Virus record (IMG/VR): IMGVR_UViG_3300048672_000214
Coordinates: 1-36,651 of that record
Length of the DNA: 36,651 nucleotides
Strand: one strand, 5' to 3'
Origin: a virus
Part shown: piece by piece, positions 1 through 36,651 of the stretch
How the letters are laid out: every line of letters begins with the position of its first letter
How positions within the stretch are numbered: position 1 is the stretch's first letter
Notes under the pieces: generated by a model
Databases searched by the model: none
What the model saw: the letters and a program-made list of their open reading frames with translations, nothing else
What the model was told of the DNA's origin: nothing
Program-made: the position numbers and the translations under genes

Positions 1-387
1 ATGGGTAAATCTGATAGTTTTAGGGTTTTTTTGAGTGATGCAGGGGAGGTAGTATATCAGGCGCTACTCTCCCACTGCAACGCTAAGTTAAAGATGATGG
101 AGGTCGACCATTACGAGCTGGCTATGTTGGCGAATAGTTTCGCGCTGTATGCTGAGTCGGCTAGGTTTTGTAATGAGGAGGGGGTGGCTATGCCAGCTGG
201 TGATAGTGGTTATGAGCAGATCAGACCACAGTATACCGTAATGAAAAACGAGTATGCTAATATTCTGAAACACTCGGCAAAGTTCGGGCTTAATCCTGGA
301 GATCGGGCAAAGTTCTTCAAGGGCTTGGAGGAGGACAAAAAGAAGAAAGGTTTTAAGTTAGACGGGGATTTAATGAAAGCATCATGA
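1..387 (+). CDS. terS: Terminase small subunit (P27-like)
   Basis: This 128-residue protein would recognise phage DNA and hand it to the large terminase subunit for packaging. The C-terminal half (residues 68-128: a helix around YANILKHSAKFGLNP, then GDRAKFF and a Lys-rich tail) matches the pattern of P27-family small terminases, where a 'LGLTPxxRAKL' segment ends the core. TerL lies directly downstream. The ORF begins at the first base of the window, so an upstream start cannot be judged unless the sequence is circular; the last bases of the window (GGAGGGG ... TAATTG) would then be its leader. The family call is by motif only. Confidence 0.78.
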   Translation: MGKSDSFRVFLSDAGEVVYQALLSHCNAKLKMMEVDHYELAMLANSFALYAESARFCNEEGVAMPAGDSGYEQIRPQYTVMKNEYANILKHSAKFGLNPGDRAKFFKGLEEDKKKKGFKLDGDLMKAS

Positions 388-537
388 AGACGTTCTGGAT
401 TGCGATGACTATTTTATATTTTTTATTGGGTTGTTCTTGTGTTATGGCATAGATGTTTTAGGCCAAAGATTACTATTGAAGATTCTAAATATGTAGATAG
501 AATGGATGTAAAAATTCCTGATAATCTCAAGAAATGA
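384..537 (+). pseudogene. Split small membrane-protein gene between terS and terL
   Basis: An ATG at 384 overlaps the TGA of terS (ATGA) and opens a 22-codon frame (MKTFWIAMTILYFLLGCSCV...) that stops at 452. Another frame is open from about position 405 to a TGA at 535-537 that overlaps the terL ATG, again as ATGA. The interval 384-537 is 154 nt, one base more than a multiple of three. Removing one T from the T-run near 420-426 joins both parts into a 50-residue protein: one N-terminal membrane helix, then a polar tail (HRCFRPKITIEDSKYVDRMD). The neat overlap at both ends suggests one real gene broken by a frameshift, a sequencing indel, or slippage on the T-run. Confidence 0.5.
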
Positions 538-2264
538 GCGCAGCCGAGCAATACGCTTTAGATGTTGTTTCAGGGCGGCAGGTAGCCGGGCGGCTGATTT
601 GTTTGGCGGCCAAACGGTTCCTGTCTGACTTGGAAAGGAAAGACGTTTACTTTGATGAGCGCGAAGCTAATAAGATCGTTTACTTTGTTGAGAACCATTT
701 AAGCCAATGGGAGGGAGACTGGGAGGGGTTATCGGTTAAGTTGCAACCGTGGCAGAAGTTCCATCTTCAACAGCTTTTTGGGTGGATGCGAAAGGATACA
801 GAGACTAGGAGGTTTACTAAATTTTACCTGCAGGTTTCAAAGAAGAACGGTAAGAGTTCGGAGTGCGCATGGCTATCTGTATTCCATTTATTCGCGGATG
901 AGCGGATTAAAACCCCAAAGGTTTACACGGCAGCGAACAACGAAGATCAGGCAAAGATTTGTGTGAACATGGCAGGACGTACGATCGAATGGTCACCGGA
1001 TCTGGCCGCAATGATTGGAGAGGATATTAAACTTAGTACCTATGGCAGCAACATCACGGAAGTCATCCACAAAGGCAGGGGCGGGTTCATCAAAGCCCTC
1101 TCGAAAGAAGGCGGGGATAAGAAAGCCAAAACGAGCGGTGGTAAGCACGGTATCAACGCAAGTTTGGGACTCGTTGACGAGTTTGGAATGTCTCCAGATC
1201 ATGGCGCATCTGGTTCTATCGCCACCTCGATGGCCTCAAGGAAAGAGCGGCTCATGGCTTATCTCACAACGGCCGGATTTAACATGGAGGGTCCGTGCTA
1301 TTCTGAGCTTAGAGAGCAAGGGATAAAAGTTTTAGAGGGATCCATTGTCATGGATAATTACCTCCCTATCATTTATGAGTTAGATAATCCAATAGTAGAC
1401 GGAAAGCCACAGGAAATAACCTTACAATGGTTACTATCCAACGAGCAGGAATGGTACAAGTCAAACCCTAATCTGGACGTTTCGGTTAACCGTGAATATC
1501 TCCGGGAGATGCTGCAAAACGCGGTCACACTTGGAGGCACTACGGAGGTGGAGGTGATGACATTGAACTTTAATAGGTGGATGGATTCCCCTCAGGTATT
1601 TATTCCTTCTGAGGTGTGGGATCGGAACAGCCACGGATTTAAAGAGGAGGATCTTATTGGGCAAGAATGCTTCGGAGGTTTTGAGTTAGTAGGTGCTAAA
1701 GGAATGAGCGCGCTATGCCTGATCTTTCCAGGTGCTGAACTTGCAGCGGTTAAACTTTTCTTTTGGGGACCTTCCGAGTATTTTAAAAACAATACCGATA
1801 GATTTGACAAGGCCAAAGAGTGGGCGCAATTTATAAAAGTAGATGAGGGTAACACAGTAGAAAACGAGTGGGTAATAGATTGGCTTTTGTCTGAGATTGA
1901 AAAATATGATTTACAGTCTTTTGCGTTTCCGAAATTAAAAGAGAATGACGATATTGTGCAAGGTTTAATCAAGGAAGGATTAGAGGGTAACCCTATCAGT
2001 CAGGCGATAGGAGGCATCGGAAACCCTACTACACAATGGGAAGACTTACTGCACGCGGGTAAGATAGAGCATTTTAATAATCCGGTTTTGAAGTGGATGA
2101 ATTCTAATTGTAATGTAATCAGGAAAGAGGCGGGGATAAGAATAGAAAAGCAAGGCAGTCGCGTTGTTGGTATCTCGGCCTGTATCAATGCACTAGCTCA
2201 ATGGAAAACTATTGAAGCAGAAGACGGAAACAATAAACCAGAAATGACAACTTTAAATATATGA
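534..2264 (+). CDS. terL: Terminase large subunit (Terminase_1 / HK97 gp2-like), nuclease site unusual
   Basis: This is the ATP-driven DNA packaging motor. In its 576 residues the ATPase domain is clear: a Walker A-like VSKKNGKS at 101-108, Walker B LGLVDEFG at 211-218 (D215, E216) and the coupling motif LTTAGF at 244-249. The C-terminal half aligns with the RNase H-like nuclease domain, including the typical GKIEHFNNPVLKWMNSN block at 509-525. Positions that are normally Asp in the family appear changed: GGFEL (E384) where GLDLS is usual, FAFP (P466) where 'aaFD' is usual, and RVVG (V545) where 'RIDG' is usual. The protein overlaps its neighbours by ATGA on both sides. Its identity is secure, but loss of nuclease activity is inferred only from the motif comparison. 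Confidence 0.93.
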   Translation: MSAAEQYALDVVSGRQVAGRLICLAAKRFLSDLERKDVYFDEREANKIVYFVENHLSQWEGDWEGLSVKLQPWQKFHLQQLFGWMRKDTETRRFTKFYLQVSKKNGKSSECAWLSVFHLFADERIKTPKVYTAANNEDQAKICVNMAGRTIEWSPDLAAMIGEDIKLSTYGSNITEVIHKGRGGFIKALSKEGGDKKAKTSGGKHGINASLGLVDEFGMSPDHGASGSIATSMASRKERLMAYLTTAGFNMEGPCYSELREQGIKVLEGSIVMDNYLPIIYELDNPIVDGKPQEITLQWLLSNEQEWYKSNPNLDVSVNREYLREMLQNAVTLGGTTEVEVMTLNFNRWMDSPQVFIPSEVWDRNSHGFKEEDLIGQECFGGFELVGAKGMSALCLIFPGAELAAVKLFFWGPSEYFKNNTDRFDKAKEWAQFIKVDEGNTVENEWVIDWLLSEIEKYDLQSFAFPKLKENDDIVQGLIKEGLEGNPISQAIGGIGNPTTQWEDLLHAGKIEHFNNPVLKWMNSNCNVIRKEAGIRIEKQGSRVVGISACINALAQWKTIEAEDGNNKPEMTTLNI

Positions 2265-2461
2265 AAAGATTAGATTTTTTAAAACGGTTATTAGTTATCC
2301 CTGCGATACCAATTATTGCAAAGGAAATAAAAGATAATCCAATTGATGACATAAAACCAATAGTAATAAAACCATATTATTATTCAGCGACTGGAATTTC
2401 AATTAGTGCAAAATTAAATGAAATCAATGAACGCGAACAATCATTTAACAATTTAACATAA
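2261..2461 (+). CDS. Small exported-type protein with Tat-like N terminus
   Basis: A 66-residue ORF that starts inside the terL stop (ATGA). Its N terminus (MKRLDFLKRLLVIPAIPIIAKE) resembles a twin-arginine-type leader: a basic start, xRxDFLK, then a hydrophobic stretch. However, it has K-R-L where Tat signals need R-R, so export by Tat is doubtful. The rest (NPIDDIKPIVIKPYYYSATGISI...) is polar with no domain I recognise. It may alternatively be a small membrane-anchored protein. Its place directly after terL and the overlap suggest translational coupling. Confidence 0.6.
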   Translation: MKRLDFLKRLLVIPAIPIIAKEIKDNPIDDIKPIVIKPYYYSATGISISAKLNEINEREQSFNNLT

Positions 2462-2465
2462 AAAC

Positions 2466-3614
2466 ATGATTAAACTTTTAGCTATCCATCCTATGGAGTT
2501 TGATGGTACGAGTTACTACCGGGCGCATGGGATATTTCCAAACCTGATAAAACAATTCAATCATCAATTAAGGATCGACAAATATCAGGGAGACTTTGGG
2601 CGCGGTTACAATTGGACTGATCTGCAATATTATGACATTCTATTCCTTCAACGGCCTTGCCTGGACGCGGCTAAAAGAATTCGATTAGTCAACTACTGCA
2701 AAGACTTAGGAATTAAAATATGGATTGACTTTGATGATAACTTGTTCGATCTGCCAAACGAAAACAGATTACAGGAAGATGTTACCAACGAAATCCGTAA
2801 GGACATGGTAACTATTCTAAAACTGGCTGATGTTATCACAGTATCTACAAAAGCGCTAAAGGAATTTTTTGCGACCTTAGGGTTAGTGACTGAGGTCGTT
2901 CCTAACGCGCTGAATGAGGATATCACACCAATGGCAGAGGATTACAATACCCCATTAATAGGCGATCCAATCAAATTACTTTGGCGAGGAAGCGATACCC
3001 ATCAAGGGGATTTATATTACAGCCAGAATGAAATTTTCAAGGCCATTGACATTAGACAAAATACTCATTGGCACTTCATGGGTTATAATCCGTGGTTCAT
3101 CACTAACGGCATGGAGAAAGGACACTACACTTATCACAAGTCAGAGGACTTAATGATTTATTTCAGGAACTTACGCAAAGTAAAACCTCAGTTAGTTCAT
3201 TTTCCTTTGATGCCAAACGCTTTGAACTTTGGAAAGTCTAACATAGCTTGGATTGAATCCACGGCAGCCGGAGCGGTTATTATTGCTCCTGACTGGGAGG
3301 AGTGGCGTAAAACGGGAGTAATTAATTACACCTCACAAGAGCATTACGGGGAATTGTTAACTCGTTCACTTGATGGTGATGCAGAGCTTTGGAAACAAAG
3401 CCGGGATTATATAATGGAGAATTTAACGCTGGACAAAGTAAACGAACAGCGAGTTAGAATAATTGAACGGTTACTTGGATTGAGTACGGTGACCATCACA
3501 AATACAGATTTTGTAAATCCAAATTATAAAAACAACTGGGAAAAAATAAGAAACGATATTGATGCAAAGACTTATGAAGGGTTTAGTAATTTACCTGAAA
3601 CAATGATCGAATGA
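2466..3614 (+). CDS. GT-B fold glycosyltransferase
   Basis: A 382-residue protein with the two-domain layout of GT-B (family 4-like) glycosyltransferases. The N-terminal Rossmann half includes YYDILFLQRP and KIWIDFDDNLFDLP at about 57-97, followed by LADVITVSTKAL and VVPNAL at about 118-148, the usual start of the linker to the second domain. The C-terminal half has LLWRGSDTHQGD (about 169-180), a W-H-F-M-G strand, and IAWIESTAAGAVIIAPDW (about 262-279), which corresponds to the E-x7-E donor-binding region. It would transfer a sugar from a nucleotide-activated donor, probably to a cell-surface glycan or virion protein. It is the first enzyme of the sugar cluster between terminase and portal. 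The acceptor is unknown. Confidence 0.8.
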   Translation: MIKLLAIHPMEFDGTSYYRAHGIFPNLIKQFNHQLRIDKYQGDFGRGYNWTDLQYYDILFLQRPCLDAAKRIRLVNYCKDLGIKIWIDFDDNLFDLPNENRLQEDVTNEIRKDMVTILKLADVITVSTKALKEFFATLGLVTEVVPNALNEDITPMAEDYNTPLIGDPIKLLWRGSDTHQGDLYYSQNEIFKAIDIRQNTHWHFMGYNPWFITNGMEKGHYTYHKSEDLMIYFRNLRKVKPQLVHFPLMPNALNFGKSNIAWIESTAAGAVIIAPDWEEWRKTGVINYTSQEHYGELLTRSLDGDAELWKQSRDYIMENLTLDKVNEQRVRIIERLLGLSTVTITNTDFVNPNYKNNWEKIRNDIDAKTYEGFSNLPETMIE

Positions 3615-3739
3615 AAAATATTTTAGAATGGCTTTCTGGAAAGGAATATGTTACTAGATGGGCAATATTGCTACATATTTTTAACACGATTGTAATAGTA
3701 ATAACTTTAATTATAATGTATTTGATATGGCTCTTATAG
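3611..3739 (+). CDS. Small single-span membrane protein
   Basis: A 42-residue ORF. Its ATG overlaps the stop of the GT-B gene (ATGA) and its stop lies 13 nt inside the next glycosyltransferase gene. About 18 N-terminal residues (MKNILEWLSGKEYVTRW) precede one long hydrophobic helix (AILLHIFNTIVIVITLIIMYLIWLL) that runs to the C terminus, so it is predicted to be tail-anchored. Its position between two glycosyltransferases suggests a membrane partner for them or a stand-alone small phage protein. Function is not known. Confidence 0.6.
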   Translation: MKNILEWLSGKEYVTRWAILLHIFNTIVIVITLIIMYLIWLL

Positions 3740-4494
3740 CAATGGCTGCCTACTCGACTGCCGAAAACCAAAAAGACGCGCAACTCCGAAAGACTCTTCA
3801 ATCACTTTGGGAAACCGTGGACTGGACAAAACACAGATTAATGATCTCGGTAAACGGCAGCACAGAGGAAACCCGTGAGATACTTAGAGACTACGAGGAA
3901 ATGATTGAGGACGTAATAGTCAACGACTCGAACATAGGAACGGCAAAAGCGATTAACAAAGTTTGGAAACTTCGCAGGTCCGGTGAACACTGCGTGAAGA
4001 TCGATGATGACGTTGTTATCCATCATGACGGCTGGGTGGATGAAATGGAAGAGGCTATAAATCGGGAGCCTAAGATCGGGATAATCGGACTAAAGCGAAA
4101 GGATTTGATTGAATGCACCACTCACCCAGATACAAACTATCGGAGTGTATTAATTCAGCTTCCACACAAGCCGGGCGAAAGATGGATAGTTATCGAACGC
4201 GCGCGAGGTATAATGGGAACGTGTAAGATGATTAATCACGCTTTACTCGACAAGATAGGCTATCTATATCAGCCATCGGTGTACGGATTTGATGATTCAA
4301 TGTACTCATGTAGGTCTGACATAGCAGGGTTTATAAACTGTTTTTTACCTCATATAAACATAGACCACATTGATCCGGGAGGGACTAACTATACAACATG
4401 GAAACAAGATCACGCAGGTGAAACGTTTTCAAAAGCGAATCAGGTAATTAACGATTATATTTCAGGTAAAAGGCCAATTTACGAAGAAGCATGA
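3727..4494 (+). CDS. GT-A family 2 glycosyltransferase
   Basis: A 255-residue protein of the GT2 type. The N-terminal half has the strand-helix pattern of the nucleotide-sugar domain (LMISVNGSTEETREIL, about 38-53; NDSNIGTAKAIN, about 66-77), ending in the metal-binding DxD-type motif KIDDDVVIH (D93-D95). A second half with RGIMGTCKMINHALLDKIG and YGFDDSMYSCRS (about 158-200) resembles the acceptor and catalytic region with its 'ED/DD' acid pair. It would add a sugar to a surface or virion glycan. The gene overlaps both small ORFs beside it, so the block is probably one transcript. Confidence 0.82.
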   Translation: MALIAMAAYSTAENQKDAQLRKTLQSLWETVDWTKHRLMISVNGSTEETREILRDYEEMIEDVIVNDSNIGTAKAINKVWKLRRSGEHCVKIDDDVVIHHDGWVDEMEEAINREPKIGIIGLKRKDLIECTTHPDTNYRSVLIQLPHKPGERWIVIERARGIMGTCKMINHALLDKIGYLYQPSVYGFDDSMYSCRSDIAGFINCFLPHINIDHIDPGGTNYTTWKQDHAGETFSKANQVINDYISGKRPIYEEA

Positions 4495-4613
4495 AAAATT
4501 CATTTACACATTATGTTTACAAACATGATATAAATACTTATGTCGTGTGCGCTTGGAGTGGATGTGATTTAATTGGTATGTGGCGGGTTAAAAAATTAAA
4601 AGAATGCGTATAG
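4491..4613 (+). CDS. Hypothetical 40-residue protein
   Basis: A 40-codon ORF starting at the ATGA overlap with the preceding glycosyltransferase and ending 10 nt inside the next gene. The peptide (MKNSFTHYVYKHDINTYVVCAW...) has two Trp and three Cys residues and a basic C terminus (RVKKLKEC), with no clear membrane helix. I do not recognise it. The case for it being real is the perfect overlap on both sides, which recurs throughout this operon. Confidence 0.5.
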   Translation: MKNSFTHYVYKHDINTYVVCAWSGCDLIGMWRVKKLKECV

Positions 4614-5209
4614 CTTTATCCTATTCCGGTTACCTTCGCACATGGTCACAGTGTAAGCCAAACCACTACGAGAACATTATAACTCCTGATTGTGATTTGT
4701 ATTTTTACACCTACACGCATGAAGATCCACTATACAAAGAGGCAGATAATAAATATTACTTTACTCGAATACCTCAGGCACTACATGATAACCCATTTGG
4801 TGACCATAAGTTTAACACTAGAAAGGTACCTGAGAACACATCTCACCAAGTTCTTAACCAATGGACGAATAACTTCGTTGGCTTTTGCCTTATCCCGAAT
4901 ACTTACGATATTTACGTAAGGATAAGACCTGATTTGAAGTTCAACGGTAAGCTAAACTTTGCAGATTATAATTGCAGTGAGAATAACATTTACATCCCTC
5001 AGGGAATGGACTTTGGAGGAATAAACGATCAATTTGCTTTCGGTAATCACAAAGTAATGAAGGCTTACTTTTCAGTTTTGATAAATGCTTTTGATTTATG
5101 GCATAATGGTACAATTTTTCACGCTGAAGGCATGCAGTTAGCTAATCTACAAAGTCAAGGTATTAATATTGTTCGTATAGGATCACCTCAACACGATATA
5201 ATAAGATGA
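4604..5209 (+). CDS. Glycosyltransferase-like protein of viral/surface-glycan type
   Basis: A 201-residue protein. The start MRIALSYSGYLRTW, the phrase DIYVRIRPDLKFNG (about 102-115) and GGINDQFAFGNHKVMKAY (about 138-155) match a class of glycosyltransferase-like proteins seen in viruses and polysaccharide loci, in which a Gly/Ser-rich start is followed by a 'RxRPDL' motif and a 'DQFAFG' motif. No classic DxD is evident. It lies inside the sugar cluster and overlaps the next gene by ATGA. A sugar-transfer role is inferred from these phrases and from context. Confidence 0.55.
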   Translation: MRIALSYSGYLRTWSQCKPNHYENIITPDCDLYFYTYTHEDPLYKEADNKYYFTRIPQALHDNPFGDHKFNTRKVPENTSHQVLNQWTNNFVGFCLIPNTYDIYVRIRPDLKFNGKLNFADYNCSENNIYIPQGMDFGGINDQFAFGNHKVMKAYFSVLINAFDLWHNGTIFHAEGMQLANLQSQGINIVRIGSPQHDIIR

Positions 5210-5826
5210 GGTATCACACAATCATACCTATCAACGGAGATAACGAACGAATGGGTAAGTTATTTAAGACTCCCAAACACATGCTTTTATATAATGGACT
5301 TCCATCAATAATTGCAACCACTTCGATCATGAAGGAGAAAGGAAAAGTTAAATGTTTAGTGGGCGATCAGTATTCAGAAATTCCATTTGTTGAAAACCAA
5401 CGAGTAAGAAAAACCAACAACTCAGTTGAAACAGTTTTACAGACTAGCTTACACGTTAGCACTTTTATAATTGATTGCGATGTCATCCCGCTAAAATTAG
5501 ACGAACCAACTACTAACACGGTCTATCTTTTCAAAAATACCACCGGAATAAATCAATACTCTAACTTTAAACTTGATTCAGACGGTTATGTGATCGACTG
5601 CAATGAGAAAGGAGAAGAATTCGAGTGGTGCGGGGCCGGAGTTTATTACTTTGCTGACCAAACTTCGTTTTACGACTCGGCTTATAAAAGCAAATCAATG
5701 GCGGAGATTATCAAACACCAAACAGACTTCGCAAATCTACACAACAGGCCTTATTTCAGATTTAAAGGCAATACAACGAGTAAAATTTTCAGATTTGGCA
5801 CTTTACAGGACATTTTATGCAGTTGA
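5206..5826 (+). CDS. Sugar/choline-type nucleotidyltransferase (NTP_transferase-like)
   Basis: A 206-residue protein. The N terminus IIPINGDNERMGKLFKTPKHMLLYNGLPSI (residues 6-35) follows the family signature GxGxR...PKxLxxxxGxPxI of nucleotidyltransferases that join NTP to a phosphorylated sugar, choline or similar group. A later FIIDCDVIPL (about 86-95) supplies the DxD metal-binding pair. The next gene encodes an HGD-motif kinase, and together they resemble the LicC/LicA or capsule-type pair in which a kinase phosphorylates a small molecule and this enzyme activates it. The substrate cannot be read from the sequence. It overlaps its neighbours at both ends. Confidence 0.65.
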   Translation: MRYHTIIPINGDNERMGKLFKTPKHMLLYNGLPSIIATTSIMKEKGKVKCLVGDQYSEIPFVENQRVRKTNNSVETVLQTSLHVSTFIIDCDVIPLKLDEPTTNTVYLFKNTTGINQYSNFKLDSDGYVIDCNEKGEEFEWCGAGVYYFADQTSFYDSAYKSKSMAEIIKHQTDFANLHNRPYFRFKGNTTSKIFRFGTLQDILCS

Positions 5827-6464
5827 CAGGCGGATTTACTCAAAATATAGTCATGAGACAGGGTGATTTTGTCGATAAAATAGGCAAAACAGCCTCCGAT
5901 GAGGTAGCTTGGTATGCATCTTACTTGGATAAAAACGACATTCCGAATATCGTAAGTAGTAATGAATTGGGCTTTAAAATGGAGTTTTTGGAGTCAAAAG
6001 GACCTGTAAACATCGAAAAAGTGATTGAGATAGTCGAAAAATACAAGCATTACGAGCCTATAAACTGGCTAACATTCCAATTTTACCGGGATCGAATCCG
6101 TTTCCACGTGGAACAATCACCTATTAGCAATGGCGACAAACTTTTGAAGCTACTGGAGGATTTCAGCGTTGACTTTTCATTTGCGCATGGTGATTTATCA
6201 ATCCGGAACATCATCCAGACAGAAACAGGTCCGAAATTAATTGATCCGCTTTATTATCGGAATTTTGGGAGTTATATAGTCGATTATGCAAAACTAGCCT
6301 TTACACTAAAGTTTTTTAACGGTGATGTTGAAGGATTCGAGAGGGTTAAACGACAGGCAAACTTTGAACAGTTTGATATTTTAGTTGCGTCTGAGTGTGT
6401 GAGGGTGGCAACGTACAATAGGAAGTTTGATTTCATTGCTGAAAATCTTGTAAACGAATTATGA
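5817..6464 (+). CDS. Aminoglycoside/choline-kinase-fold phosphotransferase
   Basis: A 215-residue, rather short member of the APH/choline kinase fold. The catalytic loop is FAHGDLSIRNII (H124-G-D126 ... N131), followed by the metal-binding strand KLIDPLYYRN (D143). The short N-terminal lobe has few recognisable nucleotide-binding residues. It would phosphorylate a small alcohol, sugar or choline-like compound that the preceding nucleotidyltransferase could then activate. It overlaps that gene by 10 nt and the next by ATGA, suggesting coupled translation. It is unlikely to be an antibiotic-resistance gene given its neighbours. Confidence 0.68.
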   Translation: MQLTGGFTQNIVMRQGDFVDKIGKTASDEVAWYASYLDKNDIPNIVSSNELGFKMEFLESKGPVNIEKVIEIVEKYKHYEPINWLTFQFYRDRIRFHVEQSPISNGDKLLKLLEDFSVDFSFAHGDLSIRNIIQTETGPKLIDPLYYRNFGSYIVDYAKLAFTLKFFNGDVEGFERVKRQANFEQFDILVASECVRVATYNRKFDFIAENLVNEL

Positions 6465-7207
6465 TACTTGTTTGCTCTTACACCAACGAAAGAATAACAG
6501 AACTTTGTCTTAGGCAACTAGCATTGACAAAATCAAGTCGTTCAGTCGTTTTAGTTTGGGATAATCACTATCCTTTGAACCGTACCGACTTCGTTAAAAA
6601 TATTTGTGATGAATTACATTTCATTTACATGAGTGAAGGCCGTAATATGGGTATGTATCACGCTTATAATACCATGCTAAACTCATGCAATGATGATACT
6701 GTTATTACAATGGATGGCGACAATTTTATAAATCAGTATGAATGGGATAATCAAATAGAATTAGTACTCAAAGATCAAAGCATTGGAACGGCAACACTCA
6801 GAACAAAAGTTAGTGATCGTGAATTGAAAGAAAGAGGGTTTGAATTTACCAATATCAACGGGGTAAATGTTAAGATCACAAAGCAAGCCTGCACTAATAC
6901 TGTTTGTGGATGGAATACAGAGTTTTTAAAGTCAATAGGAGGCATTAAAGGAGGCAAAGAATATTACGGAGGAAATGAGGTTGAGATGTGGAAACACTAT
7001 GTAGAAAAGAAGTGGGCTTATCTTACTGATTACTACGAGTTGACCGAGTTAATCAAGCCTTTACAGGATTGGCAATATGAGCAGTATAAATTGCTTTACG
7101 CTCATAAAGGAATGGGAGGAAGTTTTGAAGATTACCTTAAAACCAATCCTGAACGAATTGAAGATATTGAAACTTTCATATTTAACGAATCAAAATGGAA
7201 AAAATAG
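6461..7207 (+). CDS. Second GT-A type glycosyltransferase
   Basis: A 248-residue protein starting MILVCSYTNERITELCLRQL, like GT2 enzymes. It has SEGRNMGMYHAYNTML (about 58-73) and the DxD motif ITMDGDNFI (D85, D87). GWNTEFLKSIGGIKGG and YYGGNEVEMWKHYVEKKW (about 150-183) fit the acceptor/catalytic part with the usual acidic residues. The C-terminal tail is helical and polar. It would be the second GT2 enzyme of the cluster, so the product glycan probably has at least two or three sugars. It overlaps the methyltransferase gene by 13 nt. Confidence 0.75.
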   Translation: MILVCSYTNERITELCLRQLALTKSSRSVVLVWDNHYPLNRTDFVKNICDELHFIYMSEGRNMGMYHAYNTMLNSCNDDTVITMDGDNFINQYEWDNQIELVLKDQSIGTATLRTKVSDRELKERGFEFTNINGVNVKITKQACTNTVCGWNTEFLKSIGGIKGGKEYYGGNEVEMWKHYVEKKWAYLTDYYELTELIKPLQDWQYEQYKLLYAHKGMGGSFEDYLKTNPERIEDIETFIFNESKWKK

Positions 7208-7788
7208 AACACATCTATCACACAATCCCCAGCCCTCAGGAGTTAAGCTACAAAGACTTTTATTCTGAGATGGTGCAAAAATTCCCTTCAGGATCTTTAA
7301 TGGTAGAGGTAGGAGTTTATCACGGTCGCTCTTTCTCTTACTTGATTATCGAAATGCTTAACGCTGGCAAGAAGTTCGACTGCGTGGCTGTTGACGCTTG
7401 TCCGTGGGAGGGCGAGCCGTGCATTGGATTCCACAAGCACATGGAACCGCTAAAAGATCATTTTCGTGTGATGTTTGAAAAGGTGGATTCATTTGTTGCA
7501 GCAAATAATTTTGAAGATGGTTCAATTGACTTTTGTTTTGTCGATTGTAACCATACTTACCCATTCGTAATACGAGATATAAATGCGTACCTACCAAAAA
7601 TGAAAAAAGGATCAATCCTCAGCGGTCATGATTGGTCTGATGTAGGAGTAAGAAAAGCAGTATATGAAGCATTTGAAATTTCTGGATTTGATGAATATAT
7701 TATACTAGACGGTCGATTTTTATTAGCTGGAAAAGAAAAGAATGTTCACATCGATACTAAACAAGATATATGGTACGTTCAACTTTAA
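7195..7788 (+). CDS. Class I SAM-dependent methyltransferase (Methyltransf_24-like)
   Basis: A 197-residue protein. Motif I is LMVEVGVYHGRSFSYL (residues 35-50, E38-x-G40...G44). An acidic residue closes the second strand (VAVDACPW, D67). IDFCFVDCNHTYPFVIRDINAYLPKMKKGSILSGHDW (111-147) is the typical central part of the Methyltransf_24 group, common next to glycosyltransferases. It would methylate a sugar hydroxyl or a glycan end, perhaps capping the chain. The overlapping neighbours place it in the sugar-modifying operon. Confidence 0.78.
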   Translation: MEKIEHIYHTIPSPQELSYKDFYSEMVQKFPSGSLMVEVGVYHGRSFSYLIIEMLNAGKKFDCVAVDACPWEGEPCIGFHKHMEPLKDHFRVMFEKVDSFVAANNFEDGSIDFCFVDCNHTYPFVIRDINAYLPKMKKGSILSGHDWSDVGVRKAVYEAFEISGFDEYIILDGRFLLAGKEKNVHIDTKQDIWYVQL

Positions 7789-8309
7789 TTGGCAAAAACT
7801 CAGTAATAAGCAACAAGGTATCAATGTATGGTGATATTGAGGTTGGCGACAATGTACGCATTGATGACTTCTGTATTCTATCCGGCACCATCAAAATTGG
7901 CAACAACGTACACATAGCGGCAGGAGTTTACTTGTATGGTGGTGGCGGCATTGAAATAAAAGACTTCGCACAGATTGGCGCAAAATCTACACTTCATTCA
8001 GCCAGTGATGATTTTTCAGGTGAGTATCTAGTTGGGCCAACAAACCAAAACACAAACGTAAAAAGTGCGCCTATCGTATTGGAAGAATATGCGGTACTGG
8101 GTGCGAATTGTGTTGTGCTGCCAGGTGTTACGATCGGAAAGAATACCGCAGTAGGGGCGATGAGTTTGGTAAATAAAAGTTTGCCAGAAAACTCAATCTA
8201 TGGTGGCAGTCCAGCAAGATTTTTAAAAGATCGTAAGCAATTAGTCGAACATTTACCTCACTCAGAATTTGAAAACCAAATAGAATGGCACAAGGAGTCC
8301 ACAAAATAA
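7770..8309 (+). CDS. Hexapeptide-repeat (left-handed beta helix) acyltransferase
   Basis: A 179-residue protein built of imperfect [LIV]-G-x4 hexapeptides: STLIGKNSVISNKVSMYGDIEVGDNVRIDDFCIL (4-37), GTIKIGNNVHIAAGVYLYGGGGIEI (39-63) and the C-terminal YAVLGANCVVLPGVTIGKNTAVGAMSLV (about 107-134), then the loop SIYGGSPARFLK that closes most O/N-acetyltransferases of this type. It would transfer an acetyl or other acyl group to a sugar, plausibly to the amine made by the adjacent aminotransferase. It overlaps the methyltransferase gene upstream and the aminotransferase gene downstream. Confidence 0.85.
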   Translation: MVRSTLIGKNSVISNKVSMYGDIEVGDNVRIDDFCILSGTIKIGNNVHIAAGVYLYGGGGIEIKDFAQIGAKSTLHSASDDFSGEYLVGPTNQNTNVKSAPIVLEEYAVLGANCVVLPGVTIGKNTAVGAMSLVNKSLPENSIYGGSPARFLKDRKQLVEHLPHSEFENQIEWHKESTK

Positions 8310-8917
8310 CCGAACAATTCGAGGCTAAACTTTGTGACTACACTGGCGCGCCTTATGCAGTGGCGGTTGACAATTGCAGTAATGCGCTGTTTTTGGCTTT
8401 GAAATGGTTGGGATTATCAGGGATTGAAATATCAGTTCCAAAACATACTTACCCAGCTGTTCCGTGCGAAGTTATACACACAGGCAACAAAGTAAAGTTT
8501 TATGATTCACCCGAACGGCTAACTGGTTTTTATACACTTGATGGGACTAACGTAATTGATTCAGCATTACACTTTACTGCGGATATGTATATTCCAGGAT
8601 TTAGTATGTGCCTATCATTTACAGGTCCTTACAAACATCTTAAACTAGGTAAGGGAGGCGCAATACTAACAGATAATAAAGCCGCTTACGAATGGTTTAA
8701 ACGTGCTAGATTTTCAGGAAGGCGGGAATGTTCTTATCTTGAGGATGATTTCGATACTTTAGGATGGAATTTTTATATGATGCCTGAAATAGCTGCGCGC
8801 GGTTTACTTCTTATGGATCAATTCTACACTGAGAACGGAAAGAAACATAATGAACCTATTACGCATCGTTACCCGGATTTGAGTAAATTTAAAGTTTATC
8901 AAAATGTCAATTTATAG
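8285..8917 (+). CDS. Short DegT/DnrJ/EryC1-type PLP aminotransferase
   Basis: It resembles sugar aminotransferases, which convert keto sugars to amino sugars with PLP. Signs are YTGAPYAVAVDNCSNALFLAL (about 19-39), VPKHTYPAVPCEV (51-63), the Asp that holds the PLP ring nitrogen (NVIDSALHF, D92), the lysine region SFTGPYKHLKLGKGG (K117 is the likely Schiff-base lysine), and GWNFYMMPEIAARGL (160-174), equivalent to 'GyNxRmselqAA'. At 210 residues it is little more than half the usual 370-400; the spacing in the middle and the small C-terminal domain are cut down. It could be a minimal active form or a remnant with altered activity. Confidence 0.72.
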   Translation: MAQGVHKITEQFEAKLCDYTGAPYAVAVDNCSNALFLALKWLGLSGIEISVPKHTYPAVPCEVIHTGNKVKFYDSPERLTGFYTLDGTNVIDSALHFTADMYIPGFSMCLSFTGPYKHLKLGKGGAILTDNKAAYEWFKRARFSGRRECSYLEDDFDTLGWNFYMMPEIAARGLLLMDQFYTENGKKHNEPITHRYPDLSKFKVYQNVNL

Positions 8918-9122
8918 AAATCAGGCCAAAAGAGCTTACGATTATATCGTTTCAAATGGTGGTGAAAAATTCATTTTAAACGGATTCAATATTTCAGTCG
9001 ATAGACTGGAGGAAGTGATCGAAAAGTCAGTTAAAAAATCAGGTAAGAACGGGTACAAGTGCGCTGATATTATTATCAAAATGTGGGATGAACAAAAAAA
9101 GACAATAGATGCAGCCACATAG
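8904..9122 (+). CDS. Hypothetical protein, last part of the sugar block
   Basis: A 72-residue, Lys-rich, mostly helical protein (DRLEEVIEKSVKKSGKNGYKCADIIIKMWDEQKK). It starts 14 nt before the end of the aminotransferase gene and overlaps the next ORF by 14 nt. No domain is recognised. It may be a small structural or regulatory phage protein rather than part of the sugar pathway. Confidence 0.55.
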   Translation: MSIYRNQAKRAYDYIVSNGGEKFILNGFNISVDRLEEVIEKSVKKSGKNGYKCADIIIKMWDEQKKTIDAAT

Positions 9123-9315
9123 TGAACCGGAATCACAGTGGACGAATAAAGGTTTTAATCAGAGGTTTGAGGAACTGATAAAGTTAGATATTACCTATGT
9201 TGAGGCTTACATCTTAGCAGAGGAGGAGCACGTTAAATTATTCGGCCGAATCAGATACAAGTCTTACGACTCATTCAGGGATTGCAGAAGGAAATTATTA
9301 TTCCCTAACTCATAA
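9109..9315 (+). CDS. Hypothetical protein with YxSYDSFR C-terminal motif
   Basis: A 68-residue protein. The second half, ITYVEAYILAEEEHVKLFGRIRYKSYDSFRDCRRK, is an acidic helix followed by 'LFGRxRYKSYDSFR', a phrase I associate with small proteins found just before the portal gene in phages of Bacteroidota (from memory, unverified). It is the last gene before a hairpin and a 171-nt gap, so it probably ends the first late operon. Confidence 0.6.
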   Translation: MQPHSEPESQWTNKGFNQRFEELIKLDITYVEAYILAEEEHVKLFGRIRYKSYDSFRDCRRKLLFPNS

Positions 9316-9321
9316 ATCAAA

Positions 9322-9354
9322 GCGGCAGGTCAGTATCTTACCCCTGCCTGCCGC
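9322..9354 (+). terminator. Hairpin after the sugar block
   Basis: A perfect 8-bp GC-rich stem, GCGGCAGG (9322-9329) with CCTGCCGC (9347-9354). It can be extended to 11 bp (CAG/CTG) with one bulged base, and is followed by a short CTTCT run. It lies directly behind the last ORF of the terminase and sugar block. The stem is strong but the T-tail is poor, so termination may be partial. Confidence 0.5.
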
Positions 9355-9486
9355 CTTCTAAGCCTTAGATCATCACAACGGATGCGCACACAAATTTAAT
9401 AACTAAATTATTAGTTGTATAACTAAGTTTACAGAATTGCAGATTTTCTACATTCGCCTAGTCGATTATACGGTTTACTTTGTAGC
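9355..9486 (+). promoter_or_regulatory. Leader region of the head operon
   Basis: This gap holds no credible ORF. It contains a 16-bp palindrome with 6-bp arms, AACTAAATTATTAGTT (9401-9416), and a further ATAACTAAG copy at 9419-9426, which could be an operator. TTTACTTTG at 9474-9482, ending four bases before the portal ATG, resembles the Bacteroidota -7 box TAnnTTTG but is one base short and has no TTG at the right distance. A promoter here is therefore likely from position but not proven by motif. Confidence 0.35.
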
Positions 9487-10863
9487 ATGCAAGGACAAAA
9501 ACCGTCTAAGGGTATCATTACACGTATTGCAGAGCGTTTTGGCTATTCCAAAATTGAAAAGCGTACGGGTGGTGTTGGCCTAACTCAAACGGAAGCCTGG
9601 CAGAATATTTTCCCGGGAATGTTTGATAATGTTGGCACATCAAGCACACTACCGTCTATTTCAGTACAATCAGCACAAAGAATTGCAACGGTATTTACCT
9701 GTTTAAACGTTCGCGGTGAAACGGTAGGATCGCTTCCATTCTCTTCCAAGTTAAACACCGATACAGGCGCAGTTACAGACTATAAATCCAAAGTTCATAG
9801 ACTTTTACACGATCGCCCAAATCCAAATATCACGGCCTTTGATTTCTGGTCAACTATTGAGAAATGGAAACTAGCATGGGGTAACGCTTACGCTCGGATT
9901 GTGAGAGATTTCAATTACGAACCTATCATGCTGGAATTATGCGAGCCGTGGGAGGTGAAGATGAAGGAGGTAGAGGAAACGGACGAAATCTATTACGTCT
10001 ATGATGACGAGATTATCAGGAGTACTGACATGCTCCATTTTAAGAACTATTCTTTGGATGGGGAGTGTGGTATTTCCTCTATCAAACAAAACGCCCTAAC
10101 AATGGGCATGAGTTTGAAGTTAAGCCAGTACAATAGCTCGTTAATTGGCGAGCGCCCTTACGGATATTTGACAAGCGAAAAGAAGCCAAAAGACCTTCAA
10201 CAGAAGGGAGAAATGAGGGCTTCATGGGATAAACGCGGATCATTTGACGATGAAAAAGACTTCTCAAACAAATCTGGAGGGCTAGAATTCAAATCTTTCA
10301 CCCTGCCGGCCGATGATGTGGCTTATATCGAAGCCTCTAAAATGACCGATCAAGACATTTACGCCATTTTCCGTATCCCCCCAATTTTTGCACAGAATTA
10401 CGAGCGCGCGCCTTACAATTCAAGCGAGCAACAAGATATAGTTTTTGCTAAATATACTTTGGCAAGCATCCGGGCAATAGAGCAGGAGTGTACCGAAAAA
10501 CTTTACCATGAATCAAACAAGATCACAAACAAACAGTTTGCAAAATTCAGCATGCAGGGACTTTTGAGAGGTGATACAAACACCCGGAAAGAATTCTATA
10601 CAGGACTTTTCAACATTGCGGCAATCACAGCTAACCAGATTTGTGAGTTTGAGGACCTGCCTACTTACGGACCTGATGGCGATAAACATTACGTGCAAGG
10701 TGCTTTGGTTCCGGTAGATATGTTGGCCGATGTGTTGAAAGGTAAGAACGTCCAGCCTCAACAGAAAAGAGAGATCGAGGACGAGTTTAAGAAAGAGTTA
10801 CGTGAGAAAATGAAAACAAAACTAAACGGGCATTACGCTGATATAGCGGAGTTCCTTAACTGA
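9487..10863 (+). CDS. Portal protein (HK97 family)
   Basis: A 458-residue portal, the dodecameric ring at the capsid vertex through which DNA passes. Family features are: the early SVQSAQRIATVFTCLNVRGETVGSLPF (about 57-83), DRPNPNITAFDFWSTIEKWKLAWGNAYARI (about 110-139), the strand ELCEPWEVKM and IIRSTDMLHFKNYSLDGECGISSIKQ (about 178-203), and the late AKMTDQDIYAIFRIPPIFAQNYERAPYNSSEQQDIVFAKYTL block typical of Phage_portal. The length is normal for the family. It is the first gene of the head operon. Confidence 0.93.
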   Translation: MQGQKPSKGIITRIAERFGYSKIEKRTGGVGLTQTEAWQNIFPGMFDNVGTSSTLPSISVQSAQRIATVFTCLNVRGETVGSLPFSSKLNTDTGAVTDYKSKVHRLLHDRPNPNITAFDFWSTIEKWKLAWGNAYARIVRDFNYEPIMLELCEPWEVKMKEVEETDEIYYVYDDEIIRSTDMLHFKNYSLDGECGISSIKQNALTMGMSLKLSQYNSSLIGERPYGYLTSEKKPKDLQQKGEMRASWDKRGSFDDEKDFSNKSGGLEFKSFTLPADDVAYIEASKMTDQDIYAIFRIPPIFAQNYERAPYNSSEQQDIVFAKYTLASIRAIEQECTEKLYHESNKITNKQFAKFSMQGLLRGDTNTRKEFYTGLFNIAAITANQICEFEDLPTYGPDGDKHYVQGALVPVDMLADVLKGKNVQPQQKREIEDEFKKELREKMKTKLNGHYADIAEFLN

Positions 10864-10864
10864 T

Positions 10865-11173
10865 ATGGCAGCAAACGTAATAATGACGCAAAACCCACAG
10901 AGGGTATACATAACGGCAACAAATACCGATCAGACGCTGGACTATTCAAATATTCTAGGATCGGATGATTTCATGGGTACGATACTGATTGATAATATTT
11001 CAGCATCGGTCAGATTCAATACAGCGGGAGCGGTAGACCCTAACTATTCAGGAGTTTACACAACCACAGATAAATGCCTGTTTGATGCAAGACGGAGCGG
11101 ATCAGATTCCAATCTATTGCATTACTATGGCGCTAGCGGTACTAGTTTTCAAGTTTACATATCAACACAATGA
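10865..11173 (+). CDS. Hypothetical virion-region protein between portal and protease
   Basis: A 102-residue protein rich in Asn, Ser, Thr and short beta-strand-like stretches (RVYITATNTDQTLDYSNIL, GTILIDNISASVRFNTAG), with no charged helices. This composition fits an all-beta capsid-surface or head-fibre protein. The position between portal and prohead protease suggests a structural role such as capsid decoration. No family is recognised. It overlaps the protease gene by ATGA. Confidence 0.55.
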   Translation: MAANVIMTQNPQRVYITATNTDQTLDYSNILGSDDFMGTILIDNISASVRFNTAGAVDPNYSGVYTTTDKCLFDARRSGSDSNLLHYYGASGTSFQVYISTQ

Positions 11174-11781
11174 AAGACTACATACAAAGTTTCGATAAAG
11201 CTGAGCGCAGATTTCTATCTGTGGAACTCAGATCAAAAGAGGGAAGGACCGTGGAAGGTTACGCGGCAAAGTTTAACAGCGACAGCGAAGTATTCTATAA
11301 TTCATGGCTTGAAAGAATTGCGCCAGGTGCTTTTGATAACGTCATGGCAGATGATGCCGTGGCTCTTTTCAATCACGATCCAAATTTCATCTTAGCGCGC
11401 AACAAAGTAAACATGACTTTGACGCAAGATGAGACAGGTCTAAAATATTCTTTCGAGGCGCCTAATACCACAGCCGGTAACGATCTTTTAGAGAACCTTA
11501 AAAACGGCAATATCCGTCAAAGTTCTTTTGCTTTCACAGTGGCAGAGGAAAAGTGGAAACACGCTGAAAAGAAAGGCGATCTAAGTGTGAGGACCATAAC
11601 AAAAGTCGAAAGGCTTTACGATGTTTCCCCGGTGACTTATCCGGCATATCCAGACACCACAGTTGGCAAACGTTCTTTTGATGCGATGAATCAACAAGAA
11701 CTTGAAAAAGAAAATCAGGCGAAAGCCTATTTAATAGAAGTAGAACAAAAAAAACACGAATTATTTAAACTAAAAAAGTAA
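11170..11781 (+). CDS. Prohead protease (HK97 family, peptidase S78)
   Basis: A 203-residue serine protease that cleaves the scaffold domain from the major capsid protein. The core has EGRTVEGYAAKFNSDSEVF (about 24-42), ERIAPGAFDNVM (about 49-60), the catalytic His in VALFNHDPNFILAR (about 66-79), the catalytic Ser in GNIRQSSFAFTV (about 115-126), and LYDVSPVTYPAYPDTTV (about 155-171), the usual last strand. It lies between portal and major capsid protein as expected. The C-terminal 20 residues are Lys/Glu-rich. Confidence 0.93.
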   Translation: MKDYIQSFDKAERRFLSVELRSKEGRTVEGYAAKFNSDSEVFYNSWLERIAPGAFDNVMADDAVALFNHDPNFILARNKVNMTLTQDETGLKYSFEAPNTTAGNDLLENLKNGNIRQSSFAFTVAEEKWKHAEKKGDLSVRTITKVERLYDVSPVTYPAYPDTTVGKRSFDAMNQQELEKENQAKAYLIEVEQKKHELFKLKK

Positions 11782-11782
11782 A

Positions 11783-13186
11783 ATGGAAAACATTGCGACC
11801 CAAATTAAAGGCCTGAAAGAAGAGAGGGCCGGCAAGATCACCGGAATGGATGGCCTTGTCAACAAAATGATCGGAGAAAAACGGTCATTGACTTCTGATG
11901 AACAAACTCAATACGATGCTATGAAGGCAGAAGTAGAGAGCATTGATAAACGCATGGCTATCCTGGAAGAAACAGAGAAACGCCAATTAGCAACCGCTAA
12001 ACCTGCAGGATATTCAGGTGCCGGTTCCGAAGGTGGAGACACTGGAGAAACTGAAAGACGCGAAAAACAAAAAATGTATGATAAGTGGACTTGGAAAAGA
12101 GCACTTACAATCGGAACTGTTCGCGGTGCAAGACGTGACGGAGTTGAGGACGAACTTGACAAAGAAGAGCGTAAAACAATGCTTGAATCAGGCGTGAGTG
12201 AACTTTCTAACGAAAGTATCTTAGCTCCAGCGCAAGTATTCCAACGCGCACGTAATATCCAAAGACGTGATATGGACGCCACCACAGCCACAGCAGCTCC
12301 AAGCAACGAAGGATCATTCACGATTCAAACAAACGTTGAGGGTATCGTTGATGTGTTCTTGCCAGAGATGGTGGTCGGAAAACTGCCCATCATGAGAATG
12401 AATAACCTTCGCGGAAACGTTCAATTCCCTCAGTCTCAAACTTTGCCAGCTGCAGGCTGGAACACTGAGAACGGAACAGCCACAGAGAAAACTCCAAGAT
12501 TTGCAAAGTTGAATCTTAGCCCTAAGAGATTGGCGGCTTATATTCAACTTTCAAATCAGTTGTTAACTCAATCAGAGGCTAACATCTCCCGTTTCGCAAA
12601 TCGTTTCCTTGTTCAAGCTTCGGCTATTGAATTGGAGAAAGTGTTTTTGAAAGGTGGTGGTTCAAACGAGCCTTCCGGTATCCTTGCAAGCACTTCAAAC
12701 TATACTTTGCTTTACGCTGGTGATGCCGCTAACAACGCGGTAAATGCTAACGGTTCACGTCTGGTTTGGGCTGACTGGGTTAAACTTGTTTCAACCCCTA
12801 AGACCTCCAACTCTCCAGATGGTCAGGCTTACGTGACTTCGCCATCCATCAAAGGACGCGCGCAGATCACCCCAAGACAATCTTCAGGCGTTGAGGGCAA
12901 CTTCATCCTGCAAAATTGGAACAGCGGTGTAAACGGATACCAGGTACTTGGAACAACCAACATGCCTGACACTTATTCTAAAGGTGGTTCAACTATATTG
13001 TCTGCCATCATCTTCGGTGACTGGTCACAATCGGTTATCGCTTCATGGGGTGGAATGGAAATCGGTGTAGATCCTTATGTAAACATGAAAGAAGGTTTGA
13101 CCAACGTTGTGTTAAACTCTTACATGGATTGCGGAGTTTTGAATCCTGCGGCTTTTGCGGCAATTAAAGACGCTCAGTCATACTAA
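11783..13186 (+). CDS. Major capsid protein (HK97 fold) with N-terminal scaffold domain
   Basis: A 467-residue HK97-type capsid protein. Residues 1-75 form a charged coiled coil (IKGLKEERAGKITGMDGLVNK ... AEVESIDKRMAILEETEKR), the delta or scaffold domain that the protease removes. A Gly/Ser-rich linker (SGAGSEGGDTGE) follows, then an RRD-rich region. The mature shell domain starts near TIQTNVEGIVDVFLPEMVVGKLPIMRMNNLRGNVQFPQ and runs through VFLKGGGSNEPSGIL and the late GDWSQSVIASWGGMEIGVDPY. Crosslinking by Lys and Asn as in HK97 cannot be decided from this sequence. Confidence 0.93.
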   Translation: MENIATQIKGLKEERAGKITGMDGLVNKMIGEKRSLTSDEQTQYDAMKAEVESIDKRMAILEETEKRQLATAKPAGYSGAGSEGGDTGETERREKQKMYDKWTWKRALTIGTVRGARRDGVEDELDKEERKTMLESGVSELSNESILAPAQVFQRARNIQRRDMDATTATAAPSNEGSFTIQTNVEGIVDVFLPEMVVGKLPIMRMNNLRGNVQFPQSQTLPAAGWNTENGTATEKTPRFAKLNLSPKRLAAYIQLSNQLLTQSEANISRFANRFLVQASAIELEKVFLKGGGSNEPSGILASTSNYTLLYAGDAANNAVNANGSRLVWADWVKLVSTPKTSNSPDGQAYVTSPSIKGRAQITPRQSSGVEGNFILQNWNSGVNGYQVLGTTNMPDTYSKGGSTILSAIIFGDWSQSVIASWGGMEIGVDPYVNMKEGLTNVVLNSYMDCGVLNPAAFAAIKDAQSY

Positions 13187-13365
13187 TGACAATTAGATTC
13201 ATCAAGGACCCGACAGGGAAATATAGTCTGTGTTATAACATCGGGGAGGAAATAGACCTCCCCGATTTACAGGCTAGGGAACTGATTGAAGACGGTTACG
13301 CTATTCCTTTGGAGTTGCCAAAACCTGACAACGCAATGAGTAAAAAGAAGACTGAAAAACGTTGA
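13186..13365 (+). CDS. Small head protein after the major capsid protein
   Basis: A 59-residue ORF whose ATG shares a base with the stop of the capsid gene. The sequence IRFIKDPTGKYSLCYNIGEEIDLPDLQARELIEDGYA follows a short pattern ('F.kdptGkf.l.y..Ge...l....A.eLie.GyA') typical of small proteins between major capsid protein and head-tail connector in siphophages; they may be head-completion or decoration factors. It overlaps the next gene, which begins with TTG at 13362. Confidence 0.7.
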   Translation: MTIRFIKDPTGKYSLCYNIGEEIDLPDLQARELIEDGYAIPLELPKPDNAMSKKKTEKR

Positions 13366-13946
13366 ACCCAGTAAAACAAATAACGCCAAGTACTTTAGAA
13401 ATCGTTACGTTAACGGAGGCTAAAGCACATTTGAAGGTGACTTCAACGGATGAAGATACGCTTATTCAAAGCTATCTGAATGCGGCTGTTAGGCGTTGTG
13501 AGAATTACCGGCAATCGGTTATTATGTCTTCTGAGTGGGAAGTTTATTTGCGTCAATGGTCTGCAAACGTTAACCTTCAAAAGTACCCGGTAACAGCGAT
13601 AAACAGCGTCAAGTATTACGACACAAACAACAATCAGCAAACAGTAACACCAAGCGCAACAACTTACAGGCTTTTAGATTTTAAGGTTCCGGCCCGTTTA
13701 GAGTTTGATAACACTTACTCTTTTCCAAGTCTTTACAATCGTGAATATCCGATCGTGATTAACTATCAGGCTGGCTACACTTACAGCGCATCGGCTAACT
13801 ATGCGTTAATAAAAGAGGCTGTTTTCATGGAGCTAGGAACTTATAATGAGATCCGGCAGAATGAAATTTTAGGAGTTGGTTTGGCTGGCGTTCAGATTAA
13901 AAATAGTTCAATGGAATTGTTAGACGCTGAATGTTTGTGGTTATGA
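13362..13946 (+). CDS. Head-tail connector (phiE125 gp8 / HK97 gp6-like)
   Basis: A 194-residue protein that would form the ring below the portal. The N-terminal helical pair VTLTEAKAHLKVTSTDEDTLIQSYLNAAVRRCENY (about 16-50) is the mark of this family. It is followed by strands (WEVYLRQW, YPVTAINSVKYYD) and a helix (ALIKEAVFMELGTYNEIRQNE). The start is TTG, overlapping the stop of the previous ORF (TTGA); the next ATG lies well inside the conserved part, so TTG is preferred. Confidence 0.85.
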   Translation: MNPVKQITPSTLEIVTLTEAKAHLKVTSTDEDTLIQSYLNAAVRRCENYRQSVIMSSEWEVYLRQWSANVNLQKYPVTAINSVKYYDTNNNQQTVTPSATTYRLLDFKVPARLEFDNTYSFPSLYNREYPIVINYQAGYTYSASANYALIKEAVFMELGTYNEIRQNEILGVGLAGVQIKNSSMELLDAECLWL

Positions 13947-14281
13947 GACTAAAAGGAATCGACATAGCGGAACTAGATAAGAAGGTGATTATTGAACAGC
14001 CTACTTATACCCGTGATTCTTTAACTGGTGAACAACTAAAAGCTACATGGACAACTTTTGCAACTGTTTGGTCAAAGTGTGATGATGTTACACTTGAGAA
14101 GTCAGAAGCAGATCAAAACGTTGCTTTAGGTGACTCGATGTGGATGATAAGATGGGTTTCAGGATTTAATGAGACCATGAGAATAAATGACGGTGGGATT
14201 TATCATTACGTGAAGGGAATCAAGACTACTGACAGGAACGTAACAATCACTTTCAGAACAGAGAAACGGAATAACGTATAA
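13943..14281 (+). CDS. Head closure / head-tail joining protein
   Basis: A 112-residue protein. LDKKVIIEQPTYTRDSLTGEQLKATWTTFATVWSKCDDV fits the head-tail joining family (SPP1 gp16-like): strand, 'D...G......W....tvWA.v', then GDSMWMIRWVSGFNETMRINDGGIYHYVKGIK. ATG 13943 is chosen because it overlaps the previous stop as ATGA; an ATG at 13931 in the same frame would add four residues. It would plug the connector after packaging. Confidence 0.82.
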   Translation: MRLKGIDIAELDKKVIIEQPTYTRDSLTGEQLKATWTTFATVWSKCDDVTLEKSEADQNVALGDSMWMIRWVSGFNETMRINDGGIYHYVKGIKTTDRNVTITFRTEKRNNV

Positions 14282-14703
14282 TGGCAAAGGTTGAAATAGT
14301 TGGGCTGAATGAACTTAAATACGCACTTGCAAAAGGATTGCCGTCAGACATGACGCCTTATGTATTGCGGGAGATTTCAAGAAAGCCGGCACAATCAGCG
14401 TCAAAAGTTGCCCGTGATCTTATGCCTATAGGAGAAACAGGGGCCACAGGAAGAACGATAGGAGTAAGGAAAGTAAACAACCAAAAGCAAACATTTGTTG
14501 AGGTTGGTTTTCGTGGTAGGTCGTTAGGTCACATTTATATCAGTGCCGACACGATAAGCAGAAGAGGACGCGGAACGGTAAAGGGTTTTCCGTGGCTTTT
14601 CAGAAGAACAGGCGAGGCGGTAAAAGTGAGCGGCAAAACAGAGTTGAGAAAAGATATAGGTGTATTGATTGCAAGGAGTCTTAAAAAACGCGGTTACGGA
14701 TGA
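14281..14703 (+). CDS. Neck / tail completion protein (HK97 gp10-like)
   Basis: A 140-residue basic protein. The pattern VEIVGLNELKYALAKGLPSDMTPYVLREISRKPAQSASKVARDLMPIGETGATGRTIGVRKV matches HK97 gp10-type proteins ('G...l...L......v.....a..a....a..iP..tG.l..si'). The C-terminal part (GFPWLFRRTGEAVKVSGKTELRKDIGVLIARSLKKRG) is very basic. It shares one base with the previous stop and overlaps the next start by ATGA. Confidence 0.78.
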   Translation: MAKVEIVGLNELKYALAKGLPSDMTPYVLREISRKPAQSASKVARDLMPIGETGATGRTIGVRKVNNQKQTFVEVGFRGRSLGHIYISADTISRRGRGTVKGFPWLFRRTGEAVKVSGKTELRKDIGVLIARSLKKRGYG

Positions 14704-15110
14704 ACGGGTATTTGGCTGTCATAGCAAAGCTGAGGGACGGCACAGCCGGGAACCTGATAGGCGGGAGCGGTGTGAATACTGCGCGCGTCTTCCCAGGTGA
14801 CCCCCAGGAAAAACAGGTTTATCCGTGTATCGGTGTTGAGACTTATGACAGTGAGGCTTTTGATACGAGCACAGGAGCAGCTACTACCGATCATGATCTG
14901 GTAAAGGTGATGGTGTACGCTGACACTGACAGAGAGGCGCGGGATATTGCAGCAGCTTGCCGGACTGACTTAGATGAAGTTAGCGGAAACTTAAACGGGT
15001 TCACAGTTGAAAATATCAGGTACCTAAGATTTGATTCTTATGATTTCCATTTGACAAATCGCAGGGCAAGAGTTCACGAACAAGATTACGAAGTAAGGAT
15101 AAGAGTTTAA
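14700..15110 (+). CDS. Tail terminator (DUF3168-like)
   Basis: A 136-residue protein. It has an N-terminal helix and 'L.gg.....rVFPGDPQEKQVYPCIGVETYDSEAFDTSTGA' followed by TDHDLVKVMVYADTDREARDIAAACRTDLDEVSG and a final strand pair (RYLRFDSYDFHL, VHEQDYEVRIRV), which is the layout of DUF3168-type tail completion proteins. It would cap the tail tube and join it to the head. The usual position before the tail tube gene supports this. Confidence 0.8.
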   Translation: MNGYLAVIAKLRDGTAGNLIGGSGVNTARVFPGDPQEKQVYPCIGVETYDSEAFDTSTGAATTDHDLVKVMVYADTDREARDIAAACRTDLDEVSGNLNGFTVENIRYLRFDSYDFHLTNRRARVHEQDYEVRIRV

Positions 15111-15121
15111 ACAAAAAAACA

Positions 15122-15535
15122 ATGGCAACAAAAACAACGATATACGGGCGCACCTTTAACCTAAAGATTGGTTCGGTGACTATTGAAAACGGACGGGCTA
15201 AGGGGTTCACCCAGGCAAGAGATACCCGTGAGACTACCACTGCTGATAGTTCAGACAACGAGGAATCAGTAGCTACCATCATGCGCAGGAATATAACCTT
15301 CGGAGGTTTAGCGTCTGAGGGCACAACTGCAAACGCTGGGTTTATAGCTTTGCAGGGTTATTATGAATCTGGTGATCCACAGGCATGGGAACTTTCAAGA
15401 ACAACAGGCGGAACGCGTAAATGGAGCGGATCGGCCACTGTTACAAAACTTGATTTTGATATGCCTTATGATGGTAGTGTGGAATTCTCACTTGAATTGA
15501 AAGTAACTGGAGTTGTAACCTTTGGCGTTTCCTAA
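15122..15535 (+). CDS. Major tail (tube) protein
   Basis: A 137-residue protein of mainly beta structure: NLKIGSVTIENGRAKGFTQARDTRETTTADSSDNEESVATIMRRNITFGGLA, then WELSRTTGGTRKWSGSATVTKLDFDMPYDGSVEFSLELKVTGVVTFG. The 'W.G.a.it.ld...p.dG.v.fs.sl.g.G.vt' ending is typical of TP901-1-type tube proteins. It precedes the chaperone pair and tape measure, as expected. It uses an A-rich leader and no Shine-Dalgarno. Confidence 0.88.
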   Translation: MATKTTIYGRTFNLKIGSVTIENGRAKGFTQARDTRETTTADSSDNEESVATIMRRNITFGGLASEGTTANAGFIALQGYYESGDPQAWELSRTTGGTRKWSGSATVTKLDFDMPYDGSVEFSLELKVTGVVTFGVS

Positions 15536-15864
15536 TGAAAGAAATTAAGATAGGAGGAGTAAGCAGACCTGTTAAGTACAACATAAACGCCTTGATTGAA
15601 TTCGAGGAACTTACAGGTGTGGAATTAATCGGAGGTATTGATCCAAAGGCACTCACACGGCTAAAGAATATGAGGGCGCTAGCCTTCGTAGGATTAAAAC
15701 ATGGGTTCATGGAAACTTCGAAAGAGGCTTTACCTTTTACTATTGAAGACGTTGGAAAGTGGATAGGATTCGGTGATGGTTCGATGGATGATTTTTTCAC
15801 AGCTTTCAATAATGATAGTTCCACGGATAAAACGGAAGAAGTTTCTGAAGACGCAAAAAAGTAA
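15535..15864 (+). CDS. Tail assembly chaperone gpG-like
   Basis: A 109-residue protein that would bind the tape measure while the tail tube is built. IKIGGVSRPVKYNINALIEFEELTGVELIGG ... ALTRLKNMRALAFVGLKHGF ... LPFTIEDVGKWIG is the usual 'G....l.fg..al.efee..G..l......' chaperone pattern. The acidic C terminus (TDKTEEVSEDAKK) ends on a slippery A-AAA-AAG just before TAA, from which the gpGT product is made. Its start shares a base with the tube protein stop. Confidence 0.85.
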   Translation: MKEIKIGGVSRPVKYNINALIEFEELTGVELIGGIDPKALTRLKNMRALAFVGLKHGFMETSKEALPFTIEDVGKWIGFGDGSMDDFFTAFNNDSSTDKTEEVSEDAKK

Positions 15865-16166
15865 CATGGCGGGACCTGCGAAAGATTGCGCTCGGTCGTC
15901 TTCACATGCCCGCCAGAGACTTCTATCTTCTTACATTGGCCGAGCTATTTGACGCTATCGATGGACACGCACAGGAGGAAGCACAAAAACGAGAGTGGTA
16001 TCTATTCGGAGTAAGGCGTCAGATATATTTTTCGTTGGCATTGGCCGGGGATAAGACCACAAAAGAAGAGGATATTATACCTCTTGAAATGGATGAAGAA
16101 ATAAGAGAGGCACGCAAAAAAATGCCGCTCACAACATTAAAAATAGATGGGGAAACTGACCAATAA
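15535..16166 (+). CDS. Tail assembly chaperone gpGT-like fusion (-1 frameshift)
   Basis: A -1 shift on A-AAA-AAG (15855-15861) continues the gpG frame as GTA ACA TGG CGG..., giving VTWRDLRKIALGRLHMPARDFYLLTLAELFDAI and running to 16166, about 210 residues in all. The added part starts with W-R-D-L-R-K-I-A, well before the first ATG at 15906, and is protein-like from the junction onward, so the second frame is not an independent gene. It carries the T domain that would recruit tube protein to the tape measure. It overlaps the tape measure start by 20 nt. Confidence 0.85.
15855..15861 (+). other. -1 ribosomal frameshift slippery heptamer
   Basis: A-AAA-AAG read in the gpG frame (GCA AAA AAG TAA), the classic dnaX-type heptamer, immediately before the gpG stop. 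After slippage the next codon is GTA at 15861-15863. Only this shift joins the two open frames. Confidence 0.85.
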
Positions 16167-17877
16167 CGATCTTACATTAAAAGTCGGTTTTGATATTGAC
16201 AAGTTCACCTCTGAACTTCAGAAGACCACAGGCGCTCTTAATAAATGGGGTGCAGGAATTACAAGTCAATTTACTAAGATTGGCGCTGGAATAGCGGCAG
16301 CATTTAGCGTTCAGGCTATTGCAGGATTTACAAAAGAAGTTATTAAAGTTACTTCTGAGTTTGAGAAGTTTGAGGCTATACTTACCAACACATTAGGAAG
16401 TAATGGAGCAGCAAAAAATAGCCTTTATGAAATTACACAACTTGCAGCCAAAACACCTTTTCAGATAGATGAAATAACGGCCGCTTATGTAAGATGGTCT
16501 AACATGGGGTTATCGCCAACCATGAAGAACATGAATCAGATTGGTGATGTTGCAAGTGCTTTAGGTGCCGGATTTGAACAGACTGCAGAAGCATTCAAAG
16601 ATTTAATGGTAGGCCAAACCAAGCGTATAGAGGAAGTAGGTATTTCAGCAACACAGGCGAACGGTAAAATTCAACTAAGTTTTAAGGGTGTTAATCTTGA
16701 AATTGAAAAAACAGCTTCAGGAGTACAAAAAGCATTAGAGGTATTTTCATCTTTGGGTGGCGTGCAAGGAACTTCCGCGGTTATTGCTGAAACTTTAGGA
16801 GGTAAGATTTCTAACCTGGAAGACAAGTGGACGATATTTTTAAAGACATTAGGAGAAGGAAATAATGGCGCTTTGGGTGGCGCTGTTTCTTTGCTTGATA
16901 AAGCATTAGCAATAGCAACTGATTTAGTAAAGACAACAGAGCAAACAAAAGGGGAAAACGTAATGGCTCAATCAGGAGCCGTCTTAGATAAATATAAAAC
17001 ACTAGATGAAAACGGAAGATTAGAATTAAGGAATAAGATTTACGCTAAAATGTTGCAATTACAGATGGATATTGCACATGCCGAAAAAAACGCGCATACA
17101 GCTTCTATTCCTAAATATAATCAAGACGTTGAGAGTCTTAAAATAGCGATAGCCTCTATCGAGCTAATCAGGTCCTACAATGTTGAATTATCAAAGCAAG
17201 CTAAAATAGAGGATAGTGTAGTTGAGAAAAAACAAAAGGCATTAAAGGTCGATAAAGATTGGGGTTGGAAATCTCTTGCTGGGTGGCAATCAACTCAAAA
17301 CCTACCATCAAAAATGGGTTCAGTTGCAAAACCAGAACTTTCAAATATTGGCGCATGGCTTACAGGAATGAGGGATGCCAGCAAAGCACTGGAAGAAAAG
17401 GCAGCGGCAGAAGATGCAGCAGCAACAGCAGCGCAAAATCATGCGGATATAATGGCCATCCAAACTCAGGCAATTGCTAATTTAGCAATGTCATTCGGTG
17501 AAGGTTTTGGTTATATGATGAGTGGCGCAGAAAGTTTTGCTGTTTCGATGCGTAAGATGGCAAACCAAGTAGTTAATGAATTGTTTAGAGTTGCTGAGAT
17601 GGCTATCGTAACTAAAAACGTTTTAGCTCTTGGACCTGGTGGATTGATCGCGGCAGCGGCTGGACTTGCTGCACTTCATGGGTTAGTTAGCGGGATACTT
17701 TCAAAAGGAGGCGGATCATCGGGCGGAGGCGCTAGCTATTCCAGTGGGCAACAATATTCAGGACGCGCAGCAGATCAGGGGCAAAGAGTTGAGGTGGTAT
17801 TCGCTGGTGATGCTGGTAAAGTACTCACCACTATTGTAGATAATCAAAGAAGAATTAACGGCAGAACTAAAGCATAA
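16147..17877 (+). CDS. Tape measure protein
   Basis: A 576-residue protein that sets tail length and may pass into the host envelope. The N terminus (LTLKVGFDIDKFTSELQKTTGALNKWGAGI) and SEFEKFEAILTNTLGSNGAAKNSLYEITQLAAKTPFQIDEITAAYVRWSNMG (about 76-122) match the TP901-type tape measure core. An AIATDLVKTTEQ helix region follows. A hydrophobic stretch near 490-520 (NVLALGPGGLIAAAAGLAALHGLVSGIL) is the likely membrane-active part, followed by a Gly/Ser-rich end. At roughly 0.15 nm per residue the tail would be about 85 nm. Confidence 0.92.
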   Translation: MGKLTNNDLTLKVGFDIDKFTSELQKTTGALNKWGAGITSQFTKIGAGIAAAFSVQAIAGFTKEVIKVTSEFEKFEAILTNTLGSNGAAKNSLYEITQLAAKTPFQIDEITAAYVRWSNMGLSPTMKNMNQIGDVASALGAGFEQTAEAFKDLMVGQTKRIEEVGISATQANGKIQLSFKGVNLEIEKTASGVQKALEVFSSLGGVQGTSAVIAETLGGKISNLEDKWTIFLKTLGEGNNGALGGAVSLLDKALAIATDLVKTTEQTKGENVMAQSGAVLDKYKTLDENGRLELRNKIYAKMLQLQMDIAHAEKNAHTASIPKYNQDVESLKIAIASIELIRSYNVELSKQAKIEDSVVEKKQKALKVDKDWGWKSLAGWQSTQNLPSKMGSVAKPELSNIGAWLTGMRDASKALEEKAAAEDAAATAAQNHADIMAIQTQAIANLAMSFGEGFGYMMSGAESFAVSMRKMANQVVNELFRVAEMAIVTKNVLALGPGGLIAAAAGLAALHGLVSGILSKGGGSSGGGASYSSGQQYSGRAADQGQRVEVVFAGDAGKVLTTIVDNQRRINGRTKA

Positions 17878-20800
17878 TGCCAACAGTAAGAGGAGGCGGA
17901 ACGCCAAGCGGAACAAGAGTAATAACTCCAGTAAGCGGTAACCTAACCACTACGGGAGGAACTGGATCATTTGAAACCGTGGCCTCTGGATGGGGGATAG
18001 GATTAACCGATCCGCATACAGTTTCCAGAAGCTCAACACAGAAAAAAGACGGAACTTACTCGGCTAAAGTTCAACCTGTAAGCACTTACTTTTTTGATCA
18101 GATTCTGAATGTTTCCGAGCATCCTATTTACAGTTACGGATATTTTAAAGCTACGTGTTGGATTTATATACCTTCGACTACTCCGTGGGTGACAGGTGGA
18201 AATCCTTTCTATTATCTCACCCGTTCAGGTGGAGGAACTAGCGTTATTGACGTTGGTGGAGTTTGGCAAAGCGCGGCCTTAGATACGTGGGTTCAACTTT
18301 CACTTTTATATCAGTCATCGGTGGACACTTCAGAGACTTGCACAGTTAGTTTATTTGTTCAGGATGCAGGAAGTGGTGGAGGTGGGGTAGGGGTTCCAGT
18401 GGCCGATGGCGGGGTTATCAATACGACTAACGGGATAATCTATGTCGATCAGGTTGAGGTTTATAAAGTTGATGTTCAATATGTGAATTATCAATTTGCT
18501 AACGTAATAACAGCAGCAAGCGGGCCAACTGCCAACGATGGAGTTATACAGATTAACGTTTCCCCGGCAGGAGCTTATCAATATTCGATTGATAATGGGG
18601 TAAGTTATTCAGGTAGTAATTCATTCAGCTCACTTTACCCAGGAGCTTATAATATCGTTGTGAATGATGGTGGAGGGAACTATCTAAGAACTTCTATAAC
18701 CGTAGGAGTGATTGGCGCGCGCTACACGATTCAAACAGCTTTAACAAATGAAGATCCGGAAGGTTCAGCAAATGGAACGATCACCCTAACAGTAGGACCA
18801 CAGTCAGACGGAAGCGCGGCAGTTGGTTCACCTTTTACCTACCAGATTATTTCAGTTTTTGGATCGACTACAAACGGAACGGGAATATTCACAGGGCTTG
18901 CAAAAGGACTTTATACGTGCTATATTTTTGACACTTACGGCAACTCAAACGCTGTTAATTTATACGTTGACTCAGTGGCCGCTCCGCCAAAGTGCGGAAT
19001 ACTTTTCGATCAGTCTAAAATTTTCATAACAGAAGCGAGTTCGATTGTAACGGCAGACGGAGCAATCCAAGTAAACTCTTACGATTCTATTGTAGGCGGT
19101 ACAGTATACTATAATCTGGGTGCTGACTTTACCGTTCCAAGTTCAAACACTACCGGAACTTTTACTGGATTACTTCCAGGAACTTACACGGTTTACGCTA
19201 GAACCACAGCGGCATGCGGTGCTAATCTTACGGTAGTTGTTGGATATGCGGAGACTTACGGGCCTTTGTATCGTTTAGACTTCGATCAAATTAGAGTTGA
19301 TTCATTCTATGATAAATCTGGATTTCAACCTTCATATGGGGCAAACAATCAATTCAGATTTGAGATTCAGCAACGCGATTACGCGGGCGCTGTTTCAATA
19401 ATTAAAGGTGATGGCGAAGATCCTATTCAGTATTCTTGGAGAGGTGAGGGAACAGAAAACCCATTCGATTTGAAGTTAGTTTCTTTGGATATTCAGGTAA
19501 ATTTACTTGCTGAAACTAATGAACAATTTTCGGAACTATTCACGCAAGACGAAACACTTTACAAAGGAGTTCTTTATATCTACAATGTTTACACGAGCGC
19601 TTATGAAATAATCGTGCAAGGTTTTGGAACTTCAATGCTGTTCGATCAACAGTACAGCACATCAACGAATTATCCGGTAGGGTTTAGGGTTACCGATAGA
19701 CTTGCTGATCTCTCAGGAATAACTTGGAGTGACTTTGACGGCAACGAACCAACAGGAAGGATATCAGTTTTAGCGGCTATCTTGTATTGCCTTTCAAAGA
19801 CTAACTTAAAAATGGATTTGAGGGACAAGGTAAATACATATGCGCCAGGAATGTCCATCACTTACTCGGACGGTTCACTTATTCAGAGATTCATAGATAC
19901 TAGGGTTTACCAAAACTCAGACGGAACTTTTAAAACATGCCGTGAGGTGTTGGACGGACTCCTTACAGGCCTTTCACTTTATCAGGCGGATGGGGTTTGG
20001 AATGTGGAAACAGTTAGCGAGAAATGCACCTCTAACACTCCTTACCAACAATACGACTATAAAGGAAACTTTGTAAGTAGTAATGTTGAACAGAACAAAA
20101 TGTTAATCAGGAGGGCCACAGCGCAAAGCCCTAAACTAACGTTTTCGGATTACTCGGTAACTAAGAAAGTAGCAGAGACTTACGGTAAAGTAAAGGTTAC
20201 TTACGATCTTGGAATTGAGGCAGAAAATAACCTTTTGACTTACGGAAAGTTTGAGGCTGTTGATCTTGTTAACGGGCAAATAAAAGGATGGGCGGTTGAC
20301 TTTGCGGATCCTATTGAATTGGTTTTAGAGAAGTCCCCAGCGCGCGAGATTTCAGATACTTGTCTATCAATTCGCTTTGATCCGTACACGGCTTCTGACC
20401 CCGTTACTCTTTCAGCTGATAACGTTGCAATGTTCGGAACGAACGGAACAAACTACCGTTTGAAACTTTCTTTTGATGTTTATACTCGTCCTGTTTACAC
20501 AAATACTTATATATTTCTTGACTATCGGTTGAGATTGGTTAGCAATACAGTGGGCGATGATTTCTATCTTCAGCATGCGCCAGATTTCAATTCTGGTTTA
20601 CCTGGGTTTCTAGCTGACACGTCTTCATTGATGACGGATGGATGGATTAGGTTATACATAGATCAGCACTTGCAATGGAAAACAGTTTCAATCGAAACGC
20701 TGGTTAATATCGTGGCAGTTGGTCAGGACTTGGACGGAATACTTCAGCTCGATTTAAGAATAGACGGGAATCCTATTGCTGATTGTGCTGATTTTGCTAC

Positions 20801-21608
20801 ACTTAGGGCGGTAGCATCCACAAACTACCATATTAGGAACATTGATAATAGACGAAGGGTAACTAGTGGAGGATTCACAAATTTCTATACTTTACAGCCC
20901 GGCACAGAAGCTGAGTCTTTGCCTGATGTTGTCCGTCCTACTGACTTTACAGATCACGTTTGGAAACTTGACAAGATAGTAGACTCAGACGGAGTTTTGG
21001 AACTTTGGGCACAACACGTTCTAATTGACAATGTGAAAGTCGAATACTTACCACAGGAAATCGATCCTATTACTTCGATCGTAAAAGAGGAAGTTATTAA
21101 CGAAAACATAAGCACTACTTTAGAAGTAAGTGTAAAACACGGGGATATTTATTACTCATCTAGTTTGATTCTCACCGATGAGATTGACCCGAACTATGAA
21201 AAGTTAATGCTTAATTACTATACCCTTGCAAATGGTTCGGCTACTTATGGGGGATGGTTTAGGCGTAACGTAATCGAGAGTAAATTCTATCATGAGCTGA
21301 TCTCGAAAATGGTAAGGAGTCAGTTTTCTATTCCACGGTGGAAACTAGTCGGATCATTTAGCAGCTTTGAACAATTGCCTAGCTATGCAAATATTTTCCA
21401 TGAATTAAGAAGCGGAAGGGTGTTTATGCCTTTGGCTTTGACGGTCCACCCACGGCAGGCAATGACGGAATTTGAGTTGAGGGAAAGCGTTAAGGGTGTA
21501 GTAATAGATGATGTCGGAACGCCTGACATTCCGCCTATTGAACCGGTAGATACACCTGAAAGTAATTTTCAGGAACACAGCGATCAACATTCTGACCAAC
21601 ATGATTAA
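17877..21608 (+). CDS. Large tail-tip protein with SprB-like repeats and hub-like region
   Basis: A 1243-residue protein. Residues about 15-200 look like a beta-sandwich carbohydrate-binding module (DGTYSAKVQPVSTYFFDQIL, GYFKATCWIYIP, DTWVQLSLLYQSS, GIIYVDQVEVYKV). Three SprB-like repeats follow (about 208-276, 287-364, 383-457), each 'a.dG.I.v.v......y.Y.i......s..f.gL.pGtY.v.v.D..G'. From about 460 on, a hub-like part begins (LYRLDFDQIRVDSFYDKSG; YKGVLYIYNVYTSAYEIIVQGFGTSMLF; FRVTDRLADLSGITWSDFDG), followed by further beta domains. It lies directly after the tape measure, so it probably combines distal-tail, hub and adhesin functions. It starts at an ATG that shares a base with the previous stop. 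Confidence 0.78.
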   Translation: MPTVRGGGTPSGTRVITPVSGNLTTTGGTGSFETVASGWGIGLTDPHTVSRSSTQKKDGTYSAKVQPVSTYFFDQILNVSEHPIYSYGYFKATCWIYIPSTTPWVTGGNPFYYLTRSGGGTSVIDVGGVWQSAALDTWVQLSLLYQSSVDTSETCTVSLFVQDAGSGGGGVGVPVADGGVINTTNGIIYVDQVEVYKVDVQYVNYQFANVITAASGPTANDGVIQINVSPAGAYQYSIDNGVSYSGSNSFSSLYPGAYNIVVNDGGGNYLRTSITVGVIGARYTIQTALTNEDPEGSANGTITLTVGPQSDGSAAVGSPFTYQIISVFGSTTNGTGIFTGLAKGLYTCYIFDTYGNSNAVNLYVDSVAAPPKCGILFDQSKIFITEASSIVTADGAIQVNSYDSIVGGTVYYNLGADFTVPSSNTTGTFTGLLPGTYTVYARTTAACGANLTVVVGYAETYGPLYRLDFDQIRVDSFYDKSGFQPSYGANNQFRFEIQQRDYAGAVSIIKGDGEDPIQYSWRGEGTENPFDLKLVSLDIQVNLLAETNEQFSELFTQDETLYKGVLYIYNVYTSAYEIIVQGFGTSMLFDQQYSTSTNYPVGFRVTDRLADLSGITWSDFDGNEPTGRISVLAAILYCLSKTNLKMDLRDKVNTYAPGMSITYSDGSLIQRFIDTRVYQNSDGTFKTCREVLDGLLTGLSLYQADGVWNVETVSEKCTSNTPYQQYDYKGNFVSSNVEQNKMLIRRATAQSPKLTFSDYSVTKKVAETYGKVKVTYDLGIEAENNLLTYGKFEAVDLVNGQIKGWAVDFADPIELVLEKSPAREISDTCLSIRFDPYTASDPVTLSADNVAMFGTNGTNYRLKLSFDVYTRPVYTNTYIFLDYRLRLVSNTVGDDFYLQHAPDFNSGLPGFLADTSSLMTDGWIRLYIDQHLQWKTVSIETLVNIVAVGQDLDGILQLDLRIDGNPIADCADFATLRAVASTNYHIRNIDNRRRVTSGGFTNFYTLQPGTEAESLPDVVRPTDFTDHVWKLDKIVDSDGVLELWAQHVLIDNVKVEYLPQEIDPITSIVKEEVINENISTTLEVSVKHGDIYYSSSLILTDEIDPNYEKLMLNYYTLANGSATYGGWFRRNVIESKFYHELISKMVRSQFSIPRWKLVGSFSSFEQLPSYANIFHELRSGRVFMPLALTVHPRQAMTEFELRESVKGVVIDDVGTPDIPPIEPVDTPESNFQEHSDQHSDQHD

Positions 21609-21616
21609 AAAATAAT

Positions 21617-21624
21617 TATATTTG
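21617..21624 (+). promoter_or_regulatory. Candidate -7 box before the fibre gene
   Basis: TATATTTG is an exact match to the Bacteroidota -7 consensus TAnnTTTG, in the short gap after the large tail gene. No TTG is found 19-21 nt upstream, and the start codon follows within 12 nt, so support is only partial. Confidence 0.3.
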
Positions 21625-21635
21625 TTATATAGATT

Positions 21636-22247
21636 ATGAGCCAATTAAGCAAAGCAAATTTCTGGACAGCTATACAAGCTCTTTATAGCGATGCATTAGC
21701 AAGCAAAGCCACAACAAGAGCTAATCACAGGACTGCGCATGAAGATGTCAAGGATAGTGCAATGTTCATAGATGACAACTTCATCGATGAGGACGACATG
21801 GCAAGTGATAGCGCAACAAAGGCGCCAAGCCAGCAAAGCGTAAAAGCATTCGTAAATTCTCAAGTAGTCCCAGAATACTATGTTGCATCTGTTTTTAATA
21901 CTACCGCTTGGTCTGGTGGAAATAATTCAATTTATGGATCGTATTATTTAGGCTTAATTAGCAACAATAAAACATTTCAAGTTGAATTGACAATTGAACT
22001 TATACAAGATTCAGCTACAGCAGGAGCAACTGGAGTATCATCAAAAATAATATCATCATTTAGAAAAAATAACTCTGGTACAATAGTTCAGATTGGCTCT
22101 ACAACAGCATTATTTACTCACAATGATACTGGTGAAACAATTTCAGCCAATACTTTAACTTATTCCACTAATATACAGTGGACGTTCACTATAACGGGCT
22201 CTAAAACGTATACCGCTAAAACTTATACTAAGGTTACTTTATTTTAA
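21636..22247 (+). CDS. Tail fibre-like protein
   Basis: A 203-residue protein. The N-terminal part is helical (ANFWTAIQALYSDALASKATTRANHRTAHEDVKDS) and is followed by DEDDMASDSATKAPSQQSVKAFVNSQVV (about 51-78). The phrase 'D-M-x-S-D-S-A-x-x-x-P-S-Q-Q-S-V-K-A-(Y/F)-V' is a recurring connector in phage fibre and tailspike proteins, where the chain trimerises. The rest is a Ser/Thr/Asn-rich beta domain (VELTIELIQDSATAGATG, TYSTNIQWTFTITGSKTY) likely to contact the host. Confidence 0.75.
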   Translation: MSQLSKANFWTAIQALYSDALASKATTRANHRTAHEDVKDSAMFIDDNFIDEDDMASDSATKAPSQQSVKAFVNSQVVPEYYVASVFNTTAWSGGNNSIYGSYYLGLISNNKTFQVELTIELIQDSATAGATGVSSKIISSFRKNNSGTIVQIGSTTALFTHNDTGETISANTLTYSTNIQWTFTITGSKTYTAKTYTKVTLF

Positions 22248-22276
22248 AACTATGAGCGTAACACTTTCAAAAAACT

Positions 22277-22480
22277 ATGGCAAAGAAAAATAAAGCAAAA
22301 AAATGCAAGTGTAAAGACGGCAAGAAATGCCCTAAGTGTTTTCATTTTGGAAGCTACTATTTTGCTGGACACGCTACCAAAAAACAGTTAAAGATGTTCT
22401 GTGATATGATGGCAGAAGGAATGAACGTTTATCATTTATCTGGCAAGCCTGGCGGCTGCCCTCCTGGAGGATGTCACTAA
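22277..22480 (+). CDS. Small Cys/Lys-rich protein, likely metal-binding
   Basis: A 67-residue protein. The N terminus is CKCKDGKKCPKC with four Cys close together after a Lys run, and the C terminus is GGCPPGGCH with two Cys and a His. The spacing (CxC...CxxC) suggests a zinc or other metal site. No family is recognised. It lies between fibre and lysis genes and overlaps the next gene by 10 nt. Confidence 0.55.
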   Translation: MAKKNKAKKCKCKDGKKCPKCFHFGSYYFAGHATKKQLKMFCDMMAEGMNVYHLSGKPGGCPPGGCH

Positions 22481-22875
22481 GAGCGTTAATTCAGTTCTTA
22501 GTTATATTGTCTGGGGTAGCCTTCGAGATGGTGAGAACGGGTCAGGGTTTAGTTACTCCGTTTGTTTTGCATTCTCAGGAGGAGTGGTTTAGGTCTTATG
22601 TTTATTATTTTATTGAACACATCAAATTTATTACTATCTGTTTGATGATGTGGATGGGAGCGAGAGCGGACGATTTTAAAACGGATAGTGTTTTTGTGAT
22701 GTTGGCAGTGGCTGATTTTATTGATTACATTTTATACGGTAATAACGTTTGGATTTCGATTACAGTGATACCGCACGAAAATGGATTTGGTTTAATACTT
22801 CCTATATCTATGAACGTGTTTAGTTTGATCCTTTTCGGACTTTTCGCGCATAGAGAATGGAAAATGAATGGTTAG
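22471..22875 (+). CDS. Multi-span membrane protein of the lysis region
   Basis: A 134-residue protein with about four hydrophobic helices: ALIQFLVILSGVAFEM (about 5-20), YVYYFIEHIKFITICLMMWMGA (about 43-64), SVFVMLAVADFIDYILYG (about 72-89) and GLILPISMNVFSLILFGLFA (about 106-125). It has a short charged C terminus. Its place before two single-span proteins, DUF5675 and a GTA-type holin suggests a holin or antiholin partner, but no family is recognised. It overlaps both neighbours. Confidence 0.6.
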   Translation: MSLRALIQFLVILSGVAFEMVRTGQGLVTPFVLHSQEEWFRSYVYYFIEHIKFITICLMMWMGARADDFKTDSVFVMLAVADFIDYILYGNNVWISITVIPHENGFGLILPISMNVFSLILFGLFAHREWKMNG

Positions 22876-23027
22876 CATGTTTAATAACAGTTTGTATTTT
22901 TATAGTAATGATAGCTTTAACTTATGTCACTAAAAAACAACGTGAACGAATCAGGCAAATAGAAGGGGAGCGTGAAGAGTTTAAAGGATTGATTGTAGTT
23001 TTAAAAAACTTAATTAAATGGAAATAA
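22857..23027 (+). CDS. Small single-span membrane protein (spanin/holin candidate)
   Basis: A 56-residue ORF with an N-out-type helix ENEWLACLITVCIFIVMIALTYV (residues 2-24), then a charged helix (KKQRERIRQIEGEREEFKG) and a short hydrophobic end. This layout fits an inner-membrane spanin or a small holin. It overlaps the upstream gene by 19 nt and the next by 10 nt, so it belongs to the lysis operon. Confidence 0.55.
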   Translation: MENEWLACLITVCIFIVMIALTYVTKKQRERIRQIEGEREEFKGLIVVLKNLIKWK

Positions 23028-23332
23028 CAGTTACCCAAATACTAATAGGAATTGTAATAACTCTTTTTGCCGCGTGGGTTATTTGGGTTAGTGACTCAGC
23101 CGTTGAGAATAGGAACAGTATAACAGCATTAAAAGAATCAGACAAGGCGGTAATTCATGATCTATCACAGATCACCGATCAGATTACTACAATGGGCGAT
23201 AAATTGACAAGTGAGTTTAAGGAATTTAAAATAGAAGTCAGGGGAGACATTACACAAATGAGTAACGTTTTGAACTTGTTTACCAAAACAGAGACGGACG
23301 TTCTGAAGGAAATTTTAAAGGAAAGGAAATGA
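23018..23332 (+). CDS. Membrane-anchored coiled-coil protein of the lysis region
   Basis: A 104-residue protein with an N-terminal helix (VTQILIGIVITLFAAWVIWVS, about 4-24), then a long coiled coil (SITALKESDKAVIHDLSQITDQITTMGDKLTSEFKEFKIEVRGDITQMSNVL). Anchored rods of this sort act as i-spanins or as XhlA-like holin partners, though XhlA carries its helix at the other end. It overlaps DUF5675 by ATGA. Confidence 0.6.
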   Translation: MEITVTQILIGIVITLFAAWVIWVSDSAVENRNSITALKESDKAVIHDLSQITDQITTMGDKLTSEFKEFKIEVRGDITQMSNVLNLFTKTETDVLKEILKERK

Positions 23333-23781
23333 AGTTTATCCTACAAAGATTATTTGACAACGGCCACTACACTTTGGGATTCTGTGAGAACGAGGAAAAA
23401 ACATTCCATTCGTTCAGTTGTGAGGATACTTTTAGGGCGGTCAAAGTAAAAGGTGAGACACGCATTCCGGCAGGGTTCTATGAGTTGAAGATCAATAAAG
23501 CAGATACACCACTAACTATAAAACATCGGGCAGCTTACGGTGAATGGTTTAAATACCATATCGAAGTGACAGGAATAGCAAACTTTCAAGGCGTTTATGT
23601 TCACGCTGGAAATGACGAAAGTCATACGGAGGGATGCCTTTTGTTAGGTTACGCTTACGATCTTACACTTAGTGAGAAAGTACAAGGTAAAAGCATTTTA
23701 GCGATCAAAGACTTTTATGCTATTGCCTACCCATTACTGGAATCAGGAAGTAAAGTATTTATTGAAATAAAAGATAATTAA
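23329..23781 (+). CDS. DUF5675 protein, candidate cell-wall lytic enzyme
   Basis: A 150-residue protein. SCEDTFRAVKVKGETRIPAGFYELKINK (about 29-56) and GVYVHAGNDESHTEGCLLLGYAY (about 88-110) are the marks of DUF5675. The H-x-G-N...T-x-G-C pair resembles the HxG and S-x-G-C motifs of L,D-transpeptidase (YkuD)-type folds, with H92 and C103 as possible catalytic residues. It sits between single-span membrane proteins and a holin. No other endolysin is visible, so it is the best candidate for the muralytic enzyme. Activity is an inference. Confidence 0.7.
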   Translation: MKFILQRLFDNGHYTLGFCENEEKTFHSFSCEDTFRAVKVKGETRIPAGFYELKINKADTPLTIKHRAAYGEWFKYHIEVTGIANFQGVYVHAGNDESHTEGCLLLGYAYDLTLSEKVQGKSILAIKDFYAIAYPLLESGSKVFIEIKDN

Positions 23782-23782
23782 C

Positions 23783-24280
23783 ATGGGCTTAAACCTTAAA
23801 TCAATATTTAGTGCTGGAGCTGAGAAATTAGCCAGTGCCGTTGGCGATGCTTTTGATAAGAACTTCACTAACAAGGAAGAAAAGGAAGCGGCTAAACTTG
23901 CAATGATTCAGGAGATCAATAGAAACTTTGAAACGCTTTCAGCTCAAGCAAATGATTTAGAAAAGGCTTATATAGCAGACGTTCAGGACGCAAGAAATGC
24001 GAATGTAAAGATTCAGGAAAGCGATAAGGCTTCATGGTTAGCTAAAAACATAGCTTACCTTTTGGATATTTGGATGGGCTTAATCTGGGGGTTATTTACT
24101 ATGTATGTCTTATCCCTATGGGCTAAGATTTCAAATAGTGCAAATGTTGATTTTACCGGAATATTATCTTTATACACCACTGTAACAGCAGTATTTATGA
24201 TTACAGTAAATTTTCACAGAGGTACAAGTCAAGGATCACACGATAAGCAGAAATTAATTGATAGGCTACAAAGACATTAA
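23783..24280 (+). CDS. Holin of the GTA_holin_3TM type
   Basis: A 165-residue protein. An N-terminal soluble part (FDKNFTNKEEKEAAKLAMIQEINRNFETLSAQANDLEKAYIADVQDARNANVKIQES) leads into two or three membrane helices (IAYLLDIWMGLIWGLFTMYVLSLWA, about 89-113; GILSLYTTVTAVFMITVNF, about 125-143). The end HRGTSQGSHDKQKLIDRL matches the 'f.GsS.GSkdK' signature of this holin family. It would open the inner membrane for the lytic enzyme at the end of infection. Confidence 0.82.
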   Translation: MGLNLKSIFSAGAEKLASAVGDAFDKNFTNKEEKEAAKLAMIQEINRNFETLSAQANDLEKAYIADVQDARNANVKIQESDKASWLAKNIAYLLDIWMGLIWGLFTMYVLSLWAKISNSANVDFTGILSLYTTVTAVFMITVNFHRGTSQGSHDKQKLIDRLQRH

Positions 24281-24286
24281 GAAATT

Positions 24287-25771
24287 ATGGACGTTAAAAA
24301 ATCATATTGGTGGATGAGCGGAGCGTCTACCGTTTCAGCGTTTGTAGATGTTTGGGGATGGTGGAGAGCTGATACATATTCTGGATCATCGCCTAATATA
24401 GTACTGACAGATAAGTCCACCAACGGACGAAACATGACACAGGCTGCTGGGACTCTAACACCCGGAACGGCTGCTAATGGTCAGGCTCAATTTACAGGCG
24501 GGGCAACGGCAAGACTCACAACATCGGGGTCATTGGAAAGTTGGCCATGCACGATCATAACTATCGCCAAGCGGGCTAACAATGCTACTTGCGGTTTTTT
24601 TGGACATACAGGAGCTAGTCCTTTTTCTACTCTTTGGAGTGGGTTTGAGGCTAGTAACGCAAATTATATCTATAATAATAACGGAACGGTAAACACAACA
24701 GCAGAAGCTGGAACTACGGCTTGTTATGTTGCCAGGGTTGGGTACGGATCAAGGACTGCAATACTTAATGGATTGATTCTTCCGGTAATGACTTTAGCAA
24801 ACGTGGCGAGGTCATCAGCCATAACCGCATCACTCGGAACGCAATACAGGGGGCTGAATTGTGACTGGCAGGAGACGCTTGTTTGGAACAGGACTTTGAC
24901 CTTATCCGAACTTGATGAGGTTCATACATACATAAATACAAGATATGGTATGTCTATACCTTTATGGAGTAGTTATACTTCAACTCCGGTCGTATGGATG
25001 GGTGGGCAATCAAACTCATCCGGTCGTGGAGATCGTGGAGCTAGTGATGTGAATATACCTGCAAAATATAAAGCTGTTCTTACAGGTGTTAATGTTTGGT
25101 TTGGTGTTCCGGCTTCAGAGATTGGGACAGCATTTTCAACATTAAGCATTGCAAGTAATAATCAAATGCTTGGAGATTCGGCACAAGCCACCACATACAT
25201 TGGACATGAACTGTCAATGATGAAAGACTATCTTGATAGAGTTGGTGGGACGGTTTATCTATCCAAATATTCAAGAGGATCAACATTTTTGAATTACGAT
25301 GCATCCACTACGGATTTTTGGCATCCCATAGACGGTGGGTTAGCGCATAATAATGCTCACAGAATGTATGCTCAATCAATGCTTAACTGGTGGAAGGCTT
25401 TACAGGTACACCAGGCTGCAAATAGAATACCATCTATAAAAGGTTTGGTATGGTATCAAGGAGAACAGGATGCAACAGTTCAGGCGTATTCAGATGTTTA
25501 TAGCGCAGCTGGTGTTGCTTTCTTTAATCAACTTGAACCAGAACTTGGCTATAAAGTTAACACACTGAAAAAAATAATAATGCGGCTTAATGCAAGCTGT
25601 ACATCAACATACACATCTACAGTAAGAACACAACAAGCAACACTTGTATCTACGTTGCAAAACGCAACTATGGTTGACACTGATTCTTATGGTTTGAGGG
25701 GTGGTGATGTTGTGCATTTGAGTTATCAGGGGCAATTAGATTTAGGAACTTATTTGGCTAGTCAACTCTAA
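24287..25771 (+). CDS. LamG-like plus sialate O-acetylesterase (SASA) tail protein
   Basis: A 494-residue protein. Residues about 20-225 look like a concanavalin/LamG-type beta sandwich (WWRADTYSGSSPNIVLTDKSTNGRNMTQ ... ETLVWNRTLTLSELDEVHTYINTRYG). From about 233 an SGNH/SASA carbohydrate esterase begins: VVWMGGQSN with the nucleophile S242, IKGLVWYQGEQDA (385-396) as block III/IV, and GGDVVHLSYQG with D474 and H477 as the Asp/His pair. It would remove acetyl groups from a host surface polysaccharide. It is the last late gene, so it is a good candidate for a tail-bound depolymerising or receptor-trimming enzyme. Confidence 0.82.
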   Translation: MDVKKSYWWMSGASTVSAFVDVWGWWRADTYSGSSPNIVLTDKSTNGRNMTQAAGTLTPGTAANGQAQFTGGATARLTTSGSLESWPCTIITIAKRANNATCGFFGHTGASPFSTLWSGFEASNANYIYNNNGTVNTTAEAGTTACYVARVGYGSRTAILNGLILPVMTLANVARSSAITASLGTQYRGLNCDWQETLVWNRTLTLSELDEVHTYINTRYGMSIPLWSSYTSTPVVWMGGQSNSSGRGDRGASDVNIPAKYKAVLTGVNVWFGVPASEIGTAFSTLSIASNNQMLGDSAQATTYIGHELSMMKDYLDRVGGTVYLSKYSRGSTFLNYDASTTDFWHPIDGGLAHNNAHRMYAQSMLNWWKALQVHQAANRIPSIKGLVWYQGEQDATVQAYSDVYSAAGVAFFNQLEPELGYKVNTLKKIIMRLNASCTSTYTSTVRTQQATLVSTLQNATMVDTDSYGLRGGDVVHLSYQGQLDLGTYLASQL

Positions 25772-25779
25772 AACGGCAT

Positions 25780-25971
25780 TTAAAAAGGTAAATTATTATC
25801 CTCTTTCTTTGATTGGGTGTAGTCAACCAAAAGCCACTCGCTGAAGCTTAATCCTGTTTTTGAGTCAAGCCATTTACAGTACATTTTGCAAAGTACTTTC
25901 TCAGCCCGTCTACTTGTGCGCTCATTTAAGCGCTTCAACGAAGGTATTGTATCCATCTTCTTCATCATCAC
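25780..25971 (-). CDS. Hypothetical protein at the end of the leftward operon
   Basis: A 63-residue protein, 58 residues if the inner Met at 25956 is the start. SLKRLNERTSRRAEKVLCKMYCKWLDSKTGLSFSEWLLVDYTQ is helical and basic with Trp residues. It overlaps the end of the gene upstream and stops 8 nt from the convergent esterase gene. No domain is recognised. Confidence 0.5.
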   Translation of the reverse strand: MMMKKMDTIPSLKRLNERTSRRAEKVLCKMYCKWLDSKTGLSFSEWLLVDYTQSKKEDNNLPF

Positions 25972-26563
25972 AACGAAAAATTAAACCATCCATTTCAAAA
26001 GTACGGGCACCAATCCAATCTTTGCCTTTCTTTTCTGCCAGGTAGGCGCGAATCTTTTCCTCTCTAGGATCTTTAGGTTTTGGTTTATAGGCTACCGAAA
26101 GGCTCTTTGGTTTTGTTTCCAGTCCGGCTAAACGTGCGGCATCTTCAGCTTTTATTTTAGCCATCTCTAAATCCACGTTGGTAGGTTTAGGATTGTCTAA
26201 AAGGCTCATTTGCCATTCACGCACTAGCTTTTCTGTTTCTGGTTTCAGGGGTTCAAAGATCACGGGTTCGTCCTGTAATTTGGCCGGATTCAAATAAGGC
26301 CCTTTAAAGGCGTTTAGCCACTTCCAAATTGTCCGGCTATTCAAAGCCTCATAGGACTGGTCCTGAATCATCTGAGAGGCTATAATCTTCTTTTGGGCCT
26401 CTTCTGGGATGTAGTCGAACTCTTTACAGGCGGAAAGCATGCCGTTAATCAAAACGTTTTTCTTTCGTTCACCGTCTTCCAAGTCGCTTTGTAGGAAGTA
26501 AAGCTGCCTGATTCCGGTTAGGCTTTCTAGGTCTTTTAGGCATTGGATTAGGAAGTCTTTCAT
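25922..26563 (-). CDS. Hypothetical replication-region protein
   Basis: A 213-residue protein. The N-terminal half is helical (CLKDLESLTGIRQLYFLQSDLEDG ... MLSACKEFDYIPEEAQKKIIASQMIQDQSYEALNSRTIWKWLNAFKGPYLN). The middle is acidic/Pro-rich, and the C terminus is basic and ends DWIGARTFEMDGLIFRCDDEEDGY. I do not recognise a catalytic motif. Its position after the DUF6291-like gene suggests a helicase-loader or primosome role, but only by context. It overlaps its neighbours by 4-50 nt. Confidence 0.65.
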   Translation of the reverse strand: MKDFLIQCLKDLESLTGIRQLYFLQSDLEDGERKKNVLINGMLSACKEFDYIPEEAQKKIIASQMIQDQSYEALNSRTIWKWLNAFKGPYLNPAKLQDEPVIFEPLKPETEKLVREWQMSLLDNPKPTNVDLEMAKIKAEDAARLAGLETKPKSLSVAYKPKPKDPREEKIRAYLAEKKGKDWIGARTFEMDGLIFRCDDEEDGYNTFVEALK

Positions 26564-26877
26564 TGCTCTACTTGTTTACAAATTTTACAAATTAGAGCAT
26601 TAACAGAGTAACCAAAGTCATGATTACAATTTAATATTCTCATTTTTTCATTAATAGCATCGGCAACGAATTGACCTATCTCATCTTGATAGGTTGTAGC
26701 TGAATCAATATCAATTGTTTTATCTGGACGTTGGAAGAAGTATTGAAGCCTTCCCCATCCGCGCAACTCACCTAGCATTTGGACGCCTCCGTTTGGTTGT
26801 ACTATAAAGAAGTATTGACCTTCTCTATCATAAGTAACTTTCCCATTAATGAAGTCTTTTATAGTTGGTTGTTTCAT
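26560..26877 (-). CDS. Hypothetical protein with C-terminal Cys/His zinc motif
   Basis: A 105-residue protein. It begins MKQPTIKDFINGKVTY and has a central FQRPDKTIDIDSATTYQDEIGQFVADAINEKMR. The C terminus RILNCNHDFGYSVNALICKICKQVEQ holds C, H, C and C in a zinc-ribbon-like spacing ('C.H.f.......C..C'), similar to many small phage proteins. Function is unknown. It overlaps both neighbours by ATGA. Confidence 0.62.
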   Translation of the reverse strand: MKQPTIKDFINGKVTYDREGQYFFIVQPNGGVQMLGELRGWGRLQYFFQRPDKTIDIDSATTYQDEIGQFVADAINEKMRILNCNHDFGYSVNALICKICKQVEQ

Positions 26878-27515
26878 AATTCAAATGCTTTTTTACGTGG
26901 TGTTAACATTTTATCGGGCCGTTTATTCAAATTTGCTAAGTAATGCTTTTTGAAACTGTTCTTTACGTGCATTCCTCCGGCAAAGTCTTCTCCTAAGTGT
27001 TGATTGAACCAACTATCTACCATTGGTTTCCATGCTATATTTCCGTTTTCTGATTGTGTTCCGTTTAGCTGGACTTCGTAATATTCCAGAATAGGTAAAG
27101 GATTTAAAATTCTTTGATTTTCAACAATTATAAATCTATCATTTACATTAACAGTATCATTAACAGTATCATTTACAGTTACATTAACATTTACATTATC
27201 ATTAACAGCCATTTTTGCCATACCTGAAATGCGTTTGCCATCGTCTGCTATCTTGTGCCATCTTGCTTCTGCTCCTGCCTTTCCTGCTATACTCCTATTT
27301 TCCTTTATTTCGGCCCATTGTTTTAAATCCCTTTTCAACTGTTGTTTTATTGGTTCAAAGGCTAATTCTGTAATGAAGTCATCAGTTACTGGGTCTTCAT
27401 CGTTTACGTATGCAATGATATGTTTTATAAGTTTACCTGCCTGCTCATTATTCAGCTTATCCCAAACTCCCTTTTGGTCGCAGTAAAGAATGAATGACTT
27501 TTTATTCTCAGCCAT
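26874..27515 (-). CDS. DUF6291-like replication-region protein with Val-Asn repeat
   Basis: A 213-residue protein from the ATG at 27515; an upstream ATG at 27536 would add seven residues but lengthens the overlap with the previous gene. MAENKKSFILYCDQKGVWDKLNNEQAGKLIKHIIAYVNDEDP ... AFEPIKQQLKRDLKQWAEIKENRSIAGKAGAEARW is the DUF6291 type, common where phages of Bacteroidota keep replication initiation genes. Residues about 104-128 are a degenerate Val-Asn repeat (VNDNVNVNVTVNDTVNDTVNV), likely a flexible linker. The end (NSFKKHYLANLNKRPDKMLTP) is basic. Confidence 0.75.
   Translation of the reverse strand: MAENKKSFILYCDQKGVWDKLNNEQAGKLIKHIIAYVNDEDPVTDDFITELAFEPIKQQLKRDLKQWAEIKENRSIAGKAGAEARWHKIADDGKRISGMAKMAVNDNVNVNVTVNDTVNDTVNVNDRFIIVENQRILNPLPILEYYEVQLNGTQSENGNIAWKPMVDSWFNQHLGEDFAGGMHVKNSFKKHYLANLNKRPDKMLTPRKKAFEL
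27138..27208. repeat. Degenerate 12-nt tandem repeat coding Val-Asn linker
   Basis: The plus strand reads repeated units like TTAACAGTATCA and TTTACATTAACA (27143-27205). On the coding strand these give V-N-D-x and V-N-V. Length changes in steps of three bases would leave the frame intact, so the linker may vary between related phages. Confidence 0.6.
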
Positions 27516-27786
27516 TACGTAATCCCTCCATGACAAAGAATTTAATTAACTGATTAGCCTTCCATCCTTTTATATTAACTTCAGGCTGACTACTGAAATA
27601 TCTATCTAAAAAATAAGAATCATTAGGCAGCCAAATTTCTATTTTAGGAATTTTAACTCCTTCAATTATTTGTTTTTGTAAAGTGATTCGAGTTGCCTTT
27701 CCATTGTCATAAATGCCACTTTTAAGAATCTTAAAAACGACATGTGAATCAGGATTAAATCTTGGTATCTTAAATGATTTAGCCAT
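27508..27786 (-). CDS. Hypothetical protein
   Basis: A 92-residue, basic, mainly beta-type protein (SFKIPRFNPDSHVVFKILKSGIYDNGKATRITLQKQIIEGVKIPKIEIWLPND) with a helical C terminus (WKANQLIKFFVMEGLRNG). No family is recognised. Its position ahead of the DUF6291-like gene suggests a DNA-binding or replication accessory role. Its ATG overlaps the TAA of a 32-codon ORF, and its own stop overlaps the next start by 8 nt. Confidence 0.6.
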   Translation of the reverse strand: MAKSFKIPRFNPDSHVVFKILKSGIYDNGKATRITLQKQIIEGVKIPKIEIWLPNDSYFLDRYFSSQPEVNIKGWKANQLIKFFVMEGLRNG

Positions 27787-27877
27787 AAAGAAACACCCCT
27801 ACGCAGTCAATGGCGAAACCGTACAAGCTGGAGCCTGAAAGGACATTGAATGTTTCGGGGATTTCTTTTGAGATCAT
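27779..27877 (-). CDS. 32-residue ORF heading the leftward operon
   Basis: A 32-codon ORF (MISKEIPETFNVLSGSSLYG...) just after a good promoter. Its TAA overlaps the ATG of the next gene (ATGGCTAA). The small size leaves open whether it is a real peptide or a leader that aids coupling. No function is proposed. Confidence 0.4.
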   Translation of the reverse strand: MISKEIPETFNVLSGSSLYGFAIDCVGVFLYG

Positions 27878-27893
27878 TTTTTAACGGTTTCGC
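27813..27893. repeat. 10-bp inverted repeat in the 5' leader
   Basis: GCGAAACCGT (27813-27822) and ACGGTTTCGC (27884-27893) are exact reverse complements. One arm lies at the predicted transcript start and the other inside the 32-codon ORF, so the transcript could fold over that ORF's start. It may be a leader hairpin or an operator pair. Confidence 0.45.
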
Positions 27894-27897
27894 ATTA

Positions 27898-27927
27898 CAA
27901 ATTTACAAAAACCCCCACTAAAAGCAA
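27898..27927 (-). promoter_or_regulatory. Bacteroidota-type promoter for the leftward replication operon
   Basis: On the minus strand the sequence is TTG (27927-27925), 19 nt, then TAAATTTG (27905-27898), an exact match to the Bacteroidota pattern TTG-N19-TAnnTTTG. The start point would fall near 27891, about 14 nt upstream of the 32-codon ORF. It is the best promoter in the window and sits in the gap behind the methyltransferase gene. Confidence 0.65.
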
Positions 27928-27952
27928 TAGCCTAGCAAAAAATGACGGGGGT
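27911..27952 (-). terminator. Possible terminator behind the methyltransferase gene
   Basis: On the minus strand an ACCCCC arm (27952-27947) pairs with GGGGGT (27916-27911) and is followed by TTTTTGTAAAT. The loop is long (about 30 nt), so the hairpin is of moderate quality. It overlaps the promoter of the next operon. Confidence 0.35.
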
Positions 27953-27959
27953 GAAAAAG

Positions 27960-28817
27960 TTACTTAGTTTGTTCAATTGCTTTAAAAATCTGATAAGCTA
28001 CTTGTGGCACGATTGCGTTTCCGTAGGCTTTGATGGATTCTTTTGCAAATTCTGAAAAGGTAATAATGTCCAGTGTTTTGGAAAACCCATCATTTGCTCT
28101 ACGAACAGGGGATTCAGTGGGCCATCCACCATCATTGAAAGTTCTATACTTTTTCCAATCTCCATCCTTCTCTGAATTGCTTTGTCTTTCGGCCCACCTC
28201 TGTCTCTGTTGTCCGCAGCGCATGGAGTCGGCAGCATTTGTGTTGCTATTCTTCTCATTATTCTGCCGCCTTTGTCCAATCGTTTCAAACTTTCCCAATT
28301 TGTATTGTAATCGTGTATTTCTCCAGCTGTCGGAGTAGGCAACAAACCATACTCTATCCCTTCTGTGTGGAGCGTTAACGGCACAAGCTGGAAGTAAAAA
28401 CGGTGTGACTTCGTAGCCTTGAGCTTCCAGGTCAGCCTGCACTTCATCGAATACCACCCCTCCATTCCAATTAGTGAGGCCGCGAACGTTCTCGCCCACA
28501 ACCCAGGACGGCTGAATTTCTCGTACTGCTCTAAGCATTTCCGGCCATAGGTGGCGGTCATCTTCTTTTCCAAGTCGTTTTCCTGCTGCTGAATATGGTT
28601 GGCAAGGGAATCCCCCTGTAAGGATGTCGATGGTTCCTCTGTGAATAGTGAAGTCTGTTTTTGTGATGTCATTGTAACTTATTGCATTAGGCCAGTAATA
28701 TTTTAAAACTCGTTGCCCAAAAGGATTCCATTCGCAATGGAATTTATTTTCCCATCCCATCCACTCAGCCGCTAAATCGAAACCACCAATTCCTGAGAAT
28801 AAAGATCCGTGATTCAC
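27960..28817 (-). CDS. dcm: DNA cytosine-5 methyltransferase
   Basis: A 285-residue C5 methyltransferase that would protect phage DNA from host restriction. Motif I is HGSLFSGIGGFDLAAEWMG (3-21), motif IV GGFPCQPYS with nucleophile C72, motif VI GENVRG (108-113), motif VIII HRRDRVW (151-157), and motif X AYGNAIVPQVAYQIF near 264-278. The target recognition part (about 161-245) is short and rich in Asn, Arg and Gln, unlike a normal folded domain. A second 224-codon frame overlaps this gene. The start is GTG (GTGA with the previous stop). Confidence 0.9.
   Translation of the reverse strand: MNHGSLFSGIGGFDLAAEWMGWENKFHCEWNPFGQRVLKYYWPNAISYNDITKTDFTIHRGTIDILTGGFPCQPYSAAGKRLGKEDDRHLWPEMLRAVREIQPSWVVGENVRGLTNWNGGVVFDEVQADLEAQGYEVTPFLLPACAVNAPHRRDRVWFVAYSDSWRNTRLQYKLGKFETIGQRRQNNEKNSNTNAADSMRCGQQRQRWAERQSNSEKDGDWKKYRTFNDGGWPTESPVRRANDGFSKTLDIITFSEFAKESIKAYGNAIVPQVAYQIFKAIEQTK
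27998..28672 (-). CDS. Overlapping ORF inside dcm, possible overprinted gene
   Basis: A 224-codon ATG frame, in another register on the same strand as dcm and fully inside it. The product is protein-like: MTSQKQTSLFTEE, MTATYGRKCLEQYEKFSRPGLWARTFAASLIGMEGWYSMKCRLTWKLK, GLLPTPTAGEIHDYNTNWESL, MLPTPCAADNRDRGGPKDK and, near the end, NPLFVEQMMGFPKHWTLLPF. I recall the ending 'LNPxFVExxMGFPxxWT' as frequent in phage proteins linked to cytosine methylases, often annotated as a gene of its own. In the recognition-domain part this frame looks more like a protein than dcm does. It may be a true dual-coding gene or a by-product of dcm codon constraints. Confidence 0.5.
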   Translation of the reverse strand: MTSQKQTSLFTEEPSTSLQGDSLANHIQQQENDLEKKMTATYGRKCLEQYEKFSRPGLWARTFAASLIGMEGWYSMKCRLTWKLKATKSHRFYFQLVPLTLHTEGIEYGLLPTPTAGEIHDYNTNWESLKRLDKGGRIMRRIATQMLPTPCAADNRDRGGPKDKAIQRRMEIGKSIELSMMVDGPLNPLFVEQMMGFPKHWTLLPFQNLQKNPSKPTETQSCHK

Positions 28818-28872
28818 TTAGCTAACATTAAATGTTTGAACTTGTTCTTATGGTAGTATTCTCTCCCAGCTT

Positions 28873-29022
28873 TTAGCCTGGCTTCTGTATTGATGTTTGT
28901 GGGCCACAGATAGGCGATTTAAGGTGAGTAACTCCGTTCACCTGATAAGCTATGCGTCCTTTAATTCGAACCCTGACGCATCCACAGGCGCACTTTTCGT
29001 CTTTCCATAGGTGTGTTTTCAT
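28873..29022 (-). CDS. Small Cys-rich protein, possible frameshifted longer gene
   Basis: A 49-residue ORF whose ATG overlaps the stop of the upstream gene (ATGA). KCACGC and a later PICG supply four Cys, suggesting zinc binding. In the -1 register the sequence after a TAA (28918-28920) is open to 28814 and reads IAYLWPTNINTEARLKAGREYY..., ending TGA overlapped by the dcm GTG. That frame has no start codon. The neat overlaps at both ends hint that one gene spanned 29022-28814 and is now split. Confidence 0.5.
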   Translation of the reverse strand: MKTHLWKDEKCACGCVRVRIKGRIAYQVNGVTHLKSPICGPQTSIQKPG

Positions 29023-29213
29023 AAGTCTTTTATTTCATCGTTGCTATACCAATTATTCGAAATGAATCTTCGTGTTCCGTCTTGATATGTGATACGAACC
29101 CCAGCTTTGTCAGTATTGTGTTTTAGATATTTTCCGTATTTACCCATAACCATGACGATTGAATAAGCCGGAACATACTCAAACTTTATCCCGTTTCGAA
29201 TTGTCCTTATCAT
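29019..29213 (-). CDS. Hypothetical protein
   Basis: A 64-residue basic protein with alternating strands (IRTIRNGIKFEYVPAYSIVMVMGKYGKYL, AGVRITYQDGTRRFISNNWYS), perhaps a small beta-barrel. It overlaps the Cys-rich ORF by ATGA and the upstream helical gene by 35 nt. No family is recognised. Confidence 0.55.
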   Translation of the reverse strand: MIRTIRNGIKFEYVPAYSIVMVMGKYGKYLKHNTDKAGVRITYQDGTRRFISNNWYSNDEIKDL

Positions 29214-29358
29214 TGGTTTGTCTTTTAAGCTCCTTTGTCATCTCTTTAACTTTCTCACCTAGTAGGGCGTATTCAGCCCACTTGGTTCTATCATGCTTCA
29301 TTAAACGCATTCGGGTTTTTAGGTCCGAGCGTTGGCGATATAAATCTTGGTAGGTCAT
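29179..29358 (-). CDS. Small helical, basic protein
   Basis: A 59-residue product from the ATG at 29358; a longer frame starts at 29421 but its first part reads through the repeat arm beside the cassette. MTYQDLYRQRSDLKTRMRLMKHDRTKWAEYALLGEKVKEMTKELKRQTN is almost wholly helical and highly charged. It may form a coiled coil. Function is unknown. Confidence 0.55.
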   Translation of the reverse strand: MTYQDLYRQRSDLKTRMRLMKHDRTKWAEYALLGEKVKEMTKELKRQTNDKDNSKRDKV

Positions 29359-29368
29359 AGTTTTAAAA

Positions 29369-29396
29369 ATTAAGGCGGTGCGCGAAGCCGCCAAAG
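29369..29396 (-). terminator. GC-rich hairpin at the left end of the cassette array
   Basis: On the gene strand, GGCGG-CTTCGCGCA-CCGCC (29392-29374) is followed by TTAATTTTTAAAAC. A stem of five strong pairs plus a T-rich tail fits an intrinsic terminator between the array and the next small genes. Confidence 0.4.
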
Positions 29397-29408
29397 CCCA
29401 CCAACACC

Positions 29409-30001
29409 GTGTATATGCCATTGAAAGCGCGGGAGAGTTTAGTTCTTCGTAGCATCGTTCAGTGAGGTTTTTGAATTTAAAATAACCCCGCCAGCCAGTG
29501 GACGAATAAAGATTTTGTTAGGTGAAAGTTTAAAGTAATCAAATTTGTTCTTTGCCTTGCTTATGTATTGTCTGGTTATTCCTTTTTGCTCACAATAATC
29601 CTTCACCAAAAAGTAACCTACATTTCTGGGGTCAATTCTAAAAACGTGTTTCCCGCCCCGCGTCCATTCATAGTACCAACACATTTCAAATAATTGATTC
29701 CCAAGCAAGGCATTTACCAGACTTTCATTACCGGACCACCCGCCAGTTATTAAGGTCCATTGTAGAAAATCCTTTTTTAAAATCTTGTCCTTTATAACTT
29801 CCCGCTTAATGAAGTCATGGTAAGTCCATCGCTCTTCAACAAATTGGAGTAGTGTTGGGAAGTCTTTCACATCCCATTTACGAATCATTCGTAACTCTTT
29901 TTCTTCTGGGTAACCTTCTGAATCCATCGCTCTGTTATTTTAAATTCAAAAACTGTTCTTCGTAGTTAAGTTTGTGTTCGCGCTTTCAACGTCATATACA
30001 C
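29409..30001 (-). mobile_element. Cassette 1: single gene between long inverted repeats
   Basis: The left arm (29409-29486) and right arm (29934-30001) are imperfect reverse complements. Three blocks match perfectly in order from outside in: GTGTATATG, TTGAAAGCGCG and the 20-bp GTTTTTGAATTTAAAATAAC. The arms enclose one leftward gene (29439-29927). The inner left block is inside the coding end and the inner right block lies 6 nt before the start codon. No transposase or recombinase is encoded in the unit. The class of element is not known. Confidence 0.6.
29439..29927 (-). CDS. Cassette 1 gene, hypothetical phage protein
   Basis: A 162-residue protein. TGGWSGNESLVNALLGNQLFEMCWYYEWTRGGKHVFRID (about 61-99) is a phrase I recall from small hypothetical proteins in many phages ('TGGWSGNE.li.al..n..fw..cW..s.rGG.y.F.i'). 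A basic central helix (KDYCEQKGITRQYISKAKNKFDYFKL) follows. The C terminus GGVILNSKTS is encoded by the inverted-repeat arm and reappears in the cassette 3 protein, although the two are otherwise unrelated. The function is unknown. Confidence 0.7.
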   Translation of the reverse strand: MDSEGYPEEKELRMIRKWDVKDFPTLLQFVEERWTYHDFIKREVIKDKILKKDFLQWTLITGGWSGNESLVNALLGNQLFEMCWYYEWTRGGKHVFRIDPRNVGYFLVKDYCEQKGITRQYISKAKNKFDYFKLSPNKIFIRPLAGGVILNSKTSLNDATKN

Positions 30002-30117
30002 TTGATACATTATAAACAATAGCCGAATCCGGCAGCAAAAGCACCCCAAAAAAAACGCTCAAATCCTGCCCGCTGTGCTTTTAACCCACGCTTCATTCGT
30101 CTACTGTTTATAACGCT
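30002..30117. repeat. Inter-cassette spacer 1-2 with nested inverted repeats
   Basis: After TTGATAC comes TTATAAACAATAG (30010-30022), which pairs 12 of 13 with CTACTGTTTATAA (30101-30113). Inside it AAAAGCAC (30037-30044) pairs perfectly with GTGCTTTT (30075-30082). The spacer has no ORF of note. Its plan equals spacer 2-3, but the stem bases differ and stay complementary. Confidence 0.6.
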
Positions 30118-30539
30118 GTGTATGTGCCAGGCTCGTGTGACGCTTCGTAGATAGTGTGTGCAATTCATTTTTAATTGCCTCCATCGCGCGGTGGAGAGTC
30201 AAATTCATGTTCAGTGACAATGGTATTTCTTATTCCTAGTTTTATTTTATAGGTCATAGCTCGGCCTTCTGTTTCAAATCTCATTGCCTTTAGTGGATCA
30301 TTAGTCCATTGCTCTTTATAATCTTTAAGGCATACATACCATTGTCGCGTCTCATTGTGTTCAATAAAGAATATTCCCTTTTTGTTGAAAATTCTTTCCA
30401 GTGCTTCTATTGCTGCATCATCATCACGGTTAAAAAAGTTACTTTCTGTCATAGTCCCAGCCCTTCGGCAATTAAAAATGAATGATAGTTTTATATTCCA
30501 TAGTTACGTTAATCATACTACACGCCCGATCACATACAC
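30118..30539 (-). mobile_element. Cassette 2: single gene between long inverted repeats
   Basis: The left arm (30118-30179) and right arm (30467-30539) share GTGTATGTG outside, CGTGT in the middle and the 16-bp TTCATTTTTAATTGCC inside, all as perfect inverted pairs. Both outer blocks carry GTGTATGTG where cassettes 1 and 3 have GTGTATATG, and the inner block is unlike theirs, so the two ends agree with each other but not with the neighbouring units. They enclose one leftward gene (30171-30452). Confidence 0.6.
30171..30452 (-). CDS. Cassette 2 gene, hypothetical protein
   Basis: A 93-residue protein. DDAAIEALERIFNKKGIFFIEHNETRQWYVCLKDYKEQWTNDPLKAMRFETEGRAMTYKIKLGIRNTIVTEHEFD has a strand-strand-helix pattern with 'W.ndp..a..F.t...A', which I recall from small phage and prophage proteins of Bacteroidota. 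The TAA lies within the left inverted-repeat block. It ends PPRDGGN, a short tail comparable with PRGG in the cassette 3 protein. Function is unknown. Confidence 0.68.
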   Translation of the reverse strand: MTESNFFNRDDDAAIEALERIFNKKGIFFIEHNETRQWYVCLKDYKEQWTNDPLKAMRFETEGRAMTYKIKLGIRNTIVTEHEFDSPPRDGGN

Positions 30540-30652
30540 TTGATACCATTATGTGCAATATTGCTCCTCAATAAAAGCCTTCCGCACGGAGGCACGCACA
30601 AGCCCACCCGCACGGCTTTTCCCAACGCTCCCGCAATACAGCACATAACACC
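30540..30652. repeat. Inter-cassette spacer 2-3 with nested inverted repeats
   Basis: After TTGATACC comes TTATGTGCAATATTGC (30549-30564), pairing 14 of 16 with GCAATACAGCACATAA (30633-30648). Inside it AAAAGCC (30573-30579) pairs with GGCTTTT (30614-30620). CCGCACGG occurs twice (30582-30589 and 30608-30615). The sequence TTATGTGCAATATTGC recurs at the right end of the array (about 31214-31229). Confidence 0.62.
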
Positions 30653-31205
30653 GTGTATATGCTATAAAAAAGGCCGGATAGTTTAGTGCTTCGTTCATAG
30701 TTCAGTGGAAGTTTTTGAATTTAAAATAACCCCACCGCGCGGAGTGACAGAGATGTCTATATAGTATTGAGGGTCTTCTAAAAATTCAGGTTTTTCGTGT
30801 AGACCTGTTCCCGTGTTCATATATCCGCCACGGTTTAATTGAATCACGTATGAATTTCTTCCTCCTGGCAAAACACTGTTTAGAAAAATTGATTTACTAT
30901 CAGATGTCCAGCCGTTCATGTATTGGCTCATTGCGTTAATCATTTCCATCTCATCCTTGGGGTTATCAACCCACGGAATAGCAATAAGGTCAAGGTCTCT
31001 ATTCATGCTACCGTGGACAACAAGGTTATAACCGTGTTCCTTGGCTATTTCTTTTAACGCTTCGAAATAGTACGCATAAACATTAGGTTTTGCGTGTAGT
31101 GGTTTCTTATAAGGTACTCCAATAATTGCCATCGCTCTGTTATTTTAAATTCAAAAACCGTGTTTCAATCTTAGTTCAGTGTGGCCTTTTTTACAGCATA
31201 TACAC
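30653..31205 (-). mobile_element. Cassette 3: single gene between long inverted repeats
   Basis: The left arm (30653-30730) and right arm (31139-31205) match as inverted repeats. GTGTATATG plus TAAAAAAGGCC match in 22 of 23 positions including the 3-nt link, and the inner 20-bp GTTTTTGAATTTAAAATAAC is perfect. The middle block differs from that of cassette 1 (TTGAAAGCGCG), yet each is conserved within its own unit. They enclose one leftward gene (30695-31132). Confidence 0.62.
30695..31132 (-). CDS. Cassette 3 gene, nucleotidyltransferase-like phage protein
   Basis: A 145-residue protein. VYAYYFEALKEIAKEHGYNLVVHGSMNRDLDLIAIPW (about 18-54) has the G-S-x9-D-x-D-like pattern of minimal nucleotidyltransferases (GSMNRDLDL), and later strands include SYVIQLNRGGYMN and QYYIDISVTP. 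I recall this 'HGS..RDLDL.A.PW ... YIDlSV' pattern in phage proteins without known function. The C terminus PRGGVILNSKTS comes from the repeat arm. Enzyme activity is unproven. Confidence 0.68.
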   Translation of the reverse strand: MAIIGVPYKKPLHAKPNVYAYYFEALKEIAKEHGYNLVVHGSMNRDLDLIAIPWVDNPKDEMEMINAMSQYMNGWTSDSKSIFLNSVLPGGRNSYVIQLNRGGYMNTGTGLHEKPEFLEDPQYYIDISVTPRGGVILNSKTSTEL

Positions 31206-31235
31206 TTGATACATTATGTGCAATATTGCTCCCAC

Positions 31236-31403
31236 TCACTTAACAAACAATTTAAGTATCGCTACGAATATCGCCACCCCCACAAGGCAGCCAATTACAA
31301 TCGAAGGGACTACAAGATAAAGGAAGTCTTCACGATGTTGTTTATTTATGAAGCACTTTGTAGGCTTTACAAAGTCTCCAAGTTTTAAGTTAGGCTCTTT
31401 CAT
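31236..31403 (-). CDS. Small membrane protein
   Basis: A 55-residue ORF with a soluble N terminus (MKEPNLKLGDFVKPTKCFINKQHRED), then one long hydrophobic segment (FLYLVVPSIVIGCLVGVAIFVAILKLFV) to the C terminus. The stop lies 7 nt before the TTATGTGCAATATTGC arm at the right end of the cassette array. Its function is unknown. There is no overlap with neighbours. Confidence 0.55.
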   Translation of the reverse strand: MKEPNLKLGDFVKPTKCFINKQHREDFLYLVVPSIVIGCLVGVAIFVAILKLFVK

Positions 31404-31468
31404 ATCGGTTTAGTTTGAGTTTCGCTTGACCAAGTTAGTAACCCTGACCTCCATATTTCCACGGCTCC

Positions 31469-31597
31469 CTATTTGCCGCTTATCGTTTGCTTGTTACGCC
31501 TGATTTGTGCGCGTTCAAGTTCTTGTTCCGGTATGCCTTTCAAATAGCGATGGATACGCGAAAGGTCATTAGATGAGTGCCTGATTCTTGCCTTCAT
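31469..31597 (-). CDS. Small basic protein
   Basis: A 42-residue product from the ATG at 31597, 4 nt after the stop of the HTH gene; a longer frame to 31681 would run inside that gene. MKARIRHSSNDLSRIHRYLKGIPEQELERAQIRRNKQTISGK is helical and strongly basic, perhaps nucleic-acid-binding. Nothing more can be said. Confidence 0.5.
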   Translation of the reverse strand: MKARIRHSSNDLSRIHRYLKGIPEQELERAQIRRNKQTISGK

Positions 31598-31601
31598 AGC
31601 T

Positions 31602-31802
31602 TTATTTTTTAACAAAGTATTCAAGATATTTTTTACCTTTAACTCGTTGCCTATCTGGGATGAGTTTATACTCCCTTGCAACGTCTGAGATTCTACTTCT
31701 TAAATCTGCAATACCCCAGCGTTGGAAAGCTATCACCCTGTTTACCTTCACTCCCTGGCGAAGTATGTGGTACAGTAAGTCTACTTGGTTGTCAAATGTC
31801 AT
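31602..31802 (-). CDS. Helix-turn-helix protein (HTH_39-like)
   Basis: A 66-residue protein. QVDLLYHILRQGVKVNRVIAFQRWGIADLRSRISDVAREYKLIPDR fits small winged-helix/HTH proteins with the pattern 'il..L..g..vt...A...fgi..l..RIsdlr..g', and the basic C terminus (RVKGKKYLEYFVKK) fits the wing. It may regulate the recombination genes or act as a directionality factor, but no integrase is present. It overlaps the YqaJ stop by ATGA. Confidence 0.72.
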   Translation of the reverse strand: MTFDNQVDLLYHILRQGVKVNRVIAFQRWGIADLRSRISDVAREYKLIPDRQRVKGKKYLEYFVKK

Positions 31803-32485
31803 CTTAGTAAATTTAAAAGTTTCCTCTTTTCAGTGAAAGCTATTTGAAGTTTTTTAATCAGTGCGTTTTGATCCTCGTCATTTGAAGGAATGATTAAGTG
31901 CGTCATCTTGTGTTTATATTCAATCATTCGTGGATCGTACGTTACAAAGTGGCAAACCATCTTTGAAGCGAATAACATGTTAGCTTGACATTGCCAATAG
32001 TATTCCCTAAAATCTCTTTTTAGATCGTGCCAATCAGTGAGCATTAAGTATTGAAGTTGCTTTGCTGAATCGTAAGGACATTTGATTTCTAGTATCTCAT
32101 TTTCACCTATCTCCCTGTCTGGAGATCCTCCGGCCTCGTCTGAGTAAGGATAAAAACCTACCACGCTAGTTTCTAAGCCAGTCATTTTTTCAAAGAACTC
32201 CACGGCCTCCGGTTCTTTTTCAATGCCCCAAACTAAAGGGAAAGCGTATCCCTGTTGCTTGGCTTGTCCGGTCATTACCTCAGCTACCTTTTCACTAACG
32301 TAAGTCATAGCGGTTTCAGAAAGTTTTCCCGCTTCTTGGTCCGCTTTTGTCTTAGGTTCTACCATTATCTTCCAAATCTCAGATGAGGTAAAGCGACCTA
32401 AACGGATTTGATACCATTCAGGAGTATTTTGATCAATGAATGAAAGTGCCTTGCTTTCGTCATTAAGGTTATCTAAGAAGCTCAT
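31799..32485 (-). CDS. YqaJ-type exonuclease (lambda Exo-like)
   Basis: A 228-residue nuclease that would resect double-stranded DNA for single-strand annealing. FIDQNTPEWYQIRLGRFTSSEIWKIM (about 16-41) is the YqaJ start. WGIEKEPEAVEFFEKMTG (about 86-103), GGSPDREIGENEILEIKCPYD (about 118-138, with the D...E-x-K catalytic core) and YYWQCQANMLFA (about 163-174) complete the PD-(D/E)XK layout. It overlaps the ERF gene upstream by ATGA, forming a two-component recombination pair. Confidence 0.9.
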   Translation of the reverse strand: MSFLDNLNDESKALSFIDQNTPEWYQIRLGRFTSSEIWKIMVEPKTKADQEAGKLSETAMTYVSEKVAEVMTGQAKQQGYAFPLVWGIEKEPEAVEFFEKMTGLETSVVGFYPYSDEAGGSPDREIGENEILEIKCPYDSAKQLQYLMLTDWHDLKRDFREYYWQCQANMLFASKMVCHFVTYDPRMIEYKHKMTHLIIPSNDEDQNALIKKLQIAFTEKRKLLNLLR

Positions 32486-33183
32486 TTGCCTTTACTGTTT
32501 AGTTCTACAAGTACCTTTCCTATTTCCTTAATTGCCTTGACATACACCTTACCAGTGCGTTCAGTCTTCCAGTTATCAGGATGCCACTTGCTAAGGCTTG
32601 CATCTTTTTGAATCACTTGGTCATAAATTGACATGTAATCTTTGTGGAGCTTGTCAATATCTAAATCAGGCATGCGTCCGTCAATGTCAGAATCAGCCGT
32701 AGATAAACCTAGCGCGCCTATTAGGGTATAACGCTTCAAGTATTCAATCGCGCTTCCACGGGCCTGTATTGCGTTTTTGGAGCCGCTTGCATCTGGCGGT
32801 GATGTCATGGTCGTTTGCTCCGTGTGACCATCAACATGGGAGATCAAACAAGTTACTTTCAATTCATTAGGATTATCCTGAATTTCCCATCGGTATGATA
32901 AGCCAGCATCTTTTAAAGTCTTTCCTATTTGGCGGCAAATGTCAGCAAGTGGAGCAAAACTGTATTTTGTTTGCCCAAAGTTAACCTCCTTAGTTTTTCT
33001 AAGGTCAGGGCATTTGCTTTGAAACTCCGTGAAGGCCTCAAAGAAAAGTTTACGGGCTTGTCCAGCCTGATAGCGTTCCTGTAGGTCCATCAGTTTACTA
33101 AGGCTCTCAACGTCTAAGCCTTTTTCTATTGCCTGGCTAAGAAGGTTTGCGGGTGTTGTGTCTATTCTTTCTAAGGTTTCCAT
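32482..33183 (-). CDS. erf: ERF-family single-strand annealing protein
   Basis: A 233-residue recombinase partner. LQERYQAGQARKLFFEAFTEFQSKCPDLRKTKEVNFGQTKYSFAPLADICRQIGKTLKDAGLSYRWEI (about 31-98) and SGSKNAIQARGSAIEYLKRYTLIGALGLSTADSDIDG (about 134-170) are the ERF core, including the 'G.a.sYakRY.l..llgi.t.d.D.DG'-type block. With the YqaJ exonuclease it would join linear genomes or circularise terminally redundant DNA, fitting a pac-type or circularly permuted phage. Confidence 0.9.
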   Translation of the reverse strand: METLERIDTTPANLLSQAIEKGLDVESLSKLMDLQERYQAGQARKLFFEAFTEFQSKCPDLRKTKEVNFGQTKYSFAPLADICRQIGKTLKDAGLSYRWEIQDNPNELKVTCLISHVDGHTEQTTMTSPPDASGSKNAIQARGSAIEYLKRYTLIGALGLSTADSDIDGRMPDLDIDKLHKDYMSIYDQVIQKDASLSKWHPDNWKTERTGKVYVKAIKEIGKVLVELNSKGK

Positions 33184-33187
33184 ATTT

Positions 33188-33349
33188 TTAATAGTCGGTT
33201 ACGTGTCTTTCCCAAGCTGCCTCTCGGTCGTTATCTTCGAGCTGGTTTATTACTTTTCTGACCTCATCCCAGCTACCATACCAAAACTCCATTTCTTTAA
33301 GTTCTGATTCATATTCCTTGTTGATTGAATCTATTTCTTCCTTTGTCAT
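33188..33349 (-). CDS. Hypothetical acidic protein
   Basis: A 53-residue ORF (MTKEEIDSINKEYESELKEM...), an acidic, mostly helical protein with several Trp, ending WERHVTDY. It lies between ERF and the next hypothetical gene with small gaps. No family is recognised. Confidence 0.5.
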   Translation of the reverse strand: MTKEEIDSINKEYESELKEMEFWYGSWDEVRKVINQLEDNDREAAWERHVTDY

Positions 33350-33350
33350 A

Positions 33351-33581
33351 TTACACGGCTTTAAGTTTTCTTTGTTCTTCTACCCACTCACCCCAATTCT
33401 TTAAAAAGTCTGTTTTGTCATAATCAATATTTTGAAGTATGAACATTTGAGAATCGAGTAATGCTTTCCGGTAACCAAAGTTTTCAACCTGTTCCTCATA
33501 ATTAGGAGTAGGCTTTTCAAAGTGCTTTGATTCTGACTTAGTGAAGTCTCTTGTGATGGCCTTAACGTCTATTTGTTTCAT
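33351..33581 (-). CDS. Hypothetical protein
   Basis: A 76-residue acidic and helical protein. RDFTKSESKHFEKPTPNYEEQVENFGYRKALLDSQMFILQNIDYDKTDFLKNWGEWVEEQRK has no motif I know. It is one of a run of small early genes leading leftward from the control region. Confidence 0.58.
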   Translation of the reverse strand: MKQIDVKAITRDFTKSESKHFEKPTPNYEEQVENFGYRKALLDSQMFILQNIDYDKTDFLKNWGEWVEEQRKLKAV

Positions 33582-33592
33582 GGTTTTGGGGT

Positions 33593-33862
33593 TTAAAATA
33601 AAGGAGTATCTTTTTTAATATCTTCAGCTTCGCACAATAAAAGGTATTTTATCAATTCATCTAGTGAATTATATCCTATAATTTGAAAAGTCCAGGCCTT
33701 TTTTACCCAAACTTTTCCAATCCATGACGGCTCAAGCCTTTGAAGTTGGTAGGATTTACCAAGCTCCACAAAATGAAATCCAAATTCAATTCTAGTTTCT
33801 GGGTCTATCTGGTAGATTCGATATTCTAACCATAAAACGTTTTCAATTCTTACTTTATTCAT
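33593..33862 (-). CDS. Hypothetical protein
   Basis: An 89-residue protein with aromatic strands (VRIENVLWLEYRIYQIDPETRIEFGFHFVELGKSYQLQRLEPSWIGKVWVKKAWTFQIIG) and a C-terminal helix (LDELIKYLLLCEAEDI). It could be a small beta-fold protein. No function is assigned. Confidence 0.58.
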   Translation of the reverse strand: MNKVRIENVLWLEYRIYQIDPETRIEFGFHFVELGKSYQLQRLEPSWIGKVWVKKAWTFQIIGYNSLDELIKYLLLCEAEDIKKDTPLF

Positions 33863-33866
33863 AGCT

Positions 33867-34148
33867 TTAAAATATTGGTGCTTCGTACTCGTCTAACTTT
33901 CCTTCTTCTTCTATTATCGCCTCTTTCACGTCATACGCTAAGTCTGAGTAGTTCAGGTCAGGACGGATAACATCGGTTACAATTACCTTTTTGTGTCCGT
34001 TGTATTCGTAAAGGAGATAGTGAATTGTAACTTCAACTATAATGTCACCATAAGTTACATCTTCATCAGGTGGAGCAATCCAAACCTCAGCTTTAATTTC
34101 TTTGGCTGTTGGCTCTATACTGGGTTGGGCGTATCTCGGATCGTTCAT
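33867..34148 (-). CDS. First gene of the leftward early operon, hypothetical
   Basis: A 93-residue acidic protein with a beta-strand-rich centre (AEVWIAPPDEDVTYGDIIVEVTIHYLLYEYNGHKKVIVTDVIRPDL) and a helical end (YDVKEAIIEEEGK). It lies directly downstream of the divergent region, so it is probably the first protein made from the left promoter. Acidic, small early proteins are often host-targeting inhibitors, but that is only a suggestion. Confidence 0.6.
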   Translation of the reverse strand: MNDPRYAQPSIEPTAKEIKAEVWIAPPDEDVTYGDIIVEVTIHYLLYEYNGHKKVIVTDVIRPDLNYSDLAYDVKEAIIEEEGKLDEYEAPIF

Positions 34149-34171
34149 ATATTTTTCTGTTTTCGTTGAGT

Positions 34172-34179
34172 CAAAAGTA
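34172..34179 (-). promoter_or_regulatory. -7 box of the leftward early promoter
   Basis: On the minus strand TACTTTTG is an exact match to TAnnTTTG. Its start point would be near 34165, about 17 nt before the first leftward ATG. The -33 element is weak (TTA 21 nt upstream instead of TTG). It overlaps a GTAATAC repeat. Confidence 0.5.
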
Positions 34180-34251
34180 ATACCCGTAGTAATACTATCC
34201 TAATGTTTTGTTGAAAATGTTTTCAATTAATTTCCTTGTTTGGTAATACCC
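34177..34251. promoter_or_regulatory. Candidate operator: three GTAATAC repeats
   Basis: GTAATACCC occurs at 34177-34185 and 34243-34251, and GTAATACTA at 34189-34197. The first overlaps the left -7 box and the last lies inside the spacer of the right promoter. The repeats fit the short direct-repeat sites bound by ribbon-helix-helix repressors, one of which is encoded immediately to the right. Confidence 0.5.
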
Positions 34252-34266
34252 AAAGAAATACCTTTA
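34236..34266 (+). promoter_or_regulatory. Rightward early promoter
   Basis: TTG at 34236-34238, a spacer of 20 nt and TACCTTTA at 34259-34266 fit TTG-N20-TAnnTTTG with one mismatch in the last base. The first ATG follows at 34272, so the transcript would be nearly leaderless. It drives the repressor gene and, in a circular genome, could continue through HNH to terminase. Confidence 0.5.
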
Positions 34267-34271
34267 CGCAC

Positions 34272-34418
34272 ATGGGAAAGACAATCACATTCAAAGCCAG
34301 CGACCAATTTGCGGAACATATTGGTAAACAGGCAGTTAAAAAAGGTCTTAAAGTAGGCACATTTATTAAGGCCGTTTTGAAGAAACATACCAATTTTAAA
34401 GAAAAGGATTTAGTATGA
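34272..34418 (+). CDS. Ribbon-helix-helix (Arc/CopG-type) repressor
   Basis: A 48-residue protein. GKTITFKASDQFAEHIGKQAVKKGLKVGTFIKAVLKKH has the strand-helix-turn-helix order of RHH proteins ('kTitfr.sd...e.i...a...g.s.s.fir.alL'). The start is the ATG at 34272; a TTG at 34236 would add residues that are not RHH-like and overlap the promoter. It is the first rightward gene beside repeated sites in the control region, so autoregulation and control of both early promoters are likely. Confidence 0.72.
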   Translation: MGKTITFKASDQFAEHIGKQAVKKGLKVGTFIKAVLKKHTNFKEKDLV

Positions 34419-35155
34419 CCTACACTAACCCCCATATCGAACTCAGAGAAGACGGTAAGTTCTATCTGATTGAAATGCCAGTAAGAATGACCTCCGACCC
34501 TAGGACTGCTTTTGAATTATGGAAAGCCCAAGCCCTCAAAGACGCAGTAGAGATTAAGGAACGTGCTCTGGCGATTAGTTTTATAAACCTACAGCACAAA
34601 CTTTACCAACATCAGATAAAAATTAACCGCCCTTACAAAGTAGACCTTTCAGGCTACGATGTAAATATTGAGGGTAGACCAAAAGATCACGGAAGGCTAA
34701 ACATGACCTCTTTTCAAAACTACGCTATCATCACCCCAAAAGCTATGAAACCAGCAAGAGAGCATACAAGCGAGACAATTAAAAGAGTTTTAGATTCAAT
34801 CACTCCACAGGAACAGGAGGCAACAAACAAAGCAATGATTGAAAAACTTAAAAAAGCGGCTCCGCGTTTAACTAAAACCAAAAACTTCTCAGAAGAAAAC
34901 AGCGCACATTCATTCACGGAAGGAAGTGAAGTTTATGAGATTGGAGTTGGTGATGATAATGAAGTATTTGCCAATAAGATTGAGGAAGAACCAGAAGGCG
35001 AAAGCCATCTAATTAAGTCATTGAAGGAAATTCAAATAGGTGAAATATTCTTAGTAAGGGGCAAGAAATATATTATAGGATTACCAGTTTCATCATCAAA
35101 TATTAATAGTACTGATGAACACGGGCATATTGTATGTACGCTTTTTGAACTTTAA
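34415..35155 (+). CDS. Hypothetical early protein
   Basis: A 246-residue protein. The N-terminal part has mixed strands and helices (LREDGKFYLIEMPVRMTSDPRTAFELWKAQALKDAVEIKERALAISFINL, DLSGYDVNIEGRPKDHGRLNMTSFQNYAIITP), followed by a helical, charged middle (SETIKRVLDSITPQEQEATNKAMIEKLKKAAPRL). The acidic end includes EIQIGEIFLVRGKKYIIGLPVSSS. No family is recognised. It overlaps the RHH gene by ATGA and the next ORF in sequence. Confidence 0.6.
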   Translation: MTYTNPHIELREDGKFYLIEMPVRMTSDPRTAFELWKAQALKDAVEIKERALAISFINLQHKLYQHQIKINRPYKVDLSGYDVNIEGRPKDHGRLNMTSFQNYAIITPKAMKPAREHTSETIKRVLDSITPQEQEATNKAMIEKLKKAAPRLTKTKNFSEENSAHSFTEGSEVYEIGVGDDNEVFANKIEEEPEGESHLIKSLKEIQIGEIFLVRGKKYIIGLPVSSSNINSTDEHGHIVCTLFEL

Positions 35156-35168
35156 TCATACTAAAGAA

Positions 35169-35324
35169 ATGAAAATCAGAATTAAAAAGAAGGAAAAAGG
35201 ATGGTATTCAGTTGGTATTTTTAAAGACGATGATTCGTTGGTTAATGAAAGAATAGGCCCATTATCTTGGGCAATAGTTGTATTACTAATACCGTCCAAC
35301 TGGATAAAATCATTTAAAAATTAA
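35169..35324 (+). CDS. Small protein with C-terminal hydrophobic segment
   Basis: A 51-residue product from the ATG at 35169. An in-frame ATG at 35115 would lie within the previous gene; the later start is preferred because it follows that gene's stop. MKIRIKKKEKGWYSVGIFKDDDSLVNERIGPLSWAIVVLLIPSNW is basic at the N terminus with a hydrophobic stretch near the end. Function is unknown. Confidence 0.5.
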   Translation: MKIRIKKKEKGWYSVGIFKDDDSLVNERIGPLSWAIVVLLIPSNWIKSFKN

Positions 35325-35329
35325 GTTTT

Positions 35330-35809
35330 ATGACCCCTAACCAGAAAGAGGAACTAAGGAAGGAATATTTACAATGGGCAGAAGTGCCTTTAGACGATAG
35401 TTTAGATATTCCAGATTGGTTCTACTCCAAGCTAGAAGAGAAAGAAAAGGAGATTGAGCAGCTACAAACCAGATTGCTAAATAAGCAAGAGCAAGCAATG
35501 GTAATGATGAAAACAATTCAATCACAAACTGAAGAAATAGCGGATATTGAATCTCACTATTCAAGTGTAGGAATGGGCTTATATCCTAAGAAAGTTTATG
35601 AGGAGATTGAGAGATTGCAGTCTGAGGTAAATGATAGAGATGAATCAATAAACGCATTACGAGAAATTGTCAGGCTTAATCAACAGGCTAATAGAATACT
35701 AGGTGAGGAGATTGAAGCCCTTAAACAGGCTTTGAGGTGCATTCAGCCAATTTTAAAAAGTCATGGATACCACACCACAAATGAAGAAATAGAACAGCTA
35801 TTAAAATGA
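35330..35809 (+). CDS. Coiled-coil protein
   Basis: A 159-residue protein. A long coiled coil (SKLEEKEKEIEQLQTRLLNKQEQAMVMMKTIQSQTEEIADIE; VYEEIERLQSEVNDRDESINALREIVRLNQQANRILGEEIEALKQAL) is interrupted by HYSSVGMGLYPKK. The N terminus is acidic and Trp-rich. No enzyme motif is seen. Such proteins are common among phage early genes with unknown roles. It overlaps the next gene by ATGA. Confidence 0.6.
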   Translation: MTPNQKEELRKEYLQWAEVPLDDSLDIPDWFYSKLEEKEKEIEQLQTRLLNKQEQAMVMMKTIQSQTEEIADIESHYSSVGMGLYPKKVYEEIERLQSEVNDRDESINALREIVRLNQQANRILGEEIEALKQALRCIQPILKSHGYHTTNEEIEQLLK

Positions 35810-36054
35810 TCTACGAAATTTCAACCTTTCCTTATCCAAATAATAATTCAAGTAGTATGTTCCGCCCTGATCCTAAGCCTGAGAAGTCACCTAAAATTAA
35901 AATAAGGGTTTACACGGCTAAATATAAAAGGCGCTTGAAAGCAATTAAAAGGGTTTCAAAACGCATGGCTAAAGAACTAAGCATATATATGAAACAAATA
36001 GGATACTGGACAAGCACTGCCTTGAAGAAGGGCGGCAGCAGAATAGAAATGTAA
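35806..36054 (+). CDS. Basic protein resembling the N terminus of phage NinG-like HNH proteins
   Basis: An 82-residue protein. FRPDPKPEKSPKIKIRVYTAKYKRRLKAIKRVSKRMAKELSIY resembles the start of HNH/NinG-type proteins in phages of Bacteroidota, which begin with a 'pdPKPeK' segment and 'kpikkvSkkrakEl'. After that it ends at residue 82 (GYWTSTALKKGGSRIEM) with no zinc or HNH residues, so it may be a truncated relative or a stand-alone nucleic-acid-binding protein. Recognition is from memory and weak. Confidence 0.5.
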   Translation: MIYEISTFPYPNNNSSSMFRPDPKPEKSPKIKIRVYTAKYKRRLKAIKRVSKRMAKELSIYMKQIGYWTSTALKKGGSRIEM

Positions 36055-36151
36055 GAAAGCGTGAAGGTAGTAATTGGGCTAAGGGAACGCATAAATCATG
36101 GCTTTTTACAATAACTTTTATTTGGCTTTGTTTTGAATTTGAAATAATGAT

Positions 36152-36481
36152 ATGGAAATAAAAGCCCGTAAGCTACCCTGGCAGAAGGCCACACGGCAAA
36201 CATCAAGCCCTGATAACAGATACCATACAAAGTATTGGATTTCAAGGCGTGAGATATTCAGACGAGGAACTAAAACAATGCCTAACGGTTACATTCTAAG
36301 GAATGTTTACTGTTATCAATGTTATTTAGAAACTGGCAAGCAAATAGAAGGGGCACAGACTGACCATATCGTACAAAAGAAGTTAGGCGGAAGTGATGAG
36401 GATGATAACCTAATGACTTTATGTGACCGTCACCACAACAGCAAGAGCGCAAGAGAAGGAAACAACATGAGAAAGCTATGA
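36152..36481 (+). CDS. HNH endonuclease (terminase-associated)
   Basis: A 109-residue HNH protein. CYQCYLETGKQIEGAQTDHIVQKKLGGSDEDDNLMTLCDRHHNSKSAREGNN (about 54-105) contains the Zn pair CxxC, the catalytic DHI..., the N (DDNL) and C..HH..K. It lies, across the ends of the window, next to terS. HNH proteins beside terminases help DNA cutting in packaging (for example HK97 gp74), which matters here because the TerL nuclease site appears degenerate. The role in this phage is inferred. Confidence 0.85.
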   Translation: MEIKARKLPWQKATRQTSSPDNRYHTKYWISRREIFRRGTKTMPNGYILRNVYCYQCYLETGKQIEGAQTDHIVQKKLGGSDEDDNLMTLCDRHHNSKSAREGNNMRKL

Positions 36482-36648
36482 TTAAAGCAACTAAAGAAAA
36501 ACTAATTATCTCAGTAGAAGATATATTAGCTACACTCACAGAGCAAGAATGGGAAGATATATACAAAGAAGCTAAGCGCATGGCTAATGATAAGCCACTC
36601 AAAGCAAAGAAGAAACAAAATAAGTTAAAGGGTGGAGGGGTGGTCTAA
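36478..36648 (+). CDS. Small charged protein at the end of the window
   Basis: A 56-residue ORF whose ATG overlaps the stop of the HNH gene (ATGA). MIKATKEKLIISVEDILATLTEQEWEDIYKEAKRMANDKPLKAKKK is helical and basic at the C terminus. The stop lies 3 nt before the end of the window; in a circular genome terS would begin right after it. It may be a small terminase- or HNH-linked protein, but no function is known. Confidence 0.6.
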   Translation: MIKATKEKLIISVEDILATLTEQEWEDIYKEAKRMANDKPLKAKKKQNKLKGGGVV

Positions 36649-36651
36649 TTG

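Follow-up and report, generated by a model that had tools for sequence, protein, structure and literature searches.

The block of genes at positions 2466-8917, between TerL and portal, of the viral DNA analysed here (IMG/VR record IMGVR_UViG_3300048672_000214; the whole stretch of 36,651 nt is called the window in the following) lies in a gap that is exchangeable among relatives of this phage, and with a probability of roughly 0.5 we read the block as one allele of an exchangeable island, the soluble products of which would tailor an amino sugar and glycosylate virion proteins. Sugar genes in a phage head block have precedents; the interest lies in the exchangeable island. The block is filled by nine ORFs on the same strand (+) and is flanked by TerL on the left (534-2264, +; PF03354, E 4e-25; PF20441, E 8e-10) and by the portal gene on the right (9487-10863, +; phrog_12, E 3.7e-75). 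Location, co-directional orientation and flanks, as described in the initial annotation, are thus borne out by the ORF list and the family matches of both flanks. The description of all ORFs as overlapping holds for the last seven, from 4604 onward, with overlaps of 4-25 nt, whereas the first three ORFs are separated by 112 and 109 nt. Small ORFs lie beside the block, one of 66 aa (2261-2461, +), for which tblastn of the fetched loci returned the self-match only, one of 72 aa (8904-9122, +), and one at 9109-9315 (+) that according to a profile search is present in the TerL-portal gap of 12 of the 33 distinct relatives, seven of these gaps being otherwise empty. The GC content of the block ORFs (0.35-0.43, compared to 0.41-0.46 in TerL, portal, protease and MCP) is a weak sign of a separate origin. 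The family matches, and the occurrence of related ORFs in other viral contigs, rule out a chance origin of the block. A promoter and terminator scan of positions 1-13500 gave counts close to those of shuffled sequence, and no near-identical DNA was found among 50,697 phage records.

Several of the block ORFs match enzyme families above cut-off, which here means the curated Pfam cut-offs and applies to both PF00535 matches, Methyltransf_24, Hexapep and DegT. Two GT2 glycosyltransferases are encoded at 3727-4494 (+; DDD motif, PF00535 37.2 bits, cut-off 23.3), with a 50% identical relative in contig L211, and at 6461-7207 (+; DGD motif, PF00535 30.5 bits, cut-off 23.3). A further glycosyltransferase-like protein with a DFDD motif (2466-3614, +; phrog_7162, E 3.8e-22) has relatives of 33% (L113), 30% (L114) and 34% (L211) identity, and in L114 the relative precedes terminase- and portal-like ORFs, as read by eye. 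These three enzymes, together with the methyltransferase, the acyltransferase and the aminotransferase described below, stand from the enzyme list of the initial annotation, whereas its nucleotidyltransferase, its kinase and its fourth glycosyltransferase come down to motifs or weak matches. The ORF at 4604-5209 (+) is possibly glycosyltransferase-like (phrog_13607, E 1.7e-9, a PHROG without function label; DUF7796, E 4.8e-5, below cut-off). The possible sugar nucleotidyltransferase (5206-5826, +) is recognised by a GDNERMGKLFKTPK motif; it matches phrog_3980 (E 3e-6), again a PHROG without function label, no informative match came from Pfam, PHROG, NCBIfam or PDB, and its single-sequence structure model is unusable (pLDDT 30). 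The possible APH/choline-kinase-like small-molecule kinase (5817-6464, +) has HGDLSIRN and IDP motifs; its matches to Choline_kinase (E 0.036) and to TCAD9 (E 3e-4) stay below cut-off, and the searches were otherwise as uninformative as for the preceding ORF. No relative of either was found among viral contigs or among 395 genomes from the phylum to which the L117 genome belongs, where an empty result proves nothing. The weakness of the kinase, nucleotidyltransferase and fourth glycosyltransferase assignments counts against sugar synthesis and virion glycosylation. The ORF at 7195-7788 (+) encodes a SAM-dependent methyltransferase (Methyltransf_24, PF13578, 63.4 bits, cut-off 26.3). The label DNA methyltransferase, which came from phrog_2675, was dropped, since PF13578 stands for small-molecule methyltransferases in general and the phrog_2675 match spans only part of the 599-position profile. 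The following ORF (7770-8309, +; PF00132, Hexapep, 68.7 bits) encodes a left-handed beta-helix (LbH) sugar acyltransferase. Its best solved match over residues 7-164 is the PDB series 3vbi-3vbp, including 3vbk (E 2e-42), which the search tool labels galactoside O-acetyltransferase and which we take to be AntD, the N-acyltransferase of dTDP-4-amino-4,6-dideoxyglucose. As the nearest solved structure is of this series, the LbH product is predicted to be an AntD-type sugar N-acyltransferase.

Directly adjoining the LbH gene, the last ORF of the block (8285-8917, +) encodes a miniature aminotransferase of the DegT/DnrJ/EryC1/StrS family (PF01041, 67.2 bits, cut-off 19.8) of only 210 aa, a size that is kept in 82 viral relatives. 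Complete family members, with both domains, have about 360-440 residues; in the alignment with one such chain, of 374 residues, residues 9-74 and 106-176 of the miniature pair with 34-100 and 177-245. The catalytic motifs are intact: K117, which aligns with the lysine of HPRKTLTTGEGG in 8vr3, and D92, presumably the pyridine-binding aspartate, are invariant in 84 aligned rows, in which the window sequence is counted twice and two copies at 45-46% identity are retained. The structure model (pLDDT 85) reaches Z 17 to sugar aminotransferases, with Foldseek TMq values of 0.55-0.64 and TMt values of 0.28-0.37 among the 50 matches listed. The pairing with an LbH gene recurs in viral loci. Among the best 80 of 483 candidate viral loci, a NeuD/PglD-like LbH protein cluster is represented within 6 kb of the mini-DegT gene in 61 and a second LbH protein cluster in 17, both clusters being named by eye. 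The mini-DegT is not restricted to viruses, since one of the 395 genomes mentioned above carries a copy of 213 aa (47% identity), which adjoins an LbH acyltransferase and a GT2 gene. That mini-DegT clusters always lie among head genes is likewise unsupported: the neighbours in L050 and L084 are suggestive by eye only and gave no structural family by PHROGs and Pfam, and in large phages the mini-DegT is found also in gene clusters without visible head genes. Because of these clusters and the cellular one, the mini-DegT alone is no marker of virion decoration.

The evidence for exchange comes from 33 distinct TerL relatives, which were collected by six short peptide patterns and two profile patterns; L022, L025 and L027, identical in TerL, and profile matches below 30% identity (L118-L141 from genome contigs, L164-L207 from viral contigs) were left out of the set. 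The TerL-portal gap contains an AsnB-type amidotransferase set in nine relatives, a WbuX-type set in six, another glycosyltransferase/methyltransferase set in one and a sulfotransferase in two, and is nearly empty in 15; sugar-modifying genes are therefore present in 18 of 33. The only feature common to the block of the window and the sets of the relatives is an acyltransferase fold. Synteny had been proposed as a check on whether related phages carry the block scattered or decayed; instead, they have other sugar-modifying sets, or nothing, at the same site, and their tree requires 13 set switches, some of them between conserved flanks. The gap of L020 encodes a formyltransferase whose nearest model is NF005755 (E 2e-57, below its cut-off), a dTDP-4-amino-4,6-dideoxyglucose formyltransferase model. 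Fast turnover of the sets would also be expected if the site were a neutral cargo hotspot, through which host sugar genes pass without a common role; the lower GC content of the block points in the same direction, as does the finding that modules break at the TerL-portal junction as well (with a portal identity of 22-38% in 5 of 12 pairs compared). We consider this unlikely, since the contents are non-random: all 16 long gaps of the relatives contain sugar-type enzymes, 15 of the 16 with a conserved glycosyltransferase-like gene and an amidotransferase, the Cys2, SGGxDS and CxxC motifs of the amidotransferase are invariant, and synonymous differences, which approach saturation, far outnumber non-synonymous ones in all pairs compared. 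The conserved glycosyltransferase-like gene has weak GT2 matches (PF00535, E 0.006; PDB 3bcv, E 0.002). A common family with the GT2 proteins of the window is unsupported, the profile comparison giving probabilities of 8.5% and 0.4%. In L012 this gene had no match in phage records, and the AsnB-type protein matched 11 phage records, most of them short fragments lacking annotation, at about 22-28%.

The proposal of the initial annotation that the block builds and attaches a modified amino sugar draws support from the combination of DegT aminotransferase, LbH acyltransferase, methyltransferase and glycosyltransferases, and the amino sugar in particular from the recurrent mini-DegT/LbH pairing, the likeness to 3vbi-3vbp and the formyltransferase of L020. 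We infer that the pathway would start from a host NDP-4-keto-6-deoxyhexose, or from a sugar activated by the putative kinase and nucleotidyltransferase of the block; as the block contains no 4,6-dehydratase, the starting sugar would be supplied by the host, which for this phage lineage is probably a member of the Bacteroidota. The mini-DegT may aminate the sugar, the LbH enzyme would then N-acylate it and the methyltransferase O-methylate it, and two to four soluble glycosyltransferases would assemble the sugar or sugars and attach them, late in infection, to virion proteins of the same operon. Membrane segments are absent from the block (19-residue hydropathy peak at most 1.52, whereas three membrane-type proteins encoded in the window reach 1.7-2.2), which leans towards cytoplasmic acceptors, and virion proteins are suggested by the mostly overlapping, co-directional ORFs inside the packaging/head block and by the precedent of the Corndog cluster described below. 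The main rival is that the soluble enzymes act on nucleotide sugars or lipid-linked units, which the host machinery exports, so that precursors of host-surface polysaccharides are altered during infection, leading to receptor masking or superinfection exclusion. O-antigen and capsule loci have the same kinds of enzymes (the NCBIfam WcaF, NeuD, PseC, LegC and WbuX kinds), and a SASA carbohydrate esterase in the tail region (24287-25771) indicates that host glycans matter to the phage. We nevertheless regard host-surface modification as doubtful, since the block sits among head genes and encodes no membrane protein, flippase, polymerase or polyprenyl transferase, and since the absence of an integrase among the right-arm families found speaks against lysogenic conversion. 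Gtr-type serotype-conversion clusters have a membrane flippase and a polyprenyl-phosphate glycosyltransferase, whereas the block, by hydropathy and by the families found, has no such proteins. Such clusters also belong to temperate phages and lie beside the integrase and att site, and an integrase is not among the families found here; the record has no terminal repeat, and its completeness is thus unproven. That the glycosyltransferases glycosylate or hypermodify the virion DNA is very improbable: phage glycosyltransferases able to act on DNA are described in passages of PMC12619734, and a C5-cytosine methyltransferase is encoded at 27960-28817, but no base hydroxymethylase or similar enzyme providing an attachment point is found among the ORFs scanned, and the families present (acyltransferase, aminotransferase and amidotransferase) are sugar-tailoring ones. 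Within virion-protein glycosylation, we propose tentatively that the TerL-portal junction is a dedicated "serotype" island acting on the virion, with sister phages carrying different sugars, and that the window holds an allele with a catalytically complete mini-DegT. The sugars on the particles would be amidated, N-acylated, formylated, methylated or sulfated, depending on the sister phage; the mini-DegT, of about 23 kDa, would act without a C-terminal domain.

Pathways to N-acyl-4-amino-4,6-dideoxyhexoses, such as AntC/AntD, VioA/VioB and PglE/PglD, likewise place a DegT aminotransferase beside an LbH acyltransferase and a methyltransferase, whereas the DegT protein of the window has 210 instead of about 370 residues and the block is located in a phage and lacks a dehydratase. 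For the arrangement, the closest comparison is with the cluster O mycobacteriophages of the Corndog type, in which passages of PMC4351075 describe a methyltransferase and three glycosyltransferases between portal and protease and propose capsid modification; glycosylated virion proteins were reported later for Corndog, according to passages in PMC12363180 (citing Freeman 2023). The map of Firecracker shows a methyltransferase and three glycosyltransferases likewise between portal and protease. With this precedent and the 18 of 33 gaps of the relatives, the earlier statement that phages rarely place such a set in the head block needs qualifying. The window shares with these phages soluble, co-directional genes for a SAM methyltransferase and glycosyltransferases inside the packaging/head block, but at the TerL-portal instead of the portal-protease site, and the Corndog-type set has no aminotransferase, acyltransferase, kinase or amidotransferase. 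The sequences are essentially unrelated: Firecracker gp36 matches the GT2 at 3727-4494 weakly (phmmer E 1.7e-4, in a small set), and all other comparisons gave E >0.05. This single weak similarity counts against our reading of the block, as do the missing 4,6-dehydratase and the weak GT2 matches of the glycosyltransferase-like gene conserved in the relatives. Partly similar is an insert in Gratiaviridae with a glycosyltransferase gene between portal and MCP, which differs by a HipA-type kinase and an AAA ATPase and for which the authors, in passages of PMC8008677, prefer modification of the host capsule, in favour of the host-surface alternative. In the literature searched, with subscription papers mostly outside its scope, we found neither a TerL-portal sugar island nor a mini-DegT described. 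If virion-protein glycosylation by an exchangeable island is correct, phages would vary their particle surface by exchanging complete sets of sugar-modification genes at a single, fixed position in the genome, in parallel to the swapping of O-antigen loci in bacteria, and there would be a place to seek virion glycosylation outside the mycobacteriophages. Selection for a sugar-coated particle without a vertebrate immune system would become testable with sister phages with and without a set, and the mini-DegT, which hundreds of viral contigs carry, would be remarkably small for a sugar aminotransferase. Flavobacterium phage immuto (MW353176) contains in one run a mini-DegT (61%), a methyltransferase, several glycosyltransferases and an LbH-like "pilin glycosylation protein", similar to the window, whereas its cluster lies among small non-structural genes and has in addition an epimerase and a longer, WecE-like aminotransferase.

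In this phage lineage, the stretch between the large terminase gene (TerL) and the portal gene is an exchangeable island of sugar-modification genes, and one allele of it uses a conserved miniature DegT-family aminotransferase. These two points are what the analysis adds; the block is otherwise a variant of phage-encoded glycosylation gene sets. In the window, whose 36,651 bases are the entire virus record, the terminase small subunit (1-387) and TerL (534-2264) are followed, after 7.2 kb, by portal (9487-10863), protease (11170-11781), MCP (11783-13186) and tape measure (16147-17877). The initial annotation had rightly seen a sugar gene block at 2466-8917, where nine ORFs of 179-382 aa all lie on the plus strand. 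They are co-directional as described, whereas the overlaps (4-25 nt) are confined to the last seven, the first two being set apart by 112 and 109 nt. Most of the proposed enzyme kinds are borne out by family: a glycosyltransferase at 2466-3614 (phrog_7162) and, with matches above the cut-off, two PF00535 proteins (3727-4494 and 6461-7207), a PF13578 methyltransferase (7195-7788), a PF00132 left-handed beta-helix (LbH) acyltransferase (7770-8309) and a PF01041 DegT-family aminotransferase (8285-8917). The remaining three ORFs have weak or uninformative matches in Pfam, PHROG and NCBIfam, and the putative kinase and nucleotidyltransferase are assigned by the motifs HGDLSIRN and GDNERMGKLFKTPK, respectively. 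Relatives of the glycosyltransferases also occur elsewhere: on the viral contig L211 (2682-6383) two of them (34% and 50%) adjoin a methyltransferase-like and a further glycosyltransferase-like ORF, and on the otherwise different phage contig L114 (471-5835) a 30% relative of the 2466-3614 protein lies just upstream of ORFs judged by eye to be terminase- and portal-like.

TerL relatives were found at 31 loci plus four more in viral contigs and once, at 36%, in genome contigs; after three loci with identical TerL were dropped, 33 relatives remained, in which the gap was measured after locating portal by profile. In 15 of the 33 the gap is only 0.26-0.52 kb. Nine contain a glycosyltransferase-like gene with an asparagine-synthase-type (AsnB) amidotransferase (PF00733), accompanied by a methyltransferase in four and by LbH and PIG-L deacetylase proteins in two. 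Six combine the same glycosyltransferase-like family with a WbuX-type N-acetyl-sugar amidotransferase (in L005 TIGR03573 at E 6e-43, below the family cut-off), together with a formyltransferase in L020 and an LbH protein in L152. Sulfotransferases occur in L030 and L032. The closest relative by TerL, L002 (80%), has quite different gap contents from the window, namely TOD1/MUCI70-like and GT-D glycosyltransferases, two Methyltransf_24 proteins and an HNH protein. The gap ORFs number 80; 20 representative proteins were searched with Pfam and NCBIfam, and BLAST clustering served to assign the rest. Except for the LbH protein, no window block gene has a BLAST relative in the 33 gaps.

On the TerL tree (34 rows) the six gap states need 13 changes, as against a shuffled mean of 17.0 (0/200 shuffles as low), and therefore gap contents are inherited to some extent. 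The AsnB label alone is distributed no better than chance (8 changes, shuffled mean 8.1, 315/500 shuffles as low). In several pairs both flanking genes are retained and the gap contents differ: L145 (AsnB) and L152 (WbuX; TerL 73%, portal 64%), L021 (AsnB) and L023 (empty; 78%, 66%), and L028 (empty) and L030 (sulfotransferase; 67%, 55%). Between the window and L002 (TerL 80%, portal 24%), as in other pairs, portal differs as well, so that the TerL-portal junction is also a module breakpoint. Twelve of the 33 gaps contain the small ORF found at 9109-9315 in the window, and seven of these hold nothing else. It comes after the sugar genes in L008, L018 and the window but before them in L002, so that insertion takes place on either side of it.

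The DegT-family protein has 210 residues. Its residues 9-74 and 106-176 align to 34-100 and 177-245 of 8vr3 (374-residue chain), compared with which about 45 internal and 115 C-terminal residues are missing. Local decay as the cause is ruled out, since the size is kept across viral relatives: among the best 80 of 483 viral loci, two of which contribute a second copy (45-46%), all 82 ORFs have 207-215 aa when trimmed to the window's start. D92 and K117 are found in 84/84 alignment rows and S111 in 99% (window counted twice). An AlphaFold model (22-row alignment) reached pLDDT 85 and pTM 0.84, with residues 148-160 below 50; the top 50 PDB entries in the Foldseek listing are all sugar aminotransferases or related PLP enzymes, and in a second structural comparison WlaRF and GDP-perosamine synthase matched it with Z 17.4 (196-197 residues aligned, rmsd 3.9). 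In the same best 80 loci, a NeuD/PglD-like LbH cluster lies within 6 kb in 61 and a second LbH cluster in 17, and glycosyltransferase-like clusters occur there too, all named by eye. The protein also occurs in cells: of 395 genomes from the phylum to which L117, a bacterial genome contig, belongs, one encodes a 213-aa copy (47%) next to genes for an LbH acyltransferase and a GT2 (L208, 70-2115).

Residues 7-164 of the LbH protein have 3vbi-3vbp as closest solved structures (E 2e-42), which are labelled galactoside O-acetyltransferase in the structure file and which we take to be AntD; they are also the first matches of the LbH protein adjoining the miniature DegT in L050. In the anthrose pathway, AntD N-acylates dTDP-4-amino-4,6-dideoxyglucose. 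With an acyltransferase of this type acting alongside the aminotransferase and the methyltransferase, the predicted product would be an O-methylated N-acyl-amino-deoxyhexose.

The location inside the packaging and head genes suggests that the block is expressed together with the virion genes. Membrane-type segments are absent from all block proteins, whose 19-residue hydropathy peaks at 1.52, versus 1.71-2.22 in three membrane-type window proteins, and the block contains neither flippase nor polyprenyl transferase; their acceptors are therefore expected in the cytoplasm. Of the two roles proposed initially, decoration of virion proteins is the better one, and we give virion glycosylation a probability of about one half; a change of host surface glycans that blocks superinfection is less likely. 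That the sugar genes are neutral cargo is unlikely: Cys2 and SGGxDS are invariant in 9/9 AsnB-type proteins, SGGxDS and the CxxC pairs in 6/6 WbuX-type proteins, and non-synonymous differences lie far below synonymous ones in every pair tested, with synonymous sites near saturation. Modification of DNA is very improbable. For virion glycosylation, Corndog is the nearest characterised precedent: the account of this phage places a methyltransferase and glycosyltransferases between portal and protease and proposes methyl and glycan addition to the capsid (PMC4351075), and glycosylated proteins were later reported for Corndog, Che8 and Myrna, as cited in PMC12363180. The map of Firecracker agrees in gene order, although its glycosyltransferases are almost unrelated in sequence to those of the window.

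The host probably belongs to the Bacteroidota, because a GGAG/AGGA-type ribosome-binding core is absent at 11 of 12 starts inspected by eye, as is usual in this phylum, and because L117, the single contig from a bacterial genome whose TerL relative exceeds 30%, comes from a Flammeovirgaceae MAG. The tail gene run includes a 1243-aa protein (17877-21608) with no Pfam or PHROG match and ends with a SASA-type carbohydrate esterase (24287-25771; PF03629, 61.6 bits), which possibly deacetylates a receptor glycan. Further downstream, short repeats of a 12/18-nt unit (27140-27213) encode an NVNVTVND run within a DUF6291 protein (26874-27536), and a C5-cytosine DNA methyltransferase (27960-28817) is overlapped by a 224-aa ORF (27998-28672) that runs on the same strand in a different frame. 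Three pairs of direct repeats with 1.2 kb spacing (29403-29492/30647-30736, 29924-29961/31129-31166 and 29984-30021/31188-31225) bracket and end the ORFs 29439-29927 and 30695-31132, which share the C-terminal GGVILNSKTS and look like two copies of one unit that differ in their middle parts.

Follow-up and report, generated by a model that had tools for sequence, protein, structure and literature searches.

What kind of element is formed when three small genes of one phage each lie between long inverted arms that match only within their own unit? The window analysed here is a stretch of 36,651 nt (IMG/VR virus record IMGVR_UViG_3300048672_000214), and it contains three leftward genes of this plan at 29409-31205. 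We consider it quite probable that the locus is an integron-type gene-cassette array without an integrase of its own (CALIN-like), in a phage whose host, judging from its relatives, is probably a member of Bacteroidota. CALIN here means at least two attC sites with no integrase in the record, and the window has three attC-type sites by our own profile, not by the published attC covariance model. This little-known kind of gene-swapping cassette array is found in many related phages, some with a recombinase alongside.

Anatomy of the array

The features are listed in Table 1. Each gene is flanked by arms specific to its unit, with complementary blocks of 91-100%, so the three single-gene units described in an earlier note on this DNA do exist, although unit 2 is weak. 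The own-arm alignment scores of units 1, 2 and 3 are 29, 17 and 27.5, while the best of 1,000 shuffles reached 18, 17 and 16 respectively; that is, the score of unit 2 equals its best shuffle. When at least 18 of 23 complementary positions were demanded, only units 1 and 3 showed the plan in the whole 36.6 kb, and one such pair appeared in 12 dinucleotide shuffles.

Table 1. Features of the three-unit array and its neighbours (positions in the window)
Feature	Position	Strand	Remarks
Array left end	29373..29401		short hairpin (GGCGGTGCGCGAAGCCGCC) replacing type A body
attC-type site 1 (type B palindrome), gene in loop	29402..30012	+	R'' CAACA at 29402; L'' GTGTATATGCC at 29409; L' CGTCATATACAC ending 30001; R' region TTGATACATTA
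Outer arms, unit 1	29409-29431/29979-30001		23 nt, 91% complementary
Inner arms, unit 1	29467-29486/29934-29953		20 nt, 100% complementary
Gene 1	29439..29927	-	162 aa
Spacer 1-2	30009..30114	none	gene-free cassette body, type A palindrome TTATAAAC...GTTTATAAC
attC-type site 2, gene in loop	30111..30551	+	arms shorter, weaker; outer blocks short
Inner arms, unit 2	30163-30179/30467-30483		17 nt, 100% complementary
Gene 2	30171..30452	-	93 aa, unknown
Spacer 2-3	30548..30649	none	gene-free cassette body
attC-type site 3, gene in loop	30646..31216	+	outer arms 22/23 complementary
Outer arms, unit 3	30653-30675/31183-31205		96% complementary
Inner arms, unit 3	30711-30730/31139-31158		20 nt, 100% complementary
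Gene 3	30695..31132	-	145 aa, related to phrog_35913
Array right end	31213..31234		left half of a further type A body, truncated (TTATGTGCAATATTGCTCCC)
YqaJ-like exonuclease and ERF single-strand annealing protein	31799..33183	-	array neighbours; 31799-32485 and 32482-33183

The spacers between the units, which the earlier note had passed over, are long palindromes too (29993-30126 and 30531-30661; folding z of -3.4 and -3.2). Spacer 2-3 has a near-identical copy in the viral contig L023, and the same covariance family occurs in a Bacteroidota chromosome. As had been stated, no integrase is nearby: no tyrosine recombinase or integrase was found in the window. The record lacks end repeats and may cover only part of the phage genome, so an integrase may lie elsewhere in this phage.

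Relatives, covariation and exchange of units

With DNA patterns taken from the array boundary sequences, we found the same plan, carrying other genes, in 10 other viral contigs (L023, L036, L061, L091/L202, L118, L166, L199, L228 and L266), 9 of which are distinct because L091 and L202 overlap; L166 is the same as L324. No real match was obtained when the array was compared by BLAST with phage and plasmid collections. Four loci (L048-L051) matched CAYATACACTTGATACATT in 85k bacterial and archaeal genomes; the one that was read, L048, was rejected as a chance match within a coding sequence.

Pairing within the unit is maintained, as had been proposed. In a set of 17 units, drawn from the window and nine further contigs, the arms of 16 pair best with each other, and the summed own-arm score is 415, compared with at most 303 in 100,000 permutations. 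The stems covary as well: at least two Watson-Crick pair types occur at 20 of 22 stem positions, while G-T is seen in only 3 of 286 cells. Similarly, 12 of 14 spacer pairs changed on both sides and one-sided changes are almost absent. Many double changes with nearly no wobble point to pairing in DNA rather than RNA.

The units of L118, L166 and L228 have arms of 95-98% identity, while the similarity of the spacers on either side is at background level or close to it. Constant arms between unrelated spacers indicate that units change their context. Inside the same arms, the gene core of L166 shares only 59% DNA identity with that of L118 (57% for shuffled sequence), which means that gene cores are exchangeable within the arms. 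The suggestion that each unit moves as one piece is right in that units reappear in new contexts, but a unit need not always move whole, as its core can be swapped. The conserved boundary expected at GTGTATATG does exist, except that it runs a few bases further out, reaching TAACA at the left end and TTGATACATTA at the right end. The exchange point is placed just outside GTGTATATG.

Some relatives mix the two layouts, as in L324, where one gene occupies an attC loop and the next a cassette body. In L202 (first 560 bases of the reverse complement of 12000-13938), the site GTTGGCAGC...GCCAACA is a gene-free cassette body, one arm of which holds an extra inserted hairpin, giving nested palindromes.

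The arms as attC-type sites

A covariance model of the spacers was scanned against 395 Bacteroidota genomes, with 8 candidates scored per genome. It matched one chromosome (L298, E = 7e-18), a single match that does not represent a frequency. In L298, palindromes of the form GCTAACA-AAAAG-TTTATGCC...GTCATAAAC-TCAAA-CGTTAGC alternate with a toxin-antitoxin-like gene pair and with gene-free hairpins. This layout is that of integron attC sites, R''-spacer-L''...L'-spacer-R'. Aligned to it, the window units are attC-type sites that read TAACA-CCG-TGTATATGCC... with the gene in the loop, and the spacers of the window are gene-less cassette bodies. The spacers had been read at first as attC sites themselves, but their R-box polarity is wrong (GTTA...TAAC), and L298 equates them with the cassette body and the gene-bearing arms with attC.

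By their motifs, then, the window arms are identified as attC sites of the type present in Bacteroidota phage and chromosomal integrons, with R'' TAACA, L'' GTGTATATGCC and a complementary L'. The opinion that no named element has this plan thus has to be given up, as the arms match attC-type integron sites and relatives carry a recombinase. For a profile of the R''-L'' edge, integrase-bearing viral contigs and chromosomes supplied 90 gene-free sites, the 10 contigs found by array boundaries being left out. Among 73,246 window positions, the left edges of units 3, 1 and 2 ranked 1, 2 and 4; these scores owe part to the fixed TAACA, yet unit 1 lacks the T (CAACA) and unit 2 the final A (TAACG). 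The R'' core AAC, spacer and L'' expected of attC are thus present in the window, with an imperfect match in units 1 and 2, and L'' and L' are complementary with variable sequence.

The right side departs from the site family. The R' core GTT, which holds the G|TT cleavage point, is replaced by CATTA in the window and in most gene-bearing relatives, while array-start and gene-free sites have (C)GTTA. CATTA takes the place of CGTTA, the spacer is longer, and by profile the right edges ranked only 301, 316 and 1945. Nor is the strict form RYYYAAC / GTTRRRY found, as CACATAAC and GTTATGTG illustrate; agreement with the consensus is limited to the AAC and GTT triplets. Since TTGATACATTA is kept across many contigs, the R' region looks like a maintained variant and not like random decay.

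A further mark is an A-C mismatch at index 18 counted from the T of TAAC (15 nt past TAAC), surrounded by near-perfect Watson-Crick pairs in the gene-free sites. Of the gene-free sites, 74 have an ungapped stem, and 70 of these carry the mismatch; sites had been chosen for pairing and not for this feature. It is also found in 11 of 13 gene-bearing units, including window units 1 and 3. On the opposite strand the A-C becomes a G-T pair, and the folds of the two strands therefore differ. The mismatch may do the job of the extrahelical bases in classical attC sites, though by the definition in PMC2727003 it is not itself extrahelical. What is unusual about the array is that whole genes sit in the attC loop, that the spacers are gene-free cassette bodies and that R' is CATTA instead of CGTTA.

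Integrase genes linked to the arrays

A check with PF00589 confirmed that the integrase is absent from the window and from 7 of 8 other array-bearing records. L324 encodes a 268-aa Xer/IntI-like tyrosine recombinase, starting about 40 bp from the first hairpin of the array. XerA/XerD-type and integron integrases come closest to it, but it stays under all curated NCBIfam cut-offs: it scores 144 bits with TIGR02249 (cut-off 265) and 185 with NF040815 (cut-off 220), so it falls short of IntI as curated, and nothing in it matches TIGR02249 positions 181-239. Besides itself, it has 30 relatives on viral contigs. In the 31 loci, attC-like sites of the same orientation lie 5' of the integrase gene at 0.92 per kb, about 8x background (opposite orientation 0.11, 3' flank 0.13 and shuffles 0.13 sites per kb). 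Stricter criteria left 60 sites in 21 loci and none on the opposite strand. An integrase beside an att core and an oriented attC array, as in a complete integron, is thus found in relatives such as L324, and Polaribacter phage Leef_1 also has an integrase beside the same site type. In the integrase-linked arrays, however, only 7 of 60 sites have loops above 150 nt, the longest of 360 nt; gene-sized loops are rare there, and this counts against the attC-cassette reading, as do the lack of an integrase in the window and most of the checked records, the deviating R' side and the integrase score under the IntI cut-off.

Longer integrase frames of 378-408 aa were noticed in L325 (5319-6455) and in the chromosomes G237, G315, G197 and G406, all without a match to the IntI-specific region of TIGR02249. 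The one in G237 has attC-like arrays at a distance of no more than about 10 kb and is apparently a chromosomal counterpart.

Comparison with known integron systems

The closest known systems are the phage integron arrays and CALINs of PMC9892861. Both have palindromic sites and single genes in an array, the order R''-L''...L'-R' and an AAC core; methyltransferase cargo occurs in the window's relatives, and the window record has no integrase. In contrast, here the whole gene is in the attC loop and the cassette body is an empty hairpin, the genes are opposite to the usual attC polarity, the R' core is ATT and not GTT, and the index-18 A-C mismatch replaces extrahelical bases. In Polaribacter phage P12002L, Qi et al. 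found a CALIN and assayed two attC sites, one of which was recombined by IntI1 (PMC9892861, 2023). The same phage gave strong scores with our R''-L'' profile, which makes it the same site type at phage level, the scored sites not being equated with the two assayed.

The relatives resemble complete chromosomal integrons in that an integrase gene and an att-like GTTA core are accompanied by an ordered attC array on one side, but their integrase of about 250-270 aa is closer to XerA/XerD than to curated IntI. The terminal structures of VCR sites are non-coding, whereas here genes of 0.28-0.49 kb fill the loop. Our sites may share strand asymmetry with the attC sites of VCR and other large arrays (PMC2727003).

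In Bacteroidetes proper, the complete integrons reported with IntegronFinder 2.0 came from one genome, Salinibacter ruber (PMC9024848). The integrase-linked array family is now seen in dozens of viral contigs and in Bacteroidota chromosomes, and the signature of TAACA, an A-C mismatch 15 nt past TAAC and CGTTA could be used to find further arrays.

Proposed mechanism and rival explanations

We propose that each unit is an attC-type site with the whole gene in its terminal loop, the palindromic spacer being a cassette body that is gene-less here. One strand of the site would fold into a hairpin as single-stranded DNA, and a tyrosine recombinase would read the hairpin by its structure, namely the R and L boxes and the fixed A-C / G-T position. 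Only the complementarity within a unit would then have to persist while the sequence is free to drift, giving unit-specific arms. In relatives, the short Xer/IntI-like integrase encoded at the array start beside a GTTA core would act on these sites; in the window phage, a recombinase from the host or from a co-infecting phage would act in trans, and the CATTA sites would still be active. On a broader scale, the evidence leaves it evenly balanced whether Bacteroidota phages own an integron lineage with a short Xer-like integrase and hairpins read by the A-C / G-T position, one branch of which keeps the gene inside the attC hairpin so that cargo and site come in one piece. Genes in attC loops would probe the limit on loop size in hairpin recombination, and they would explain a trade of phages in single accessory genes, such as DNA methyltransferases.

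The main rival keeps the attC descent of the arms but has them swapped today by homologous or single-strand-annealing recombination through ERF and YqaJ, the arms serving as homology islands and CATTA being dead for the integrase. The ERF and YqaJ genes adjoin the array, the R' core is altered, and gene cores vary within constant arms just as a double crossover would yield, all of which makes this a serious but less than probable explanation. It leaves the outer exchange without guidance, because the flanking spacers differ too and no homology extends beyond the unit; besides, complementarity and the index-18 mismatch are kept across differing sequences, and homology alone needs neither.

That the palindromes work in RNA, as paired mRNA ends or as RNase III or terminator hairpins around single-gene transcripts, would agree with the stable RNA folding of the spacers and with the spacing of the genes. 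This is improbable, since G-U pairs are nearly absent amid many double changes and the boxes fit a family of integrase-linked DNA recombination sites; an Rfam search, too, matched no known structured-RNA family. Less probable still is a reading of the units as non-autonomous transposons, bounded by terminal inverted repeats and mobilised in trans by a transposase. The inverted ends and the way in which units relocate whole would suit it, but the ends differ among units and are complementary solely within a unit, the spacers are complementary structures and not target duplications, and related arrays share one orientation starting from the integrase. The shared terminal repeats with target-site duplication of a TIR transposon or MITE are missing, and the TAACA / CATTA boundary is not a direct repeat.

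Cargo genes

Gene 1 had no match in Pfam, NCBIfam or PHROG, and a search for its relatives found none. The proteins of genes 1 and 3 are otherwise unrelated, and they have GGVILNSKTS in common near their C-termini because both reading frames enter the shared inner arm. In the relatives L118, L166 and L228, the arms likewise encode N-terminal residues like MRSGGIELLN.

In gene 3, a GSMNRDLDL motif suggests a nucleotidyltransferase-like fold. Its homologue in LR756500, whose sequence was read, has no such arms, and the homologue in a Klebsiella phage lies in a tightly packed neighbourhood as seen from the annotation alone. The existence of armless homologues in other phages indicates that gene 3 itself is not bound to the element. 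At the same locus of LR756500.1 (L365, a 462-kb uncultured phage), attC-like sites occur a few kb from the gene-3 homologue. The genes in related arrays differ from those of the window, and several resemble DNA methyltransferases by their motifs.

Away from the array, about 6.5 kb of sugar-modification genes (2466-8917), including glycosyltransferases, a hexapeptide transferase and a DegT-type aminotransferase, are located between the terminase and portal genes of the window, which is an unusual location.
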